From: Microcaldota archaeon | GTDB lineage: Archaea > Micrarchaeota > Micrarchaeia > Micrarchaeales > Micrarchaeaceae | Assembly: GCA_021798935.1 (NCBI GenBank) | Contig: JAJZBL010000002.1 | Coordinates: forward strand, 108,561 to 172,560 | Length of the DNA: 64,000 bases | Direction of reading: 5' to 3' | In this document: in pieces, positions 1 through 64,000 of the stretch | Position numbering within the stretch: the first letter of the stretch is position 1 | Layout of the letters: each line of letters begins with the position of its first letter | The notes under the pieces: generated by a model | Told to the model about the DNA's origin: nothing | The model's database searches: none | Seen by the model: only the letters and a program-made list of their open reading frames with translations | Made by a program: the position numbers and the translations under genes

Positions 1-2
1 CT

Positions 3-1529
3 TCAAAAGGAGATATTTGCATAGGCTCAATCATGAAGCATGCAGTATTGGATACAAAGATTAATTTGTCGCTGGATCGCTCAATTTTGAATTTGGGTGT
101 CCTAATATCAGGCCTTCCAGGCACAGGAAAAACTCATGAGTCAATGGCAATTGTAGAAGAAGCAATTAAGGTTGGAGTTCCAACAGTGGTGATTTCATCA
201 ACAAAGGAATGGGATGGCTTTGCCTATGACAACAATTTATATTGCCTTAAATTGCTAAATGACAAAGTGCCTATTAATTTCTTCAGCTGCCCAAATAGAT
301 CAAATAGGGATAAATTCTGGAGGGATCTCGCAATGCTCCTTGCTTCTGCTTCAGATGCAGGACCTTACAGGAGACCATTAGAAAAATGTATGCTAGATGC
401 TTTTAGAAGAGTTTACAAATCTACAGCGAATCCTAATCCTGCAGATGCAATAGATGAGATAATAAAATCTATAATAGATATGCATGGAAAGCGTACAAAC
501 ACAGGAGTCAAATATACTAAGCATGGTGAAAACATAAAGGCAGCTCTTGAAAACCTTATAGACCTATTAAGCAATGCTGAATATTCCTCTCAATTCGGGG
601 TAATGTTTGAGGATTTGATCAGCAGAGGTATAGTCTTTGATGCATCTGAAACCGGTTTTGGAATGAAAAAGCTTATTTACTCCCTTATATTAAACCAGTT
701 CTACTCTATAATCTCCTCGATGGATGAATCGGGCGACAGCAGCCTTAGGATGCTCTTAGTGGTAGAAGAAGCAGAACTTGTATTCAAAGATGATGACTCG
801 CCTGCAGTAGAAGATATGAAGACACGTATACAAGATTTTAGAAAAAAGGGGGTGGGGCTTATATTCATAACACATGGAGCTTTGGAGGTAGATGCAGACC
901 TCCGGAGACTACTTCAAGTCAAGCTTTATTTTAGGCAATCATCAGATATGGCACCTTATGCAGTCAAAGATCTTCTTTCTGACATTGATAATGATAGGTT
1001 AGTATCGAAGATAAAGCATATGCCTTCAGGTATATTCGGGTTAAGCACAATCTCAAAAGAAGGCTACAATAGGTATCCTATTGATTTGGAATTCTTAAGG
1101 TCCCTATTTTATAATTATAAAGGCAGCATAGATGGAAAACTTATAGAAAAGTATATCGATTCCAAAGGCTTATCCATACCTGAATATGTATATGAGAATC
1201 TGAAATTTGAAGGTTATCCAAAACTCAGTTCAAATGATTCCCAATCTGAGAAAAATTACAAGATCTTGCAGAAGATACGTAGGCTAGCTGTGAAATACCT
1301 AGGAAACAAGATTTATGATGTACTATTTGATAAGCTGGAGTACCAGTTTTATTTGATTAAAGGCAGAGTATATGATTTGGAATTGACAACAGAAAATGAG
1401 GTATCCTTGTTGCATCTTCCTATAAAGCCATCAGGTGAAGGAATAAGCCTTGAATTTGTTTTAAAGTATGGGAAATTGGATATAGCTGAGAAGAAAAGCA
1501 ATTTTGGCAAATCCCTTAAGGATTCCTAG
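3..1529 (+). CDS. HerA-like / DUF87 ATPase, 5' end cut by window edge
   Basis: P-loop ATPase of the HerA/FtsK-like superfamily, which pumps or moves DNA. The Walker A motif GLPGTGKT lies about 27 residues after the first ATG (33), and a Walker B-like LLVVEEAELVF follows. The frame stays open to the left edge and reads KGDICIGSIMKHAV before the P-loop. HerA-type proteins normally have a beta-barrel and an 'IxIG' segment just there, so the true start is probably outside the window. The C-terminal ~130 residues match nothing I recognise. It is convergent with an NreA gene 3 bp away. No NurA nuclease is adjacent, so its exact role (end resection, segregation or other) is open. Confidence 0.75.
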   Translation, partial: SKGDICIGSIMKHAVLDTKINLSLDRSILNLGVLISGLPGTGKTHESMAIVEEAIKVGVPTVVISSTKEWDGFAYDNNLYCLKLLNDKVPINFFSCPNRSNRDKFWRDLAMLLASASDAGPYRRPLEKCMLDAFRRVYKSTANPNPADAIDEIIKSIIDMHGKRTNTGVKYTKHGENIKAALENLIDLLSNAEYSSQFGVMFEDLISRGIVFDASETGFGMKKLIYSLILNQFYSIISSMDESGDSSLRMLLVVEEAELVFKDDDSPAVEDMKTRIQDFRKKGVGLIFITHGALEVDADLRRLLQVKLYFRQSSDMAPYAVKDLLSDIDNDRLVSKIKHMPSGIFGLSTISKEGYNRYPIDLEFLRSLFYNYKGSIDGKLIEKYIDSKGLSIPEYVYENLKFEGYPKLSSNDSQSEKNYKILQKIRRLAVKYLGNKIYDVLFDKLEYQFYLIKGRVYDLELTTENEVSLLHLPIKPSGEGISLEFVLKYGKLDIAEKKSNFGKSLKDS

Positions 1530-1532
1530 GTT

Positions 1533-2774
1533 TTATAAGCGCCTTTGCTTTAGCAGCCCTGTAAGTATTTTGCTATTTTTTATCCATTCAGAGACATTAA
1601 TATCCAATTTTTCATTTATGTAGCGGAACATTTCAGAATAGTTATCCATCTCTATTGGCTTTGTCTGTAGAGTTTGCTTGACGTGCTCACGTACATTCCA
1701 TACTCCTACTGGCAGCGTATAACCTTCATGGACTTCGCGCAATATCAGTACTGACGCTTGCCTCTTCATTTCTTTTAACTTTTCCCCAACTACAAGCCTT
1801 GCTGCATAGTAGCAGCCACCAATCTCTGCATACTTCTTTCTCCCTCTATAGCCTTCGTATGACGAATATATGGAGATTTCATCTGAATTCACATTCCATG
1901 TAGTTCTTGGGTAAAACGCTTCTATTGATTCGTATTCCCAGTTATTTGGCATAAATACTATGAGCCATCTATTGTCTAAAGCAACATTGTAGAATATCTT
2001 TATATTATCAATTTTTTCATTGACTTTTATCTCTTCGCGCAATGATTTGGAGATCAAATCGTCTACCATTGTTATGCTCCAACGGGTCGGCACAAATTTT
2101 CTGTTAGATTTCAACCCAAATAATCCTGCAGATACCCCTTTTTGAATACGGTAAATATCTACTTTGCTATTATAAAGTTCCTTTACAGCCGTGCTTGCAT
2201 CTGCATCGTAATCAGAATAAAGCTTCTCCAGATATCTATTTGACCTAGAATCAGATACTCTCATATCTTTTATCTTAACCGTTGGCCCAAAAGGACTCAA
2301 ATCTGTATCTAGCTTTGGCTTTACTAAGGGCTTGCCGATAAAATTTATATCTGAATCAGCAGGCTTATCAGACAATGCAAGGTCTCTTACTTCTTCCTCA
2401 ACCCTGCCTTTTTCAATATCATGTACATTGGTGATATGCATTCCTCTTACAAGCTGCAATCTCATCTGTATTATTTTTTCTATTGGCATACCTTTCCATA
2501 AAGATGGATTTGCCAGCAATGAGGAATCTTTTAAGAAAGGTGAAATCATAGGCCCTATAAATACTTTTGGATATCCAAATCTGCCTATGAATATCTCAGT
2601 AGGGGATGAACCACTGATATAATCTTTGCTCAATATGCTATTATATTGATTCTTATAATAACTTGATATTATAGAAGGATTCTTCATATTTCGGTAAACT
2701 TCCATGGATCTTTTGACCTTTACTATTGGATGATTGAATGAGAGTTCGTTTATCAATTTGTTAAGGTCTTCCAT
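1533..2774 (-). CDS. nreA: DNA repair protein NreA (Nre family)
   Basis: Archaeal Nre family protein (DUF650 and DUF651 domains), implicated in repair of DNA damage together with PCNA. Family signatures seen: an N-terminal IFIGRFGYPKVFIGPM block, the central GVSAGLFGLKSNRKFVPTRWSIT region and a Cys/Tyr-rich segment (GGCYYAARL). Length 413 aa is typical. Two differences from known members: no N-terminal Cys4 zinc finger is visible, and the protein ends in KQRRL, which looks like a PCNA-interacting (PIP) tail lacking its aromatic residues. Transcribed alone on the minus strand. Confidence 0.85.
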   Translation of the reverse strand: MEDLNKLINELSFNHPIVKVKRSMEVYRNMKNPSIISSYYKNQYNSILSKDYISGSSPTEIFIGRFGYPKVFIGPMISPFLKDSSLLANPSLWKGMPIEKIIQMRLQLVRGMHITNVHDIEKGRVEEEVRDLALSDKPADSDINFIGKPLVKPKLDTDLSPFGPTVKIKDMRVSDSRSNRYLEKLYSDYDADASTAVKELYNSKVDIYRIQKGVSAGLFGLKSNRKFVPTRWSITMVDDLISKSLREEIKVNEKIDNIKIFYNVALDNRWLIVFMPNNWEYESIEAFYPRTTWNVNSDEISIYSSYEGYRGRKKYAEIGGCYYAARLVVGEKLKEMKRQASVLILREVHEGYTLPVGVWNVREHVKQTLQTKPIEMDNYSEMFRYINEKLDINVSEWIKNSKILTGLLKQRRL

Positions 2775-2882
2775 TTTATCATTTTGTTAAATTGCTTTAT
2801 TTTTTTACATTCATAACCTATAAACTATGAGGATTCCCCGCTCATATTATTAAATTTATTTGCACTAATCATATTAGGTAAT

Positions 2883-3980
2883 ATGCAAACAAATATTTTA
2901 ATTGATAGGCTTAACAAAATTTTCAGGTCAACCGATCTCGATGCAATATTGCTATTTAATTTAAATTCGCCTTTTATAGATAGCAATTTTTATTATCTGA
3001 CTGACTTCAATAGTGGAGTATTTGAAAAGTCATTCGCAATTGCATTCAAAGATCATGTTGTAGTAGGCACATCGGATTTAGAATATGAAAATGCTCTCTT
3101 AGAGTCCAATGACCATATCAATGTATATAGGATAAACACTAAAGATGATATAGAGGAATTTCTTAGCAGAAATTTGACGGACCTTAAAGTTGGCTACAAT
3201 GAAAATTTCCTTCCTTATATTTATTATCAGAAATTCAAAAGGTATGCAAAATTCAACAAGCTGTTCAATGCATCTAAGTGCCTATATGAAGCCAGAAATA
3301 TCAAAGATAAATATGAATTAGAAAAAATAAAAAAAGCTGTGGAGATAACCAAGAAAAGTTTAGATGAAGTACAGTATTACTTCAAGAGAGGGATTACTGA
3401 AAAGGAATTGGCAGCACAGTTTAATTATTTGCAGCTTAAAAATGGTGCAGACAAGAATTCGTTTGGTACTATAGTCGCATTTGACAAGAACACCGCTTTG
3501 CCACATCATTCTCCTGATAATACTATATTAAAAGAAAATGCAGTTGTGCTCCTTGATGTAGGTGCAAAATGGAAGAATTACTGCTCTGATTTGACCCGGA
3601 CATTCTTCTTTGAGCCACATAAGAGATCTTTGAAGTATAAGAAGCTGCAGGATATGTATGATACAGTCGAAAAAGCAGAGTTGCTTGGATTAAGCCTGAT
3701 TAAAGATGGGGCAGATGGAAAGCAGATATTTGAAGAGGTAAGCAAATTCATAAACACAGCTAATGGCGGCATATATAAGGATAAATTCATACATTCCTTG
3801 GGCCACATGATAGGTATAGATGTTCATGATGCAGGAGCAGCGGCTTTATCTTATAAAAGTATAAAACTCCAAAATGGCATGGTAATGAGCGATGAACCTG
3901 GGATTTACCTTTATGGATTTGGCGGTGTAAGAATAGAAGATGATATACTGATAGAAAATGGAAGGGGTATCTTTCTCTGA
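2883..3980 (+). CDS. M24 family Xaa-Pro aminopeptidase/dipeptidase
   Basis: Cytosolic metallopeptidase that releases N-terminal residues before proline. It has an N-terminal creatinase-like domain (about 1-135) and a C-terminal pita-bread catalytic domain. Metal-binding segments are visible in order: DVGAKWKNYCSDLTRTF (two Asp), HSLGHMIGIDVHDAG (His), and DEPGIY with GVRIEDDILI (two Glu). Length 365 aa is standard. An A/T-rich TATA-like box at about 2848-2858 lies ~30 bp before the ATG, suggesting a leaderless or nearly leaderless mRNA. The KEOPS genes follow after 27 bp on the same strand, so the three are probably co-transcribed. Confidence 0.9.
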   Translation: MQTNILIDRLNKIFRSTDLDAILLFNLNSPFIDSNFYYLTDFNSGVFEKSFAIAFKDHVVVGTSDLEYENALLESNDHINVYRINTKDDIEEFLSRNLTDLKVGYNENFLPYIYYQKFKRYAKFNKLFNASKCLYEARNIKDKYELEKIKKAVEITKKSLDEVQYYFKRGITEKELAAQFNYLQLKNGADKNSFGTIVAFDKNTALPHHSPDNTILKENAVVLLDVGAKWKNYCSDLTRTFFFEPHKRSLKYKKLQDMYDTVEKAELLGLSLIKDGADGKQIFEEVSKFINTANGGIYKDKFIHSLGHMIGIDVHDAGAAALSYKSIKLQNGMVMSDEPGIYLYGFGGVRIEDDILIENGRGIFL

Positions 3981-4007
3981 AAACACTCTTCTTACGGTGA
4001 TAACTCA

Positions 4008-4982
4008 ATGATATTAGGTATTGAAAGCAGTGCACATACCTTAGGTGTAGGTATAGTTGACAATGGAAAGATATTGGCAAATTCAAAAAGGATGTATGAT
4101 ATTAAGGAATCTGGGATGATTCCAGCTAAAGTTGCTGATTTCCATGCTGAAAATGTATATGATGTTATAGAGTCTGCACTTGAATCTGCCAAGATAAACA
4201 TAGATGAATTGGACGGGATTGGCTATACGAAAGGCCCTGGTATAGGCCCTTGTTTGCATGTAGGGCAACTAGCTGCCTCATACCTTAGTTATAAGCTAAA
4301 ACTTCCAATATATCCAGTAAACCATGCAATTGCACACATTGAGATAACCAAGCACTTAGCAGGATTTAAGGATCCTTTAGCTCTTTATGTAAGTGGCGGA
4401 AATTCGCAGGTGCTTGGAATATCCAATATACCTAAAAAGCATTATCAAGTATATGGAGAAACATTAGATATAGGAGTTGGAAATATGCTTGACAACTTTG
4501 CAAGAGCTGCAAAATTAGTCCCCGCTTGGGGGTCTACAGTTGCAAAGGTTGCAGAAGGTGGTAGATACATAAAGATGCCCTATAGCGTAAAAGGAATGGA
4601 TTTCACATTTACAGGGCTCCTGACAAATGCTGTAAGATTGCTTGATTCAAATAAAGTTTCAGATATTGCATTTTCGCTTCAGGAAACTGCATTCTCAATG
4701 CTCACTGAAGCAACAGAAAGGGCATTGATGCTTACTGGAAAAACTGAGCTTGTACTCTCGGGAGGTGTAGCACAGAGCAACAGGCTTAGGAGCATGCTTA
4801 TGGATATGACAAAATCACATGGAATAAAGTTCTATGATGCAGATAACCAGTTCAACGCAGACAATGGTGCTATGATAGCTTTGGTAGCTGAGGAGATGTA
4901 TAATTCTGGGGCAACATTTGGCAAAGATAAATTAGGGATAAACCAAAGGTATAGAATAGACAAGGTTGAAGTTTTATGGTAA
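4008..4982 (+). CDS. kae1: Kae1, tRNA t6A37 threonylcarbamoyltransferase (KEOPS)
   Basis: Catalytic subunit of KEOPS, which transfers threonylcarbamoyl to A37 of ANN-decoding tRNAs. The N-terminus MILGIESSAHTLGVGIV is the ASKHA nucleotide-binding start, HAIAHIE gives the metal-binding His106 and His110, and VLSGGVAQSNRLRSM is the C-terminal phosphate segment. Length 324 aa is normal for archaeal Kae1. A GGTGA ribosome-binding site sits 7 nt before the ATG. It overlaps the Bud32 gene by 7 nt; in several archaea the two are fused, which supports a shared complex. Confidence 0.95.
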   Translation: MILGIESSAHTLGVGIVDNGKILANSKRMYDIKESGMIPAKVADFHAENVYDVIESALESAKINIDELDGIGYTKGPGIGPCLHVGQLAASYLSYKLKLPIYPVNHAIAHIEITKHLAGFKDPLALYVSGGNSQVLGISNIPKKHYQVYGETLDIGVGNMLDNFARAAKLVPAWGSTVAKVAEGGRYIKMPYSVKGMDFTFTGLLTNAVRLLDSNKVSDIAFSLQETAFSMLTEATERALMLTGKTELVLSGGVAQSNRLRSMLMDMTKSHGIKFYDADNQFNADNGAMIALVAEEMYNSGATFGKDKLGINQRYRIDKVEVLW

Positions 4983-5584
4983 AATTTCTTAAAATATCGG
5001 AAGGCAGCGAAGCAAACATATATCTCCAGAACATTCTTGGCACTAATATAATAATCAAATACCGCAGGAAGAAAAACTACTTAATAAAGGAAATCGATGA
5101 GGATTTAAGAAAGCATAGAACCAAGAAAGAGGCTAAAATAATGAGCTTAGCATATTCCAGCGGAGTTGACTGCCCAATCCCATTAATAGTATCTGATTAT
5201 TCTATTTACATGAATTATATCAAGGGCAACAATTTGAACAAGGTTTTAGATAAAATTAAGGATGTAAAATTTATGCAGATAGGAAAACTGCTATATACAC
5301 TTCATAAAGCAGGCATAGTTCACAATGACTTTACACCTGCAAATATAATACTTAAAGGCACGAAATTCTACCTGATAGATTTTGGATTGGCAGAATTATC
5401 CTCAAATGCAGAGGAAAGAGCGATAGACCTTCTGCTGATGAAAAGGTCCATAAACAAGAGGCAGTATTCTCATTTTATAAAAGGCTATTCTGAATCAAAC
5501 CCTTTTTCAAAGGAAGTAAATGATAGGTTGGCAATTATAGAGAAAAGAGGTAGGTACCAGGATAGAAGTTTAAGCCTGAAGTAA
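4976..5584 (+). CDS. bud32: Bud32 kinase/ATPase of KEOPS
   Basis: Small atypical protein kinase that activates Kae1 in KEOPS. It has a glycine-poor N-lobe with lysine in NIIIKYRRKK, a catalytic loop HNDFTPANII (Asp118), and the DFG segment LIDFGLAEL (Asp135). The C-lobe is minimal, as expected for a 202-aa Bud32. The ATG lies inside the end of kae1 (7-nt overlap), implying translational coupling. Other KEOPS subunits (Cgi121, Pcc1) are not in the window. Confidence 0.93.
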   Translation: MVKFLKISEGSEANIYLQNILGTNIIIKYRRKKNYLIKEIDEDLRKHRTKKEAKIMSLAYSSGVDCPIPLIVSDYSIYMNYIKGNNLNKVLDKIKDVKFMQIGKLLYTLHKAGIVHNDFTPANIILKGTKFYLIDFGLAELSSNAEERAIDLLLMKRSINKRQYSHFIKGYSESNPFSKEVNDRLAIIEKRGRYQDRSLSLK

Positions 5585-5634
5585 TTTTCTTATATTATAG
5601 ACAGAGCTTGAATTTGAACATTTATAAATTTTAT

Positions 5635-6852
5635 TCAGAATTTTCCTACATTTGGAAAATTGCTCTGAATATTGTCTTCTGTATTTGTGCTATAACTAGT
5701 TGCATTTTTTTCAGCTGGTGATCCGGACATTATTGAATAGATTATTAACAGAATACTGAAGAATGAAAATATTGCTATCAATATTGTATAAAGCTGCATG
5801 TATGCTGCAGATAAATATACAAATAAAGCTATTGCAAGGATATCTGCAAACATCCCAAATTTTGGACCATTTTTAGGATTTACAAATGACAGAATTCCTC
5901 CGAAAAATTGAAGCAATACAAAAATCATACTTATAGAAAGCAGCAAGTATGAAAAGTTAGTGGGTGAATTTAATGCACTAATTCCAGAGGTCTTAATAAA
6001 TTCCAATAAATATGACACCTGTCCAGAAGCTAATATGGCCATCACTATAATAGGAAGTATCATTAGAATAGAGCCTAATAATAGGTATTCGCTTGAATTG
6101 CTAACAAAAACGCTGCTGCCTTTTGGACCATTTCCGGTTGAAACTTTATCTATATCTTCTAAACAGTAATAATTTCCATTATAACTTACAAGATCTTCAT
6201 AGCAGAATGGCCTATGGCAATAGTTGCATATAGCATAAGCAGGCCTCCATGGATGCCATACACACATCAGGTTGGTAGCCATCCTTCTGCTCTCTAATTG
6301 TGCTTTTGTCTCCTTGTGTTTTTCATTTGCCATATAGGATTGGTCCATCATTACACTGCCTAGTGCCTGGGAGAATTGTTGGTCTGACATCTGAGAGGCT
6401 ACAAAAGCTGGGGCTTGAGGCACATTAGGCTGTTGGTATGTATAGGGGTTTACAGCTGGCGTTTGTTGGGGATAACCTCCAGATGGTGGTATATTTGGAT
6501 ATGGTTGCGTTTCGGTCTGTACTGCCCCATAAGTGCTTCCATAAGTTTTGGGCTGCTCAAATTGTGGATTAGCCTTTGGCTTGTTTTCTGGTTTAGGTTG
6601 TAAGTTGGTTTCGGGTCTCTGAATCGGTTTGTTTTGTAGTACTTTATTATTCCCAGTTATTGCAGTGCTTGAAGCTACCTCTGTATTTATAGAAGGAGGT
6701 TGATTAAAATTTATATTAGAATTTGCACCTGCATTTATGTTAGAATTAGGATTACCTGTATTTGATGCTTGCATTGAAGTATTAACTGAACCGGACTCTC
6801 TTTTTTTTCGGACCTTAAAAATAAGAAGATCGTCCTGATTCAGATCAGCCAT
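5635..6852 (-). CDS. Zinc-finger membrane protein with Pro/Asn/Gln-rich N-terminus
   Basis: Not a family I can name. Residues 1-160 are low-complexity, rich in Asn, Pro, Gln and Tyr. A compact Cys/His cluster (CVWHPWRPAYAICNYCHRPF, then YYCLED) resembles a B-box or rubredoxin-like zinc site. The C-terminal ~150 residues contain about four hydrophobic helices. I prefer the ATG at 6852 because GAGGT lies 8 nt upstream, overlapping the S26e stop; a TTG at 6858 is also in frame. It is 11 nt behind S26e, so probably co-transcribed. Function unknown; perhaps a membrane-tethered adaptor. Confidence 0.6.
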   Translation of the reverse strand: MADLNQDDLLIFKVRKKRESGSVNTSMQASNTGNPNSNINAGANSNINFNQPPSINTEVASSTAITGNNKVLQNKPIQRPETNLQPKPENKPKANPQFEQPKTYGSTYGAVQTETQPYPNIPPSGGYPQQTPAVNPYTYQQPNVPQAPAFVASQMSDQQFSQALGSVMMDQSYMANEKHKETKAQLESRRMATNLMCVWHPWRPAYAICNYCHRPFCYEDLVSYNGNYYCLEDIDKVSTGNGPKGSSVFVSNSSEYLLLGSILMILPIIVMAILASGQVSYLLEFIKTSGISALNSPTNFSYLLLSISMIFVLLQFFGGILSFVNPKNGPKFGMFADILAIALFVYLSAAYMQLYTILIAIFSFFSILLIIYSIMSGSPAEKNATSYSTNTEDNIQSNFPNVGKF

Positions 6853-6863
6853 CACCAATTACC

Positions 6864-7106
6864 TCATTCTAGTCTTCGATTTGCTCTTGACATTGCCTGT
6901 CTTTTTTTCATTTCAAAGATTCCTCTATGCTTAGCACAGCTTATGCAGTAGAATACTTTGTTCCTTTCTGTAAATCTTATGTCTTTATTGGTTTTCATAT
7001 CAGTGCTGAACACTGTAAATTTCTCTACTTCTACAGCTTTGCTTCTAGGTACCTTTCTGCCACACGACTCGCATGTTACTAATGTTTCCCTTCCTCTTCT
7101 TGCCAA
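6864..7106 (-). CDS. rps26e: 30S ribosomal protein S26e
   Basis: Small basic zinc-ribbon protein of 80 aa. The pattern CESCGRKVPRSKAV ... FYCISCAKHRGI places four cysteines (12, 15, 54, 57) with the spacing of eukaryotic/archaeal S26e, followed by a lysine/arginine-rich tail. S26e sits near the mRNA exit of the 30S subunit and occurs in only part of the Archaea. It is slightly shorter than crenarchaeal S26e (~100 aa). It is the first gene of a minus-strand pair with the zinc-finger membrane protein. Confidence 0.8.
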   Translation of the reverse strand: MARRGRETLVTCESCGRKVPRSKAVEVEKFTVFSTDMKTNKDIRFTERNKVFYCISCAKHRGIFEMKKRQAMSRANRRLE

Positions 7107-7519
7107 CTTAACACCTTTATTTATTTTGTAAGTTAAAAGTTTTTAAATGGTTGTTTTATTTTACCGATACTTCTTTGCCGAAATAAAATCTTTAAAATAT
7201 GGTAATTTGCAATTGTATTCTATTTGGCAAATAGCATTGCAACCAATGACAGTATATAGGTATTCAAGAAGATATATATAGGTTTGTATATCTGATCTCA
7301 ACCACGTTTATAATGACCCTATATTATTGTTAAACAGTATATAGTTTCTAAGATTATATCTTTAACAGCTAGTTCATAAAATTGGAATTTGTTTTGCAGA
7401 TAACAGAGCATATAACCTGCAAGTTTGTTTTTCTTTTTAATACTTGTCAAATAACTCACACAATCGTATACAGCAACCTATAAATAATTTGAATGTGTTA
7501 TATTAGTTAAGGTCTGCAA
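7107..7519. other. 413-bp intergenic region with divergent promoters
   Basis: AT-rich region between S26e (minus) and the Lrp-like gene (plus), with no convincing ORF. A TATA-like CTATAAATAA at about 7479-7488 lies ~35 bp before the downstream start. The stretch TATAAATAATTTGAATGTGTTAT resembles the DNA before the HTH gene at 9111 (TATAAATAAGTTTGAGTGTTTTAT, about 9043-9066), so the two promoters may share an operator or a duplication origin. Several other short TATA-like runs occur, none decisive. Confidence 0.4.
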
Positions 7520-8856
7520 ATGGAAAAAGTTCCAGCAAAAGTCCAAGAGGCTTTCGATGAGTTAAAGAACATATATGGGCAGGGTTTGGAACTTAAAATA
7601 AGGGATAAAAAATTCTATGTATTCAATATTGATGATAATGATAAATCCAGCGAAGCGTATATTGGTTGGATAACCGCAAATGGAATAGTTATACTTGCAG
7701 ATTCAAAGACTCCTTCTTTTGATTCTAAAGAGATAAAGGTTAAAAATGAGAGGCTTAAAGGAAAAAATATATCAAGCAACACTCTAAGTAAAGACGATAT
7801 AAATCTTCTTAAAGTCATGAGCATGAACTCAAGGCTCACTTTAAATAGAATCTCAGAGATAACAGGCATATCAATACATGCACTTGAGTACCGTATCGAA
7901 CGATTAGAAAGGATTTTAGGGATAAAATATACACTCGAGTTAAACATGAACAACCTTGGATTTTCAGAATATATGATTCTTGCAAAATTCACAAGAAACA
8001 AACCGGATTTTGAAGGGATAAAACAAGCGTTAGATAGGAATCTTAAGGTTCAACTTGCACTTGCAACTAAAGGAATCTATGATTTGGTAATTTTCTGTGT
8101 TGCGGAAAACAACAATGTGGTTGCATGGGTACTTGATGATATAATGAAATCAGAAACCTTAAATAACATAGAAGCAGAGTGGTATATAACACCTATTGCA
8201 GGTAGTTATGGTTTTATTCCATTAAGGAATGAATTCTTTGATATCCTTAAAGAAAGGGTTTGGCAGAGGAAAAAGAAGGGAGAGCATCCAAACTTATCAA
8301 GTTTAATGTACAGAGAGTATGTATTGCTTCGTGAACTGAACGAAGACAGCCGAAAGAGTTTCTCTTCAATAGATAAAAAGTATAATCTTCCTGCAGGAAG
8401 TGCGAAGAGGGCATATAAAGATCTTACCAATGAAGATGGAAAGAATGTAATAATAAGGCCAACTTTAACAATAAAAGAAATTGATAAAAAATATGATATG
8501 GCTGTTATCGCTGTTTTGATTAACTATACACGCTTTATGAAGTTTAGGGATGAACACCACAAATATATAATAAATGAACCAGATAATTTTATTGACAGGT
8601 TCTCTTATATATGTGATTGGAGATACCGAATGGCATATTTTACCTTTTCCCTATACTAAAAGATGAAGATATGGGAAAAATAGAAAATGAACTTTCAGAA
8701 ACAATGAGAGGGGTAAAATTTGATTCATTGATCGTAGAAAAAGTGATAGTAGGAACAATAAATTATAGAAAATTTGACAACCTTTATAGTGACCAATATT
8801 TGAGATTAATAAAAAGAAAATCAATTCAACCCAAGCAAAGAATACGTTATCAATAA
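7520..8856 (+). pseudogene. Lrp/AsnC-like transcriptional regulator, frameshifted near 8615
   Basis: Two-frame gene. The first frame (7520-8659) has a lineage-specific N-terminus, a winged-helix DNA-binding domain (LLKVMSMNSRLTLNRISEITGI, ~100-140) and Lrp-like ligand-binding repeats. It runs into a wrong-frame tail after FSYICD. The second frame, from TTG 8617 (EIPNGIFYLFPIL), continues the homology seen in the paralogue at 62335-63677, which reads FSYICDMEIPDSILYLFP. One missing base (TGTGATTGG where TGTGATTTGG is expected) explains the break. The gene could be decayed, phase-variable or mis-sequenced. The 3' end is duplicated just downstream. Confidence 0.7.
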
Positions 8857-8947
8857 ATTTAGTGAATGGAATGAAATTTGATTCATTGATCGTAGAAAAA
8901 GTGATAGTAGGAACAATAAATTATAGAAAATTTGACAACCTTTATAG
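8716..8947 (+). repeat. 74-bp perfect direct repeat, copies 158 bp apart
   Basis: Positions 8716-8789 and 8874-8947 are identical by eye, inside the 3' end of the Lrp-like gene and again downstream of its stop. After the identical block the two copies diverge, but still encode related tails (YSDQYLRLIKRKS versus YSSQYLNLIRDKS). This looks like the fusion scar of two tandem paralogues rather than simple slippage. Confidence 0.85.
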
Positions 8948-9014
8948 CAGCCAATATTTAAACCTTATAAGGGATAAATCTATAAAACCTCAAAAAAGAG
9001 TTCCCTACAAATAG
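8864..9014 (+). pseudogene. Orphan 3' fragment of a second Lrp-like paralogue
   Basis: Encodes about 47 residues, MKFDSLIVEKVIVGTINYRK... ending SSQYLNLIRDKSIKPQKRVPYK, parallel to the C-terminus of the gene just upstream but with a different last ~20 residues. There is no room for the other ~300 residues. It is most simply the tail left when a tandem paralogue was deleted by recombination through the 74-bp repeat. Confidence 0.65.
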
Positions 9015-9110
9015 GGATTAAGATTGAGTATTAAATACAGTTATAAATAAGTTTGAGTGTTTTATTTTTAGTATATTGCAACTAAGTAATAAAATAAAGA
9101 TAATTATTTT

Positions 9111-9446
9111 GTGAGTGTCACAATGAAACTATACTGCGATGATGAGGTAAAAAATCTGTTGCCTTCTATAAAAGGGGCTATATGTGAAGATTTAATATTT
9201 AAGATGAATTATAGCCAGAAGAAAGCTGCAGACATACTTGGAATAACGCAACCAATGGTAAACAAGTATTTGCACCATAAATACTCGTTCAGTATAGAGA
9301 ATACTATATCAATGATAAGGAAGAATAAGAGATATATTGAAATGATGGGCAAATTCCTTAAGCAAGATAAAATAGAAAATCTAGATTTGCTTATAAATTC
9401 ACTGTTATCGGATAAGGATTTTGTGGATGGACTAAGGATTGAATAG
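9111..9446 (+). CDS. XRE-type helix-turn-helix regulator (COG2522-like)
   Basis: A 111-aa predicted DNA-binding protein. The helix-turn-helix is MNYSQKKAADILGITQPMVNKYL at about residues 34-56, preceded by a short helical N-terminus and followed by a helical tail. GTG (9111) is the likely start, with ATG at 9123 as an alternative. A TATA-like TTATAAATAA at about 9042-9051 lies upstream and resembles the Lrp-like gene's promoter. Targets unknown; possibly it regulates the neighbouring Lrp family. Confidence 0.75.
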   Translation: MSVTMKLYCDDEVKNLLPSIKGAICEDLIFKMNYSQKKAADILGITQPMVNKYLHHKYSFSIENTISMIRKNKRYIEMMGKFLKQDKIENLDLLINSLLSDKDFVDGLRIE

Positions 9447-10028
9447 TCATCTTTTAAATAATACTATTTCATTGCCTGCACTTTCTATCTGTATCCTAGC
9501 TACATCCTGCTTTTTCCTAAAACCTGGAAGTATAACCTCTGGAAACCTTATTATCCTTGTTTTATCATATATCTCTTCCATATAATGAAATAGTTGCTCA
9601 GATCTCTTTACATTTCTTGACATTAAAAGGCTTATTATTTCCCTTTTTAACTCACCTGCTACATCCAACATGCCCAATAGATATGACTCGGTTGGTATGC
9701 CTATTTCATCTAGAATTATAAATCGGTCATTTATTAACAAGTTGTAGAATATCTGTGCCTCTGCATACTCTTGGTAAGCTTGTAAAGTGTAATATCTAAA
9801 TCCTAAATCTCTGCTTAATAGATTCTTTACACTCTTAGATAGCAGATCAATTTTATTCTTGGATTCCTTCTTATTGCCATTATGAAGAAGTGTTATTGCT
9901 ATACCTGAACCTCTTATTATATCCCTAGATTCCAAAGATATCTCATCGTATAGATTTTCTTTTTCCTTTAGCTGCTTTTCATATTCATTTATCTCTTTAT
10001 CTAATGTATTTTTTTTCTTATTTGCCAT
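9447..10028 (-). CDS. Translin family RNA-binding protein
   Basis: Archaeal translin homologue (COG2178), an all-helical nucleic-acid-binding protein related to the eukaryotic translin/TRAX RNase. Typical segments: an N-terminal coiled region, YYTLQAYQEYAEAQIFYNLL, and GIPTESYLLGMLDVAGELKREI before the C-terminal FPEVILPGFRKKQDVARIQIE. 193 aa is the usual size. It overlaps the upstream glycosylase gene by 11 nt, indicating a GlyRS-OGG-translin operon on the minus strand. Confidence 0.85.
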   Translation of the reverse strand: MANKKKNTLDKEINEYEKQLKEKENLYDEISLESRDIIRGSGIAITLLHNGNKKESKNKIDLLSKSVKNLLSRDLGFRYYTLQAYQEYAEAQIFYNLLINDRFIILDEIGIPTESYLLGMLDVAGELKREIISLLMSRNVKRSEQLFHYMEEIYDKTRIIRFPEVILPGFRKKQDVARIQIESAGNEIVLFKR

Positions 10029-10932
10029 TTGCCTTGCCTCTTCCTAAATTTTTCATACCGTAAAAAAACAGATACTGCTGTGCAAATCCCCTATATGCAC
10101 CCCATTTTTCTTCAGAGAAGCTATAAAGATCTTTAATCCTCTGTGGCTTCGAATCAAAATATAACCGTTCTAAAGTTCTCTTCATCCATACATCTATTGG
10201 AAATGCATTGAAATTGCCATATCCCATCAGTATTATGCAATCAGCTACCTTTGGCCCTATGCCATTTATTTCCATTAAGGTATCCTTCAACTTATTATAG
10301 TTGTTTGGATTAAGCTTGTTAAGATTGATATTTTCAGAGCATACTTTAGCTGCATCAATTATATATTTTGCCCTAAATCCCATTCCACTTTTAATTAGAT
10401 CTTGTTTGCTAAGTTTGCTAAGTTTTTCAGGACCAGGAAATGACTTAAATCTTATTCCAGTGGCTTCATCAATATGCTCTTCACCGAACCTATTTATTAG
10501 GTTTTTGATTATCCCTCTTATGCGTTTCACGTTATTGAACTGCGATGTTATAAAGCACACTGTTGTTTCCCATGGGTCATTTAAGGTAACTCTCATCCCT
10601 TTGTAAGCGGTGATTGCACGCTCCATATTTTCATCCGTCGATATATTTCTGTAAAGCTCATCTAGATTATCTTTAAGCCTAAATTTTTCTGAAACTTTAC
10701 TAAATTTACATGAATTAGGGTTGTCAATTATTATCTTTGTATTATTCCCTTTTAGCTCTTCGAACTTTAATTTGATAAGTAAATCTCCTTCTACATAACT
10801 TAGCTTATTTTCATCTGCATAGTAATCGCCATAGAAGGTCAACGGCTGGGCGCTTTCAAAGGTATACTTTATATTAAATAATTTTGCATATATCGACTTA
10901 TTATTAGCTGCCAATTCACTTTTTTTATTCAT
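10018..10932 (-). CDS. ogg: 8-oxoguanine DNA glycosylase/AP lyase (OGG1 type)
   Basis: HhH-GPD base-excision enzyme. The hairpin and active site read LMEINGIGPKVADCIILM with catalytic Lys228, then AFPIDVWMKR with Asp247, matching the GVGTKVADCI / PVDVHMW pattern of eukaryotic-type OGG1. An N-terminal TBP-like domain (about 1-110) precedes the helical domain. Length 304 aa fits. It starts 1 bp after the GlyRS stop and overlaps translin downstream. Confidence 0.9.
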   Translation of the reverse strand: MNKKSELAANNKSIYAKLFNIKYTFESAQPLTFYGDYYADENKLSYVEGDLLIKLKFEELKGNNTKIIIDNPNSCKFSKVSEKFRLKDNLDELYRNISTDENMERAITAYKGMRVTLNDPWETTVCFITSQFNNVKRIRGIIKNLINRFGEEHIDEATGIRFKSFPGPEKLSKLSKQDLIKSGMGFRAKYIIDAAKVCSENINLNKLNPNNYNKLKDTLMEINGIGPKVADCIILMGYGNFNAFPIDVWMKRTLERLYFDSKPQRIKDLYSFSEEKWGAYRGFAQQYLFFYGMKNLGRGKANGK

Positions 10933-10933
10933 C

Positions 10934-12433
10934 TTAATTGCCTAGGTCTTTTAGCTTTACTCGTATCTGTGTGGCATCTGATATGTCTCTTACTGTCACA
11001 GTTTCATCATCAAGCGTATTGTAGTCTATAGTTATGCATTTGCCTATACCTATTTCATCTGCCTTTGCATACCTCTTGCCTATGCTTCCTGTTTCTTTAT
11101 AAAATACGCTATAGCCCTTTTCTTCTAATATCTTCTGTGCCTCTATTGACTTATCAATCAACGCATTATCCTTCTGCAATGGGTATACTGCATATTGGAA
11201 TGGCTGAATTACCTTATTGAGCATTAAAACCTCCCATCCTCTCTTTTCATCTTTGTAAAGGTTGTTTGACATTACTGCCCAAAATAACCTGTCCAATCCA
11301 AAACTGACTTCTATTACATGAGGCAATACACCCTTGTTATCATCTAGGACTGTCATATCTGTATTTGACATCTTGCTATGGTTAGATAGATCAAAATCTG
11401 ACCTATAAGCATTTCCTGCAACCTCTTCGTACTTGCCATTTACCTTTATCTCCAAATCAATATTGCCCTTTGAATAATGAGGCAGCTCATCTGCCATAAG
11501 TATCCTGAATCTTGCTAAGTCCTCATCTATCCCTAAAATTTCCAATAATCTAGATTCTTTGTAAACCATATAAGCAAATATTTTGTTTGGGATAAGCCGC
11601 AACTTTAAAGCTTCAAGCAATGATACCTTTTTAGCATCTTCATTCTTTGCTTGATCCTCCCTGCTCAGAAGGTAAATTTTCTTGCTCAAAAATTCATCAT
11701 TGATCTTTTGGTTATTTATCAATGGTAATTCATCAGCTTTTTCTGGATTAAAGAAGTATTCAAGTTCCATCTGTGAGAACTCTCTCATCCTTATTAGTAT
11801 TTGCCTTGGTGAAATTTCATTCCTGAAAACTTTTCCTTCCTGTGCTATCCCTATAGGCAACCTAAAATTATAGCTTTTGTAAAGTTCTTTAAAATCAACA
11901 AATACCCCCTGAGCAGTCTCTGGCCTTAAATAACCTATAGTGCCGCCAGTTGGCCCTACCTCTGTCTTCATCATCAAGTTGAATGCTGTAATTTTTGAGA
12001 ACTCTCCCTTGCACTTAGGGCAAGTTATATTGTATTTTGACACTAAACCTTGCAGTTCATCTAAACTCATATGCCCTACATTCTTTGCCAATTCATAATT
12101 TTTTTGCTTTTCAAAAAACTCCTCTAAGAGTTTGTCTGCTCTATATGTTGAGCCGCATTTTACACACTTTAATATTGGATCAGTAAAGGTCTTTACATGC
12201 CCGCTTGCTTGGTATACCTTATCATATCCTATTATTGTAGACTCAATTTCTAAGTTTCCCATTTCTTTTACAAACATTTTCCTCCATAGCGATTTAATGT
12301 TTGATTTTATGCTTAGACCTATAGGCCCATAATCATAGAACCCTGCCAGTTCGCCATATATCTTGAATGATGGTATTATTATTCCCCTTCTAGAACAAAG
12401 ATTCATCAATTGATCTACATTTTCTTTTTCCAT
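10934..12433 (-). CDS. glyS: Glycyl-tRNA synthetase, class II alpha2 type
   Basis: Charges tRNA-Gly. Class II motifs are visible: motif 1 GLSIKSNIKSLWRKMFV, motif 2 with RPETAQGVFVDF and GKVFRNEISPRQ, and motif 3 HVIEVSFGLDRLFWAV. The insert carries a zinc site (CVKCGS ... CPKCKG). The C-terminal anticodon-binding domain starts near VIQPFQYAVYPL. Length 499 aa is at the short end for archaea. First gene of the GlyRS-OGG-translin operon. Confidence 0.95.
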   Translation of the reverse strand: MEKENVDQLMNLCSRRGIIIPSFKIYGELAGFYDYGPIGLSIKSNIKSLWRKMFVKEMGNLEIESTIIGYDKVYQASGHVKTFTDPILKCVKCGSTYRADKLLEEFFEKQKNYELAKNVGHMSLDELQGLVSKYNITCPKCKGEFSKITAFNLMMKTEVGPTGGTIGYLRPETAQGVFVDFKELYKSYNFRLPIGIAQEGKVFRNEISPRQILIRMREFSQMELEYFFNPEKADELPLINNQKINDEFLSKKIYLLSREDQAKNEDAKKVSLLEALKLRLIPNKIFAYMVYKESRLLEILGIDEDLARFRILMADELPHYSKGNIDLEIKVNGKYEEVAGNAYRSDFDLSNHSKMSNTDMTVLDDNKGVLPHVIEVSFGLDRLFWAVMSNNLYKDEKRGWEVLMLNKVIQPFQYAVYPLQKDNALIDKSIEAQKILEEKGYSVFYKETGSIGKRYAKADEIGIGKCITIDYNTLDDETVTVRDISDATQIRVKLKDLGN

Positions 12434-12711
12434 GTTAAAACCTTGGTTAACCCTTTTACTTTTACAAACTGGACTTTTGCCCTTTTTGCTTTAGGCTTCT
12501 TTTTTTTATCAGAAATGCTTGCATAGATATTATTATTTACTATTATTCTCCAAAATGCATTATTATAATATTATAAGTATTATAAAAATGTTTTGTTCTA
12601 ATTCCTCTCTTAGGAAATGGCAATTTCAATGCACTTAATTAAATAGTGTTATTAAATTTTACTGTAATAGCTATATTTGACATTTGTTCAAATAATATAT
12701 ATGGTGTTTTA

Positions 12712-13719
12712 TTGGCAGAAGATAATTTTGATGAGATTAGGAAAAAAATGCTTTCAGAGGTTAAAAATGAAATAAAAAGCGGATATTCTAGTGAAGAATA
12801 CACTTTAATCCAGGCTGTGAATGCTTATGATGAGGTTCTCCGCTCATATAATCTATTTTCAGAGAGGCTTACTGAATGGTACCTCCTTTATTACCCAAAC
12901 ATAAGGGTGCAAAGCCCAAACTTGCTTGCAGATCTGATAAAAGTAATAAATAACAAAGATGAATTGACTTTAGAAAAAATAGACTCTGTTGTAAACGATA
13001 TTAATAAATCTAAATCTATTTATGAAAAAGCTACAGTACAAAATATAGGTAAGGAGATATCCCCTGAAGAAGCCTACATAGTAGAGAGGTATTCAGAACT
13101 TATAAAGAAAACAAGTGAAACATTAGAAGAGCTCCAGAAGTATATAGATACCACTGCCAACAAACTTATGCCAAATACTGTTTATCTGACCAACAGCCTC
13201 ATAGCCTCGGGATTGCTTAATAAAGCAGGTTCTATGGAAAAGCTTTCTATAATGCCATCCAGCACAATACAGTTGTTGGGTGCTGAAAATGCCTTATTCA
13301 AGCATATAAAATTTGGAAGCAAACCTCCAAAATATGGGCTGCTGTTCAAGCTTCCTGAGATAAATACTGCAAGAAGGGATATTAAAGGCAGGATAGCTAG
13401 AGTTTACGCAAACAAAATAAGTATAGCCCTTAAAGCTGATTATTATACTAAGAATTTCATAGCAAAAGAGCTTAAGGAAAGCTTGGAGAGTAGCATAAGC
13501 AGGATATCAAAATCACCTGTGAAAATAAAGAGCAGTGCAACAATAAATAAGAATTATAATTCAAAAAAACATGGTTTAGACAAGAAAGGAGGACATAGGC
13601 AGGATTTCCATGGAAATAATAGTAAGGATTCATTCAGAAACAATAATAGATTCAGGAGAAAGAATAGAAAAGACCATTTCACAGGAAATACCGATAAGAG
13701 GCCTAATTTTCATAAATAA
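12712..13719 (+). CDS. nop5: Nop5 (C/D-box sRNP core protein) with short N-terminus
   Basis: Core protein of the box C/D sRNP that guides 2'-O-methylation. The coiled-coil segment (LSERLTEWYLLYYPNI) and Nop domain (NTVYLTNSLIASGLLNKAGSMEKL ... GAENALFKHIKFGSKPPKYGLLF ... RGRIARVYANKISIALKADYY type) are clear, followed by a Lys/Arg/Asn-rich tail. I favour TTG 12712, because GGTG ends 5 nt upstream; GTG 12646 would add 22 residues. Either way the fibrillarin-binding N-terminal domain (~100 aa in other archaea) is largely missing. No fibrillarin gene is adjacent, unlike the usual nop5-flpA pair. Confidence 0.85.
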   Translation: MAEDNFDEIRKKMLSEVKNEIKSGYSSEEYTLIQAVNAYDEVLRSYNLFSERLTEWYLLYYPNIRVQSPNLLADLIKVINNKDELTLEKIDSVVNDINKSKSIYEKATVQNIGKEISPEEAYIVERYSELIKKTSETLEELQKYIDTTANKLMPNTVYLTNSLIASGLLNKAGSMEKLSIMPSSTIQLLGAENALFKHIKFGSKPPKYGLLFKLPEINTARRDIKGRIARVYANKISIALKADYYTKNFIAKELKESLESSISRISKSPVKIKSSATINKNYNSKKHGLDKKGGHRQDFHGNNSKDSFRNNNRFRRKNRKDHFTGNTDKRPNFHK

Positions 13720-13780
13720 CCTTTTGTAATGTTATTTGCAGATTTTACCATATTAGTATACCTCCCGATTTTTTAAGAAA

Positions 13781-13832
13781 GATTTAAATATCTATAACAC
13801 AACTAACTAATGTCATGATTGTATCATGATTG
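13781..13832 (+). promoter_or_regulatory. TATA box and duplicated TCATGATTG operator candidate
   Basis: A TATA-like TTTAAATATC at about 13783-13792 is followed by two direct copies of TCATGATTG at 13813-13821 and 13824-13832, 11 bp apart (one helical turn) and near the expected transcription start. The spacing suits a repressor that blocks polymerase. The winged-helix gene just downstream is the natural candidate for autoregulation (inference). Confidence 0.45.
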
Positions 13833-13869
13833 TTATGTGATTGGTTTAAGAAAGATTCATGGTGGAATA

Positions 13870-14418
13870 ATGCATTCAAAAAAAGAGCTTGAAAAAGAGA
13901 TTGCAAACATAAAAAACCAGCTCAAAAAGATAAATTCTACCAATTTGAATGATTATAAGCCAAATCAAGGATCAGATGAGGATTTTGTTTCGTTGTTCAA
14001 ATACATGTTAGAGGAAAATAAGAAGACAACTCTTATATTGGATAGCATACTTAAGAGAATAGAAAAACTAGAAACCGATGTTAGCGAAGTATACGACGAT
14101 GATGAAGAGGAAGATGAGGAAAGCGGCAAAGTTGAAAAAACGGAAAGCTTTGCTGATGAACCTAAAAAGGAAATCCTCTTGGCAAGCACAGATGTAAAAA
14201 TAGTACAGATACTTCAGCTATCTGAAAACAGCATGGCATCTGCTGAAGAAGTCAGCAGGAAAATGAATTACAAAGGGAAGAATGCAGCTTCCGCAAGGCT
14301 TAATAGGCTTTATAAGATGGGCTTGATTGACAGATATCAACTCGGACATAAAGTCTATTATAAATATGACCCAGGCAAGACGACCAGTACCTTGATCATT
14401 TCACCCCCACAGTATTGA
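13870..14418 (+). CDS. Winged-helix transcriptional regulator with coiled-coil N-terminus
   Basis: The N-terminal ~65 residues form a charged coiled coil, then an acidic linker (DDDEEEDEESG), then a winged helix (VKIVQILQLSENSMASAEEVSRKM ... ARLNRLYKMGLIDRYQLGHKVYYKY). ATG 13870 is chosen because GGTGG lies 6 nt upstream; the longer TTG start at 13819 would run through the tandem operator repeat. The 'one-DNA-binding-domain plus dimer coil' layout suggests a regulator, target unknown. Confidence 0.7.
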   Translation: MHSKKELEKEIANIKNQLKKINSTNLNDYKPNQGSDEDFVSLFKYMLEENKKTTLILDSILKRIEKLETDVSEVYDDDEEEDEESGKVEKTESFADEPKKEILLASTDVKIVQILQLSENSMASAEEVSRKMNYKGKNAASARLNRLYKMGLIDRYQLGHKVYYKYDPGKTTSTLIISPPQY

Positions 14419-14442
14419 GGGGCTTATGGCCCCTCCTGTTTC
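14417..14442 (+). terminator. GC-rich hairpin terminator between convergent genes
   Basis: GAGGGGC and GCCCCTC form a 7-bp stem (14417-14423 with 14429-14435) and a short loop, followed by T-rich sequence. It lies between the winged-helix gene and the end of pelota, so it could serve both strands. Confidence 0.65.
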
Positions 14443-14481
14443 TAATTCACTTATTTAGATTAGCAAGAGCTTTGAATAAGA

Positions 14482-15513
14482 TCAATCTTTTATAGAAGCT
14501 ATATCTCCAAATGCCTGAAGCTGTTGTCCGACTTCATCTAATGAATTTATTATATCTATTTTCACTCCATAGCTCTCGGCTTTTGCCAGCAGCCTTTTTA
14601 TATCGTTGTCATTAAGCTTGCTGTCATTTACAATAATCTCGCCTACCTCGTAGTTGTCTAACGCTTCTTCAACATCTTTTATGCCATATTTTGAATATCC
14701 CAATGACAGGTTTTTTAGGAACTTTTCCATAAGTTCAAATTCACTCTTTATAAGCTCATTCTCCATAAGCTTTTTCACACTATCACTCTTTATAAGCTCA
14801 TATACTCCAGATTTTTCTGTATTGCTTACGTCCATTATCACTATAGTTTTATTTAGCTTATTTGAAGTCGGCACATTGTCTATATAAGATTTGATATCGT
14901 TTTTGGTAAATCCTGGCCCGGCCAATATGACAGTGCTTACATCCATGTTATTGATTACATCTATCACTTTATTGAAAAATTTTGTCTGCAGCTCTGCATA
15001 TTCCTTTTGGCTTAGGTTCTTGCTTAAATTATTGTATATTTCACTGCCGAATTCTATCCCATATCCTAAAATTTTTGCTGAAAATGCCTTCTCGTCATCA
15101 ACTAAAACTATACCTAATTTGGGCCTGCGCGATTCTTTTGCCTCTTTGTAGAGAAGGTCTAATATGTAATCTTCCCATTTCTCTTTTGTTATCTCAACTT
15201 TATCTCCTGAAGCTATATTTAAGGTATGATGGCTGTTCAGCGATACATATTCAAGAGGCTTTCCGTACGTTATCTTTCCTAATACTCTCAGCCTTGATGC
15301 ACTCCTATCAAGTTCTATCTTTTCAACTTTAACTTCAATTATGACATCTTTTAATTCCCCGACATCAGTCTCACTTGCTTTGTATTTTCTTACTGTTTTA
15401 GTCTTTACAAGATCTCCTGGAAATATTATCCTTTCAAGAGCCCATAGATCCTCAAGGGTCTCCACTAAAACTGATACTTTTGATTCGTCTTTATAGTATT
15501 TAAGTATCTGCAA
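14482..15513 (-). CDS. pelA: Pelota/Dom34, mRNA surveillance factor
   Basis: eRF1-like protein that rescues stalled ribosomes with aIF2/EF-1A-type GTPases (ABCE1 follows for splitting). The N-terminal Sm-like domain reads VETLEDLWALERIIFPGDLVKTKTV, followed by a central domain and the C-terminal segment GEIIVNDSKLNDNDIKRLLAKAESYGVKI. 343 aa is the standard length and there is no GGQ motif, as expected for Pelota. Divergent from dedA, with 38 bp between starts. Confidence 0.93.
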   Translation of the reverse strand: MQILKYYKDESKVSVLVETLEDLWALERIIFPGDLVKTKTVRKYKASETDVGELKDVIIEVKVEKIELDRSASRLRVLGKITYGKPLEYVSLNSHHTLNIASGDKVEITKEKWEDYILDLLYKEAKESRRPKLGIVLVDDEKAFSAKILGYGIEFGSEIYNNLSKNLSQKEYAELQTKFFNKVIDVINNMDVSTVILAGPGFTKNDIKSYIDNVPTSNKLNKTIVIMDVSNTEKSGVYELIKSDSVKKLMENELIKSEFELMEKFLKNLSLGYSKYGIKDVEEALDNYEVGEIIVNDSKLNDNDIKRLLAKAESYGVKIDIINSLDEVGQQLQAFGDIASIKD

Positions 15514-15551
15514 TGATATCTCCTTTTAAACCTTAACAAGATAATTTTATT

Positions 15552-16172
15552 GTGATACTAATTTATTACTTGTTGATATCTCTTAGCTCATTATCTAAGG
15601 AATTGCCCAGCATAATAGAATCTTATGGTTATGCATCTGTAGTTGTACTTATGGCGCTGGAAAGTGCATCGCTTCCATTGCCAAGTGAAGTTATCCTCCC
15701 TACTGTAGGATTCTTGGTTGAAAAAGGCTTTATGAACTTTTACATTGCCTTGATAGCTGCATTGATAGGCAGCTTTATTGGGATAATGGTGGACTATTAT
15801 ATAGGGTATTATTTAGGCAAGGACTTTATCTACAAAAACCTTAGGTTATTTCATATTAAAAAAGAAACTTTGGACGACTTTGATTTGTGGTTTGACAAGA
15901 ATGGTGAGATAGCAGTATTCTTTTCAAGGATGATACCTGTAATAAGGGGCCTTATAAGCTTCCCTGCAGGATTTGCCAATATGGACAAAAGGAAATTCAT
16001 AACTTATTCGATGGTAGGAAGCCTGATATATGACGCTCTGCTTATACTGTTTGGAATGTATGCATTGTCAATTGGCAATATAGTTGAATTGATGGCAGCA
16101 ATTAGCATATTCGCAGTGCTATTGATAGCAGTTTATAAATTATTCATGCATTATTTAGTAAAGAAAAAATAG
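15552..16172 (+). CDS. DedA family membrane protein (SNARE-associated/VTT domain)
   Basis: Polytopic inner-membrane protein of the DedA/VTT family, associated with lipid flipping. Signatures: ESASLPLPSEVILPTVGFL near the N-terminus, then FFSRMIPVIRGLISFPAGFANM, with about five hydrophobic spans in 206 aa. It begins at GTG 15552. It ends 8 bp before the left target-site duplication of the casposon, so before the insertion it faced tRNA-Glu across a gap of only ~9 bp. Confidence 0.88.
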   Translation: MILIYYLLISLSSLSKELPSIIESYGYASVVVLMALESASLPLPSEVILPTVGFLVEKGFMNFYIALIAALIGSFIGIMVDYYIGYYLGKDFIYKNLRLFHIKKETLDDFDLWFDKNGEIAVFFSRMIPVIRGLISFPAGFANMDKRKFITYSMVGSLIYDALLILFGMYALSIGNIVELMAAISIFAVLLIAVYKLFMHYLVKKK

Positions 16173-16180
16173 CAAATTTA

Positions 16181-16194
16181 TTGCTTTAAATGCT
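16181..16194 (+). repeat. Left target-site duplication of the casposon
   Basis: TTGCTTTAAATGCT, identical to 23543-23556. Fourteen base pairs is the duplication size reported for casposons. The last AGC (read on the minus strand) copies the 3' end of the tRNA-Glu acceptor stem. Confidence 0.92.
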
Positions 16195-16247
16195 GGGGTT
16201 ATATATAAGTTGATGAAATGTCCCTCTTTTCTAACATAGTCTTAGCA
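16195..16247 (+). repeat. Left terminal inverted repeat
   Basis: Three blocks are shared with the right end: GGGGTTATATATAAGT (16195-16210), AAATGTCCC (16216-16224) and TTCTAACATAGTCTTAGCA (16229-16247; one mismatch to the right copy). The spacer between the second and third blocks is short here and about 40 bp longer at the right end. Confidence 0.88.
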
Positions 16248-16285
16248 TGGAGAGGGGCTGAGAAAGAAAGAATTTTGCCTAAATA

Positions 16286-17356
16286 TCAAAGTGTTACTTT
16301 CTTGAAAAGTATTGTCATATGGTCTTTTATTGACTTATTCTTTTTATTTTTATATTTATCTATGATGTTATCTTTACTAGCTCTAATACGATTACTACGT
16401 ACTTCAGTATAATGATTTAATATTCCAAGAAGGTTTCCTTCAACAGCTATCTGTAAACTAATAATATTTATTTTCTTATTTTTATCAGCATCTATCATTT
16501 CTTTCAACGGTTTTATTTCTTTCTCCAAATTGAGTTTCTCGCCCCTTTCCAAATCTAAGTAATGATACCATTGCAGTAACTCTTTCTTAACTTTATGCAT
16601 TTCTTCTATCGTTAGTTTTTGTTCATCTTCATCTATAATATCTTGTACTTTCCTTTTTGCATCCTCATAATCACTTACTGTATCTCTACAATCTTGTATT
16701 AAATCGTCTAAATGATTAATTAGTTCTTGATTTGTTTCCCCTATTTTATTATGTATATCATCAAGCTCTTCATTTAATTCTTCAGAGTATTCTGTATTTC
16801 TCCTACTATTAAAATTATTTTTTATACCACTACGTTTATACTCCAAATCTGATATTCTTGAATTTAATCTACTAATCTTTTCTCGGTATTTGCTAATCTA
16901 GTCTTCAAAATCATATATATCTTCAGCGTCATATTTTTTAACTCCTAAACTAATTCGATAGTTGTCATTAGATATAATTTCCTCGTAATCCTTTATTTTC
17001 TTTATCGTTTCAGCCAGCTCTACATTTTTACTTTTTAACAATTTCTCTCCGTCAAACACCACCTGATTGTTTCTTAATTTAACTTTCTTTATGTTGGTTC
17101 TATTCTTTAAGTTCTTATTTACAAAAGTCTCTGTCTTTATCTTTGTATATTTATTCTTCTGTTTTTCTATAAGTTTCTCAAGGGCTTCATTTACAATAGT
17201 TATCTTCTTTTCCAGTTTCAATAAAGAGTCATAATCAGGGTCTACATCCAAATTTTCTAAGTCTTTACTAAATTGTCTATACTTAGCACTCTAGTCTTTT
17301 AATCCATTCAGAAAAACTTTATTTTCCTCCTTTAGTTTTCAGTGTTTATTTTCCAT
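16286..17356 (-). pseudogene. Coiled-coil protein gene broken by in-frame stops
   Basis: One continuous minus-strand frame from ATG 17356 to TGA 16286, interrupted by TGA (17339-17341), TAG (17291-17293) and TAG (16898-16900). The pieces are Lys/Glu/Asn-rich coiled coil with no catalytic motif. The sequence around the two TAGs is similar (KD-stop-SAKYRQ and ED-stop-ISKYREK), as if a repeated leucine heptad codon (TTG) had mutated twice. It lies between the left TIR and an HTH remnant. No recognised family. Most likely a decaying casposon gene. Confidence 0.5.
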
Positions 17357-17390
17357 TAAACTAAAATTTCGCTCTGGAATTACTATAATC

Positions 17391-17630
17391 TCACCTTATT
17401 TTCATCATCTTATTCACTGTTTTCTTCTCTAATGTTATCTTCTTACCATCTTTTATCTTTTTCTTCAACCTGAACAAGTGCCTTTTAGACAATCCGATGC
17501 ATCTAGCGTCTTTCGTTGTCATATTCTTGATAACTTCTGTTATCCTTTGTCCTGTTGCCTTCAAATAGAACGTCGAATGAGTTGGGGTGTCATTGTAAGC
17601 GAAGCATGCAGGATCTCTTGAAGTCTCAGG
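17391..17630 (-). pseudogene. Orphan HTH fragment homologous to the casposon PolB C-terminus
   Basis: The open frame carries ITEVIKNMTTKDARCIGLSK then RHLFRLKKKIKDGKKITL, almost the same as the PolB tail at 22420-22570. The DNA of 17446-17510 is the exact inverted complement of 22449-22513 (65 bp). Upstream residues (TSRDPACFAYNDTPTHSTFY) are not recognised. No ATG is present; a TTG before KATGQR is possible. Probably a rearranged piece, or the end of a second HTH-tailed gene. Confidence 0.6.
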
Positions 17631-17649
17631 TCAATCCTAAAGAAAGAAT

Positions 17650-17712
17650 GAAATAAATATATTGTGGTTGAAATAAATTTATGGTAAGATGTAAATCAAA
17701 TTCTACCATAAA
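17650..17712 (+). promoter_or_regulatory. Cargo-gene promoter with inverted-repeat operator
   Basis: A TATA-like AAATAAATATATT at 17651-17663 precedes the inverted repeat TTTATGGTA (17678-17686) / TACCATAAA (17704-17712), about 55 bp upstream of the ATG at 17767. The position just downstream of the TATA box suits repression of the DGQHR gene. Confidence 0.5.
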
Positions 17713-17766
17713 TGCAATAGGTGGCAGAAATTGTTCTATCAGCAATACTGTGGATAGGTAATTTAA

Positions 17767-20070
17767 ATGACGCAAATAAATAATAATGGGCCCAACTTTT
17801 TTGGTGAATTAGTTGATGAAGAAGATCTTAATATAATAGAAGAAGAAAAACAGAGAGAGTTTACGGAAATTAATATACTTAACAAAGATATAGATAATTA
17901 CAAAAACTGGGAAGTTTGGAAAAGTGGTAAAGACAAAAGTGTACTTAGAAAACCAAAAAGCGATGATGAACTCTTCGAAGACAAAACATGGATTTTATTT
18001 AAGCGAATGGGATTCCAACAATTAAATAGAGATAGGAATTTTAAGATAGCAGTAAATGGAAACCCTAAACAGATAGATGTTTTTGCCAAAGATGAAGACA
18101 ATGTTTTCATTATAGAGTGTAAATCATCAATCGAAATATCAAATAGAAGCATAGATCATGATATTGATGATATACTTTTAGCAATAACCGATTATAAAAA
18201 AGCAATAAGAAACGAGTATGGGAAAAACTTTCGAATATCATTTTTAGTAGCGATAAAAAACATAAAATTAAGTAAACAAGAAAGAGATTATATAAGCTCA
18301 TTAAAACAGAAGGGATTATTCATTCTAACTATTGAGGACATAGATGCATATTTAGAGCTTGCTAATCAACTCGGAACAATCACAAAGTTCCAATTCTTTC
18401 CTTTGATTTTTGGTCATAAAAGAAGTTCAGAACTAACCAATATAACAGTACCCGCTATGCATATAGGTAAAGGAAACAACAAGTATTACGTATTCGTTAT
18501 ACAACCCAACAAATTGATCAAGTTAGCCTATGTTTATAGAAAAGAACTGGCAAGTCCACAACAAGCATTAGGAGCATACCAAAGATTAGTAAACAGAAAG
18601 AGGCTAGAAAACATAAAAAAATACCTAGACGGTGGCGGTTTTTTTCCAAATAATATAATAATAAACTTTACTCAAAAACCCACGTTTGAGCCATTTGCTA
18701 GTAAGCAGGAGTTTGGAGATATTCCTTATGGTAAGCTGACACTACCACCTTATTACGGGAGTGCTTGGATTATAGATGGGCAACACAGACTATTTGGTTA
18801 TGCAAAGACAGATAAGAAGGATTCAGGAAATCTAATGGTAGTAGCTTTTGATAACCTCGATGTTAAAAAACAAGCGAATCTATTTGTAGAGATAAACGTA
18901 AATCAAAAATCAATAAATTCGAATTTGTTGTGGGACATTTACCCAGATATATACGAAGGTTCTGAAGATGCAAAACAATTATCACTAAGAACAATATCAT
19001 TAATTGCAAAGAAATTGAATGGCGAAAAGAAATCGCCATTTTATAATAGGATTAGAATACCAAGTATTAGAATTTCACAAAAGGATACAAACTATACGAA
19101 CCTAACGTTGACAAATATATGTGACAGTATATCAAATAATGAACTAATAACAGATAATGGGGGGTTATTATTTAGAGAGACTTACGAATACTCTATAAAT
19201 TTTGCATTTGATATAGTAAAGCAATTTTTTGATTATGTTTCAGATAAACTAAAAGAGGATTGGGAACAGGGAGAGGAGGGACTAGTCAGAACCAATATAG
19301 GGTCAAGTATATTATTCATAATTTTTGGCCAATTCATTAAATGGTTGAACTACAAAGAGATAAGTTATAATGATTCTGAGAAGTTTAACGCGGAAATTAA
19401 AATTTTAGATGACATATTCGATAAATTAACTAAGATGACACCAGCTGAGAAAGGAACAATAAAAAGATCCAGTTCGGAAGCGTCAAAACTAGAAACTGCA
19501 CAGAAATTAATATGGGATCTTAAAGAGAAAATCGGATTCGGAGTTGGATTATGGAAAAAAGGTGGGTGGACACTAAACATACCTAATGAAGAAAACTCTA
19601 ATAATGCCATTAATAGCTTAACAACAGAAACAGAAAAAGCCCTCAGAAAACTGATAATATTCGAACTCAAGAGAATTCACGGAGAAGGGGTTTGGTTTAA
19701 AGTCGGTATACCTGCTGGGGTGAAGGATAACATAGAAAGAGGCATTCAAAGGGACATAAACAAGTTTCCGTATATGCGAGAAGAAAAGGAAAAATTGGCG
19801 GAGGATGAGAAATTAGTTTATACAGACATAGGAGATCTAAAAGAGATAATAGTATACGGACAAAATTGGGAAAAGGCATTTATAAATATATTCTCCAAGG
19901 ATAAAGAGCTAACAAGGATAGCATTCGAGTATTATGCTGCGTTGCGAAGCATGCGTGATCCAATCCATCCTGATCGTAATCTAGATGATATCGGACGTGG
20001 GTTGGGCTATTGGCATACGCGTTGGATAAGAAGATGTATAGGTCTGGATACTACCATGTATACTACATAA
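17767..20070 (+). CDS. REase-fold plus DGQHR-domain protein (casposon cargo)
   Basis: A 767-aa cytosolic protein. Residues ~70-200 look like a restriction-endonuclease (Mrr/PD-D/ExK) fold: QIDVFAKDEDNVFIIECKSS gives Asp104, Glu117 and Lys119. Residues ~220-420 are a DGQHR/DndB-like domain with IIDGQHRLFGYA (337-341) and the family's NVNQKSINSNLLWDIYP segment. The C-terminal ~200 residues are helical with RDPIHPDRN, weakly HEPN-like (uncertain). DGQHR proteins occur with DNA phosphorothioation and other defence loci, so this may be a DNA-sensing nuclease carried as cargo. The gene is full length while the mobility genes are broken. Confidence 0.75.
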   Translation: MTQINNNGPNFFGELVDEEDLNIIEEEKQREFTEINILNKDIDNYKNWEVWKSGKDKSVLRKPKSDDELFEDKTWILFKRMGFQQLNRDRNFKIAVNGNPKQIDVFAKDEDNVFIIECKSSIEISNRSIDHDIDDILLAITDYKKAIRNEYGKNFRISFLVAIKNIKLSKQERDYISSLKQKGLFILTIEDIDAYLELANQLGTITKFQFFPLIFGHKRSSELTNITVPAMHIGKGNNKYYVFVIQPNKLIKLAYVYRKELASPQQALGAYQRLVNRKRLENIKKYLDGGGFFPNNIIINFTQKPTFEPFASKQEFGDIPYGKLTLPPYYGSAWIIDGQHRLFGYAKTDKKDSGNLMVVAFDNLDVKKQANLFVEINVNQKSINSNLLWDIYPDIYEGSEDAKQLSLRTISLIAKKLNGEKKSPFYNRIRIPSIRISQKDTNYTNLTLTNICDSISNNELITDNGGLLFRETYEYSINFAFDIVKQFFDYVSDKLKEDWEQGEEGLVRTNIGSSILFIIFGQFIKWLNYKEISYNDSEKFNAEIKILDDIFDKLTKMTPAEKGTIKRSSSEASKLETAQKLIWDLKEKIGFGVGLWKKGGWTLNIPNEENSNNAINSLTTETEKALRKLIIFELKRIHGEGVWFKVGIPAGVKDNIERGIQRDINKFPYMREEKEKLAEDEKLVYTDIGDLKEIIVYGQNWEKAFINIFSKDKELTRIAFEYYAALRSMRDPIHPDRNLDDIGRGLGYWHTRWIRRCIGLDTTMYTT

Positions 20071-20236
20071 AAAGGCTTATTAAGTGTCACTATAAATATA
20101 GGCATGGGACTCAAATGGGTTTGAAAGGTATATAAATTCGCATCCTAGTGACATACCCACAAAAATGCGTTATATTAACGCGATACAAATAGACGCTGCT
20201 TCTAGGTGTTAAAGATACATACACAAAACTGCTTCT
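20071..20236. other. Intergenic gap with an inverted repeat between convergent cargo and cas1
   Basis: Contains TGTCACTA (20085-20092) and its inverted copy TAGTGACA (20146-20153), 53 bp apart. It could be a long-loop terminator or an old transposon end. No ORF seen. Confidence 0.3.
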
Positions 20237-21219
20237 TTATTTATAAACAGCATTATTGATTTTACTTATAACTTTGCCATAAACATTGATTTTCTTTCCT
20301 TCTTTTATGTGTCTTTGGATATACCACAGCGTTGACTTATTTATACCTAACCTCCTGTGGTCTTGTGGCATTAGGCTTAGCACCTTACTTCGAATGTCCG
20401 TATTATCCTCTCGCTTTATCTTGAATTCTGGCACATTGAATTGGAGCTTGCCCGATTTGCCAATTATGTAGTTAGCCAGCAACCTAACGTTTTCGTATAG
20501 CATGTTCTGGTAGCTGTAGCATTTGCCGTTGTAGAACGCTCTGGCATTGAAGTTCAGCCGTATCTTCTCGATCAGTGCCTTTGCCGTATTCTCTCTTAGC
20601 CTTATGTTGTAGTTCTCTGTTACGATAAAATCAGCCTTTTTAGCTTCTTTTCTTCTAGTAACTGTATCACCGATAAGTCTACTAGCCACCTATAAAGCTC
20701 CTGAATGTCGTAAACAAGAGGGGCTCTGCTGTTCGACAACTCGTGCAAGAAGCTTATCGAAGGATCAAGACTGATGGAATTGAGGTCTTTCCTAACCTCT
20801 GATTCCAATACAGCATAGCCGTAGTTCAGCAAGGCGTTTACCTCATCAGAGGCGTTGCGATTATGTGAGTTCAGGGTGTTGTTTCTGCTAACGAACTTGA
20901 ACTCTGGGCATAGTTTATTGAACGCCTTTAGAATTTGAGACCAGTAAATGTCAGCGATTCTGCCCTCATACATCATAAGGTTGCGGTAATCGTAAGTGGT
21001 CTTCAGTTTGAACGTCGACTCTTTATTCGATTCCGAACTTATCGTATTCGCATCCATCTCTTTGTAGTATTTTGATAGCTCATTCAGTAGATTTATTGAC
21101 TGTTTGACCTTCTCTTTGACTATGGGATAGGCTATGCCATACCTTCTCTCCTCATCTTGATATATCTCATACTGCCTTAGCCTCAGTTTGCTTGATACTG
21201 TTTCTTTTGGCATTTCCAA
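20237..21219 (-). pseudogene. cas1: Casposase (Cas1 integrase), N-terminally truncated, -1 frameshift
   Basis: Frame 1 (21219-20620) holds the Cas1 helical domain: Glu85 in MMYEGRIADIYW, NASDEVNALLNYGYAVLES, His159 in LDPSISFLHE, and Asp171/Glu174 in LVYDIQELYRWLVD. These are the expected metal ligands. Frame 2 (20689-20237) continues with ADFIVTENYNIRLRENTAK and ends in an HTH (HRRLGINKSTLWYIQRHIKEG), the tail typical of casposases. The frames join by a -1 shift at CTAAAAAGG (20635-20643). The N-terminal beta domain (~80 aa) is missing: an in-frame stop lies just before TTG 21219, where the sequence meets the truncated polB. No cas2 or CRISPR array is present. Confidence 0.85.
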
Positions 21220-22571
21220 AAGGCAAGCAGAACAACCTCAGCACGATAAACCTATTCGGCAAGAACATAGCACCGGAGAAAGATGACTTTATCCGCTATT
21301 TAATCGAACATCGGTTAGAGATAAAGCAGAAATTGAAGCACGACCCAGATAACAAAGACCTCAAGAAAGAGGACTTTATCGCCAAAATAATAGCTAACGC
21401 AACCTCTTACGGCATTTTCGTTGAAGTAAACACACAAAACGAGAGAGTAAATGCAGAAATCTACGGGATAAGTCCGTTTACATGCGAGGTGGATTAGAAA
21501 GAGCAGTTTGGCAGAGCCTTTAACCATATCCTTGCGACCATGCTAACATCAGGATCAAGGCTGATACTCGCTATGGTAGAGGCATACGTGAAGGAAAACA
21601 ATGGTTACTTTGCATATTGCGACACCGACGCCCTATTTGTGAATCCTGAGCTAGTGGGCAAGATTCAAGCTTTCTTCAATCCCTTAAATCCTTATACAAA
21701 TCCAGTTGAAATGTTCAAGGTAGAGAATAATGAAGATGGAAAGCCTCTCCATAATGTTTGGTTTTACGGCATATCAGCTAAGCGGTATTGTTTGTACAGC
21801 ATAGAAGATAACAAAATCGACATACTCAAGCACTCTTCTCACGGATTAGGCGGTCTGATAGGCATAAGCGAGGATGAGATAAAGAATATCTGGAAAGACA
21901 TTTTAGACCATCACTACAATAGGCTATCGAAAGAGGCTATCGAAAGCAAGTATTCAAACAAATTCGTGATGGGCAAGCTGGCATTGACCTCGCCTTTTGT
22001 CTTACAGCGTTTTAGACGCACAAACAAGGATAAGAGGTTAAAGCCGTTCAACTTTGTTATCGTTGGCATAAGGTATAGATTAGACCCATCGACCAAAGAG
22101 CCAATAATACCCATCATGGCTTACACCAAAAACACAGATATCGTGCCGTTTAGTCCATTTACTGATTACAAAACTGGTAAAGAGTACAAAGATAACACAA
22201 AGTATTACTGGAAACCATTTTCAGAATTCCTCTTTAGCTACATAGATCATAACGATGGGAAGTACGATGGCGATATAGGAGAATTGAGAAGGAAACAAAT
22301 TGTTATTGGAGATATAGAGCATATTGGAAAAGAGTCAAACAACCTTGAAGAGAGCGAAGTTATTGGTGTTTCGGATAACGATTACGTTATCTATGATAAC
22401 AAAACAGAGCAAAAGATAGCTGATGTTATCAAGAATATGACTACAAGAGACGCTAGATGCATCGGATTGTCTAAAAGGCACTTGTTCAGGTTGAAGAAAA
22501 AGATAAAAGATGGAAAGAGGATAGTATTAAAAAGGAAAATGTTAAAGAAGTTAATGAAACAGATAAACTGA
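21192..22571 (+). pseudogene. polB: Family B DNA polymerase, C-terminal part only, with internal TAG
   Basis: Palm and thumb region of a protein-primed-like/casposon PolB. KIIANATSYGIFVEV (motif B region) and ATMLTSGSRLILAM lead into YFAYCDTDALFV, the motif C Asp-Thr-Asp. TAG at 21495-21497 interrupts an otherwise continuous frame (EVD-stop-KEQFGRAF). The exonuclease domain and motif A are absent: homology starts at ~21215, exactly where the divergent cas1 is also cut. The C-terminus (CIGLSKRHLFRLKKKIKDGK) is an HTH like that of the casposase. Confidence 0.83.
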
Positions 22572-22843
22572 TGTATATGAAACCTAAAACCATTGGCGGA
22601 TTAGCTCTCATGTTGGTGGGTGTAGGAATAATAGTCCATGCCTTTTTACTATGGAACTCTAATTTTCAGCTTAGCAAAGCTACAAATCCAAATTTCGTTA
22701 TAAATTCAATGATAATAAGTGTTGTATATATTATCCTTATCATAGTAGGCATACTCACATTTATCAGCGGCGGATTGATAATTAATAAAGATAAAACTTT
22801 AAGGATAATGGGAATTTTATATGCTAAATTAAACAGAAAATAG
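22571..22843 (+). CDS. Small two-helix membrane protein (casposon cargo)
   Basis: 90 aa with two clear transmembrane helices (GGLALMLVGVGIIVHAFLL and ISVVYIILIIVGILTFISGG) and a basic C-terminus. No family recognised. The ATG shares one base with the polB stop, so it was probably translated in the polB operon. Confidence 0.5.
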   Translation: MYMKPKTIGGLALMLVGVGIIVHAFLLWNSNFQLSKATNPNFVINSMIISVVYIILIIVGILTFISGGLIINKDKTLRIMGILYAKLNRK

Positions 22844-22864
22844 AAAAAGCAAAATAGTGTGCTT

Positions 22865-23425
22865 ATGAATATAGATAAAGAATTAAGTAAATTTTATGAA
22901 TCCTTAAAACTTGCGCTTACTCTAATAACGATACTAATTCCAATAATTTTGTTTTTAGGTAATATCTCTATTGGAATTGAGAGTATAAGTAACCTTGCTT
23001 CAAATAATAATTTTGGATCTAACATAAATTGTAATGCGGCAAATACAATCTCCGAGTACTATTCTTGTCAGTTAAATATTACTGAACATTCATATATGCC
23101 ACAGTATAAGACATTAGCGCTTAATATTACTTTCATAATTATGTTGATTGCTCTAGTATTTAGCATTCTTATGTTGTCTCAGCACGTAAATACTAAAAAG
23201 AGAAGTTTATTACTAACATTTGCAGGATTTTTCATTTTGATTCTTTGGAGCATTACTATGTCAAGGATAGAAGTCTACACACTACCTATGGGAACGGCAA
23301 TTGTAATCTCCCTAGCAAATATTACATTCATGTGGCTTTTTGTATTTATGACAATTTATATTATAATTATGGCAATCACACCATTAAGGTCTTTACTGTT
23401 TAATAAAACAGGCAAAAGAAGTTGA
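22865..23425 (+). CDS. Four-helix membrane protein (casposon cargo)
   Basis: About 186 aa with an N-terminal helix, an extracytoplasmic loop containing two cysteines (NCNAANTISEYYSCQ) and potential N-glycosylation sites, then three more helices. ATG 22865 is preferred over GTG 22859. It is in the same frame as the preceding 90-aa gene but separated by a TAG and 21 nt; I treat them as two genes. Function unknown. Confidence 0.5.
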   Translation: MNIDKELSKFYESLKLALTLITILIPIILFLGNISIGIESISNLASNNNFGSNINCNAANTISEYYSCQLNITEHSYMPQYKTLALNITFIIMLIALVFSILMLSQHVNTKKRSLLLTFAGFFILILWSITMSRIEVYTLPMGTAIVISLANITFMWLFVFMTIYIIIMAITPLRSLLFNKTGKRS

Positions 23426-23449
23426 TATGACCCCTAATTAGTTACGTTG

Positions 23450-23542
23450 TGCTAAAACTATGTTAGAATCCTGCTTTTTTGAAACACAAAATTTACCGAC
23501 GACAAAAAGTGGGGGACATTTGTGGCACTTATATATAACCCC
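23450..23542 (-). repeat. Right terminal inverted repeat
   Basis: The complement of 23527-23542 is GGGGTTATATATAAGT, identical to the left end. AAATGTCCC and TTCTAACATAGTTTTAGCA (23450-23468) recur in the same order. The right end has ~40 extra bases between the second and third blocks. Confidence 0.88.
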
Positions 23543-23556
23543 TTGCTTTAAATGCT
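23543..23556 (+). repeat. Right target-site duplication, overlapping the tRNA-Glu 3' end
   Basis: TTGCTTTAAATGCT, perfect match to 16181-16194. Its last four bases are the complement of the tRNA discriminator A and terminal acceptor bases. Confidence 0.92.
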
Positions 23557-23627
23557 CCCACCGAGATTTGAACTCGAGTTTCAGCCTTGAGAGGGCTGTG
23601 TCCTTGACCGGGCTAGACGATAGGAGC
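23553..23627 (-). tRNA. tRNA-Glu (anticodon CUC)
   Basis: Cloverleaf read on the minus strand: acceptor GCTCCTA with TGGGAGC, anticodon stem CAGCC/GGCTG with loop CTCTCAA, T-loop TTCAAAT, discriminator A, no encoded CCA. It is intact because the casposon regenerated its 3' end through the target duplication. No intron. Confidence 0.93.
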
Positions 23628-23689
23628 ATATATATTGCAGGTTAATTTGAACATTAATATTATTAATAATTTTTGTTAGCCTGTGCTTT

Positions 23690-24877
23690 TTATTTCCTGT
23701 TTACTTCTCCATTAATATTTTTTAATGCCCTTAGCACTTTTGCTTCAGGCCTTGCAAGAAGGAATAATATAATTATAACGGGTATAACCAACAGCATGGT
23801 TTCCCTAAAGCCTACAGCTGATATTAATCCTCCCGCTATTGTTGGAACTACAATATTGATCAGCATAATTATGGCAAAAAAATAACTGTTGGCTTTGTTC
23901 CTGCTGCTTAAATCAAAGGATCTTCCTATTGCAGATATAGAAAGTGGATAGGTCAACCCATGAGGAACGCCTAATATTATTATCCCTATTGCATAAAGCA
24001 GTAAGTCTTTGCTTAAGAATATTGTTAATAGCCCTATCGATGTCATAAGCATTGAGAGCTTGATATACCTCCATAGGTTGGAAGGAACAAAGTATGACAG
24101 CACGACCCGTGAGAGGAACGAAATTGTGAAAAGAAGCGAGAACATCAGCATTACTGCACTTGACGATAATCCTAATGACTGCTCAGCGAATATCCCACTG
24201 AAAAAGATTATCATTGCGAAAGGTGCATTGTAAGTCAATATAGAGTATATTGCAAGCTTAAATCCGTGGTTCTTCCATACTTTGACGTCTTTTCCTGAAT
24301 CCTCACTTTTTGCTACAGGAAATTTCATAAGTGGTGACAGTATAAATGCCAATAAGCTTATAGGGGCAAACAGCAGAAATGCATACTTCAATGGAAAATA
24401 GTCCAAAACTATAGATTCTATGAAAGGTCCTGCTATCAAGCTTGCACTGAGTGCTAGCGTGTATATACCCATCATCCTTTCCCTTATCCTCCTATCTGTA
24501 GAGACTCCTGCCGAAGTTATTATATTCGGCATTATTATTCCTGACGCAAAACTCATTATAAGAATATATACCCATATTGATATGTAATTTGAAATGAAGA
24601 TAAGCACAAATGATATAGTTATCAAGGCGTTAGCCACTATGAAAAGGTATCTCCTTATCTTTGAGCATAACCTGCTATTTACAAAAGCTGTAGAGATAAA
24701 AGTAACAAGTGACGAAAACCCTGCTAATATTCCTACATCTGTTTCTGTAAAATGAAAATACTGCTTTACGAAAAGAGGTATTGTAGTCATAAAGGCATTG
24801 TTCGACGACCTGACTGCAAAAGTGAAGGACACCAATATGACAATTGAGTAAATTAGATAGAATTTATTTTTGTCCAA
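23690..24877 (-). CDS. Major facilitator superfamily transporter
   Basis: 395-aa protein with about 12 transmembrane helices. Characteristic loops: SRLCSKIRRYLF after helix 2 and GRSFDLSSRNKANSYFF, the symmetrical loop of the second half. No substrate motif is clear; drug or metabolite efflux is possible. TTG start. It is separated from DUF460 by 8 bp on the same strand. Confidence 0.8.
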   Translation of the reverse strand: MDKNKFYLIYSIVILVSFTFAVRSSNNAFMTTIPLFVKQYFHFTETDVGILAGFSSLVTFISTAFVNSRLCSKIRRYLFIVANALITISFVLIFISNYISIWVYILIMSFASGIIMPNIITSAGVSTDRRIRERMMGIYTLALSASLIAGPFIESIVLDYFPLKYAFLLFAPISLLAFILSPLMKFPVAKSEDSGKDVKVWKNHGFKLAIYSILTYNAPFAMIIFFSGIFAEQSLGLSSSAVMLMFSLLFTISFLSRVVLSYFVPSNLWRYIKLSMLMTSIGLLTIFLSKDLLLYAIGIIILGVPHGLTYPLSISAIGRSFDLSSRNKANSYFFAIIMLINIVVPTIAGGLISAVGFRETMLLVIPVIIILFLLARPEAKVLRALKNINGEVNRK

Positions 24878-24885
24878 TTAATCAC

Positions 24886-25362
24886 TTAGGGCCGATTTGC
24901 TTTCTTGCCTTCCATTATCTCATTTATCGAATATTTCTTTATTACCTTAGCCTTAAGCAGATTTATGTCTTTGTAATCTTTTTCCTTGGCTATTCTCTCT
25001 GCCTGTTTTAGCTTGTTTGCATATTTGTTGTACACATTGAGAGCAGATGTATATGCATCTCTTTCATGTGGATTCTTTATCTTCATAATCCTAGCTTCCA
25101 GTTTCTTATTTTTCATAGACAAGTCTTCGTTAGGCAAAAATAAAGAGGCATTGAAAGAAGCAGTTATCTTGCGTATTATATCACTCTTGCCGTTATGCTT
25201 GTCATTTGCTATAACTATTGGCGTGCCAATTTTCTGTATCTCCCCTACAATCCAATTAGGCCCTGCATCTCTTTTATGTGCACTGAATAGGTACTTGCCA
25301 CTTAAGCTTAAGCAAGCTATCGCAGATGTCTTTCCTGTATCAACACCTACTATTATATACAT
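24886..25362 (-). CDS. DUF460 (COG2433) RNase H-like protein
   Basis: N-terminal IIVGVDTGKTSAIACLSLSG is the first strand pair of an RNase H/RuvC-like fold. VIANDKHNGKSDIIRKI and NPHERDAYTSALNVY (Asp) are typical of the archaeal DUF460/COG2433 group. At 158 aa it contains only the nuclease-fold part; many homologues have a long coiled-coil extension. Biochemical role unknown. Confidence 0.7.
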   Translation of the reverse strand: MYIIVGVDTGKTSAIACLSLSGKYLFSAHKRDAGPNWIVGEIQKIGTPIVIANDKHNGKSDIIRKITASFNASLFLPNEDLSMKNKKLEARIMKIKNPHERDAYTSALNVYNKYANKLKQAERIAKEKDYKDINLLKAKVIKKYSINEIMEGKKANRP

Positions 25363-25366
25363 TATA

Positions 25367-26689
25367 TCATTTGCTGGAATTCAGTTGCGATAATGTGTAA
25401 TTTGCAGCAGAGTTAAATCTCTCAGGTATAGTTTCGTATTGGCAGTTAAGTATTATCTCTGGTGTCTGTGTTACATTATAATATTTAGCTAGTTCTGATT
25501 GATAATCCATAGTATCTGTTATATTGTACATACAGGACTTCATTTCAGTCATATTTAAGTATGACAGTTCTGCATATTTGGAAAGGGTAGAATTGCTCAT
25601 CGGTACATAATTGAAGTTCTTGTTTATGTAGTTAACAAACATGCCAAAGTCTGGTTGTGATGAAGCACATGCAAGATATTTTCCAAGTAGTTGTGTCTTA
25701 TTAATTCCATAAGTAGGATACAAGCTTTGGCTATACCCAGTGAATATGAAGTAATACGTCGTATTTATCTTTCCATTGTAGCTGTTTGTTTCATTTATTA
25801 TCTTTTGCAAAGAAGATAAGGCGTTATATGCATATGGATCAGTTATATAGTATGCTGGTATTGGTTCTGTCGTATTGCATGCAACTTTGTCTGCAAGCTT
25901 TATAGCTCCACTTCCTTCTGCAGTATTGCCTGATATAGGAGATGGTGGAGGCACTAATTGAGTAAATGGCTCAACTAGTGTAAGGTTTGAAGAATAAAGC
26001 AATATTGATATGTTTAGAGTTTCGTTTCTTGCTACAGGATCTTTGTAAGGCATTACTACGAGCCATTCTCTTGAGTTATTCAAGTAGGATACATTTGAAT
26101 CATTTGGCTCTATGTAGTATGGCAATAATGAAAGGGATGAATTAACCCTTGCATATCCTGCTATTATATTTTCAGCAGCAGTCAATGCCTGCGATGAATT
26201 ATATTTAGGCTGCACACAGGTTGAATTTACTATTCCATATTGGCAAACTTTAGCTTTTGTTACTGTTTTGACAACCTTAAACGTGGACATCACAACAAGA
26301 AGCGCTATCAATATTACTACAAGTATTATCAATGATATATGCAGATAATCCAGTCCTCCCATATGAGAAGCAGGCTTTATTATCAGGAGGGGTTCCTTTT
26401 TCTTAGTCTCTTCATTTAAGTTTATTTTTCCATTGATGTTAACTTCAGGGACTTTTACATTTGATTCGGATATGTTCTTTTTGCTTTCATTTGGGTGTAC
26501 TGCCACAGTCGGCTTTTTCTCTACTCTTGTTTTTGTGCTTTTGCTTGCTACTTTGTTTTTAACAGGAATACTCTTTTTTGCAGCTTTGGCACTACTTTTG
26601 CTTGCTACTTTTTTTACCTTTGCAGTAGCCTTTTTATTTGATAAATTTGCAGATTTACTTCCTTTACGTTTTTTTGATTTTTTAACCAT
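25367..26689 (-). CDS. Membrane-anchored surface protein, possibly thioredoxin/DsbA-like
   Basis: Very Lys-rich N-terminus (~95 aa, histone-tail-like repeats of K/A/S), one transmembrane helix (LHISLIILVVILIALLVVMST), then a large exported domain with many N-x-S/T sequons and four or more cysteines. The end (SELAKYYNVTQTPEIILNCQYE) resembles the 'cis-Pro' part of DsbA-like folds, but no CxxC is visible. I do not recognise the family. It lies just downstream of tRNA-Arg on the same strand. Confidence 0.5.
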   Translation of the reverse strand: MVKKSKKRKGSKSANLSNKKATAKVKKVASKSSAKAAKKSIPVKNKVASKSTKTRVEKKPTVAVHPNESKKNISESNVKVPEVNINGKINLNEETKKKEPLLIIKPASHMGGLDYLHISLIILVVILIALLVVMSTFKVVKTVTKAKVCQYGIVNSTCVQPKYNSSQALTAAENIIAGYARVNSSLSLLPYYIEPNDSNVSYLNNSREWLVVMPYKDPVARNETLNISILLYSSNLTLVEPFTQLVPPPSPISGNTAEGSGAIKLADKVACNTTEPIPAYYITDPYAYNALSSLQKIINETNSYNGKINTTYYFIFTGYSQSLYPTYGINKTQLLGKYLACASSQPDFGMFVNYINKNFNYVPMSNSTLSKYAELSYLNMTEMKSCMYNITDTMDYQSELAKYYNVTQTPEIILNCQYETIPERFNSAANYTLSQLNSSK

Positions 26690-26702
26690 TATATCACCTG
26701 TA

Positions 26703-26792
26703 CGGGCCCGACGGGATTTTCATATCTCTAATTTGAACCCGTGACCTTCACCTTAGGAGGATGTCGCTCTATCCAAGCTGAGCTACGGGCCC
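26703..26792 (-). tRNA. tRNA-Arg (anticodon CCU) with a 15-nt T-loop intron
   Basis: Minus-strand cloverleaf: acceptor GGGCCCG/CGGGCCC, D-stem GCTC/GAGC, anticodon loop CTCCTAA, T-stem ACGGG/CCCGT, discriminator G. The T-loop is 22 nt instead of 7. TTCA and TGAA inside it form the 4-bp helix of a relaxed bulge-helix-bulge with AAT bulges on both strands. Cutting each bulge after its second base removes TTAGAGATATGAAAA (26717-26731) and leaves the normal loop TTCAAAT. Confidence 0.88.
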
Positions 26793-26951
26793 ACAGTTTA
26801 TTAACACTTAAATTATATAGGCAAATTATTTATTATTTGGTATTTATCTTATGGCTTTTTTGCATAACTCAAATAATAGCAATTATGGATTTGTAATATA
26901 TACTAAATTCTAATGGCAATGGTTTCTCACTTATTTTGTAAATTGCAATTT

Positions 26952-28847
26952 TCACATGCGGTCTATTGGGTTAATACCAAGTATTTTCATCGCTTTTGAA
27001 GATACTTTTTCAAAAGCACTAACCAGAAGCAGCCTTGCATATTTTAGATCCTGGTCGTCAACCTTTATAACAGGGCAAGCTTCATAGAATTTGCTAAATA
27101 ACGTCGATAACTTTGACAGATATTCTACGATTAAATTAGGCTTTAACTCTCTTGATGCTCTTTCCAATATCTCTTGGCTTATAGACAAGAGCTTGATTAT
27201 TTCAAATTCATAATCTGTAGAGAGTTTTGAAAAATCTGCTTTTTTGACATCTAATTTGCCATTGTAATTCTCTAATATATGGACAGCCCTTGCACGTGTA
27301 TATTCACAGTAGGGTCCGGAATTGCCTTCGAAGTTAAGTGCATTTTCCCATGAAAATATAAGCTCTTTTTCATTTGACATCTTAAGGAATTCATACCTTA
27401 TCGCACTTACTGATATATTCCTTGCTACAAAATCCTTCTCAGAGTCAGTCAGGTTAAACCTACTTCCTATAAGGCTCAATGCACGTGTATATGCTTCATT
27501 TATAAGGTCATCTGCCGTATATCCTAGCCATGTGCCCTTTCTGCCTGCGAGCTTTTGCCCTTCCAGGTTAACCATTCCGTATGCTAAATGGTTAAACCCC
27601 TCTGCCAATTTTTCTCCCCCAACCAACTCTATAGAAAGCTTTACAAGAGATTGCTCGTAGCTTTGCCTTGAATCAATTGTATTTATAGTAATTTTGGCAT
27701 TTCCAAAAGGCTTGTCTTCTCCATTTATTGATGTTGTATAAAGTGGCTTTCCATTGGGCTGCTTATCCATGAATTTTGAAAACTTGAAAACTCCATTTAT
27801 TATTCCAAATTTCCATAGGTGAAAAGCAATATCTTTAGCAAGGTAATCTGGAGTTCCATTGCTGCGTATCAGCACCTTGAACTGCTCTTTAAGCCCTTTT
27901 ATTTCAGGAGGCAAATTCTCTATTTTGCTGTAATTTATTACAATACATCCTTCATATTTTTTATCTGTAGATTTTTCTACTATACCCCTCTTTAAAAGCA
28001 GATCCATTGCCTTTTCAAGCAAGTTGTTTCTTACTATATCGCTTTCCCAAATCAAGTCATCATGATATATATTAAGCTTGAAAGCTGTTTCATATTCTGC
28101 TGCAATATAACTGGATACAGAGTCATGGAGCAGATTTGATTCATAAGTACCATCAATTTCCATCGCTTTTGACAATTCCTTTATCTCCTCCTCTATATTA
28201 TTGCTTTGCATATATGAGTTTGCTGCTACATATATCTTTCCTATATAATGGTCGTATTTCTCCTCGGGATTAAGCTCTATGTTAAGTTTTTCCTTGTTAA
28301 TTAATCCCCATAAGGCTTCGGCGGACTGGAGTCCCAAGTCATCTATATAATCTTCCCTTTCAACCTCATAGCCGCAACTTTCCATTATGTTTGATATAGT
28401 ATCCCCAAGCAATGCACTTCTGACCTGACCTACATGCCAAGGGTGCACAGGGTTAACACTTGGAGACTCCACTATCACCTTTATGCCTTTCCCTTCATCT
28501 GACCCCATGAAATCTTCTCCTTCTAAATGCACTAATTCCAGTACCAATTTTGAAAACGCTCCTTTATCCAGGTAAAAGTTTATAAATCCGTTTTCTACTT
28601 TTGCATCTTCAAAATAATCCAAATTGGATAGGTATGGCTTTATTGATTCCATTAAAGAATCCATGCTTATACTGTGAGACTTAGATATTTTCATAAGAAG
28701 ATTCGATGATAAGTCTCCAAATTTTTTTGAAAGCTCAATAGTTGATTCTATATCATCCAATGTATAATCCAAGTTCAACGAACTTGTAAAATCCTTTAGC
28801 TTTGCAGATATAACCCCTTTTACTTTTGAAAATGGTGAATTTGTCAT
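26952..28847 (-). CDS. argS: Arginyl-tRNA synthetase
   Basis: Class I synthetase of 631 aa. N-terminal tRNA-binding domain, HIGH-type HPWHVGQVR, and the KMSKS region replaced by GRKGTWLG as usual in archaeal ArgRS. The helical anticodon-binding domain follows (SGPYCEYTRARAVHIL). It lies 160 bp beyond tRNA-Arg on the same strand. Confidence 0.95.
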   Translation of the reverse strand: MTNSPFSKVKGVISAKLKDFTSSLNLDYTLDDIESTIELSKKFGDLSSNLLMKISKSHSISMDSLMESIKPYLSNLDYFEDAKVENGFINFYLDKGAFSKLVLELVHLEGEDFMGSDEGKGIKVIVESPSVNPVHPWHVGQVRSALLGDTISNIMESCGYEVEREDYIDDLGLQSAEALWGLINKEKLNIELNPEEKYDHYIGKIYVAANSYMQSNNIEEEIKELSKAMEIDGTYESNLLHDSVSSYIAAEYETAFKLNIYHDDLIWESDIVRNNLLEKAMDLLLKRGIVEKSTDKKYEGCIVINYSKIENLPPEIKGLKEQFKVLIRSNGTPDYLAKDIAFHLWKFGIINGVFKFSKFMDKQPNGKPLYTTSINGEDKPFGNAKITINTIDSRQSYEQSLVKLSIELVGGEKLAEGFNHLAYGMVNLEGQKLAGRKGTWLGYTADDLINEAYTRALSLIGSRFNLTDSEKDFVARNISVSAIRYEFLKMSNEKELIFSWENALNFEGNSGPYCEYTRARAVHILENYNGKLDVKKADFSKLSTDYEFEIIKLLSISQEILERASRELKPNLIVEYLSKLSTLFSKFYEACPVIKVDDQDLKYARLLLVSAFEKVSSKAMKILGINPIDRM

Positions 28848-28980
28848 TTATAAAACCTATAAAATTTAAAAGCGATAAAATGCTTATATAATAATAGTAT
28901 TTGCTAAAAACTAAAAGAATATATGGTTTCCTGAATAAGCTTATAATGTAAATTTAATACATTGAATATATGGTGATTTT

Positions 28981-29886
28981 ATATCAAAGGTATTCACATA
29001 TAATAAAAAGTTGGTTGTATATCTGCCTTACGATGTAATCTCAGGGCTGAATATAGAAGAAGGCGATGATGTAGACTTCTTTAAATACAAAAGCAAATAC
29101 TTCATATTTGCAAAAAAAAGCGACATAACGGATCTTCTTGTAAGAACTTATCAGAATGACAAACAGAAGGGAGGCATTAGCACAGGTGAATTGGAGGTCC
29201 TAAAAAAACTAGACACTATAAGATACAATTATAGGGATATGGAGAATATAAAATCTAAACTAAGCAAAGAAGATATTGATATTCTTAACCAGCTCGTCAA
29301 CAAGAAAATTGTCGTACCTTTGACAAATAAAGAAGGAATCACATTATACAGTATATCAAAGGATATATATGATAAGTATCTTCTGCGCAACAAGAATCTG
29401 GCAAGCGGCAATTACCAGGAGAAAAATGGGCCTGAAAAGGAATCAATTAAAGAGAAACCTGCATCTTTAGAGAGTAAAGCAAAAATCCTTACAAGCCGTA
29501 ACCAGCCTGCTGCCAAGCTAGACACAAAAAATGAGATTATTGATGAAAGCCAGAAATTTATAGATGAATTGAGAGCAAAAGGGTATATTGTTGTAGATAC
29601 CGAATCTGAAGCGACTAACTTATCTATAGCATTGGAAGACAGTATAAGGCAGGGATTGGTAGTAGGAACTAGGTCATTTAATAAAAAATTCTACATTGCA
29701 CTTAAAAGTTTTATAGTAAACAACTCTACCAAAGTGCTCCCTCTTATGAAGGATGAAGCAAAATCTATTGATGATATCTCAAAGGAAACAGGTATTGATG
29801 ATGATGGTGTACGCACAATACTATATATTTTATCAGAAAATGGAGAAGTGACAGAACTTAGAAGAGATATATTCAAGATGGCTTGA
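28981..29886 (+). CDS. AbrB-like plus winged-helix regulator, start codon uncertain
   Basis: An N-terminal SpoVT/AbrB-type swapped-hairpin (SKVFTYNKKLVVYLPYDVI then GLNIEEGDDVDFF), a charged linker, and a C-terminal winged helix (KSIDDISKETGIDDDGVRTILYIL). The AbrB homology begins upstream of the first ordinary start (TTG 29011). GGTGA at 28972-28976 precedes an ATA codon at 28981 that would start exactly at the domain boundary. I therefore place the start there tentatively; TTG 29011 would clip the first strand. Confidence 0.6.
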   Translation: MSKVFTYNKKLVVYLPYDVISGLNIEEGDDVDFFKYKSKYFIFAKKSDITDLLVRTYQNDKQKGGISTGELEVLKKLDTIRYNYRDMENIKSKLSKEDIDILNQLVNKKIVVPLTNKEGITLYSISKDIYDKYLLRNKNLASGNYQEKNGPEKESIKEKPASLESKAKILTSRNQPAAKLDTKNEIIDESQKFIDELRAKGYIVVDTESEATNLSIALEDSIRQGLVVGTRSFNKKFYIALKSFIVNNSTKVLPLMKDEAKSIDDISKETGIDDDGVRTILYILSENGEVTELRRDIFKMA

Positions 29887-29891
29887 CTTAT

Positions 29892-30050
29892 TCAAGCATA
29901 TACGACAAAGTGATTTACAGCAAGTATTATCACAGCTACAACTATTATGGTTACCAATATGAATTTAGGATTAACCTTTGGGCCATTTGTAGGTGCATCA
30001 TAAAAGCTGAGTACACCAGCCGAAGACTGTGGAGAAGCTAAACTTGCCAT
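29892..30050 (-). CDS. Sec61-beta / SecG-type translocon subunit
   Basis: 52-aa protein: MASLASPQSSAGVLSFYDAP ... GPKVNPKFILVTIIVVAVIILA. The 'SSAGL..YYD' start, a conserved Pro-Lys before the helix and a single C-terminal transmembrane segment are the archaeal Sec61-beta pattern. It completes the SecYE channel and is tail-anchored. Confidence 0.88.
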   Translation of the reverse strand: MASLASPQSSAGVLSFYDAPTNGPKVNPKFILVTIIVVAVIILAVNHFVVYA

Positions 30051-30127
30051 TTATTCACTTGATTTAATTTCAAAAATTAACAGTAAGTATTTGTCAAAAA
30101 CGTTTATATAACTTATCTTTATGTGCT

Positions 30128-31852
30128 TTAGGATATACCTTTTTTCCTTATAAACGTAAATCCATCCATAAATAGGTATTTTGAATTAGAAAGTAGCATA
30201 GTGTAAATTGCGTCTTCTGGTGTAAGTGCTACTGACCTCATGCTCAGGTTCATTCCAGTATTAAGGACCGATCCATACCCTGATAAATGATTTAGGTGCT
30301 CCAGCAGATGCCTGAAACTTGGATTTTCATTTGAAACTGTTTGGATATCTACACTGCCGTCAATCCTCATCACCGAATGCATTGCAGGCTTTGCTTCTTC
30401 TTTTACCTGATGTGCTACGCTCATAAGCTCTTGTACCCTTCCCTGCTCATAATCGGTCATGGCAGATGCATCTTCTGAAAGCAGTGATGCTCCGTAATTA
30501 TAGAAAAGACCCTCCCTTTTGATGTATTTATCTAATCTTCCCTTTGCCCGATCATCACGGGTTGATGAAAGTATGCTCCTATTTCCCAACCCTAATCTTG
30601 AGTACTCAGATCTTCCTTGGAACCAAAGGACATAATTTCCATCTTCTATTAGCTCTGCTGCATGCTCCGCTTGATCCTTTTGGTTCTCTCTTTCAGGCTT
30701 TAGCCTGTTTGATTTTGCTGCATCCTCTATAGCTTCTTCACTGTATGACTCTCCAAGATAAGGAATAAAATTATAGTGGCTGATGCCATTCAACTCATAA
30801 TTCAGGTACATCGCAGACCCTAAAGCCCGCCCTCCTTTGCTCGGATAAGGAGATATGTATAGATTGCTTATGTTCTCTGTATGGCCTATTTTGTAATTCA
30901 GCTTTGTATTTGATGCTATCTCCCCTCCTATCACAATATCCTTTATGCTGTACCTATCTATTGCACTTTCTGTGAACTTTGAGAATAAGTATTCTATTTC
31001 CTGTTGAACCATATAGGAAAACCTTTCCTTTGGATATTTCCAAGCTATATCCCTAAGTAATTTGTATTGCCTTAAAGGCCCGTACTTACTGTGTATATAA
31101 GTTCCATCAACATCCAATATGCCTTTAATAATATTGTCATTTATGCTATAGGGATATGAATATATTGACATCTCCATCAAGCGCTTTGCATCTAAATCGC
31201 CATGCATTCCGAGTATGGAGCTTGCCTGCGAGTAAATTCGGCCGATGGAATTTTTAGGTTTTATGTTAATCTGGCTTTCCAACTTGCCTTTCTTAAAAGT
31301 CGAGACAATTCCAGACAAACCTCCTCCATTAATATCCATTGTAATTACTAAAGAATCATTAAATGGAGAGGTAAATGCGGAGAGTGCGGATTCAGCTAAT
31401 TGGCTGTTTACTTCATGGAGGTTGAAATCCCTGAAACCTAAAGATTTTAGATTCTTGTAAACATGATTCTTTCCAAGATATCTGCACATGGGTGAAGTTC
31501 CGATATCTTCTGAAATGTATTTTATTTTGCGCTTGAAATGCTCAAGATTCGGGCCTCCAAAATTACCTATTTCATAATTGTATATATTCTCATTTAATCG
31601 CTTTGCTATCCTTCTTGCATTCCCTTCAGTATCCATGCTGCAAAATGCGATTTCTTTGACATCAGAGGGCTTTATATTTGCGTAATTCAGCGCTGCTTTG
31701 ATAGAGTTGCTTGGAAATGAAGGCTCCATTAATATTCCAGTAAACTTCTCCTCGTTTGATGCATAGATTATATTGCTGCTGTCAATTAAAGCAGCTCCTG
31801 AATCTGTCCCATCCCAAATGCCTAATATATACATTGAACTTCTTATTGGCAT
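30128..31852 (-). CDS. Carbamoyltransferase, NodU/CmcH family
   Basis: 574 aa. N-terminal ASKHA-like domain (ILGIWDGTDSGAALIDSSNI) and C-terminal carbamoyltransferase domain (WFQGRSEYSRLGLGNRSILS, GYGSVLNTGMNLS). The family transfers carbamoyl from carbamoyl phosphate to sugars or antibiotics, and some archaeal members act in surface-glycan or lipid modification. Two ATGs are possible (31852, 31834); the family usually starts near MYILGI at 31834. It is divergent from the pilin gene. Confidence 0.85.
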   Translation of the reverse strand: MPIRSSMYILGIWDGTDSGAALIDSSNIIYASNEEKFTGILMEPSFPSNSIKAALNYANIKPSDVKEIAFCSMDTEGNARRIAKRLNENIYNYEIGNFGGPNLEHFKRKIKYISEDIGTSPMCRYLGKNHVYKNLKSLGFRDFNLHEVNSQLAESALSAFTSPFNDSLVITMDINGGGLSGIVSTFKKGKLESQINIKPKNSIGRIYSQASSILGMHGDLDAKRLMEMSIYSYPYSINDNIIKGILDVDGTYIHSKYGPLRQYKLLRDIAWKYPKERFSYMVQQEIEYLFSKFTESAIDRYSIKDIVIGGEIASNTKLNYKIGHTENISNLYISPYPSKGGRALGSAMYLNYELNGISHYNFIPYLGESYSEEAIEDAAKSNRLKPERENQKDQAEHAAELIEDGNYVLWFQGRSEYSRLGLGNRSILSSTRDDRAKGRLDKYIKREGLFYNYGASLLSEDASAMTDYEQGRVQELMSVAHQVKEEAKPAMHSVMRIDGSVDIQTVSNENPSFRHLLEHLNHLSGYGSVLNTGMNLSMRSVALTPEDAIYTMLLSNSKYLFMDGFTFIRKKGIS

Positions 31853-31929
31853 TAATATATTATAAAATATTATACAAAAAAATCGGTTACTTAGTAATTG
31901 TTTTGCAAACTTATGCTTCCCTTTAAGAA

Positions 31930-31965
31930 AAATATTTAAATATACTCTTTCAATTAGTATGTTAA
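31930..31965 (+). promoter_or_regulatory. Strong TATA promoter of the pilin gene
   Basis: AAATATTTAAATATACT at about 31930-31946 is a good archaeal BRE/TATA element; initiation is expected near 31962. GAGGT (31969-31973) then serves ATG 31980. Confidence 0.6.
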
Positions 31966-31979
31966 GCAGAGGTAATAAT

Positions 31980-32363
31980 ATGGGACAAAAAGTAATTTCT
32001 TTTATATCTGTACATCAGGATAAAATTAGATTTTTAGCGCTTTTAAGTGCAGTGATTTTTGGGCTAGCTTCAATTACAGCAGGAGCTACTTCATATGCAA
32101 ACGTCACTAATACTATATGCGGCGTTTACACAGAGATAAAGACAATAGTGTTTATATTAGGATTAGTACTGGTTATACTAGGAGCTATAATGTATGCAGT
32201 AGGACACGTACTGCCAGCAACTTCAAGAGGTTCTATACAGGGTTATGGAACTGGAATGATAATGGCTGGTATAATAGCTGTAATAATAGCAGTTCTTGCA
32301 CCCTACATACTCAGTACAATAGGCGGCAATGCATATGCAAATGCAATTGCAAGTTGTACGTGA
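31980..32363 (+). CDS. VirB2/CedA1-like two-helix pilin candidate
   Basis: ~127 aa. The N-terminal hydrophobic segment ends in a likely signal-peptidase site (LASITAGATSYA|NVT), followed by two hydrophobic helices joined by a short loop with a single Arg (LPATSRGSIQGYGTG). This is the hairpin layout of VirB2/TrbC pilins and of CedA1/TedC in crenarchaea. Cysteines at both ends of the mature chain (NTICGVY, ASCT) could form a disulfide outside. ATG 31980 has a GAGGT site 6 nt upstream; ATG 31959 is also in frame. First gene of the secretion cluster. Confidence 0.65.
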   Translation: MGQKVISFISVHQDKIRFLALLSAVIFGLASITAGATSYANVTNTICGVYTEIKTIVFILGLVLVILGAIMYAVGHVLPATSRGSIQGYGTGMIMAGIIAVIIAVLAPYILSTIGGNAYANAIASCT

Positions 32364-32385
32364 ATGAAGTATGAATTTTAATATT

Positions 32386-32415
32386 GCCAAGGGTTTTACC
32401 CCTGGCCTTTTATAT
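32386..32415 (+). terminator. Hairpin terminator/attenuator after the pilin gene
   Basis: GCCAAGGG ... CCCCTGGC stem (32386-32406) followed by CTTTT. It would let the pilin be expressed at a higher level than the downstream machinery. Confidence 0.7.
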
Positions 32416-32440
32416 TTAGGGATGGGTTAGGGTTGTTTTT

Positions 32441-33172
32441 ATGGATTATAGGTTTTGGAATTACTCTTTAGAAGTTTATAGAGGTAATTTCAAGCTATTT
32501 CTATTTTTCTCTATTGCTTTTTTAATCGCTTTTGTAATACCTTTGTTCGCTTCAATACCTGCATATAGCGATTTGGGATCTATTTATTTACGATCATCAA
32601 GTGTATATTTTGGTGGAGGGATTTTAGGTTTCATAATCATAATAGTATCCTCTTTATTCTCCCTTTTGTTTCTGAGTTTTGCTATAGTCGCCATAAATCT
32701 GATAGTAAAACAGCAGAGGACCTCCGTAAAACTCAGCAGCAAGATGCTAAAAGGCATAGAAGTTTATACTTCTAGGGTATTTGTGCTTCTCTTAATATTT
32801 ACATTCATAATAATGGGTATAAACCTTTCACTGTATGGATCTGGATTTGATGGCATAGCTACAGCATTTGCAATACTGGTATTATCACCATTATTCATAT
32901 ATACTCCATCAAGCATTGTCATAGAAGATCGAAAAATAATTAATGCTATAATTGCAGGATCAAGATTCCTATTCAAAAAGTTAAATTACTTCCTTATTTT
33001 CTTAGTTTTCGGCATAATAATACTGTCTGTTGTGGGGTTTGTCTTTGACTTTATACCTAACCCTGTTGTCTCTGGTTACTTGCAGTTAATCGTAGACTCA
33101 TTGTTCGTGTTGCCTTTTTTAGTGCTGCTGCTTTCAGAAATGTATATCAGCAAATTTGCAATGCTAAAATGA
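32441..33172 (+). CDS. Polytopic membrane protein of the secretion cluster
   Basis: 243 aa with about six transmembrane helices and a conserved-looking PLFIYTPSSIVIEDRKIINAI segment, reminiscent of the widespread archaeal DUF4013/DUF7847-type bundle proteins. No catalytic motif. It lies between the pilin and the VirB6-like array, same strand, so probably part of assembly or insertion of the apparatus (inference). Confidence 0.55.
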   Translation: MDYRFWNYSLEVYRGNFKLFLFFSIAFLIAFVIPLFASIPAYSDLGSIYLRSSSVYFGGGILGFIIIIVSSLFSLLFLSFAIVAINLIVKQQRTSVKLSSKMLKGIEVYTSRVFVLLLIFTFIIMGINLSLYGSGFDGIATAFAILVLSPLFIYTPSSIVIEDRKIINAIIAGSRFLFKKLNYFLIFLVFGIIILSVVGFVFDFIPNPVVSGYLQLIVDSLFVLPFLVLLLSEMYISKFAMLK

Positions 33173-33230
33173 TAGCCTTTAATATTTTTATATTTTATAC
33201 TAAATTGTATTCATTGCATTAAATACTGTG

Positions 33231-34577
33231 ATGCCCGTGAAAAGACTCTATTTAATTTCACTTGCTTTGGCATTTATCTTACTTCTGAGTTATAGCGGTG
33301 CATCACCCACTTCGGCTACAAATTCTAGATGCATAGTAACAGGTACGGCAATTCCTATCGGCCAATGTGTGCTTTCAAGTTTCCCTATTGCACTTCTAGG
33401 TATAGGTATTTCATTGTTTATAATAGCAATCGCATTTATGGTAAATGTAATATTTAATTTGAAAGGCTTAAAGGCATGGTATGTGGGTGAGCTTTGGGAG
33501 GTCACAAAGAGCATGATTATCATAATCGTGGTTTTCACTGCAATACTTCTTTTAAGTTCTATAGCTATATTGAGTGTTCCTTCAACGAGTACGTGTAGTA
33601 ACAGCTATACCCCAACATCATCGGTAAGCAATAACCTTGGGGGGTTATATGGATTGAGCGATTGCTATTTACAGGAAGAATTCAACGATGTCAATACCTC
33701 GTTTTATGGATTATTCGGCTTGAGCATGGGTTTAGGTTCAATAAAAAGTCTTGAAATTGTGACATATATACCTATACCGTTGCCCGTAGTTTTTCAAATG
33801 GGTAGCATAGCAAACTTGTATGTAAGCAATATAATAGACCATACATCCTTAGCTTTATTCTCCTTTATAAAAGATTTAATGGAATTCTTAGTTCTACCTC
33901 TATATATTTTACTTAGGATAATACAATATGGATCAGGAGAATCCTTTTTTATGCTTGGACTAGCGATATTCCTCCCAATAGGTATAATACTTAGAGCATT
34001 CCCTACTTTGAGAGGCATAGGTGGAGAACTGATAGGCATTGGAATGGGTATTGGATTAATCCTGCCAATATTGCTTTTGTTTATAAATCAGCCAATAACC
34101 TCTTATATAGCGCCAGTCACTACATTCCCTCTTATAACTCAGACACTTGGATCAGAATTCTCGTTATCAACTAGCTCTCCTTCTGCTTTTGCTTCTGGAT
34201 TAGCTGGTGATGTCATAGCTGCGGCAGTAAATGTCTTTGCAGCACAAGAACTTGCTTTCACGCTGCCAGTAACTGCTAGTATAGGATTATCAAGTTCTAC
34301 AAGTTATATAACTAGCTGCTTAAGTTTAGGAAGTTGCAAAAACACATTTGACCCTGCTGTAGCTTTTACTTATGGCTTTTATTTAGGGATAGTAAACTTG
34401 GCAACGCCATCAGTTTATCCTTTATGGAATTTCTTGGTAGATATATCGCTTCCTATTTTATTATTTTACCTTTTATTAATATTAGATTTAATATTAGTTA
34501 TAATAATATCAGATTCAATAGCAAGATTTTTAGGTGGAAGGGTAAGATTAGGTATAGGTAAATTCAAGATTGCATAG
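33231..34577 (+). CDS. VirB6/TrbL-like polytopic protein 1 of 6
   Basis: Signal-peptide-like start, a short exported segment with cysteines, then many hydrophobic helices. The family motif is GIILRAFPTLRGIGGELIGI followed by GLILPILLLFI. It shares with the next five proteins an early helix preceded by VGELWEVTKSM. ATG 33231 preferred over the overlapping GTG 33228. Proposed inner-membrane channel subunit of a type IV secretion-like apparatus, by analogy with VirB6 and CedA. Confidence 0.65.
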   Translation: MPVKRLYLISLALAFILLLSYSGASPTSATNSRCIVTGTAIPIGQCVLSSFPIALLGIGISLFIIAIAFMVNVIFNLKGLKAWYVGELWEVTKSMIIIIVVFTAILLLSSIAILSVPSTSTCSNSYTPTSSVSNNLGGLYGLSDCYLQEEFNDVNTSFYGLFGLSMGLGSIKSLEIVTYIPIPLPVVFQMGSIANLYVSNIIDHTSLALFSFIKDLMEFLVLPLYILLRIIQYGSGESFFMLGLAIFLPIGIILRAFPTLRGIGGELIGIGMGIGLILPILLLFINQPITSYIAPVTTFPLITQTLGSEFSLSTSSPSAFASGLAGDVIAAAVNVFAAQELAFTLPVTASIGLSSSTSYITSCLSLGSCKNTFDPAVAFTYGFYLGIVNLATPSVYPLWNFLVDISLPILLFYLLLILDLILVIIISDSIARFLGGRVRLGIGKFKIA

Positions 34578-34584
34578 TGTTATT

Positions 34585-35739
34585 ATGAGTGTCGCAGTAA
34601 ATTCGTGCCAGTTGTTCGGTGGATCTAGCTATGTAACCGGATGGCTTGGGATTATATACCTTATATTAGGTGCATCGATATTCATAATAGTGATGGTTTA
34701 TATAATTAGCAAGCTGCTTACCCCTTCACTAAATGCTAAATTGACTGCAGTGGTGAGATCTGAGATAATGCAAGTATTCTTAATTGTAATAATAATACTT
34801 ATATTGATGTCATTTTTGGAAACATCCTGCAGCCTTACTATGGGGGTTAGCAAGAGCCTCACAGGAATGGATTTGACACCATTCCAATTTGCTGATTATT
34901 ATTTAGGTAATTTAGCTTTTGGAAGGGGTATAGATATACTTACCCAAGTCTATACTTATGCGATAACTTACGCTATAGATGCAAGGATTTGGGGCATTAT
35001 TGGATCTATAATAGGTGTAAGCACACCAGGGATAAATACAGAGGAATTTGGATTAAACTTCCCAGTAGGAGCGGATTTAGGTGGCATGTATTCTATAATA
35101 TCTGATGGATACATTGCAATTTTAGCTCCTTTGCTGGTAATTTCGATTGGAATGCTCCAGTTGCAGTGGCTCGCATTGCCTATAATAGAATATACTGCAT
35201 TTACTGTTGTGCTTCCAGTAGCTCTTGTCCTTAGGGTATTTTCATTTTCTGGTGGTGGGTTGAGGCGTGCCTCTAATGAATTCCTTGCCTTAGCAATAGC
35301 AATGTACCTTATATATCCACTGATGATTTCATTCGATGCATATGCAATTAATTTCATATTCAGCCCAGCAAACCCTGTTTATAGTTGCACAAACTGCCTT
35401 AATACACCATTTACTGTAAATTCGACAAGTTCTTCAGGGTTTTTCTCAAGTATATACAATTCCTCATCAACAGGAACGTCTACGGGATTCTCTGTCACAA
35501 GCCCATCAATAAATACATTGCTTAGCACAACAATACTTTCAAGCTATGCGTCTTCACTCTTCCCTCCTGAGGCAATCATTGAATTCAATTCGGTTATATC
35601 GCAGATGGGGCAGTATATTTTCACAGCTTTGTTCATGTTCGGTATTGATATAGTGGTAACAGCGGCTTTCGCAATGGGATTATCAAAGGGCCTGAATTCA
35701 GGAATAGAAGGAGCCGCATCATTCTGGTCAGGTATATGA
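34585..35739 (+). CDS. VirB6/TrbL-like polytopic protein 2 of 6
   Basis: Multi-helix protein with VLPVALVLRVFSFSGGGLRRA as its version of the shared motif and the early KLTAVVRSEIMQVFLIVII segment. An exported Ser/Thr-rich loop with a Cys pair (YSCTNCL) lies near residue 270. I use ATG 34585; a TTG 15 nt earlier overlaps the upstream stop. Confidence 0.65.
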   Translation: MSVAVNSCQLFGGSSYVTGWLGIIYLILGASIFIIVMVYIISKLLTPSLNAKLTAVVRSEIMQVFLIVIIILILMSFLETSCSLTMGVSKSLTGMDLTPFQFADYYLGNLAFGRGIDILTQVYTYAITYAIDARIWGIIGSIIGVSTPGINTEEFGLNFPVGADLGGMYSIISDGYIAILAPLLVISIGMLQLQWLALPIIEYTAFTVVLPVALVLRVFSFSGGGLRRASNEFLALAIAMYLIYPLMISFDAYAINFIFSPANPVYSCTNCLNTPFTVNSTSSSGFFSSIYNSSSTGTSTGFSVTSPSINTLLSTTILSSYASSLFPPEAIIEFNSVISQMGQYIFTALFMFGIDIVVTAAFAMGLSKGLNSGIEGAASFWSGI

Positions 35740-35749
35740 GGTTTGAAAA

Positions 35750-37174
35750 ATGATAGACATAATGCTTGCAATAACGTCCTTTTCAAATACAAGGACAGAC
35801 TTGATACCACTTATAGCACTTGCTATCGGTTTGGACGGATCTTTTGTAAGTATATGGTATATTTTAGGCAGCCTGTTGAATAACAATTCACTTAAGCAAT
35901 CCGCAATAAATGAAATTTATCAGCTCTTTGGAAATGTCATAATAGTCCTATTAATAGTCTTCTTGCTGCTTGCATTCAGCAGCATATTTTATAACTCATT
36001 GCAAGGAACAAAGATGATGAACAGCACTGTTATATATGGAATGTGCAGTAACCTCAATAGCTCCTCTCACCTTTCGATATTAAATCCTGCTGATTCTGGC
36101 AGCGGCAGCTCCCTCCTTTATAGCAGCAAGTCAGGAACTTTCCCTGGCTTATGCCAACTGGTCAAAAATCAAACTACAACAACTGAAAAGATAGATTACC
36201 CTGTTGCCGCATCTGCGGTAATACTTGCAAATCTTACAAATCAGACATTCACAAATCTTAACTATCTATTTGGTGTTGAAGCGTATATAGGTTTCCTGAG
36301 CAAGCTTACACCTACCGATGCAGTATGCACGGGCATTATTGTACCTCCAGACATAATACCTATTTCATGTGTGATTCCTTTTTCATCTATGCCTATATTG
36401 ATGTTTATAAGATCTCAGTATACACCATTGGCTGGTTACAGTGCAATTTATTCAGGATTAGCAACTTTGGGTGGGTTGATTACTACTGCTATGGAATCAT
36501 TCACTGCGCAACTGCTAATAATAGCTTCGTTTATGTATATATGGCCTATCCTCCTTTTCGTGGGCCTTGCATTAAGGTCAATATTCTTGACTAGAAGAAT
36601 AGGCGGGCTGTTTATAGCGCTTGCCATTGGATTTGTGCTGTTTTACCCATCAGTTATGGCCCTTGAGTACCTTACTCTAAATCGTGTTGTAACCCCAAGC
36701 AGTGTAATAACTGTTAACAGTACTGTAGTTGGTAGCAGCGTAATAGCACCAGTTTATAATTACACAAATACTTCCTCTAACAAGTTAACCAGTTTGGACT
36801 TTTTTGTTGAACCTAGCATAAAGAATATATCAGAATCAACAAACTGTTGGGCTGGGGTTGGTTCTGGATTGATACAAAGCGAGGCTGGAATGATATTAGA
36901 AACAGATTCTGTGTCTAATCTTGTCGATTTATACAAAATTTTCAGTGGGAGTTTCAATGGAGATGTAAGTGCATATTCTTTAGGGCTGGCAACGTGCAAT
37001 GAACATGATGCAGTAAGCACACTATTCGCATCATTTGATATATATGGGATTATTGGCATAACTGCATATTTCTTGCCAATATTCAATATAATAATAGTAA
37101 TTTCTGGAATTGTAGGATTATCTGGCATGCTGGGAGGGGATACCAACCTGGCAGGATTGAGTAGATTAATATGA
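35750..37174 (+). CDS. VirB6/TrbL-like polytopic protein 3 of 6
   Basis: 474 aa, the largest of the six. Shared motif FVGLALRSIFLTRRIGGLFI then ALAIGFVLFYP. A long exported loop (~55-190) with several cysteines, and a second near 310-400. GAGGT lies 7 nt before the ATG. It overlaps the next gene by 4 nt (ATGA), indicating translational coupling. Confidence 0.65.
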   Translation: MIDIMLAITSFSNTRTDLIPLIALAIGLDGSFVSIWYILGSLLNNNSLKQSAINEIYQLFGNVIIVLLIVFLLLAFSSIFYNSLQGTKMMNSTVIYGMCSNLNSSSHLSILNPADSGSGSSLLYSSKSGTFPGLCQLVKNQTTTTEKIDYPVAASAVILANLTNQTFTNLNYLFGVEAYIGFLSKLTPTDAVCTGIIVPPDIIPISCVIPFSSMPILMFIRSQYTPLAGYSAIYSGLATLGGLITTAMESFTAQLLIIASFMYIWPILLFVGLALRSIFLTRRIGGLFIALAIGFVLFYPSVMALEYLTLNRVVTPSSVITVNSTVVGSSVIAPVYNYTNTSSNKLTSLDFFVEPSIKNISESTNCWAGVGSGLIQSEAGMILETDSVSNLVDLYKIFSGSFNGDVSAYSLGLATCNEHDAVSTLFASFDIYGIIGITAYFLPIFNIIIVISGIVGLSGMLGGDTNLAGLSRLI

Positions 37175-38283
37175 AAGGTTTAAGATTTGCTGCAATTGGC
37201 GTTTCGCTATTTTTAGTGTTATTTATGGAACTTGGCACGGGATTTGTACCTGCTGCTACAACAAGCTACCTGCCATCTAACCTTTGTGGCGGGATGTACA
37301 ATGCAGCCGGCAATCCAACGGGATTTGTAAAATATGATACTTTGACAGGCTTGCTATCTATATCGCTTATACTTTTGACTATAATGCTCCTGATTACAGG
37401 GGTCCTTTGGGCATTCGGTGGATTGTTAGAGATGCCCAAGTTAAAAGAGTCTGCTAGAAGTGAGATTGGAGAGGTTCTACTTACAGGATTAATAGTAGTA
37501 ATAATTTTAGGATCTTTTTCGCTAACTAATTTTTCAGCTGGCGATACACTTCCGATATCAAATGGGCTTTTCAGCTCCCGTATTTACTATGACGACTGCA
37601 ATGTCATATTTACGGGAGTACAAAAGGGCATATCAGAAGATCTTGAACTTTTGGCTTATGATGATATAGTAAAATTCATTTCATCTTTTAACGTGGCAAT
37701 TGAGCCTGGATATTTTGGATATTCCTTCTCTCCATATGCAGGAATGAATTATGGCAGCAATGTAATAGGTATAACGATGAGCATAGTAGGTGGAGTTATA
37801 ATGCTTTCATTCGCAGGTATACTAGTACTCAATTATGTATTTGTCATAATGCCGATATTTCTTTTCGTTGGTATAGTGTTAAGGACAATACCTTGGACCA
37901 GGCCAGCAGGAGGTGCATTTATAGGAATGTTCATAGGATTTTTCATATTATTCCCTCTGCTATTGCATTTTATGATAGTTGGAAGCCTGCAGACCATTAA
38001 TCTAGCTACTGTATCATCTAGTACACCAACCAGCTTGCCAGGTTTAAGTGGTCTTACGAACGTATTAGATATAACTGGCGATATAATAGGTTTTGCCGGT
38101 GACTTTACTGGAGGTATTGCTGCAGTAAATTCAGTAATAACAGATATTATAGGGCCTCTGCTTTATATAATATTATCACTTTTAATAACGCTTATAATTG
38201 CATTTGACTTTACAGATACAATGGGAGATCTTTTAGGTTCTCCAAGCTTAAGCTCCTCTAGTGGACTGAAAAAATTGATATAA
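37171..38283 (+). CDS. VirB6/TrbL-like polytopic protein 4 of 6
   Basis: 370 aa with an N-terminal signal peptide (ending near GFVPAATTSY). KLKESARSEIGEVLLTGLIV is the clearest example of the shared cytoplasmic segment, and LFVGIVLRTIPWTRPAGGAF followed by GMFIGFFILFP is the shared re-entrant motif. Confidence 0.67.
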   Translation: MKGLRFAAIGVSLFLVLFMELGTGFVPAATTSYLPSNLCGGMYNAAGNPTGFVKYDTLTGLLSISLILLTIMLLITGVLWAFGGLLEMPKLKESARSEIGEVLLTGLIVVIILGSFSLTNFSAGDTLPISNGLFSSRIYYDDCNVIFTGVQKGISEDLELLAYDDIVKFISSFNVAIEPGYFGYSFSPYAGMNYGSNVIGITMSIVGGVIMLSFAGILVLNYVFVIMPIFLFVGIVLRTIPWTRPAGGAFIGMFIGFFILFPLLLHFMIVGSLQTINLATVSSSTPTSLPGLSGLTNVLDITGDIIGFAGDFTGGIAAVNSVITDIIGPLLYIILSLLITLIIAFDFTDTMGDLLGSPSLSSSSGLKKLI

Positions 38284-38303
38284 TGATTTAGTAGGGTAAA
38301 AAA

Positions 38304-39476
38304 ATGTTTGAGAAAGACAAAGGACATAGGAAGTTTGCAATTATGCTGTCATTATTGTTGATTGCAGCTGCAAGCTTGATTGCCCTTCCGACTTCTACAG
38401 CATCTGCGGTTACCACCGGCTATACAATATCCAGCAATTCAAATCTCCCTGTTGCGGCACATTTAAGAGAAACAGGTTTTGGGCTTTTCAGCAAAATTGG
38501 AATAGGTGAACTTTCACTGATCAGCCCTACGGTATTTGCGTCTAAATGGCTTGCGCTTGCTTTCCTGTTCGCACTATCCGTAATAATGGTAGCAGTATTT
38601 GTATACGAAATAAGCAACATATCGAATAGCACGAATGGAAAGATGTGGGCTAAGACACAGATATACGAAGCTATACTCTCAATAATAATGTTGCTAATAT
38701 TCATCGGTATAGGGTCGCTCCTGATGCTTAACCCAAAGCCAGCTTATAATTCTATAGGAATACTGCCTTTCCAATGCAATACAACAAGCATAAATACAAT
38801 TTACAATTTATCAGCATGTGACTTAGGTACATTTAATTCGAATGTAGACACGCTTATATACGTTATATATGGCTTTACATTCTCAGCAGGGCTAGAGCCA
38901 GGCTTTTCGATAAGAATTTCTCCAGATGCACTTTTTGGGCAGGAAGAGCTTTGGAGAGTTTCTGCAGGCATTCCAAGTTTCTTGCCTACCAGTTCTTTAG
39001 ACATATATAGTTACGTTATAGTTGCACTTATAACTTTGTTGATATTAAATTATGTCCAGATGATACTGCTTACAGGGTCCTTGTTCTTCCTTGCAGTTTT
39101 TGTTAGCTTAGGGCTTGTATTGAGGGCATTAGGCTTTTCAAGGAGTTTTGGGGGCTCATTAATAGCACTCGGAGTAGGATTGGGTATAATATATCCTCTC
39201 TTAGTATCAATTTCTTATGGGTTTGTTGTAGCTTCCCAGTCTGCTATAGTTCTGCCATCTTTCAGTGCAATTTCCAGTTCAAACCCACTTTTAATTGTAA
39301 GCAATTTCCTAAGTTACATGGTTGGGGGGTATTTAGATTCCTTGGGATATGTTTTAGTAGGGCTTACATTTCTTCCGTTCCTAAACTTTATAATACTTGA
39401 TTCGTTTATGATAGATTTTTCATCTGCAATAGGAGAGAGGATAGGATTTATGTCTTTGATGACTGGCTTGGTGTGA
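38304..39476 (+). CDS. VirB6/TrbL-like polytopic protein 5 of 6
   Basis: 390 aa. Signal peptide (IALPTSTASA), GKMWAKTQIYEAILSIIMLL, and LGLVLRALGFSRSFGGSLIA then GVGLGIIYP. Two exported cysteines (FQCNTTS, LSACDLG). Same strand, 20 bp from its neighbour. Confidence 0.65.
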   Translation: MFEKDKGHRKFAIMLSLLLIAAASLIALPTSTASAVTTGYTISSNSNLPVAAHLRETGFGLFSKIGIGELSLISPTVFASKWLALAFLFALSVIMVAVFVYEISNISNSTNGKMWAKTQIYEAILSIIMLLIFIGIGSLLMLNPKPAYNSIGILPFQCNTTSINTIYNLSACDLGTFNSNVDTLIYVIYGFTFSAGLEPGFSIRISPDALFGQEELWRVSAGIPSFLPTSSLDIYSYVIVALITLLILNYVQMILLTGSLFFLAVFVSLGLVLRALGFSRSFGGSLIALGVGLGIIYPLLVSISYGFVVASQSAIVLPSFSAISSSNPLLIVSNFLSYMVGGYLDSLGYVLVGLTFLPFLNFIILDSFMIDFSSAIGERIGFMSLMTGLV

Positions 39477-39482
39477 TAATAT

Positions 39483-40667
39483 ATGAATAAGTTTTTTAAA
39501 TTTACAATTCCGGCACTTTTCTTAATTTTAATTGTACTTTTAAGTTATAGCTCGATTTATAACCAATTCAATAATGCACTAAAATCAAATTACGGCTACA
39601 GGTTATTAGAGTTTGGAGGTTCTAGTGGAACATCATCAAATCAATGCGGGCTTGTACCTTCTTCAATATCAAAGACTATATCAAGCAATGAACCTTGGTA
39701 CTGCCCTATAAATGAGGAAATATACAACGATTGGCAGACCTATCTTCCGATAGCAGTAATTGTACTTTTGATAGGGCTTTTCGTTGACATAATTATATTC
39801 GGAGTAGGGGTAGCGCTTAAAAATGATAGAGTTAGGAACGTAGGCGTTGGAGAACTGTATGAGACTTTTGCCAGCGCTATAATAATTTTCTTGTTCCTTT
39901 ATGTATGTGCGGTGCTCTTTGGGCTTGTACCTGGTATATATGTAGGCAACATAAATCCTTATGCAACAGCATTTCACCTGATGCTTACTACATCTAATTC
40001 AGTTGAGAAACTTTATACAAACTTATTCCATACATATGCAATGGACAAGTTTTTGACATCTATAGAAGTAGAAATTGAAGGTATGGATACAGGTGATTTG
40101 AATTTGAATAACTATGCGCAGTATATATATGGGGTAGCTTATACACCTCTTGAGGTAGGGTTCATAGAACCTGCTAGTTTCATCATGTCTATGCTCGTAG
40201 ATGGATTAGGAATTTTATATTCCGAATATTATCTTCTGGTATTATTTTCGGTCAGCGCAATACCTGTTTTCATAATACCTGGAGTTGTATTCAGAATAAT
40301 ACCACCTACAAGAGCTCTTGGAGGCATGATGATCGCTTTAGGCATTGCATTTTACTTGGTCTTCCCAACATTATTTGCAGCAGTATATTATTTTACATCA
40401 AGTTCATTTTTAACGCAGATAAGTGTATCCACATTGCAAGCAGAACAAATAAATTCTGAAGGCATCGCTTCTGCTAAAAGCTTTTCGAGCTCGAGCCCTG
40501 CTGCGGAGAATATAAGTGATGTTCAATCAAGTATGAGTTCATTCTGGTTGCTAATATTATTTTATCCTGCACTGATAATTGCAGTGTCCTATGCATTTGT
40601 GCAGACTGTGGCACAGTTCATAAGTGGGGCTACTTATTCAAGCAGGAGAATAAGGGGTTTTGTATGA
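39483..40667 (+). CDS. VirB6/TrbL-like polytopic protein 6 of 6
   Basis: 394 aa. RVRNVGVGELYETFASAIII-type segment (DRVRNVGVGELYETFAS) and IPGVVFRIIPPTRALGGMMI then LGIAFYLVFP. The last of the array; ~100 bp of AT-rich DNA follows before the VirB4-like genes. Confidence 0.65.
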   Translation: MNKFFKFTIPALFLILIVLLSYSSIYNQFNNALKSNYGYRLLEFGGSSGTSSNQCGLVPSSISKTISSNEPWYCPINEEIYNDWQTYLPIAVIVLLIGLFVDIIIFGVGVALKNDRVRNVGVGELYETFASAIIIFLFLYVCAVLFGLVPGIYVGNINPYATAFHLMLTTSNSVEKLYTNLFHTYAMDKFLTSIEVEIEGMDTGDLNLNNYAQYIYGVAYTPLEVGFIEPASFIMSMLVDGLGILYSEYYLLVLFSVSAIPVFIIPGVVFRIIPPTRALGGMMIALGIAFYLVFPTLFAAVYYFTSSSFLTQISVSTLQAEQINSEGIASAKSFSSSSPAAENISDVQSSMSSFWLLILFYPALIIAVSYAFVQTVAQFISGATYSSRRIRGFV

Positions 40668-40767
40668 TTGAGGTATTAACTTTGGGTGGAATTTATTTTT
40701 AAAATAAGCATTAGTTTTTTAACTTTTCAATTTAAAAATGTAATAAATAATAAATTAGGTAATTTAC

Positions 40768-41601
40768 TTGAACAATAATATGTTGTTTGGCATTGAATAT
40801 GCTATTTCGCTTTTGTTCTTAGTTGCTGCAATAATGGTGCCTCTAAGTATAGGTGGCTATCTTGTCAAGATAATATTGTTTTTTATAGCAATGGTATTTG
40901 ATGTTTTAGCTTTTACCTCACGCCATTATGCTTATCTGTTTGTTCCTTTTATAAAAGGCAGGGGAAAGAGGGTAATATTAAGCAACGACGATGCATATTA
41001 CCTTTCTGCATCTGCAGACTCAATATTAAAGAAAGTTGGTGAAAAATTCATAGCTACTGTATACATAATGCTTCCTGTTTATACCTCTTCAACTGAGATG
41101 ACTGATGATCAAAAACTTGAGTTTACGCAAAAGGTAAGCAGGATGGTTGGTATTACCAGAGATCCAGCAAGATTCACAACAGAAGTCTTAATAATGAATA
41201 AAGACGACTATCTCAGAGAGCTCAAAGATGCAATTTCACAAGCGGATAACGAAGTTGCACAATTAAACCTTAACAAAAATCCAGACAAAAAGAGGATGGA
41301 ACATTATAAAGGAAAATCTGTCATGCTTAGGAACCTTCTCAATGATATGGGCAAAGTAACATCATATGAAGAGATTTCTTATGTTACTGTATCTGCATAT
41401 GGATACAAGGAGTATGAGGCAGTGGCAAATGCCCAGCAGAAAGCAAGGGAACTTATATCAGGAATAAGTTCAGTCTTCGGTGTGCCTGTCAGTATAATAA
41501 CAGGTAATGAACTTCTCAAGTTTGTTGAGCCTGAATACCTTATACCTTATGTAACTGTAACTACGCAGATGAACAGCGATTTGGAAAGCAAAGTGATATG
41601 A
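40768..41601 (+). CDS. Membrane-anchored VirB4 N-domain-like protein (VirB3-VirB4N) A
   Basis: Two N-terminal transmembrane helices (like VirB3/TrbD), then a ~200-aa soluble domain that ends with ISYVTVSAYGYKEYEAVANA ... LISGISSVFGVPVSIITGNELLKFVEPEYLIPY. The 'strand, then hinge helix, then short strand, then Leu/Pro loop' pattern is that of the N-terminal domain of VirB4/TrbE ATPases, without the ATPase. TTG 40768 with an upstream GGT site; ATG 40780 is an alternative. Confidence 0.6.
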   Translation: MNNNMLFGIEYAISLLFLVAAIMVPLSIGGYLVKIILFFIAMVFDVLAFTSRHYAYLFVPFIKGRGKRVILSNDDAYYLSASADSILKKVGEKFIATVYIMLPVYTSSTEMTDDQKLEFTQKVSRMVGITRDPARFTTEVLIMNKDDYLRELKDAISQADNEVAQLNLNKNPDKKRMEHYKGKSVMLRNLLNDMGKVTSYEEISYVTVSAYGYKEYEAVANAQQKARELISGISSVFGVPVSIITGNELLKFVEPEYLIPYVTVTTQMNSDLESKVI

Positions 41602-42431
41602 TGGATGAAACAACGATGATTTACCTTGCACTTACTCTTGTAGTGCTTCTGCTTGCATTTGGAACACTTGGGAGCATTGCCAAAGGAATTTATTATGATA
41701 TAGCAATACTACTTATGGTTATAACAGCTGGCTTAATAATAATAATCAGCCAAGTAGATTATGTGATGTTCACAATGCTTACCTCTTTATTGGGCACAAC
41801 AATAAAGCCTGCTAATAATTATATGATAAACAAAAAACAGGATTCAGTAATAAAAAATGTAAACAACTTATATTATGCAACAGGATATGTTACCGCAAAT
41901 CTATTCCCTTATGTATTTAAGAATGAAAATCCTCCTGAAGATGAAGAGGAAAGGATGAGCCAGGCACCTGAACTATGGGAAAATATAGTAAAGAGTTTAG
42001 GATTCCCTTTCAAATTCCATGTTTTCTCAATTGGTTTAAATGTACAGACTGCAAGAGATGAGCTTGAAGGGAAAAGATCCTACCAAGAGTTCCAGTTGTC
42101 GCGCGCTTTGCAAGGAAATGCAAATGAAACAGTTATAACAAGTATACAGAGGCAGATAAGGGTACTGCAATCAAAGATTGATATGATATCCTCTGGAGAA
42201 AAACCTATAGCTACGATAATGTATATAGAGACAACCGCTGTTGGTATTACTGAGCAGGAAGCACTAGATAAGCTTTCATCTCAAGTAACTGCCATACAAG
42301 TTGCATTTAGTTCGTTTGATGTTGAACTCAGGAGGATAGTTGGAAGAGAGTTATACGAGATATTTAAATTCAACTTTGCACTTCCGCTTACAGTTAAAGA
42401 TGCGTCAAGCCTGTTTGACCAACAAGGTTGA
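41598..42431 (+). CDS. Membrane-anchored VirB4 N-domain-like protein B
   Basis: Same layout and exactly the same length (277 aa) as the preceding protein: two hydrophobic helices, then FHVFSIGLNVQTARDELEGK, and IATIMYIETTAVGITEQEAL then SSQVTAIQVAFSSFDVELRR, closely following the VirB4 N-domain pattern. Overlaps the upstream gene by 4 nt. The pair probably arose by duplication. Confidence 0.62.
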   Translation: MMDETTMIYLALTLVVLLLAFGTLGSIAKGIYYDIAILLMVITAGLIIIISQVDYVMFTMLTSLLGTTIKPANNYMINKKQDSVIKNVNNLYYATGYVTANLFPYVFKNENPPEDEEERMSQAPELWENIVKSLGFPFKFHVFSIGLNVQTARDELEGKRSYQEFQLSRALQGNANETVITSIQRQIRVLQSKIDMISSGEKPIATIMYIETTAVGITEQEALDKLSSQVTAIQVAFSSFDVELRRIVGRELYEIFKFNFALPLTVKDASSLFDQQG

Positions 42432-42447
42432 TTGATGAGATGATATT

Positions 42448-43965
42448 ATGTCTATTGTAAAGATGCAACATGTGATGAGCAATGAAGTGTCAAAGAGGTC
42501 ATTTTTGTCAAGGCCCCCAGAACCCCCAGCAAATATACTTCTCAATGATCCTATGAACTCAATTTACATAGGAAATACTAAGATATTTAAGATACCTTTT
42601 GCTTGGAATTTCGATAACGTAACTAACCCCCATATAGCTGTAGTAGGTATAACAGGAGCAGGAAAGAGTTATTTTGTAAAAACCTTTTTGATAAGGGCAA
42701 ACTACATATGGGATACCAATGCTGTCATAATAGATTGGGCTTCAGAGTACAAAGCCTGGGTACAGCAGAGCGGGGGTACTATATTGTCATTAGGAAAGGG
42801 AGATTATATCAATATTATGGATTTGGCTGGGATGAAGCCCTTGGATAGGGTTAAGCAGATAATGGGTGCATTTGAGATACTTACTGATATAGCATCTTAT
42901 CCAGAACAACGTAGGTTGACTGAGGAGGCTTTGGAACAGGCTTATGCAAATTTAGGATTTAATTTGGCTGAAAGGCCCCCAGAAGGCAAGGAGGCACCGA
43001 CACTCAAGGATGGGATTGCATTGCTTGAGGAACAGCTTCAAGCTGGTGGCTACCAATATCCTGCCGAATTAGAAAATGCAATATACAGGCTCAGGCAATT
43101 TGCAAGGCCGGGAGAAGACTTCTTCTCAAGAAAGAGCACCTTGAACATAGAGAAGATGGCAACTTCAGGGTTGGTTGATATAGATTTGTCAGGATTGTCT
43201 GATGATACTTTTAGAGCATTAGCAGCTTTATTCATTTTGCAGACACTGAAAGAAAAAATGCGTTTTGAAGGATTTGCCGAAACTAAAGGAATAAAGACCT
43301 TCGTAGTACTTGATGAAGCATGGAAAGTAGCAAGCGATGATAGAAGCGATGCTATTACAATAGTTAGGGAAGGGAGGAAATATCAGTTTGGGCTAATTGT
43401 AGCATCGCAAAACCCTACTGATATAAATGAGGCAATCTATTCCAATGTCGGGACAAACTTTATACTTAGGATAAAATTCGAAAGATTCCTCGATTACATA
43501 CAAGGGTCACTGAATTTCTCTCCGTATATAAGAAGTGAGATAAGCAATTTCGGAGTAGGTCAGGCTGCAGTTGATATGTCATTTACAACATCAATGAGAT
43601 TCCCAAACATATTTGTATTAGACAGGATAAAAGGCGAAGAGCCTCTATACATATACACGATAAATATGACAGATATATTGACACAAGCAGAGGTTTCAGC
43701 TAACCTTCTTCCAAGGGATTACCAGTTTGAAGAAGATGAGCTCAAGAACAAGATGATAAATTACAATGTCAGCGGCGATATAATAAACCAATTATTCAAG
43801 AAATTAGACAGCCAGGGAAGGACTATAAACATGCTTGATTTTGTGAGAACTCTATATTCGTACCACCTAAGAGTAGCAGATATAATTGCATTGCTTAAAA
43901 GCATGAGTATAGAAGACCTTCTCATAACTAGGATAATATCTTCGTCAGGTGTGAAGAATGAGTGA
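42448..43965 (+). CDS. VirB4/TrbE-type secretion ATPase (ATPase part only)
   Basis: 505 aa. Walker A GITGAGKS (67-74), AVIIDWASEYKAWVQQSGG (the nucleotide-binding second strand of VirB4/HerA-like ATPases), Walker B FVVLDEAWKVA, and GLIVASQNPTDI (the glutamine sensor strand). Lacks the usual VirB4 N-domain, which appears as the two preceding proteins. The C-terminal ~70 residues (NKMINYNVSGDIINQLFKKL) form a helical domain repeated as a separate gene just downstream. Confidence 0.85.
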   Translation: MSIVKMQHVMSNEVSKRSFLSRPPEPPANILLNDPMNSIYIGNTKIFKIPFAWNFDNVTNPHIAVVGITGAGKSYFVKTFLIRANYIWDTNAVIIDWASEYKAWVQQSGGTILSLGKGDYINIMDLAGMKPLDRVKQIMGAFEILTDIASYPEQRRLTEEALEQAYANLGFNLAERPPEGKEAPTLKDGIALLEEQLQAGGYQYPAELENAIYRLRQFARPGEDFFSRKSTLNIEKMATSGLVDIDLSGLSDDTFRALAALFILQTLKEKMRFEGFAETKGIKTFVVLDEAWKVASDDRSDAITIVREGRKYQFGLIVASQNPTDINEAIYSNVGTNFILRIKFERFLDYIQGSLNFSPYIRSEISNFGVGQAAVDMSFTTSMRFPNIFVLDRIKGEEPLYIYTINMTDILTQAEVSANLLPRDYQFEEDELKNKMINYNVSGDIINQLFKKLDSQGRTINMLDFVRTLYSYHLRVADIIALLKSMSIEDLLITRIISSSGVKNE

Positions 43966-44287
43966 ACAGAACTCATATACTATAAGTAAGACAGATCTTA
44001 GGAAATTGCTGATAAATTACAAGATCAGCGAGGATACTATTGCGAGGTTTTTTGGGGAATTAGAAAAATCCCACAGGCATATAAATGCGCTCGCTTTCGT
44101 ATCTATGTTGGAGAAGTCTGGAGTAGATCAAGACAATATAGTAAACATATTGCGCCGCCTTGGAATGAATGACGTTCGGATAAACAATATATTGAACGAT
44201 GAGGATGAACAGAAGCTTGCGGCTGAACCTGGAAGAATATTTAATGCTTCTATCGAATTCAGTTCAGAAGATGAGGTTAATGCGTAA
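43958..44287 (+). CDS. Small helical protein, paralogue of the ATPase C-terminal domain
   Basis: 109 aa. LRKLLINYKISEDTIARFFGELEK ... NIVNILRRLGMNDVRINNIL repeats the pattern of the ATPase tail (NKMINYNVSGDIINQLFKKL ... IIALLKSMSIEDLLITRII). The ATG overlaps the ATPase stop by 8 nt. A detached copy of an interaction module, perhaps controlling ATPase assembly. Confidence 0.6.
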   Translation: MSEQNSYTISKTDLRKLLINYKISEDTIARFFGELEKSHRHINALAFVSMLEKSGVDQDNIVNILRRLGMNDVRINNILNDEDEQKLAAEPGRIFNASIEFSSEDEVNA

Positions 44288-44678
44288 AAGCAACATATCT
44301 AATAACAGATGCATAATATGCGGCCAGCAGAAGCCAGGTTTGACAGTAAAGGATGATTTTGTACTAGATTCGATAAGGTGGATCAAAAGGAATATAACCA
44401 AAAATGAAAAAGGGTACACATTAGTTGTATGCAAAGAGGACTATAAGAAATACCTTAAGGAGAGAAACAAATATATAAGGAGGCAAATATTCTATATAGC
44501 AGTTGGGATAATATTTGCAGCATTGCTCATAATTGATGCAAGATCAATCGGTGCAGTTCTCTTTGGGCTTGCTATAATATTGCTCCTTTATTTGCTTTCA
44601 CTTCTGTCATACATTCCAGCAGTAGAGCTTCCGGAGAAATTTATATCAAAGGATTTAAAAGGGAAATATGGTAAATGA
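44280..44678 (+). CDS. Zinc-ribbon-like membrane protein
   Basis: ~132 aa. CIICGQQKP and VVCKEDYKKY could bind one zinc, followed by two transmembrane helices. It overlaps the preceding gene by 8 nt from ATG 44280 (ATG 44271 also in frame). Family unknown. Confidence 0.5.
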   Translation: MRKSNISNNRCIICGQQKPGLTVKDDFVLDSIRWIKRNITKNEKGYTLVVCKEDYKKYLKERNKYIRRQIFYIAVGIIFAALLIIDARSIGAVLFGLAIILLLYLLSLLSYIPAVELPEKFISKDLKGKYGK

Positions 44679-44704
44679 ATATTGTTATATTATAAGGTGT
44701 ATGA

Positions 44705-45436
44705 ATGCCTGAATCTATGGGGATAATAAAACCTAAAGTAAAAGAATTCTACTTAAACAGCAGGTTAGTTGGAAGCTTCGATGATATGATTAGCAGGTTT
44801 TCGGATGTGAAGACCTTTATATCTAAAAAACAACAAGACAATTCGCTAGTTCTAGTTTCTATAGAAAGCAGAGATATGCAAAAAAATCCCTTCTTATTTA
44901 TAGTCCTTGTTTTTAAGCCTGATTCGATAACAGTGCAGTACTCTATACCTTTAGACAGCAGTGAAAAGATGAGGAAGATCTATGTCATAAGAGCATTGCT
45001 GGAACTCTTGGCCTTAGTAACTGACCTTTACATAGTAGATCAAAGTGCACTTTACACTTATATAAATTCTTCAATAGATGATATACTGACATCTTTAAGC
45101 CCGAGCTACAGTTCATTATTTAACAGTTATGATTCATTATTCAGTGAATTCAGGGAAATACGCAGGCTGAATTTGGAACTTCAAAATTCTAACAAGGAGC
45201 TTACAGCAAAAGCAGTCCAGATGGAGGAGGAAAACAAAAGGTTGAATGAACAATTAGACCAGTTGCACAAATATTCAGACCAAGCATTGATGGTGATGGT
45301 AGAGGATTGGATAGATGAACATAACAATACTATAGATCTTGATGCATTCTCGAATACACACCATATACCAATATCCAGGGTAGAACAGATACTTAACAAG
45401 ATGGTTACAGAGGGCTACATATCTATACAGGGATGA
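44705..45436 (+). CDS. Coiled-coil/winged-helix protein of the secretion cluster
   Basis: 243 aa, soluble. Alpha/beta N-terminal half, a coiled coil (FREIRRLNLELQNSNKEL...), and a winged-helix C-terminus (IDLDAFSNTHHIPISRVEQI). It may sense or dock onto the membrane machinery. No recognised family. Confidence 0.5.
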   Translation: MPESMGIIKPKVKEFYLNSRLVGSFDDMISRFSDVKTFISKKQQDNSLVLVSIESRDMQKNPFLFIVLVFKPDSITVQYSIPLDSSEKMRKIYVIRALLELLALVTDLYIVDQSALYTYINSSIDDILTSLSPSYSSLFNSYDSLFSEFREIRRLNLELQNSNKELTAKAVQMEEENKRLNEQLDQLHKYSDQALMVMVEDWIDEHNNTIDLDAFSNTHHIPISRVEQILNKMVTEGYISIQG

Positions 45437-45438
45437 AT

Positions 45439-45576
45439 ATGATATACTCAGTTAGGATAAACCAAAGGCTCAAATACGTAAGAGTTTACAAAATACTCAA
45501 AAGGCTCTCAAAAGGTGAAAATGGGTTGACTAAACTTTTCGTAAAATTATTTGCAAAAAAGGGTAATGCAGAGTGA
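45439..45576 (+). CDS. Small basic protein (45 aa)
   Basis: MIYSVRINQRLKYVRVYKIL followed by KRLSKGENGLTKLF, rich in Lys/Arg. GGGATG precedes the ATG, and it fills the gap between two cluster genes on the same strand. Coding status is supported only by position and composition. Confidence 0.45.
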   Translation: MIYSVRINQRLKYVRVYKILKRLSKGENGLTKLFVKLFAKKGNAE

Positions 45577-45583
45577 TGGTTGA

Positions 45584-47974
45584 ATGAACAAGAAGATAGC
45601 TATTTTGATTTTAGTTGCAGTCATGGCGATAATCTTTATAGGGTTGTTTGTTTATCTCGCCAGCTTGTTCGCACAGATAAAGCCACCAGTAGCACCTGTA
45701 TTGAAGTATATAGCACCTAGCGAAAATGTGTATTTGACAGGGCAGAATCTGCTATTCTACAATTACAGCTATGACATGATGCCATACACCCTTTTAGATT
45801 ACGCCGCCTCAAATGTAACAGGATTATACATAAATGAATCATTATTGCAGAAGTCTCCTCCCTCTTACAATAATATATATGTGTTGAATTATACCGATGA
45901 CTGCCTGTCTTGCTCTAATCCAAATTCTGAGGTAAATTATATTGCACGAGACCTTATAAAATATAATATTATAAGCAATTACAGCCAAGTTGAAGTGGTA
46001 CATGCTTCACAGGTTGCTTCTATACCAAATAACTCTATACTTCTGATAATAAACGGCAGATTGCCTACCTCAATGATGGATAACTATAGTTTATCTGAAA
46101 ACAACCCACAATTGGCAAGATTTTATAATGAAAGCAACACTACAATATTAGGGTATGCGCTGATGAAAGGCCTTTCAGTAATTTATGTTGGAGAGGATTT
46201 CTCAAAGCTGGTTGGTCCAGGTGATATAGTAGTTAGCAACAGCAGGATGCCTTCTTACCTTTCAACATCCGGTGTTTCTCCTATTGCTAAGGTTAATGGA
46301 TTTTATTTCACTAATCGCACATTTGTATTTAACAATGGCAAAACCTATGGCCCTGTATCATATACAAATGTCTACAATGGAACCATAATTGCATTTTCTA
46401 ATTATCTAAATTCATGGCCTAACTTAAATGATTCAGCTTACGATATAGCTAAATCTATATCACAATTATACTGGATTCCGGATTATGTCTCAGGAACCGG
46501 CACAGTGAATGTAGGATTTAACAATGTAGTATCTGGTTCACAGGGAATATTCCTGAATAGCAGCCCTATAAGCTATTCGTATTCTTTTATAAACAAGCTA
46601 AATTCTGGAGTGATAAGGATAGTGGCCTATACCAATGACACTTATGGATTTGGGAACGGATCAATTTACAATTACCTTACTTATAAGCCAAGTTACAAAA
46701 TATATGGTAAATTAGGCATACAGAATGATGTTGTGGCGGGGTCTACAGATCCTGTAAGCATGGAAATCTTCACCGGTTCATCAAGCAATGTAAATATAGT
46801 ACCACATTTGTCAATTTATTATACCAACATGACAAAATTCAAGGACATCTACTTGACCTCTTTTGAGGCTTCTGGCAACTTTTCTTTAATACAGTATAAA
46901 ACATTCACATTGCCTCCAGGTCAATATATAGCAATCCTAAAAAATGACTTAGATTTTGATTACGCTTCTGCACTATTTACAGTGCCACCTATTTCAATAA
47001 CTATGTCACCGCACTTTACAAAGAACGTGTTTATATTCACAGTATATTCCCAAGGAAAGCCTATTTCAGGGATTCCTTATTCGATAAATTTAGATGGAAA
47101 ATACACAGAGAATGGCACAATAGAGAATGGAGTTATAAATTATACATTGCCAAAGACAGCACCTAAGCTTACCACTAAATCGACATTCAACTTGAATATG
47201 CTCTCAACAGATTTCACTAGTACGGCAACACCCCCTGTTTTCCATATAAACTCCGAATATATAGAAGCAGGAATAGTTTTCCTTGTAGCTTTCATAGTTA
47301 TAGTATTTGTGCATCCTGCACCTAGAGATGAATTTTATATTGATATATCCAACCTTCCTGTAGCCAAAAAGCAGGATGTCCGCTTAAAGGATGTAGATTT
47401 GATTGGTGCATTTGACAAGCTTAATACTTATTACCATTGGAGGTATATGCCTTTGACAGTAAAGGAATTCAGGACCGCGGTATCAAATTACATACGTGTT
47501 AATAACATACCTGTAAACCTCACTTTGAATAACATAAACACTTTGCTTACGCAGCTGGTAGAAAAAGGTGAGTTGCTCACTATACGCAATTTATATGCAC
47601 CAAAATCGTGGATAACCCTAAGCAACCATGACATCGCTTACTTGGCTATATTTAAAGAGCTTAGGATGTTCATGATATCTCATGCAATAACTTTCACAGA
47701 CCTGGATGCAAATGAGAATGCAGATATGGTAATAGCAATGAAGGACCAGAAGGCAAATATAATAATATACTCAAAGACATCAAAGTTCAAGGAAATATCA
47801 ATAACTCCGGGAATAAAGACTTTCATAGTATTCCTAAATGAAGAGGAGATGAGCAGGTTCAAGGAAACCGTATACAATTTATCTTCTTATGATATGGACT
47901 TGTTCAGGATTTACCTGTCTTCAGGATTACTTAAATTAGTAGATTTAGACCATTTAGGAGACTTGCTCGCCTGA
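45584..47974 (+). CDS. Large bitopic membrane protein with cytoplasmic winged-helix-like tail
   Basis: 796 aa. Signal anchor at residues 4-31, an exported domain of ~540 residues with many N-x-S/T sequons, a second helix (AGIVFLVAFIVIVFVHP, ~575-590) and a ~200-aa cytoplasmic part containing a possible winged helix (NNINTLLTQLVEKGELLTI). Last gene of the cluster; its 3' end overlaps the convergent Top6B gene by 21 bp. Perhaps a surface sensor or coupling protein; no family recognised. Confidence 0.5.
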   Translation: MNKKIAILILVAVMAIIFIGLFVYLASLFAQIKPPVAPVLKYIAPSENVYLTGQNLLFYNYSYDMMPYTLLDYAASNVTGLYINESLLQKSPPSYNNIYVLNYTDDCLSCSNPNSEVNYIARDLIKYNIISNYSQVEVVHASQVASIPNNSILLIINGRLPTSMMDNYSLSENNPQLARFYNESNTTILGYALMKGLSVIYVGEDFSKLVGPGDIVVSNSRMPSYLSTSGVSPIAKVNGFYFTNRTFVFNNGKTYGPVSYTNVYNGTIIAFSNYLNSWPNLNDSAYDIAKSISQLYWIPDYVSGTGTVNVGFNNVVSGSQGIFLNSSPISYSYSFINKLNSGVIRIVAYTNDTYGFGNGSIYNYLTYKPSYKIYGKLGIQNDVVAGSTDPVSMEIFTGSSSNVNIVPHLSIYYTNMTKFKDIYLTSFEASGNFSLIQYKTFTLPPGQYIAILKNDLDFDYASALFTVPPISITMSPHFTKNVFIFTVYSQGKPISGIPYSINLDGKYTENGTIENGVINYTLPKTAPKLTTKSTFNLNMLSTDFTSTATPPVFHINSEYIEAGIVFLVAFIVIVFVHPAPRDEFYIDISNLPVAKKQDVRLKDVDLIGAFDKLNTYYHWRYMPLTVKEFRTAVSNYIRVNNIPVNLTLNNINTLLTQLVEKGELLTIRNLYAPKSWITLSNHDIAYLAIFKELRMFMISHAITFTDLDANENADMVIAMKDQKANIIIYSKTSKFKEISITPGIKTFIVFLNEEEMSRFKETVYNLSSYDMDLFRIYLSSGLLKLVDLDHLGDLLA

Positions 47975-49561
47975 AGCATCATCTTCTTTGCCTTTTCCCT
48001 TTATGTAATGCGATTCTATCAGTTTTGACAGCTTTTCTTTTATCATATTCTTATCCATATCGGTAATAAATGAAAGGTCTGAAGACAGGTGGTCTACATA
48101 TTTCATTATTGATTTGTACTTGCTCATCTCTATTTTATCCATCTCCTTATTCTTTAAGTAATGGTGCATTTCCCTAGCACAATCCATCAATGTGAACTTT
48201 ATCTCGTTTACTATTGACTGGTCCTGCTGTATGGACTCTTTTCCAACACCTGAATAAGGTATGTATATGGAAGACATATTCACCATTATGCTTATAGGCT
48301 GCTTTTCCAAATCTATATTATACCTTTTCCACGATACTTTCTTTACAGCTTCGGTAATTGCACAGCTTCCTGCATCGAATAGCAGAGGCACTTTATTAGC
48401 GAATCTCATAATATTTGATGTGTAATCATTTTCTTCCATTTTCTTTCCTGCATTTCCTCCTATGGCTATTGCAGATTCTATTATAAATGGTATTCCTCCA
48501 TAGAATACCTTGGGTTTTCTCTCAACTACAGATATATGCTCCGGATTGAGGATGTTTGAGATTGTAGCTCTTATCTGAGATTCGCCCAATATGTTCAATG
48601 AAGAGGCATCTGGAGCTATCCAATCTATTTTCTTGAATGAATTGATGAGCTTTTCTGCATCATCCCAATTTATCTCTGATGGTGGCTTGTCAAAATCTAT
48701 ATCGCATATTTTCTTCAATTCTTCGATTTTCTTAGGGCTTATTCGAGTAAATGAATTTTGGAGAAAAGTTGAAATCTTCTTCTCTTGCGACACTTGCGAA
48801 AACTCTATTATATCGTTTATGGACAAACCTAAGGGGTGAGGCTTCACTTCCTTTGGTCTCTTAGGTATTGCATTTACAGAACGGGTGAAAATATATCTTT
48901 CTAGTTTAGGGTCAATAAAGGTTATCTGACAATGGGGATTGACTAGCGCAGTCCTTTTTAAGTACTCATAAACACCTCTGTCCCCATTCTCATATTTTAC
49001 CTCCCCAAAAATTCCTGCAACCGTGAGGCCTGTATGCTTTGGCTCAGTATCATGCATATTGGATATTATAGGGGTGTTGTCAAGAGTGTTGATTGACAAA
49101 TCGCATTCGTAAGATTCGTTTAAAGTTGTTGATTGTATATGTATAGGCTTTCCAGTTGTTATGCTTGAGAACAAGGTACATCCTGCAGCACCTATACCCT
49201 GCTGGCCTCTCTGCTGCTTGTAAGAATTGAATTTTGTGCCTGCAAGTATTGTTGCCAACGCTTTACCTATATATTTCTTAGGTATGCCTGGGCCATTATC
49301 CTCAACCAATATTTCATATTTGCTATCGCCTGCTTCCTTTATAACCACCGTTATATCTGGAAGTATCCCTGCTTCTTCACATGCATCCAATGAATTAGTC
49401 ACGTATTCGTGTACTATTGTTACCATAGAGTGAGCTAGGCCAGAATAGCCTAGCATCTGCTTGTTCTTCTTGAAGAATTCAGAAATTGAATGCTCCTTAA
49501 ACTTATTAAATATTGAATCTGCACTTCCTGTTGCTTCATTGGGGTTGTTAATTGAGGGCAT
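47954..49561 (-). CDS. top6B: DNA topoisomerase VI subunit B
   Basis: GHKL ATPase subunit of type IIB topoisomerase. Bergerat motifs: HEYVTNSLDACEEAG, VEDNGPGIP, and QQRGQQGIGAAGCTL. The middle H2TH-like and transducer domains follow (KKIEELKKICDIDFD ... SQIRATISNILNPEH). 535 aa is normal. The partner subunit A is not in the window. Confidence 0.94.
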   Translation of the reverse strand: MPSINNPNEATGSADSIFNKFKEHSISEFFKKNKQMLGYSGLAHSMVTIVHEYVTNSLDACEEAGILPDITVVIKEAGDSKYEILVEDNGPGIPKKYIGKALATILAGTKFNSYKQQRGQQGIGAAGCTLFSSITTGKPIHIQSTTLNESYECDLSINTLDNTPIISNMHDTEPKHTGLTVAGIFGEVKYENGDRGVYEYLKRTALVNPHCQITFIDPKLERYIFTRSVNAIPKRPKEVKPHPLGLSINDIIEFSQVSQEKKISTFLQNSFTRISPKKIEELKKICDIDFDKPPSEINWDDAEKLINSFKKIDWIAPDASSLNILGESQIRATISNILNPEHISVVERKPKVFYGGIPFIIESAIAIGGNAGKKMEENDYTSNIMRFANKVPLLFDAGSCAITEAVKKVSWKRYNIDLEKQPISIMVNMSSIYIPYSGVGKESIQQDQSIVNEIKFTLMDCAREMHHYLKNKEMDKIEMSKYKSIMKYVDHLSSDLSFITDMDKNMIKEKLSKLIESHYIKGKGKEDDASGEQVS

Positions 49562-49566
49562 TGCTA

Positions 49567-50091
49567 CTACACCTCGTTGCTCGCGGAGGCTTTTCTGTAT
49601 TTTCTATGAGCTGCTTCCATCCTGCGATAAGCAAGCCTATGCGAACCACCTTCTATTAAGGTCTTTGCAGCTGTCTCAGCTTCAGCGATGTTATCTGCTT
49701 TGCCTATAAAGCATATAGTATCTCCATATATACTCAAGAATGCAGAACTAACTTCTTCTATGTACTTTTTGGCCTTTCCATTATTGCCTATCAGCCTTGC
49801 TTTAATCTCTATTCTCCTATTTTTATTTTTAGCATAATCTCCAAGGTCTATAAAGGTGAAATAGAATTCATCGTTCAGCAGCTTTTCCGCTATGTCTATG
49901 CTAAACCCCCTGCCAAATGCATATATTATATTTTTGGCGTTGAATTCATCGAATGCCTCCCCTTCTATTTCTATGCTGTTGTTTTGATTAATTTTAAGGT
50001 TGCAGTTGCATATCTTCTTCAATTTACTGAATAACTCGTGATTTGATTTTAGTAATTTTACTCTTTCCGCAGGTATATAAACTTCTTGCAT
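49567..50091 (-). CDS. KH-domain RNA-binding protein (Dim2/Pno1-like)
   Basis: 174 aa from ATG 50091 (an upstream ATG at 50103 is in frame). Two KH-like units: the second has RLIGNNGKAKKYIEEVSSAF then YGDTICFIG, the GxxG-type loop GNNGKA. The C-terminus ends in HRLAYRRMEAAHRKYRK. Archaeal Pno1/Dim2 homologues act in small-subunit rRNA processing. Precedes Top6B by 5 bp. Confidence 0.8.
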   Translation of the reverse strand: MQEVYIPAERVKLLKSNHELFSKLKKICNCNLKINQNNSIEIEGEAFDEFNAKNIIYAFGRGFSIDIAEKLLNDEFYFTFIDLGDYAKNKNRRIEIKARLIGNNGKAKKYIEEVSSAFLSIYGDTICFIGKADNIAEAETAAKTLIEGGSHRLAYRRMEAAHRKYRKASASNEV

Positions 50092-50103
50092 ATTGATCAT
50101 CAC

Positions 50104-50306
50104 TTGATATATTAGCTATAAATATCTATATTGAATTTATAGCAATTCATATTTATTTATTCGCTGTGGATGAAAGGTTGCTTGTTCCATATATAAATAT
50201 CGTGGAATACCATAAAAGTTGCTAATTTTATGTAGTTATCGAATAAAATAACGTTTAATGTCTAATATGTATTAGTCAATATTTAAACTTTTTATAACAA
50301 TGTGTA
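50104..50306. other. Divergent intergenic region
   Basis: 203 bp, AT-rich, with TATA-like TATAAATAT runs for both flanking genes. No ORF or RNA gene recognised. Confidence 0.3.
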
Positions 50307-52097
50307 ATGATCAATATGGCAACTTTAACGGATGCTAGGTTAACTTCTAAAGTTGAGATTACTGGAATCTCATTTTCACTAGGCAGCTATTCTATATCAA
50401 GCAGAGAGAAAGTAAGTTCTATAGTTGATAGCAGCAAACTTAAAGACGAGACAGATAAGGTCATTCTTGGATTGGGAATAAACAGGACAAGTGTTGCTGC
50501 AAAAGGAGAGGATGTCATAACAAATGCAGCACTTGCGATAATCAAGCTGATAGTCTCTTACAATGTTGACACATCAAAGGTATCAAACATGGTGATAGCA
50601 ACCGAGACACCTCATGATATATCGCAAAGCATGGTAAACCCTGTATTGAAATTAGCAAACAAACTGATAGACAAGCTAAACAGCAATGGCTACAGTATCA
50701 AGCACCTCAATCCTGATATAGGCATGCATATACAGTCCGCCTGCACATCCGCAGGCTCTGCGATATCAAATTATGCAATAAACGGGCTGAAGGGATACGC
50801 TATAATAGTTGCAACAGACAATGCAGAGTATAAGCTTGGCACTTCTGCAGATGAAACTGGAGGATTCGGTGCCGTTGCAGTTCTACTTGAGCCTTATGAA
50901 AAAGGCAAAAAGGGGATAATTTTAGTAGATGAAGTAGGGCATTATTCCGATGAAGTTCCTGATTTCATAAAGGTTATCTTTGATGATAATTATTCATCTT
51001 CAGGATTAAGCTTGGTAGCTCGGTATCCTATAGTATTTGGCAAATTCTCAGAAGAAGCTTATTCCCTGGCTATATTCGAAGCACTTAAAAGGATATCTGA
51101 GAATACAGGGATTCCAATAAACAACAGAAAGATGCTTGAGAGCTATGATCTAATATCCCATTTGCCTTATCCAAAGATACCTGAAAAGCTGCTCGCATAC
51201 CTCATAAGGCACCTGAGCAGGACGGATAGCAGCTTAAAAGAAGATTTGTCAAAGGAACTGAACAGCAAGGAAGCATCAAATGCCTTACTTATGGAAAGCT
51301 TCCTTCCAGGGTTTGACAATCTTGAGGAGGAATTTAAATTCATAATAAAGTTCGAAAGCCTTTACAACAATGCGATAGGGCTTTCTTCTGAGATAAAAGA
51401 TAGAATGTCAGAAAGGCGGAATGAGCTGGATTCATTCTTGAACTCTAGGGATACAGTGGATAAAGTAAGAAGTATAATCGGGGAAATCGACAATATAATT
51501 TCGGAATTCGATTATAACAAAGATATATCTGGGTTGCTTGGAAGTTGCAAAGATTCCTTCTCGAGCTTATTGGGAAATAATAATGTCAGCGAGCAGGACA
51601 TTGAAAATGCCTTCAAGCCGGTTATGGATGTGATAAATGAATTTGAAAAAGAGGATAACACATATAACAAGAGTATAAGGTCATCCAAAATATTCAAGCA
51701 GATAAAAGAAGAACTTCATATAGAAGAGGCTGTAAAGCTTTCAAAGGAGATAGGCAACATATATACAGGCTCAATACTGATAGGCTTGATAAGTTACCTT
51801 ACAAGTGTGGACAAGCCGAAAAGCAACCTTCTGCTTACTTTTTATGGAAGTGGATTTGAGTCATATGTAATTGAAGCAATTCCAAATATAGACCAAAATT
51901 TCATCTCTAATCTTAAAAGAAATATAAATAATGAATTTGGCAAGCAGAAAATGATAGATGGAGATACTTATATAAAAATAAGAAAAAATGCCTACAATGA
52001 TGCAAACATACCTCTTTCAAGAGACAATATATTCAGGGTTGATCTTATAAACGAGGACTTGTTCCTGAATGAAATTAAAAAGTACAGAGATCAATAA
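50307..52097 (+). CDS. Hydroxymethylglutaryl-CoA synthase with a long helical insert
   Basis: Mevalonate-pathway enzyme. Catalytic residues: Glu68 (AAKGEDVITNAA), Cys146 (QSACTSAG) and His285 (ISHLPYPKIP). The C-terminal NIYTGSILIGLISYL and FYGSGFESY are the expected closing motifs. Length 596 aa is far above the ~350 aa of most archaeal enzymes: an insertion of ~170 charged, helical residues (about 320-490) separates the two halves. It overlaps the next convergent gene by 7 bp. Confidence 0.83.
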   Translation: MINMATLTDARLTSKVEITGISFSLGSYSISSREKVSSIVDSSKLKDETDKVILGLGINRTSVAAKGEDVITNAALAIIKLIVSYNVDTSKVSNMVIATETPHDISQSMVNPVLKLANKLIDKLNSNGYSIKHLNPDIGMHIQSACTSAGSAISNYAINGLKGYAIIVATDNAEYKLGTSADETGGFGAVAVLLEPYEKGKKGIILVDEVGHYSDEVPDFIKVIFDDNYSSSGLSLVARYPIVFGKFSEEAYSLAIFEALKRISENTGIPINNRKMLESYDLISHLPYPKIPEKLLAYLIRHLSRTDSSLKEDLSKELNSKEASNALLMESFLPGFDNLEEEFKFIIKFESLYNNAIGLSSEIKDRMSERRNELDSFLNSRDTVDKVRSIIGEIDNIISEFDYNKDISGLLGSCKDSFSSLLGNNNVSEQDIENAFKPVMDVINEFEKEDNTYNKSIRSSKIFKQIKEELHIEEAVKLSKEIGNIYTGSILIGLISYLTSVDKPKSNLLLTFYGSGFESYVIEAIPNIDQNFISNLKRNINNEFGKQKMIDGDTYIKIRKNAYNDANIPLSRDNIFRVDLINEDLFLNEIKKYRDQ

Positions 52098-52552
52098 AAT
52101 TTTTTCCCTTTTGGGGCTTTGTATTTGTACTTTGTTTTTAGTTCTGGAAATGCCTTGAGCATTGTTGGCAATTCGATATTTGAACTCAGTTTCATATATT
52201 TTAAGGATTTGTTTAACAGATAGGATCTGGCAAAAGGCACCACAACTTGTGTCTTGCAAGCTTTTGACAAGCTATCTTTTACCTGTTTCGTATCTATAAG
52301 AGAAGCCAGCTTAGGCAGTCCTTTGTACCCTGTTCCGGATTGCTTTGCTATGTTTTTGGCTAAAGAATCTATCGAGTCTATGTCTATGCCTAAAAATTTG
52401 TATATTTTTGAATCTATTGAAGATTCTATTGAAGCTAAATTATAAACCACCTCTTCAGGTGTTATTTTTTCATCAATTGATATCCTCTTTATTGCAACCC
52501 AATCATTATATTTAACCGAGAAGTCAACATAGTTCTCTGGTCTCTCTTCCAT
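52091..52552 (-). CDS. Hypothetical protein, possibly DUF2666-like
   Basis: 153 aa from ATG 52552 (preceded by GTGAT). VDFSVKYNDWVAIKRISIDE, LASIESSIDSKIYKFLGID and a Lys-rich tail recall the archaeal DUF2666 family (tentative). Soluble, mostly helical, no catalytic motif. Overlaps nothing upstream if this start is right. Confidence 0.5.
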   Translation of the reverse strand: MEERPENYVDFSVKYNDWVAIKRISIDEKITPEEVVYNLASIESSIDSKIYKFLGIDIDSIDSLAKNIAKQSGTGYKGLPKLASLIDTKQVKDSLSKACKTQVVVPFARSYLLNKSLKYMKLSSNIELPTMLKAFPELKTKYKYKAPKGKKFY

Positions 52553-52556
52553 AATA

Positions 52557-52775
52557 TCACTTTTGTACAATGTAGTAACCAGCCACTTTTTCTCTTGCTA
52601 CTCTCTTTATCAAGCCTTTCTGTGTAAGTGTAATCAATGAATTTGTAACTAGCCCTTTTGGCCTGCTGCATTTTTTGGCTATATCATCTGCAGTCTTTAT
52701 TGACCCCTCTTTGGTCGCACCCATCGATTGCATTACATCAATTATCAATTGCTCTATATTAGATAATTCTGCCAT
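52557..52775 (-). CDS. Winged-helix DNA-binding protein
   Basis: 72 aa. KTADDIAKKCSRPKGLVTNS then LTQKGLIKRVAREKVAGYY is a compact winged helix. It is followed by the hypothetical gene and preceded by L40e on the same strand. Confidence 0.7.
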   Translation of the reverse strand: MAELSNIEQLIIDVMQSMGATKEGSIKTADDIAKKCSRPKGLVTNSLITLTQKGLIKRVAREKVAGYYIVQK

Positions 52776-52779
52776 TAGA

Positions 52780-52932
52780 TCACTTCTTAACTCTCGTATC
52801 CTTTCTCTTTGGCCTCAAATATGAAGATCCACATTTCCTGCACTTCTCCGCTCCTGCTTTATTCCTAGCTTTGCATTTCTTGCAAACCCAAATTTTTGAT
52901 AATGCCGCATCAGCTACTGCAAATTTTCCCAT
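52780..52932 (-). CDS. rpl40e: 50S ribosomal protein L40e
   Basis: 50-aa zinc-ribbon protein: IWVCKKCKARN ... EKCRKCGSSYLRPKRKD. The CxxC-x(n)-CxxC ribbon and basic tail match archaeal L40e. ATG 52932; overlaps none, 4 bp before the winged-helix gene. Confidence 0.9.
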   Translation of the reverse strand: MGKFAVADAALSKIWVCKKCKARNKAGAEKCRKCGSSYLRPKRKDTRVKK

Positions 52933-53067
52933 AATAAGCACCTTGATTGTACTACTTTAAAAATCAAATATTTAATATATTGTATTTTAATAATTTGACA
53001 CTTATAATTATTAGGCAAAATTTAAAAATATATAAGATGCAGCAGCGGGATTTATTGCGGTGTAACT

Positions 53068-54123
53068 ATGGTAAAAATTTATGTTTTAAGGCTAGGCCAC
53101 AGGCCAAAGAGGGACAAAAGAGTGACAACACACGTTGGGCTTGTCGCAAGAACATTTGGTGCGGATAGATTTGTTCTTGTCGGATCTGATAGTAAGGTAA
53201 TATCTGGATTGAATAGTGTATCAAATAGATGGGGAGATGGAAAGTTCGAAGCAGAATCTATTAAAGATGGAAAAAAGTATGTGAATGAATGGAAAAAATC
53301 AGGTGGCTTTGTTGTACATCTTACAATGTATGGCTTAAATATATCAAATTTTGACATGGAAAAAATCAAAAATAAAGATCTTTTGGTGGTTGTCGGGGCT
53401 GAAAAAGTTGAACCATGGTATTATGAGAATGCCGATTATAATATCGCGGTTGCCAACCAGCCGCATAGCGAGGTCTCTGCATTGGCCATATTCCTTGATA
53501 GATATTACCAAGGCAAAGAGTTAGACAAGGAATATATTTCAAAACTTTCTATAAAGCCCATGAAAAAAGGGAAATATGTAACTGTGATACCTGATGAATT
53601 GGAATGCATTGACCTTCTCAAAAATGAAAAAGCAGATGATAAATTGCTTCAGCATTCAGAGGCAGTTTATAAACTGGCTATTGAAATTGGCAGAAAGGCT
53701 AACGCAAATTTAAAGCTGATAACTGCGGGTGCATTGCTTCATGACATAGGAAAAACCAAAGTAAAAGGATTAGACCATGGATATGTAGGGGCAGAAATTT
53801 TAAGAAGAAAGAGGATTAATGAGGAGATTGCAAAAATAGCAGAAAGGCATATAGGTGCGGGACTTACTAAAGAGGAGATAATAAAAAATAGGCTAAATAT
53901 CCCTAAAAAAGATTATATTCCAAGGACATTAGAAGAAAAAATAGTAGCTGAAGCAGATAACTTGATTAATGGTTCAAAAAAAGTAAACATAGAGAAAACA
54001 ATTGAAAGTTATAAGAAAGAAGGCTTGAATAATTCCGCTGAACGCATATTGAAGCTGCATGAAGAATTATCCAAAAAATGTAAAATTGACCTAAATAAAA
54101 TAGATTCAAATAATTTTAAATAA
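53068..54123 (+). CDS. trm56: tRNA (cytidine-56-2'-O)-methyltransferase fused to an HD domain
   Basis: Residues 1-~180 are the SPOUT enzyme aTrm56 (KIYVLRLGHRPKRDKRVTTH and FGADRFVLVG), which methylates C56 of the tRNA T-loop. Residues ~190-330 are an HD phosphohydrolase-like domain (LLQHSEAV ... LLHDIGKTK). Fusion of the two is known in some archaea. A TATA-like AAAATTTAAAAATATATAAG precedes the gene. Confidence 0.9.
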   Translation: MVKIYVLRLGHRPKRDKRVTTHVGLVARTFGADRFVLVGSDSKVISGLNSVSNRWGDGKFEAESIKDGKKYVNEWKKSGGFVVHLTMYGLNISNFDMEKIKNKDLLVVVGAEKVEPWYYENADYNIAVANQPHSEVSALAIFLDRYYQGKELDKEYISKLSIKPMKKGKYVTVIPDELECIDLLKNEKADDKLLQHSEAVYKLAIEIGRKANANLKLITAGALLHDIGKTKVKGLDHGYVGAEILRRKRINEEIAKIAERHIGAGLTKEEIIKNRLNIPKKDYIPRTLEEKIVAEADNLINGSKKVNIEKTIESYKKEGLNNSAERILKLHEELSKKCKIDLNKIDSNNFK

Positions 54124-54161
54124 TAAATAATTTTGAATAATTAGAGATAATAGAGCTGCTG

Positions 54162-54467
54162 TCACTCTATATCTATCCCTGATGCTTTATAACCTATATT
54201 TATCAATGCCGCCTTAGTGGCTTCCCTGTGGTCCCCCTGAAGTTCTATTTGATTTCCTTTATATGTGCCACCGCATGCCAATAGCCTTTTCAGGTCCTTG
54301 GTAGTTTCTTCTATAGAATTTGCAGCTATTCCTTCAATTACCGTCATCACTTTATTGAATTTGGCTTTCTTTTTATAAATCTTTATCTTGGTTTCTGTCT
54401 CTTTATCCAAGACATCACAAACACAAAGTTCTTTGGGCAGCCCACATTTAGGGCAAATTTCTGACAT
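54162..54467 (-). CDS. Translation initiation factor aIF1 (SUI1)
   Basis: 101 aa. N-terminal zinc-like CPKCGLPKELCVC, then the SUI1 fold: KIYKKKAKFNKVMTVIEGI and LLACGGTYKGNQIELQGDHR. Monitors start-codon selection. Adjacent to L29. Confidence 0.92.
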   Translation of the reverse strand: MSEICPKCGLPKELCVCDVLDKETETKIKIYKKKAKFNKVMTVIEGIAANSIEETTKDLKRLLACGGTYKGNQIELQGDHREATKAALINIGYKASGIDIE

Positions 54468-54469
54468 CT

Positions 54470-54673
54470 TTATTTTGCACCTCTTTCATTGAGAATTGTA
54501 AGTATACGTGCTACAGTCCTCTTTATATCTCTTATTTTCACAACTTTGCTTGATACTCCTGTAGCTGCAATCTTTCTTTTCTCAATAGCCTTCTCTAAGT
54601 TTAAATCATCTAACTTTGTTTTTAGTTCTTTGTCAGACAATCCTCTAAGTTCTTTCGCTTTTATAATAAGCAC
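54470..54673 (-). CDS. rpl29: 50S ribosomal protein L29
   Basis: 67 aa, helical hairpin. IIKAKELRGLSDKELKTKL and VVKIRDIKRTVARILTILNE are typical. Two bases upstream of aIF1, an L29-SUI1 pairing common in archaea. Confidence 0.92.
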   Translation of the reverse strand: MLIIKAKELRGLSDKELKTKLDDLNLEKAIEKRKIAATGVSSKVVKIRDIKRTVARILTILNERGAK

Positions 54674-54971
54674 CTCTATTTCTATTTAACTTTTTAATAT
54701 TATTAATATTAATACTTTTCGCTTAGCTTTTGCTTTTGTAATTGCAAACCTTACAAACTTGCCAGCTACTCCAGCTTAAAGCAACTTAATTTAATATAAA
54801 AATCATCATAAATTACTTTTTGTAGATGGAAAATTGCTTTATTTACCATCAAATTAGTTCATGTAATAGAAAAGTATAAATACATTTTCTTACAATCTTT
54901 TTTAACTCGATGGTTGAAAAGTCATAATTGCTACTTTTCCCGCGTTACTGCAGAGGTGCAGGAGGGATTCG
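54674..54971 (+). promoter_or_regulatory. L1 operon promoter and structured leader
   Basis: A TATA box AAGTATAAATAC at about 54873-54884 starts an mRNA near 54905. The leader holds a hairpin, GAAAAGT (54916-54922) with ACTTTTC (54933-54939), a tiny open frame ATG-GTT-GAA-AAG-TCA-TAA at 54910, and a GGAGG site 6 nt before the L1 ATG. Archaeal L1 represses its own mRNA, so the hairpin is a candidate binding site. Confidence 0.5.
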
Positions 54972-55604
54972 ATGGACAAAGATATGAAAGAAAAGATAGC
55001 CACTTTATTGGAAGAGAATAAAGGAAAAAGGAAATTCACACAAAGTGTTGAAGTAGCGGTAAACTTTAGAAATGTTGATTTTACAAAGAATGTCAACAGG
55101 CTCAATGTAGAGGTTAAGTTGCACAATGGTACTGGCAAAGTAAATAAAGTTGCAGTATTCGCTGATGACCCATCTATAGTTGATAAAGCAAAAGAATTAG
55201 GTGCTATTATAATAGGCAAGGCAGACCTTGCATCGATTGCAGGAGATAAAGCAAGGATGACGGAGCTTCTAAATTACAACCTGCTTGCACAACCTAATAT
55301 GATGCCCGATATAGCAAAGGCATTAGGTCAATTTTTAGGGCCTAAGAATAAGATGCCAAGGCCTCTTATAGGTGTAGATGTAAGTGAAGTTATTAAAGGG
55401 TCAGGAAACTCAGTTTTTATAAGATCAAAAGGAAAATATTTACCTACAGTTAACTGCTTGATAGGAAACGAGAAAATGAGCGCAGACCAGATAGCAGAGA
55501 ATGTGGATTCTGTTATAGATGTACTAGCTAAGAAGGTAGGTAAGCAGAATATAAAATCAATATATGTAAAACTTACCATGAGCAAGCCAGTAAGGCTGCT
55601 ATAA
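54972..55604 (+). CDS. rpl1: 50S ribosomal protein L1
   Basis: 210 aa. LAQPNMMPDIAKALGQFLGPKNKMPRP-type segment (PNMMPDIAKALGQFLGPKNK) and the L1-stalk rRNA-binding region are clear. First gene of the L1-L10-L12 stalk operon. Confidence 0.96.
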   Translation: MDKDMKEKIATLLEENKGKRKFTQSVEVAVNFRNVDFTKNVNRLNVEVKLHNGTGKVNKVAVFADDPSIVDKAKELGAIIIGKADLASIAGDKARMTELLNYNLLAQPNMMPDIAKALGQFLGPKNKMPRPLIGVDVSEVIKGSGNSVFIRSKGKYLPTVNCLIGNEKMSADQIAENVDSVIDVLAKKVGKQNIKSIYVKLTMSKPVRLL

Positions 55605-55614
55605 GGTGTTTATC

Positions 55615-56448
55615 ATGTTAACTAAGCAGTATAAAGAGAAATTTGTAAAAGAGGGAATAGAGAAGATAAAAAAATACAAGGTTGTCGGAGTATTGCCTTT
55701 GAACAGCATACCAGATACCTTGCTGCAATCATCAAGGAACAAGTTAAGGTCTAATATTGACTTTATAATAGGCAAGAAGAGCCTGCTGATGAGGATACTT
55801 GAAAGTTCTGATGAAACAAAGAAATTAGAATCTGAATTGAAAGGTACATCTGCAATAATATTAAGCAATGAGAACCCCTTTGAGCTTTATAGCAAATTCT
55901 CAGCTAATTCAATGAAATTGGCTGCTAAACCTAACCAAAAGGCAGCAGACGATATAAATATAGCAGAAGGTGAAACATCACTTCAGCCAGGGCAGGGGGT
56001 TACAGAACTTAAAAGCGCAGGTATTGACGTCAAGATAGATAAAGGAAAAGTTGTAATATCAAAAAGCAAAGTACTTGTTAAAAAGGGAGAGGTCATAAGC
56101 AACTTGGTTGCAAAGGCATTGCATACCTTAGATATAAAGCCATTTACTGCAACGCTTGTGCCATCTGCAATACTATATGAACATATAAAGTTTGGAAGAG
56201 ATGCTCTCAGCATAACTGCTGATAGCTTGAAGATTGACATAGCTCATGCGTTCAATGTTGCGTACAATATTAGCTTAAATGCAGGATTAGTAAACAGCTA
56301 TACAATAAAGCCAATGGTAGAAAAGGCTTATAGAGAGGCTATGGCCTTAGGAATAAATGCAAAGATCTATGATACAGGTATAACTGAAAAGCTGCTGGAG
56401 ATAGCTGCAGCTGAAGCTAAAAGCTTAAATGAGAAAGTAGCAGAATAA
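55615..56448 (+). CDS. rpl10: 50S ribosomal protein L10 (P0 stalk base)
   Basis: 277 aa from ATG 55615, which has AAGGTG 6 nt upstream (GTG 55606 is in frame). KEKFVKEGIEKIKKYKVVGV and LQPGQGVTELKSAGIDVKID are L10/P0 features. The acidic, Lys-rich helical end recruits the L12 dimers. Confidence 0.95.
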   Translation: MLTKQYKEKFVKEGIEKIKKYKVVGVLPLNSIPDTLLQSSRNKLRSNIDFIIGKKSLLMRILESSDETKKLESELKGTSAIILSNENPFELYSKFSANSMKLAAKPNQKAADDINIAEGETSLQPGQGVTELKSAGIDVKIDKGKVVISKSKVLVKKGEVISNLVAKALHTLDIKPFTATLVPSAILYEHIKFGRDALSITADSLKIDIAHAFNVAYNISLNAGLVNSYTIKPMVEKAYREAMALGINAKIYDTGITEKLLEIAAAEAKSLNEKVAE

Positions 56449-56500
56449 TATTTAATTTTTTTAGTTTTGAAATAAGTTTTAGATACTAAAGGTGAAATAA

Positions 56501-56809
56501 ATGGAATATGTATATGCGGCAATGCTGCTTAATGCAGCCGGCAAGGATATAAGCGAACAGAGTATGACAGAGGTTATAAAAGCTGCTGGATTGACCCCAG
56601 ATGAAGCAAAAGTAAAATCTGTAGTTGAGTCTCTAAAGGGAGTTGACATAAAGAGTATAATAGAGAATGCACAATCTATGCAGGTTGCAGCAGCCCCTGG
56701 AAAACCTGAAGCAAAGAGTGAAGGCAAGAAGGAAGCCAAGGCAGAGGCAAAGAGTGAAGCCAAAAGCGAGGAGGAAGCAGCAGGCGGATTAGCTGGATTA
56801 TTCGGATGA
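56501..56809 (+). CDS. rpl12: 50S ribosomal protein L12 (P1/P2)
   Basis: 102 aa. MEYVYAAMLLNAAGKDISEQ dimerisation helices, an Ala/Lys/Glu-rich hinge and a C-terminal GGLAGLFG that contacts translation GTPases. Confidence 0.95.
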   Translation: MEYVYAAMLLNAAGKDISEQSMTEVIKAAGLTPDEAKVKSVVESLKGVDIKSIIENAQSMQVAAAPGKPEAKSEGKKEAKAEAKSEAKSEEEAAGGLAGLFG

Positions 56810-56870
56810 ATAAAAAGCTAGGGTTTATTAGTTTTTCTTTGCTTTTATTTTATTATAATCATATAATTAA

Positions 56871-57488
56871 ATGCGTGTTTTCGTGAAGGACACTGAGATA
56901 GTTATGCCAGGAGACAAATTAGCAACAGAGGAAGAATTTTTACCTGAAAGGGGCGTATTTAATGAAAATGGGTATCTATTTTCTTTGCTAGTTGGTGACT
57001 TGTTTTTAGGAAGGGGCAAGATAGGAGTAAATCCGCTTCTTCGTGATATAAGGACATTCAAGGCAGGGGACGTAGTACTTTGTGTGATAACTGATTTGCT
57101 TCCATCTATAGCATTTGCTTCGATAAGCAGCATCAGGATTGATAGCAAGGACTATATATCCTTAAAAGAAGGTAAAATAATAAATCCGAGTGAACACAAC
57201 CGTTATAGTGATTCAAAGAAATTAAACTTTTCCGATTACAATGTAGGGGATGTGCTTTTAGCGAAGATAAAATATAATGATGAAGACTCATATATGTTAG
57301 ATATTGCATCGTCTCCTGAATTGGGGATATTATTTTCAATATGCGAGAATTGCGGTGCACCTATGGTTTACGATGCCAAATTGCATATGCTTGCGTGCTC
57401 TAAATGCAAGCATGTAAACAATAAAGATATGAGCACAGCATATGGAAATATTGAGGAGGCTTTAAAATTTATAGAAAAAAATCTGTGA
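56871..57488 (+). CDS. csl4: Exosome subunit Csl4
   Basis: 205 aa. N-terminal beta domain (MPGDKLATEEEFLPERGVF), central S1 domain, and C-terminal zinc ribbon (ICENCGAPM ... LACSKCKH). Cap protein of the archaeal RNA exosome. Precedes Rpo11 by 4 bp. Confidence 0.92.
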   Translation: MRVFVKDTEIVMPGDKLATEEEFLPERGVFNENGYLFSLLVGDLFLGRGKIGVNPLLRDIRTFKAGDVVLCVITDLLPSIAFASISSIRIDSKDYISLKEGKIINPSEHNRYSDSKKLNFSDYNVGDVLLAKIKYNDEDSYMLDIASSPELGILFSICENCGAPMVYDAKLHMLACSKCKHVNNKDMSTAYGNIEEALKFIEKNL

Positions 57489-57492
57489 TCTT

Positions 57493-57756
57493 ATGGAATA
57501 CAAAATACTTAAAAACGAGGAAAATGAATTGATGGTTGAATTTAATTCTCCTGATTTGACTATACCTGACCTTTTAGCAAATACTGCACTAGAGGATCCA
57601 AAGGTCACATTTGCAGGAGTTTATAAAGAGCATCCAGATGTAGGAAACCCCCAATTAGTTGTAAAAACGAAGGGTGAAAAAGCTACAGAAGCATTGAAGG
57701 GAGCATTGGAGAGAATACAGTCTAATATAAAGGACATGAAGAAACAATTGAAGTGA
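57493..57756 (+). CDS. rpo11: RNA polymerase subunit Rpo11 (RpoL)
   Basis: 87 aa. TIPDLLANTALEDPKVTFAG and VGNPQLVVKTKG are the signature of the alpha-like small subunit that dimerises with Rpo3. Confidence 0.93.
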   Translation: MEYKILKNEENELMVEFNSPDLTIPDLLANTALEDPKVTFAGVYKEHPDVGNPQLVVKTKGEKATEALKGALERIQSNIKDMKKQLK

Positions 57757-57762
57757 TAATTT

Positions 57763-58329
57763 TTGATCCGAACAGTAAAGCAGGGATCTAGAATAATATC
57801 TATCGCAGGTGGACCGATACAAGCAAGAAAATCTGTTTTGCTTGTAGGTATTGTTGGGGAGAAAAACACAATAGAAGGCATATTGTCTTCAAAAATAAGG
57901 GTTAACGGATCTGATTCTACAGATAAAATAATAAAAATGATAAGCTTAAGCAGGTTCAAGGGCGAAATAAAGATTTTAACCTTGAATGGAATTGCACTAG
58001 CTGGCTTGAACTTTGTAGACCTTGAGAAAATCAAAGACAAACTTGGTGTTCATTTTCTAGTTATAACAAAGAAAAAGCCAAGACCAACCGAGATTGGCAA
58101 GGCCTTAGAGGCATTCTCATCAAAATCAGGTAAAGATATAAACACAAAAATCAATATAGTAGCCAAATTTAGTAGTTATCGGTTTTATAGTGAAAAAAAT
58201 ATCTATATCCTATCAGACCTGCCTATACCCTCCTATAAAAATATTCTTAATTACTGCATCGAGTTCCAGAGAATTGCACATTTAGTGGCAAGTGGCATAA
58301 GCAATGGAGAATCAAAGGGTAAAATATAA
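57763..58329 (+). CDS. DUF99 family protein (endonuclease V-like fold)
   Basis: 188 aa from TTG. SIAGGPIQARKSVLLVGIV, SKIRVNGSDSTDKIIKMI and LNGIALAGLNFVDLEKI follow the DUF99 pattern, whose members have been linked to deoxyuridine-type endonuclease activity. Downstream of Rpo11 by 6 bp. Confidence 0.8.
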   Translation: MIRTVKQGSRIISIAGGPIQARKSVLLVGIVGEKNTIEGILSSKIRVNGSDSTDKIIKMISLSRFKGEIKILTLNGIALAGLNFVDLEKIKDKLGVHFLVITKKKPRPTEIGKALEAFSSKSGKDINTKINIVAKFSSYRFYSEKNIYILSDLPIPSYKNILNYCIEFQRIAHLVASGISNGESKGKI

Positions 58330-58333
58330 AATA

Positions 58334-58418
58334 TGCAGGGAGTGAGATTTGAACTCACGAACCCCTACGGGAATGGGCCCTAAACCCACCGCATTTGGCC
58401 AGGCTTTGCTATCCCTGC
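58334..58418 (-). tRNA. tRNA-Leu (anticodon UAG)
   Basis: 85 nt: acceptor GCAGGGA/TCCCTGC, anticodon stem GTGGG/CCCAT with loop TTTAGGG, long variable arm, T-loop TTCAAAT, discriminator A. No intron, no encoded CCA. It partly faces the DUF99 end 4 bp away. Confidence 0.92.
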
Positions 58419-58427
58419 ACTTTAAAC

Positions 58428-61190
58428 TCAGGTCCTGCCATATCTTGCCATAAAGTTTAGATATGGCGTAAGAGTAGCTTCTGAAGCAGAAGGCTTTGTA
58501 TTTATTATTGCATTGGATAAATCTTTATAAGTTATTGTAACCTGCTTTCCAGTCTGCAAATCCCTTTCTAGTGCCTTCATCTTCACGCTTCTGCATATGC
58601 CTGCTATATCTGCACCTGTAAAGTTCCTTGTTATTGAAGCCAATTTTGAGAACTTTATATCTTTTGACAAAGGAGTATTGCTAAGATACTCTTTAAATAT
58701 TGCAGCTCTTTCTTTTTGGTTAGGTGGTGGCGTATATACAAGCTTATCGAACCTCCCGTTACGCAATAAAGCGGTATCCAAATCCTCTGGCCTGTTTGTA
58801 GCTGCAACAACCACTACACCTGTAGATTTTCTTATTCCATCCATTTCTTGAAGCAGCTGGCTTGTTATCTGCGCAGAGTATTCGCTTGAGCCTTCACGCG
58901 ACCTTATCAAACCATCTATTTCATCTATAAATATTATCGCTGGTGTATTGTCTAGTGCTCTATAGAATAAATCTTTTATCGTTGTATTAGCTTTTTCAAG
59001 CCCTTGCCTTTCGACATCTGCACCATTCAACTCTAATGTGGTAACCCCCTTAAAGTCCTCTTTCACTGCTTTCATTAGCATTGTTTTTCCACATCCTGGA
59101 GGTCCATAAAGAAGTATGCCGTTTATAGATTTTATATCATATTTCTTTATCAGATCTGGATGCATAAGCGGTATCTGTATAGCCTCTACTATTGAGTTCT
59201 TTGCTTCTGACATCCCAATTACACTATCAATTGTTACATTTTCGTCTGCTTCTTCAACTGGCTCGATTCCTCTCTGCCTTCTGAAGTCTAAATCGAACTC
59301 ATTATATTTCTCTAACTGGGCAAATGTCGTAGAAGGGCGTATAACTTTCAATGTCCTTAGTATGTCCTCTTGCCTTATCTCAAGTATCCTATGCTCTTTT
59401 GATGCTTGTGACGCTATCTCCTGTGCGATAGTTGCACAAACATTTTGTATATCTGCACCAGAATAACGCTGTGTCTGTTTTGAGAGCTCACTTATATTTA
59501 TATCATTAGCGAGAGGCAGTTTCTTAAGGTACATGGAAAATATCTCTTTCCTGCCGTTGAAATCCGGAAGATGCATATATATTGCTTTATCAAACCTTCC
59601 TGGCCTAAGCAATGCGGGATCTAATTTATCTGGTATGTTAGTAGCTGCAACAACTATCACCTTATCCAGCCTTTCAAAACCATCCATTTCCTGAAGCAGC
59701 TGGCTTATAAGGTGTTTATGTATATCGTCTGTTGATTCATCGCTTCTAGAGGCTGCTATTGTATCTATTTCATCTATAAACAGTATGCATGGTGTGTTCT
59801 TCTTAGCAACATCAAAAATATGCATTATTTCTTTTTCTGACTCTCCTGGATAAGCGGATACTATGTTAGACGCTTTAATATAGTAGAAAGCAGAATGAGT
59901 TTCATTCGAAAGGGCTCTCATCAATTTTGTCTTACCGGTACCTGGAGGGCCGAACAATAAAACGCCCTTTATTGGTGCAATGTTATAAGCTTTTGAAACG
60001 CCCTTAGCTTCCAATGGTGAGATTATTGATTCCTTTAGCTCATTCTTTATCTCTTCGTAATCCGCTATATCATTGAATGTCTCATTTGTTGATCCTGCGC
60101 TCAGATCTTCGAAAGCTTCTCCGAACTTCATCCTTATGTCGTTCTTTTTAATGTTCAGGGCATTGCTTATTTCATAATTATAAAGTTCCATAAGATAAAA
60201 TGTTATTGGAGCTATAAGGAAGCTGATAAATGGCACAATATAATTTATTTTTACACTTGACAAGAGTATGCTTAATCCTATAAATATTGCTGGAAAACCT
60301 ACCCCTATAATTGATGCTTTGGCACCTCTATACTTTGACCTGCTTGATATTACTACTCTTTCAATAGCATAAGATACGGCTATGAACAGCAATAGCTCAA
60401 GAAGATATTCTGGTTGGTGAGAGATTCCTACAGCAATTATAGTTATCATATCTGATATAGAGCTTGTTACAGGACCGCTTATAAAAATTGAGAAACTTTT
60501 CGATGCTATTGGTATAAATGTAAATAACCCTGAACGAGCCAATGTTGTAATTGAGAAGTAAGGTGCTACGCTTGCCCACTGAGACAATATGTAAGAATGC
60601 ACAGGCAAGGCGTTGTACATTATAAATCCAGTATTCTGAATCCCTGTTATGGCAGACAGGGCTGCAATAGACAGGAAAGATACTGCATACAGAAGGCTAG
60701 ATCTCTTAAACCCTATCAGTATAGGTGCAATTATAATAAAGGGAATTTCCAGCATGTATCCCAACGCTGAGAATGGCAAGGCAGCCAATATAAATAATAA
60801 GACTATAACTCTGTAATGCTTATAGCCAAGAATCAATGTAAGGCTTACGAGAAGCAGTAGTACCCAGGCCAATAGAGGAAATTCGATTATTGAAATTGGA
60901 AAAAGAAAAGCTGCTAAGCTTATTATACCCAGATAAGGATGGTATTGAGCAAGGACAAATATAACAAATGCCAGTATTATCGCTACTACTATTGGGTATG
61001 CAGGAAATGCAGCGTTTACTGCTATAAATGCGATTATCATCAGCACAGAATCAAGAAAATGTTTATTTGACGATATTTCTGAAAAAAAGCTATTTAAATT
61101 GTAAAAGAATATAGGTGCTTTATGCCTTTTTTTTATTAGCATCTTCACGTTGCTGCTTTTTATAGCTTCATCCTTTGTATATTTAGACAT
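58428..61190 (-). CDS. Membrane-fused double AAA ATPase (Cdc48/VAT-like)
   Basis: 920 aa. Residues ~45-340 hold about eleven transmembrane helices; two AAA modules follow: Walker A GPPGTGKT (414-421) with LFIDEIDTIAASR, then GPPGCGKT with IIFIDEIDGLIRS. Cdc48 has two AAA rings and a soluble N-domain; here the N-domain is replaced by a membrane region. No protease domain is seen, unlike FtsH or LonB. Probably extracts or remodels membrane proteins. Confidence 0.85.
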   Translation of the reverse strand: MSKYTKDEAIKSSNVKMLIKKRHKAPIFFYNLNSFFSEISSNKHFLDSVLMIIAFIAVNAAFPAYPIVVAIILAFVIFVLAQYHPYLGIISLAAFLFPISIIEFPLLAWVLLLLVSLTLILGYKHYRVIVLLFILAALPFSALGYMLEIPFIIIAPILIGFKRSSLLYAVSFLSIAALSAITGIQNTGFIMYNALPVHSYILSQWASVAPYFSITTLARSGLFTFIPIASKSFSIFISGPVTSSISDMITIIAVGISHQPEYLLELLLFIAVSYAIERVVISSRSKYRGAKASIIGVGFPAIFIGLSILLSSVKINYIVPFISFLIAPITFYLMELYNYEISNALNIKKNDIRMKFGEAFEDLSAGSTNETFNDIADYEEIKNELKESIISPLEAKGVSKAYNIAPIKGVLLFGPPGTGKTKLMRALSNETHSAFYYIKASNIVSAYPGESEKEIMHIFDVAKKNTPCILFIDEIDTIAASRSDESTDDIHKHLISQLLQEMDGFERLDKVIVVAATNIPDKLDPALLRPGRFDKAIYMHLPDFNGRKEIFSMYLKKLPLANDINISELSKQTQRYSGADIQNVCATIAQEIASQASKEHRILEIRQEDILRTLKVIRPSTTFAQLEKYNEFDLDFRRQRGIEPVEEADENVTIDSVIGMSEAKNSIVEAIQIPLMHPDLIKKYDIKSINGILLYGPPGCGKTMLMKAVKEDFKGVTTLELNGADVERQGLEKANTTIKDLFYRALDNTPAIIFIDEIDGLIRSREGSSEYSAQITSQLLQEMDGIRKSTGVVVVAATNRPEDLDTALLRNGRFDKLVYTPPPNQKERAAIFKEYLSNTPLSKDIKFSKLASITRNFTGADIAGICRSVKMKALERDLQTGKQVTITYKDLSNAIINTKPSASEATLTPYLNFMARYGRT

Positions 61191-61374
61191 GACAGGACCT
61201 AATTGATTATATAATTCAATTACAATTTAAATAATAAATTTATTACAATATTTATATATTGCTCTTTCTTCTGATTTTTCAATTTGCAAAATTTATTACA
61301 GTTTTTCAATAGTCCAGAGAAAATCTTTGCATTATATACAATTTATTTAAGTTTTGTTATTGTCATAATTAACA

Positions 61375-62154
61375 ATGATAATCACTTTATTGCAATCAGT
61401 GTTGTCAATCATTTCTGGACTGCTTGTTGGATTTAGCCTGGGCTTGATAGGAGGGGGTGGATCGATATTGGCGATACCCCTATTTATTTACTTTGTTGGG
61501 ATAAATGAGCCTCATAAAGCCATAGGTACAACTGCACTGGCAGTAGGCATAAATGCATTCATAAATTTTTACCAGCATGCAAGAGATAAAAATGTAAATC
61601 TAAAGGTTGGTGCGATATTCGCCTTAATAGGGTTGATTGGTGTTTTCGTAGGCTCAGAAGCAGGGCTTTATTTGCCAGGAAAAAGCCTTCTTGCGTTGTT
61701 TGCAGTGCTTATGGTTATAATAGGCGCATACATGTATATCAGCAAATGCAAGAATCTCCCAGATGAGAACTGCAAATCCCTTAAAAATATTAAAAAGAAA
61801 AAATTGGTATTTTATTCCTCACTTGTAGGATTCGCTTCGGGATTCTTTGGAATAGGCGGTGGGTTCCTAATAGTGCCAGGTATAATGTCTTCAACAAAAA
61901 TAAAGATAAACCAAGCAATAGGGACTTCATTATTTGTTGTAGGCACTTTTGGAGTTGGAACTGCAATAAGATATGCATTTGCTGGAGATGTTTTGCCTGA
62001 GCTATCAATATTGTTCATAATAGGCGGCATATTAGGAGGATATTTTGGCACACGTGTATCGGTAAAAATGAACAAAAATCTTCTTAGGAAGATATTTGCG
62101 GTTATTGTGATCGTTTTCGGCATCTATATATTTTTGAAGTCGACAATTTTGTAA
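61375..62154 (+). CDS. TauE/SafE (TSUP) family membrane transporter
   Basis: 259 aa with about eight transmembrane helices. Signatures GLIGGGGSILAIPLFIYFVG and FGIGGGFLIVPGIMSSTKI, the two inverted-repeat GG motifs, followed by KINQAIGTSLFV. Members export sulfite, sulfonates or related anions; the substrate here is unknown. Confidence 0.88.
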   Translation: MIITLLQSVLSIISGLLVGFSLGLIGGGGSILAIPLFIYFVGINEPHKAIGTTALAVGINAFINFYQHARDKNVNLKVGAIFALIGLIGVFVGSEAGLYLPGKSLLALFAVLMVIIGAYMYISKCKNLPDENCKSLKNIKKKKLVFYSSLVGFASGFFGIGGGFLIVPGIMSSTKIKINQAIGTSLFVVGTFGVGTAIRYAFAGDVLPELSILFIIGGILGGYFGTRVSVKMNKNLLRKIFAVIVIVFGIYIFLKSTIL

Positions 62155-62334
62155 TCGAAATGGTTTTAATTATAAGGCGGGAGGTGTATATTTCACTTTC
62201 TGATAATACCTGCTATGCTATTGTGGTAGCAAAGCCTAAAGAAAAGTTCATTTTGCTTTTGACAAAATAACTGCTAAAAGGTATTGCTAAATATATTTAC
62301 TTGCAATTAATATTTTGTTATATTGGAGGAGTAG

Positions 62335-63677
62335 ATGAAAAATATCCCAGATAAAATATCTGATTCATTCAAAAAATTGAAAAAAATCTACGGCCATAAA
62401 ATAGATCTAAAGCTTGTAAATGGCAGATTTTGCATTTTTAATATTTCAAGAACCAGAATTCATAAAAGAAATAGCAATAGCACATCTTATATTTACATTG
62501 GTTGGATAGCGGACAATGGCCTTGTAATACCTGCAACACCAGAACTTCGGGGCTTGAATTTGCAAGATTTAAAGTCTCTTAATTCGATCCAAAACTCTCC
62601 TGGTTTAGAAGTAAAGAATCCAGCATTGCAGAGCAAGACAAAAGGCAATATTATAGATGAAATAGATATTAAAATCTTAAAAATATTAAGCATGGATTCG
62701 AGACTTTCATATCCTAAAATTTCAAAATTGGCAGAGATCCCCTTAAATACGGCTAAGTATAGAGTAAGAAGACTAAAAAGAGTTTAGACATAAAAAGTAC
62801 ATTAGAATTGAATATAGATAAATTAGGATTTTCTTATTATTTGATTGCTGCTAAATTCTTAGATCAGAAACCTACGTATGAGATGGTCTTAGAAGCCACT
62901 TCAAAAAATCCTAAAGTACAATTGGTACTTTCAACAAAAGGAATCTATGACCTGCTAATATTTTGTTTAGCAGAAAACAATGATATGGTTGTAAATATCC
63001 TTAATGAAATAAGAGATAGCGAGACCTTAAAGTACGTTAAATCTGAGTGGTATGTTACATCTATACACTCAGAATATGGATTTTTGCCGCTAAGGCAGGA
63101 ATTCTTTGATATTCTAAAAGATAAATTGACTAATAACAGTATAAGCAAAGATAATCTAAGCACACACAATTTAAAATTTAAGGAATACGCACTACTTTAT
63201 GAATTAAATATAAATAGCAGAAGAGAGTTTAAAAGCTTAGATCAAAAGTATAACTTACCTATTGGCAGCAGCAAGAAGGCTTACAATGATATGATAGATA
63301 AGGGAAAGGAAAATATAATCTTAAGGCCGACCATCATTATAAAAAATGCCTCTAAGAAGTATGATGCTATATTAGTGGCAAAGATTATCGATAGGGCAGA
63401 GTTTATAAAATCTAAAAGAAATCTTCTCAAATATAAGACCTATGAATCAGGCAGTTTCATAGATAGCTTTTCTTATATATGCGATATGGAAATTCCTGAC
63501 AGCATACTATACTTATTTCCTGTAATTAATGAGGATAGTTTAGAAAAAGTTAAAACAGATTTCTTTGATATGATAAAAGGGATAGAACTGGAATCGCAGG
63601 TAGTTGAAAAAATAATTGTTGGTAATTTAGGTTATAGGTCATTTGATGATTCCTATTTGCCGCAATATAGTAAGTAA
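62335..63677 (+). pseudogene. Lrp/AsnC-like regulator, second paralogue, frameshifted near 62785
   Basis: Frame 1 (62335-62787) encodes the N-terminus and winged helix (ILSMDSRLSYPKISKLAEI) and stops at GTT-TAG. Frame 2 (from about 62786) continues LDIKSTLELNIDKLGFSYYL and the Lrp ligand-binding repeats to 63677. One extra T in the GTTTAG run would restore the protein. Closely related to the gene at 7520-8856. GGAGGAG lies 6 nt before the ATG. Confidence 0.7.
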
Positions 63678-63884
63678 ATTCCCATACACTAGAAATGATA
63701 ATTTATAAGAAAGGTTATTCATGTTCTTTTTGGTATAGAAATGTCCCCTTAGCATAAGTATAAATATCTTTTTTCTTAATATTTCTCAATATAGCTGCAT
63801 TTAATCCCTAAGCGCCATAATAGGATTTATAAATTTTAAGTATATAAAATCACTTGCTAATATAATAGGTATTTAAAATATTAA

Positions 63885-63971
63885 CCCGTTGTAGCTCAAT
63901 GGTAGAGCGGCCGGCTGTAGCCTGTGTAGAAAGAAACCGGCAGGTTGGGTGTTCAAATCACTCCAACGGGA
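63885..63971 (+). tRNA. tRNA-Tyr (anticodon GUA) with a 15-nt intron
   Basis: C1-G72 acceptor CCCGTTG/CAACGGG as in archaeal tRNA-Tyr, D-stem GCTC/GAGC, anticodon stem GCCGG/CCGGC. The intron CCTGTGTAGAAAGAA (63921-63935) sits after G37. CTGT pairs imperfectly with AAAG to give a relaxed bulge-helix-bulge. Removal leaves the 7-nt loop CTGTAGA. T-loop TTCAAAT, discriminator A. Confidence 0.9.
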
Positions 63972-64000
63972 TGCAAAATGCATAAAAATTTAAGCTTGAA

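Follow-up and report, generated by a model that had tools for sequence, protein, structure and literature searches.

The 64,000-nucleotide stretch of Micrarchaeota DNA that we analyzed (the window) very probably contains a family 2-type casposon, located at 16181-23556, at the 3′ end of a tRNA-Glu gene. This casposon is likely immobile by its own enzymes because its cas1 and polB are broken. A casposon had been proposed here in the original prediction, and this reading is supported by an empty site in a congeneric genome (G002) and by the grouping of its Cas1 with HTH-tailed casposases. The machinery by which CRISPR systems acquire spacers has been proposed to descend from casposons. Closely related copies in DPANN archaea would extend the casposon host range, and their natural integration sites would be numerous enough for the targeting rule to be deduced (tRNA 3′ ends with a 14-bp stagger). 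Internally deleted and cas1-less derivatives would make trans mobilization directly testable.

Element borders and target site

The two target site duplications (TTGCTTTAAATGCT) are identical at 14/14 positions, and this sequence occurs exactly twice in the whole 64 kb (Table 1). The terminal inverted repeats start directly inside the duplications, with 16/16 identical outer bases and 34/60 identical over the first 60. No 16-base exact inverted match was obtained in 200,000 random pairs of window positions, the best being 12/16. With the ARAGORN borders, the right duplication overlaps the tRNA-Glu gene by 5 nt. The duplication exactly at the borders, the 16 matching outer repeat bases, and the overlap with the tRNA 3′ end had all been predicted and were borne out.

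The insertion is absent from the congener G002. Its site consists of DedA, a single target-region copy, and tRNA-Glu, as anticipated for an empty site, and is 83.6% identical over 201 nt (5 gap positions) to the window flanks joined with one duplication. We take the left flanking gene of the element to be DedA-like. The outer repeat bases, the duplication, and the empty site together delimit the window element. Same-order relatives of the host are listed at NCBI as ‘Candidatus Micrarchaeota’ (phylum Microcaldota, kingdom Nanobdellati), which agrees with the earlier guess of a small-genome DPANN archaeon.

The tRNA-Glu contains TCAAATC 8 nt upstream of the duplication, and the A. boonei casposase needs TCAAATC at an 8-nt spacing (PMC6614799). 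This is consistent rather than independent support, because, for a given insertion point, the spacing is largely set by the structure of the tRNA. In the proposed mechanism, the HTH-tailed Cas1 casposase would recognize the tRNA 3′ end, probably via this T-arm segment, and would join the GGGGTTATATATA ends to opposite strands with a 14-nt offset. The result would be a duplicated 14 bp and an unharmed tRNA.

Table 1. Features of the window casposon and its flanks
Feature	Position	Strand	Evidence or remark
DedA-like host gene (presumed), left flank of empty site	15552-16172	+	ends in TAG
Left 14-bp target site duplication	16181-16194		exact repeat of right copy
Left terminal inverted repeat and subterminal block	16195-16256	+	87% identical over 62 nt to left end of L019 element
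Coiled-coil-like frame (by eye), decayed	16286-17251	-	in-frame TAG 16898-16900; further TAG and TGA upstream of 17251
Second polB 3′-end relic with C-terminal HTH	17391-17570	-	85% identical over 156 nt to right copy
Cargo ORF, 767 aa, uninterrupted, DGQHR/DndB-like domain	17767-20070	+	TIGR03187 E 5.9e-43; PADLOC DpdB E 1e-28
cas1 3′ part: Cas1-domain end and C-terminal HTH tail	20237-20689	-	shifted frame
cas1 middle part with catalytic Glu, His, Glu	20620-21212	-	5′ end gone at deletion junction
Internal deletion junction	21212-21214		4261 bp missing relative to L019
polB 3′ part: presumed polymerase motifs B and C (YCDTD), C-terminal HTH	21214-22571	+	in-frame TAG 21495-21497
Membrane-like ORF (by eye), 90 aa, cargo	22571-22843	+	ORF list
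Membrane-like ORF (by eye), 188 aa, cargo	22859-23425	+	ORF list
Right subterminal block and terminal inverted repeat	23448-23542	-	sequence comparison
Right 14-bp target site duplication	23543-23556		overlaps tRNA-Glu 3′ end
tRNA-Glu(CTC), target gene	23552-23628	-	ARAGORN

Polymerase gene and internal deletion

The predicted family B polymerase fragment is present as a C-terminal part only (residues 433-868 of a relative's 883), and its frame is interrupted by a TAG. Homology to the element L019 of a relative ends at 21212 and restarts at 21214. Relative to L019, a single contiguous stretch is missing; with it went the 5′ portions of cas1 and polB, which are divergently oriented, and all genes between them. 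The HNH, HTH, and zinc-finger genes of a complete element are absent, and the core remnants are parts of cas1 and polB only. Owing to the internal deletion, the frameshift, and the in-frame stop, the window copy does not have the complete cas1 and polB of an autonomous casposon. Since its ends are kept, it could still move in trans via the casposase of another copy.

In the full-length PolB of relatives, motifs A, B, and C can be read by eye. The L016 PolB was unmatched in Pfam, and the PolB profile gave a weak match to solved PolB structures (E 5.7e-05), with the best stretch around motif C. The C-terminal end of the window PolB aligns with its relatives and resembles the Cas1 tail by eye. 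Residues 354-384 of the Cas1 tail are similar to the 3′ end of PolB in L054 (58%, E 7.3e-05).

The left polB relic is possibly the trace of a second casposon. Two casposons may have stood in tandem at the same tRNA-Glu, with a deletion between them leaving one outer pair of ends. This would refine the casposon reading, and we regard its chances as evenly balanced. The relic is oriented as beside the L019 left end. Over 156-166 nt, the right relic is 88.6% identical to the G005 polB and 87.0% identical to those of G010 and G016, compared with 85.3% for the left relic. The decayed G010 element has mismatched inner end blocks, and G019 has two casposon ends on either side of a single shared duplication; a search within 13 kb for the left end of its first tandem element found none. 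Tandem insertion has been described for Methanosarcina and Nitrosopumilus casposons (PMC6563490). However, the comparison of the relics spans only ~156 nt, and the best match of the left relic is the right relic itself, leaving room for an old internal inverted duplication.

It is highly improbable that the element is functional through a programmed frameshift or read-through of recoded TAG codons: TAG accounts for the polB stop and for two of the three that interrupt the coiled-coil frame, but recoding was rejected on the TGA in the latter frame, the TAG terminating the host DedA gene, and the sense codon of relatives at the polB TAG position, and the deletion moreover took polymerase motif A and the first ~80 cas1 codons.

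Casposase gene

The window Cas1 matches Pfam PF01867 (E 4.8e-41) at profile positions 75-256 only. The active-site codons are Glu (20965-20967), His (20743-20745), and Glu (20698-20700), not the Glu/His/Asp first proposed, and correspond to the E162, H232, and E247 of the M. mazei casposase (PMC6977970). The original prediction of a C-terminal HTH was correct, the tail being encoded in the downstream frame. Its description of cas1 as split over two frames holds for the frameshift but does not cover the whole defect, as the 5′ codons are also missing. Despite the deletion and the frameshift, the gene keeps the Glu/His/Glu codons and the HTH tail.

The full-length casposase of L016 matches PDB 6opm across residues 2-396 of 399, tail included, with 265.8 bits (E 6.7e-78), whereas the next best Cas1 reaches 94.7 bits. 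This structure is the M. mazei casposase (PMC6977970), which is of similar length and has the same Glu/His/Glu site and the same kind of tail. It differs in its target, tRNA-Leu (PMC6977970), and the window Cas1 is without the N-terminal part. In the tree, the window Cas1 is placed among HTH-tailed Micrarchaeota casposases and away from the sole CRISPR Cas1 included, as the casposon reading predicted, although the window sequence occupies 49% of the alignment columns and this outgroup is a single very long branch. Support for the fork that unites the window Cas1 with its closest relatives is 83/96, and this fork is drawn open. The tree comprises relatives found by similarity, without named reference casposases of casposon families 1, 3, and 4.

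Pfam and NCBI name such proteins CRISPR-associated Cas1, and the gene might come from a decayed CRISPR-Cas locus with incidental repeats. We consider this origin very improbable. The closest solved relative is the HTH-tailed casposase by a margin of 171 bits, and the relatives lie in elements bounded by inverted repeats and duplications, with polB. Among 60 genomes, the sole full-length CRISPR-type Cas1 (G026), with helicase-, Cas4-, and Cas2-like neighbors by eye, is only 30% identical over 114 residues. A Pfam scan of the element's 10 pieces matched no other cas gene. The CRISPR origin was rejected on the 6opm match, the tree, and the contrast with G026; the empty site and the bounded elements of relatives already refute it in the main.

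Relatives and comparison with family 2 casposons

We searched the window's own genome and 59 relatives. Full-length cas1 of the window type was found in five other genomes, and four of these elements are bounded. The loci L016, L017, L018, L019, and L060 have full-length cas1, 14/14 duplications, and the same 13-base end. Related genomes contain copies in which cas1 and polB are unbroken. In G049, a full-length cas1 of this type has no exact end motif within the 19.9-kb stretch around it.

Tyrosine recombinases also favor tRNA 3′ ends as targets. A provirus or island with such an enzyme may have integrated at the tRNA-Glu and acquired cas1 incidentally, and the G049 casposase without exact ends nearby weakens the recurrence argument against it. 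This reading is nevertheless most unlikely, as no recombinase besides Cas1 was matched in the 10 window pieces scanned and five bounded elements (L016-L019, L060) combine the GGGGTTATATATA ends with a full-length casposase.

The casposon reading agrees with family 2. The four bounded relatives show family 2 casposon traits. The core set compared was Cas1, PolB, HNH, and two HTH proteins. In the relatives, Cas1 and PolB are accompanied by an ORF that is HNH-like by eye and unmatched in Pfam, and by HTH-like ORFs, for which Pfam gave one weak HTH match below cut-off. In L019, one of these HTH-like ORFs is split over two frames. A Cas1-type integrase lies outside a CRISPR locus, with 6opm as the nearest solved relative and casposon gene neighbors in relatives, and PolB is present as a 3′ half in the window and at full length in relatives. 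The C-terminal HTH of Cas1 is seen in the L016 tail, which aligns with the 6opm tail, and in the window's shifted frame; PolB ends in a similar HTH (the L054 match; by eye in the window). Integration at a tRNA 3′ end with a 4-7 nt overlap is typical of family 2, and the overlap in the window falls within this range. The relatives' elements of 8.5-13.1 kb are within the published 6-16 kb (PMC4046053, PMC6563490).

HTH-tailed Cas1 and PolB, the 14-bp duplication at tRNA 3′ ends, and, in the relatives, the HNH-like and HTH-like genes are shared with AciBoo-C1 of Aciduliprofundum boonei, the Methanosarcina casposons, and NitNCS1-C1 of Nitrosotalea. In contrast to these, the window copy has undergone an internal deletion, the ends lie most often beside tRNA-Glu, and the host belongs to Micrarchaeota (DPANN), which are not named as hosts in the available text of PMC4046053 and PMC6563490. 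Casposon surveys, in the portions available, name Euryarchaeota, Thaumarchaeota, and some bacteria as carriers, and no earlier report of Micrarchaeota casposons was found in the literature searched.

The casposon has likely spread horizontally, because in two distant hosts the casposase is 86 and 91% identical to that of the window, exceeding the EF-2 identity of 67% in both. Host-to-symbiont transfer from Thermoplasmatota was also looked for in one set of matches. Its only near-complete Thermoplasmatota casposase (L058) is 52% identical and a partial one (L064) 47%, so that no recent exchange is visible in these loci.

End motif and cas1-less elements

Further copies of the inverted repeat, proposed as a search target in the original prediction, were found: 28 of the 60 genomes together contain 50 occurrences of the end motif GGGGTTATATATA, and 18 of these 28 have no Cas1 profile match. 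It adjoins a tRNA 3′ end in 32 of the 50 occurrences, most commonly that of tRNA-Glu (14/32), followed by tRNA-Pro (10/32).

Three two-ended elements (L120, L123, and L136) have 13-14 matching duplication bases and no cas1, and are likely non-autonomous casposons. The occurrence in sister genomes of elements that lack cas1 and have matching duplications suggests that trans mobilization is possible. They resemble MITE-like derivatives of DNA transposons, which keep ends and duplications but lose the transposase gene; PMC7043111 treats casposons and MITEs separately in its available part. An engineered M. mazei mini-casposon translocated in M. mazei (PMC10359463), whereas the three elements are natural. 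No natural cas1-less casposon was met in the literature searched. A further locus, L110, is doubtful as a clean cas1-less element, its duplications being out of direct line with the right end.

We speculate, with about as much weight for as against, that a few complete family 2 casposons jump between genera and families of Micrarchaeota, alongside a greater number of cargo elements that lack cas1, share these ends, and were recently mobilized in trans; such elements would use the 3′ ends of tRNAs as storage sites for genes. The element in the window would then be a decayed carrier of this kind that retains a defense-type gene.

Cargo genes

The coiled-coil-like frame and the two membrane-like ORFs had no match in Pfam or PHROG. 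The large cargo protein scored 147.6 bits against TIGR03187, above the cut-off of 58.85, and was unmatched in the PDB. Its DGQHR domain is common to the DGQHR/DndB/DpdB proteins of DNA-modification defense systems, and the window casposon would carry a possibly defense-related cargo gene. Unlike in the DndB/DpdB systems, the protein is below both the DpdB (97.7 vs 300 bits) and DndB (20.6 vs 328 bits) cut-offs, and no other dnd or dpd gene was matched by Pfam among the element's pieces. By eye, its N-terminal region is nuclease-like.

Casposon borders and empty site

The original prediction placed a casposon between positions 16181 and 23556, and this extent is borne out by the target site duplication and the terminal inverted repeats. 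The 14-mer TTGCTTTAAATGCT has just two copies in the 64-kb window, one at each border, and the right copy overlaps the 3′ end of tRNA-Glu(CTC). Directly inside the borders, the outer 16 bases of the inverted repeats are identical, with 34 of 60 matching across the first 60, and 200,000 random pairs of window positions yielded 0 exact 16-base inverted matches. The window's genome assembly comprises 857 kb in 10 contigs. The DedA-like protein left of the element has a 91% identical counterpart in the congener G002, in which the tRNA-Glu region begins 22 bp beyond the DedA-like gene. The empty site, proposed as a check in related genomes, is found there: joining the window flanks by one duplication gives a 201-nt alignment to G002 with 83.6% identity and 5 gap positions. 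Since G002 holds an empty site, the element is an insertion, which either postdates the divergence from G002 or has disappeared from that genome. In the other congener (G001), about 300 bp lie between DedA and tRNA-Glu, and the 13-base end motif of casposons is absent from the assembly.

Coordinates of features in the window and in loci fetched from relatives
Sequence	Feature	Position	Remark
Window	Casposon	16181-23556	
Window	Second polB 3′ relic	17391-17570	left side of element
Window	Cargo ORF	17767-20070	767 aa
Window	cas1 and polB parts	20237-22571	G+C 0.39-0.41; element's left part and right ORFs 0.29-0.30
Window	cas1 frame shift	near 20620-20689	
Window	End of cas1 homology to L019	21212	L019 10007
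Window	Resumption of polB homology to L019	21214	L019 5745
Window	polB TAG	21495-21497	sense codon in relatives
Window	tRNA-Glu(CTC)	23552-23628	minus strand
Window	tRNA-??? (ARAGORN)	63885-63971	two-base anticodon
L018 (G019:C3)	Two ends facing apart	1351-1390	one common 14-bp duplication
L058 (Thermoplasmatota)	PolB-end-like then Cas1-tail-like stretch	11155-11547; 14491-14883	
L060 (FK3.bin92)	18-bp palindrome and flanking duplication copies	14601-14660	beside casposon at tRNA-Glu
L120 (G053:C11)	Element without cas1	5351-9529	4151 bp, at tRNA-Glu
L136 (G022:C2)	Element without cas1	8626-9527	0.87 kb, at tRNA-Glu

Casposase identity and decay of the window copy

The casposase of the bounded casposon L016 aligns with the M. 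mazei casposase structure (PDB 6opm) over residues 2-396 of 399 (E 6.7e-78), and any CRISPR Cas1 falls far below it, the next best match reaching 94.7 bits; 6OPM is the structure of PMC6977970. The three active-site codons of cas1 (Glu, His, Glu) are still present in the window. The tree has 29 rows, with a single CRISPR row on a long branch and the window row filling 49% of the columns. Here the window fragment lies within a six-row group with G007, three Micrarchaeota records and one further protein; the fork holding this group has a support of 83/96 and is drawn open.

In the BLASTN comparison with L019, a bounded casposon with full-length cas1, 4261 bp of L019 are missing from the window element at the cas1-polB junction. 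The loss takes the first ~80 codons of cas1 and residues 1-432 of polB, including motif A. As the two genes point away from each other, a single deletion would suffice to remove both 5′ ends together with the genes between them. With this deletion, the cas1 frameshift and the polB TAG, the window copy appears to be dead. The same kind of deletion with other breakpoints occurs in the relative G010, with a 7-bp homology overlap at the junction. The second polB relic, compared over about 156 nt, suggests that two casposons may once have occupied this site.

The cargo ORF is the element's only long uninterrupted gene. Its protein has a DGQHR domain (TIGR03187) and scores below the DpdB and DndB cut-offs; a defence role would be a guess based on this domain. 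Among the best 120 of 1684 matches in a similarity search, one is 88% identical, one is a partial record at 100%, which is probably the window's own protein, and 118 are at ≤47%. Two of the 60 genomes hold homologues, the window's own and G032 (32%).

Full-length casposons in relatives and horizontal spread

A Cas1 profile was run against the window's own genome and those of 59 relatives (60 in all); 11 matched, 10 of them above the curated cut-off. Full-length casposase-type frames of 392-405 aa occur in G007, G012 and G019, of the same family as the window genome, and in G049 and G055, of the same order, while partial cas1 only was found in the window genome, G010, G033, G043 and G053. G026 also has a full-length Cas1, but one of the CRISPR type: by eye, the ORFs beside it resemble helicase, Cas4 and Cas2 genes. 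The fetched records L051, L052 and L053 belong to phylum Microcaldota, kingdom Nanobdellati.

Four of the five elements with full-length cas1 are bounded (L016, L017, L018 and L019; 8.5-13.1 kb), each with a 14/14 duplication and the common 13-base end GGGGTTATATATA. They adjoin tRNA-Glu, or tRNA-Ser in L017, and have in common polB, an HNH-like ORF, HTH-like ORFs and cas1, arranged as two divergent blocks; gene names here are mostly motifs read by eye, as Pfam matched few. A zinc-finger-like ORF is present in L016, L018 and L019 and was not detected in L017, and one HTH-like ORF of L019 is split over two frames. The fifth genome, G049, has full-length cas1 and polB; no exact end motif was found in the 19.9-kb stretch around them, nor were element borders. 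L060 is one more bounded element, from outside the 60-genome set.

Identity to the window genome in ten genomes
Genome	EF-2	Window Cas1 fragment
G002	96%	none
G001	90%	none
G007	76%	90%
G012	72%	60%
G010	72%	75% (71 residues)
G019	70%	84%
G055	67%	86%
G060	67%	91%
G049	65%	60%
G026	67%	30% (CRISPR type)

A single conserved housekeeping protein, EF-2, served as the yardstick in all ten genomes. Casposase identity is clearly above that of EF-2 in G007, G019, G055 and G060; the excess is barely seen in G010 and not seen in G012 and G049. Because casposase identity exceeds that of EF-2 in four genomes while the congeners G001 and G002 have no casposase, the pattern seems best explained by casposase transfer between genera and families.

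Casposon ends and elements without cas1

The 13-base end motif has 50 copies in 28 of the 60 genomes, against 5 copies of the reversed pattern. Of the 50, 32 are properly oriented with the 3′ end of a tRNA 5-15 nt away, against 33 of 78,000 positions drawn at random from these stretches. The adjoining tRNAs are those for Glu (14), Pro (10), Arg (4), Ser, Gln, Gly and Ile (1 each). Of the other 18, ten serve as the partner or inner end of an element with two ends, two lie in L110, doubtful as a cas1-less element, three (L119, L121 and L142) have T-arm-like sequence outside with no adjoining ARAGORN tRNA, and three (L112, L127 at 2484 and L128) fit none of these groups. The A. boonei casposase is described as requiring TCAAATC 8 bp upstream of the target site (PMC6614799). 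This sequence stands exactly 8 nt upstream of 27 of the 32 tRNA-adjacent ends (29 with one mismatch), largely because of tRNA anatomy.

No Cas1 profile match was found in 18 of the 28 genomes with the motif, most of them incomplete assemblies. TBLASTN recovered C-terminal cas1 relics at six loci in five of these 18 (G005, G021, G025, G032 and G048) and polB 3′ relics at seven loci in seven (G005, G016, G021, G025, G032, G035 and G051). Most single ends have no partner end within the fetched stretch. The two abutting ends in L018 likely mark a tRNA-Glu gene that received insertions in tandem; the 13 kb to their left show no match to cas1 or polB. The L060 palindrome GGGGTTATATATAACCCC, between two extra near-identical duplication copies, resembles two casposon ends with nothing between.

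L120 has a 14/14 duplication, 127-bp perfect inverted repeats and the casposon end motif. TBLASTN with core proteins detected no core gene in it and matched just the terminal part of a cargo gene that L019 also has; among its further ORFs are genes for a DDE transposase and an FkbM methyltransferase, as well as a fragment resembling IS200. Its ends, 14-bp duplication and tRNA site are those of casposons, and it looks like a recent move; given the DDE gene, it may have been moved by another enzyme. L136 has a 14/14 duplication, one degenerate end and a single gene, an NAD-dependent epimerase. L123 (G033) lies at tRNA-Pro with a duplication of 13/14 after a one-base shift. Core proteins matched neither L123 nor L136 at E 0.1. 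We infer that elements without cas1 were mobilised in trans; PMC10359463 describes the translocation of an engineered mini-casposon in M. mazei.

Casposons in DPANN and other archaea

The casposon passages of PMC5704561, PMC10354927, PMC6393860 and PMC7544198 contain no report of a micrarchaeal casposon, and in the wider open-licence literature no title or abstract opening among the matches listed names such a finding. The main texts of PMC12892359 and PMC5864196 mention CRISPR with Cas1 absent. Since the search covered open-licence papers only and one group has announced an unpublished casposon survey (PMC9966878), an earlier description elsewhere is possible.

A casposase some 400 aa long is also encoded in a Nanoarchaeota (Nanobdellota) record, L056, close to relatives of polB and HNH genes, which would add a second DPANN phylum. 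Casposases of the type found here, with PolB, also occur in Nitrosopumilus/Nitrosarchaeum (L054, L055, L057, L059 and L062), and tRNA-Glu(CTC) lies within the stretch in L059 and L062. The casposase of L063, a contig labelled Acidobacteria, groups with the Nitrosopumilus ones in the tree, and the label is likely a binning error. In L058, a PolB-end-like stretch followed by a Cas1-tail-like stretch occurs twice.
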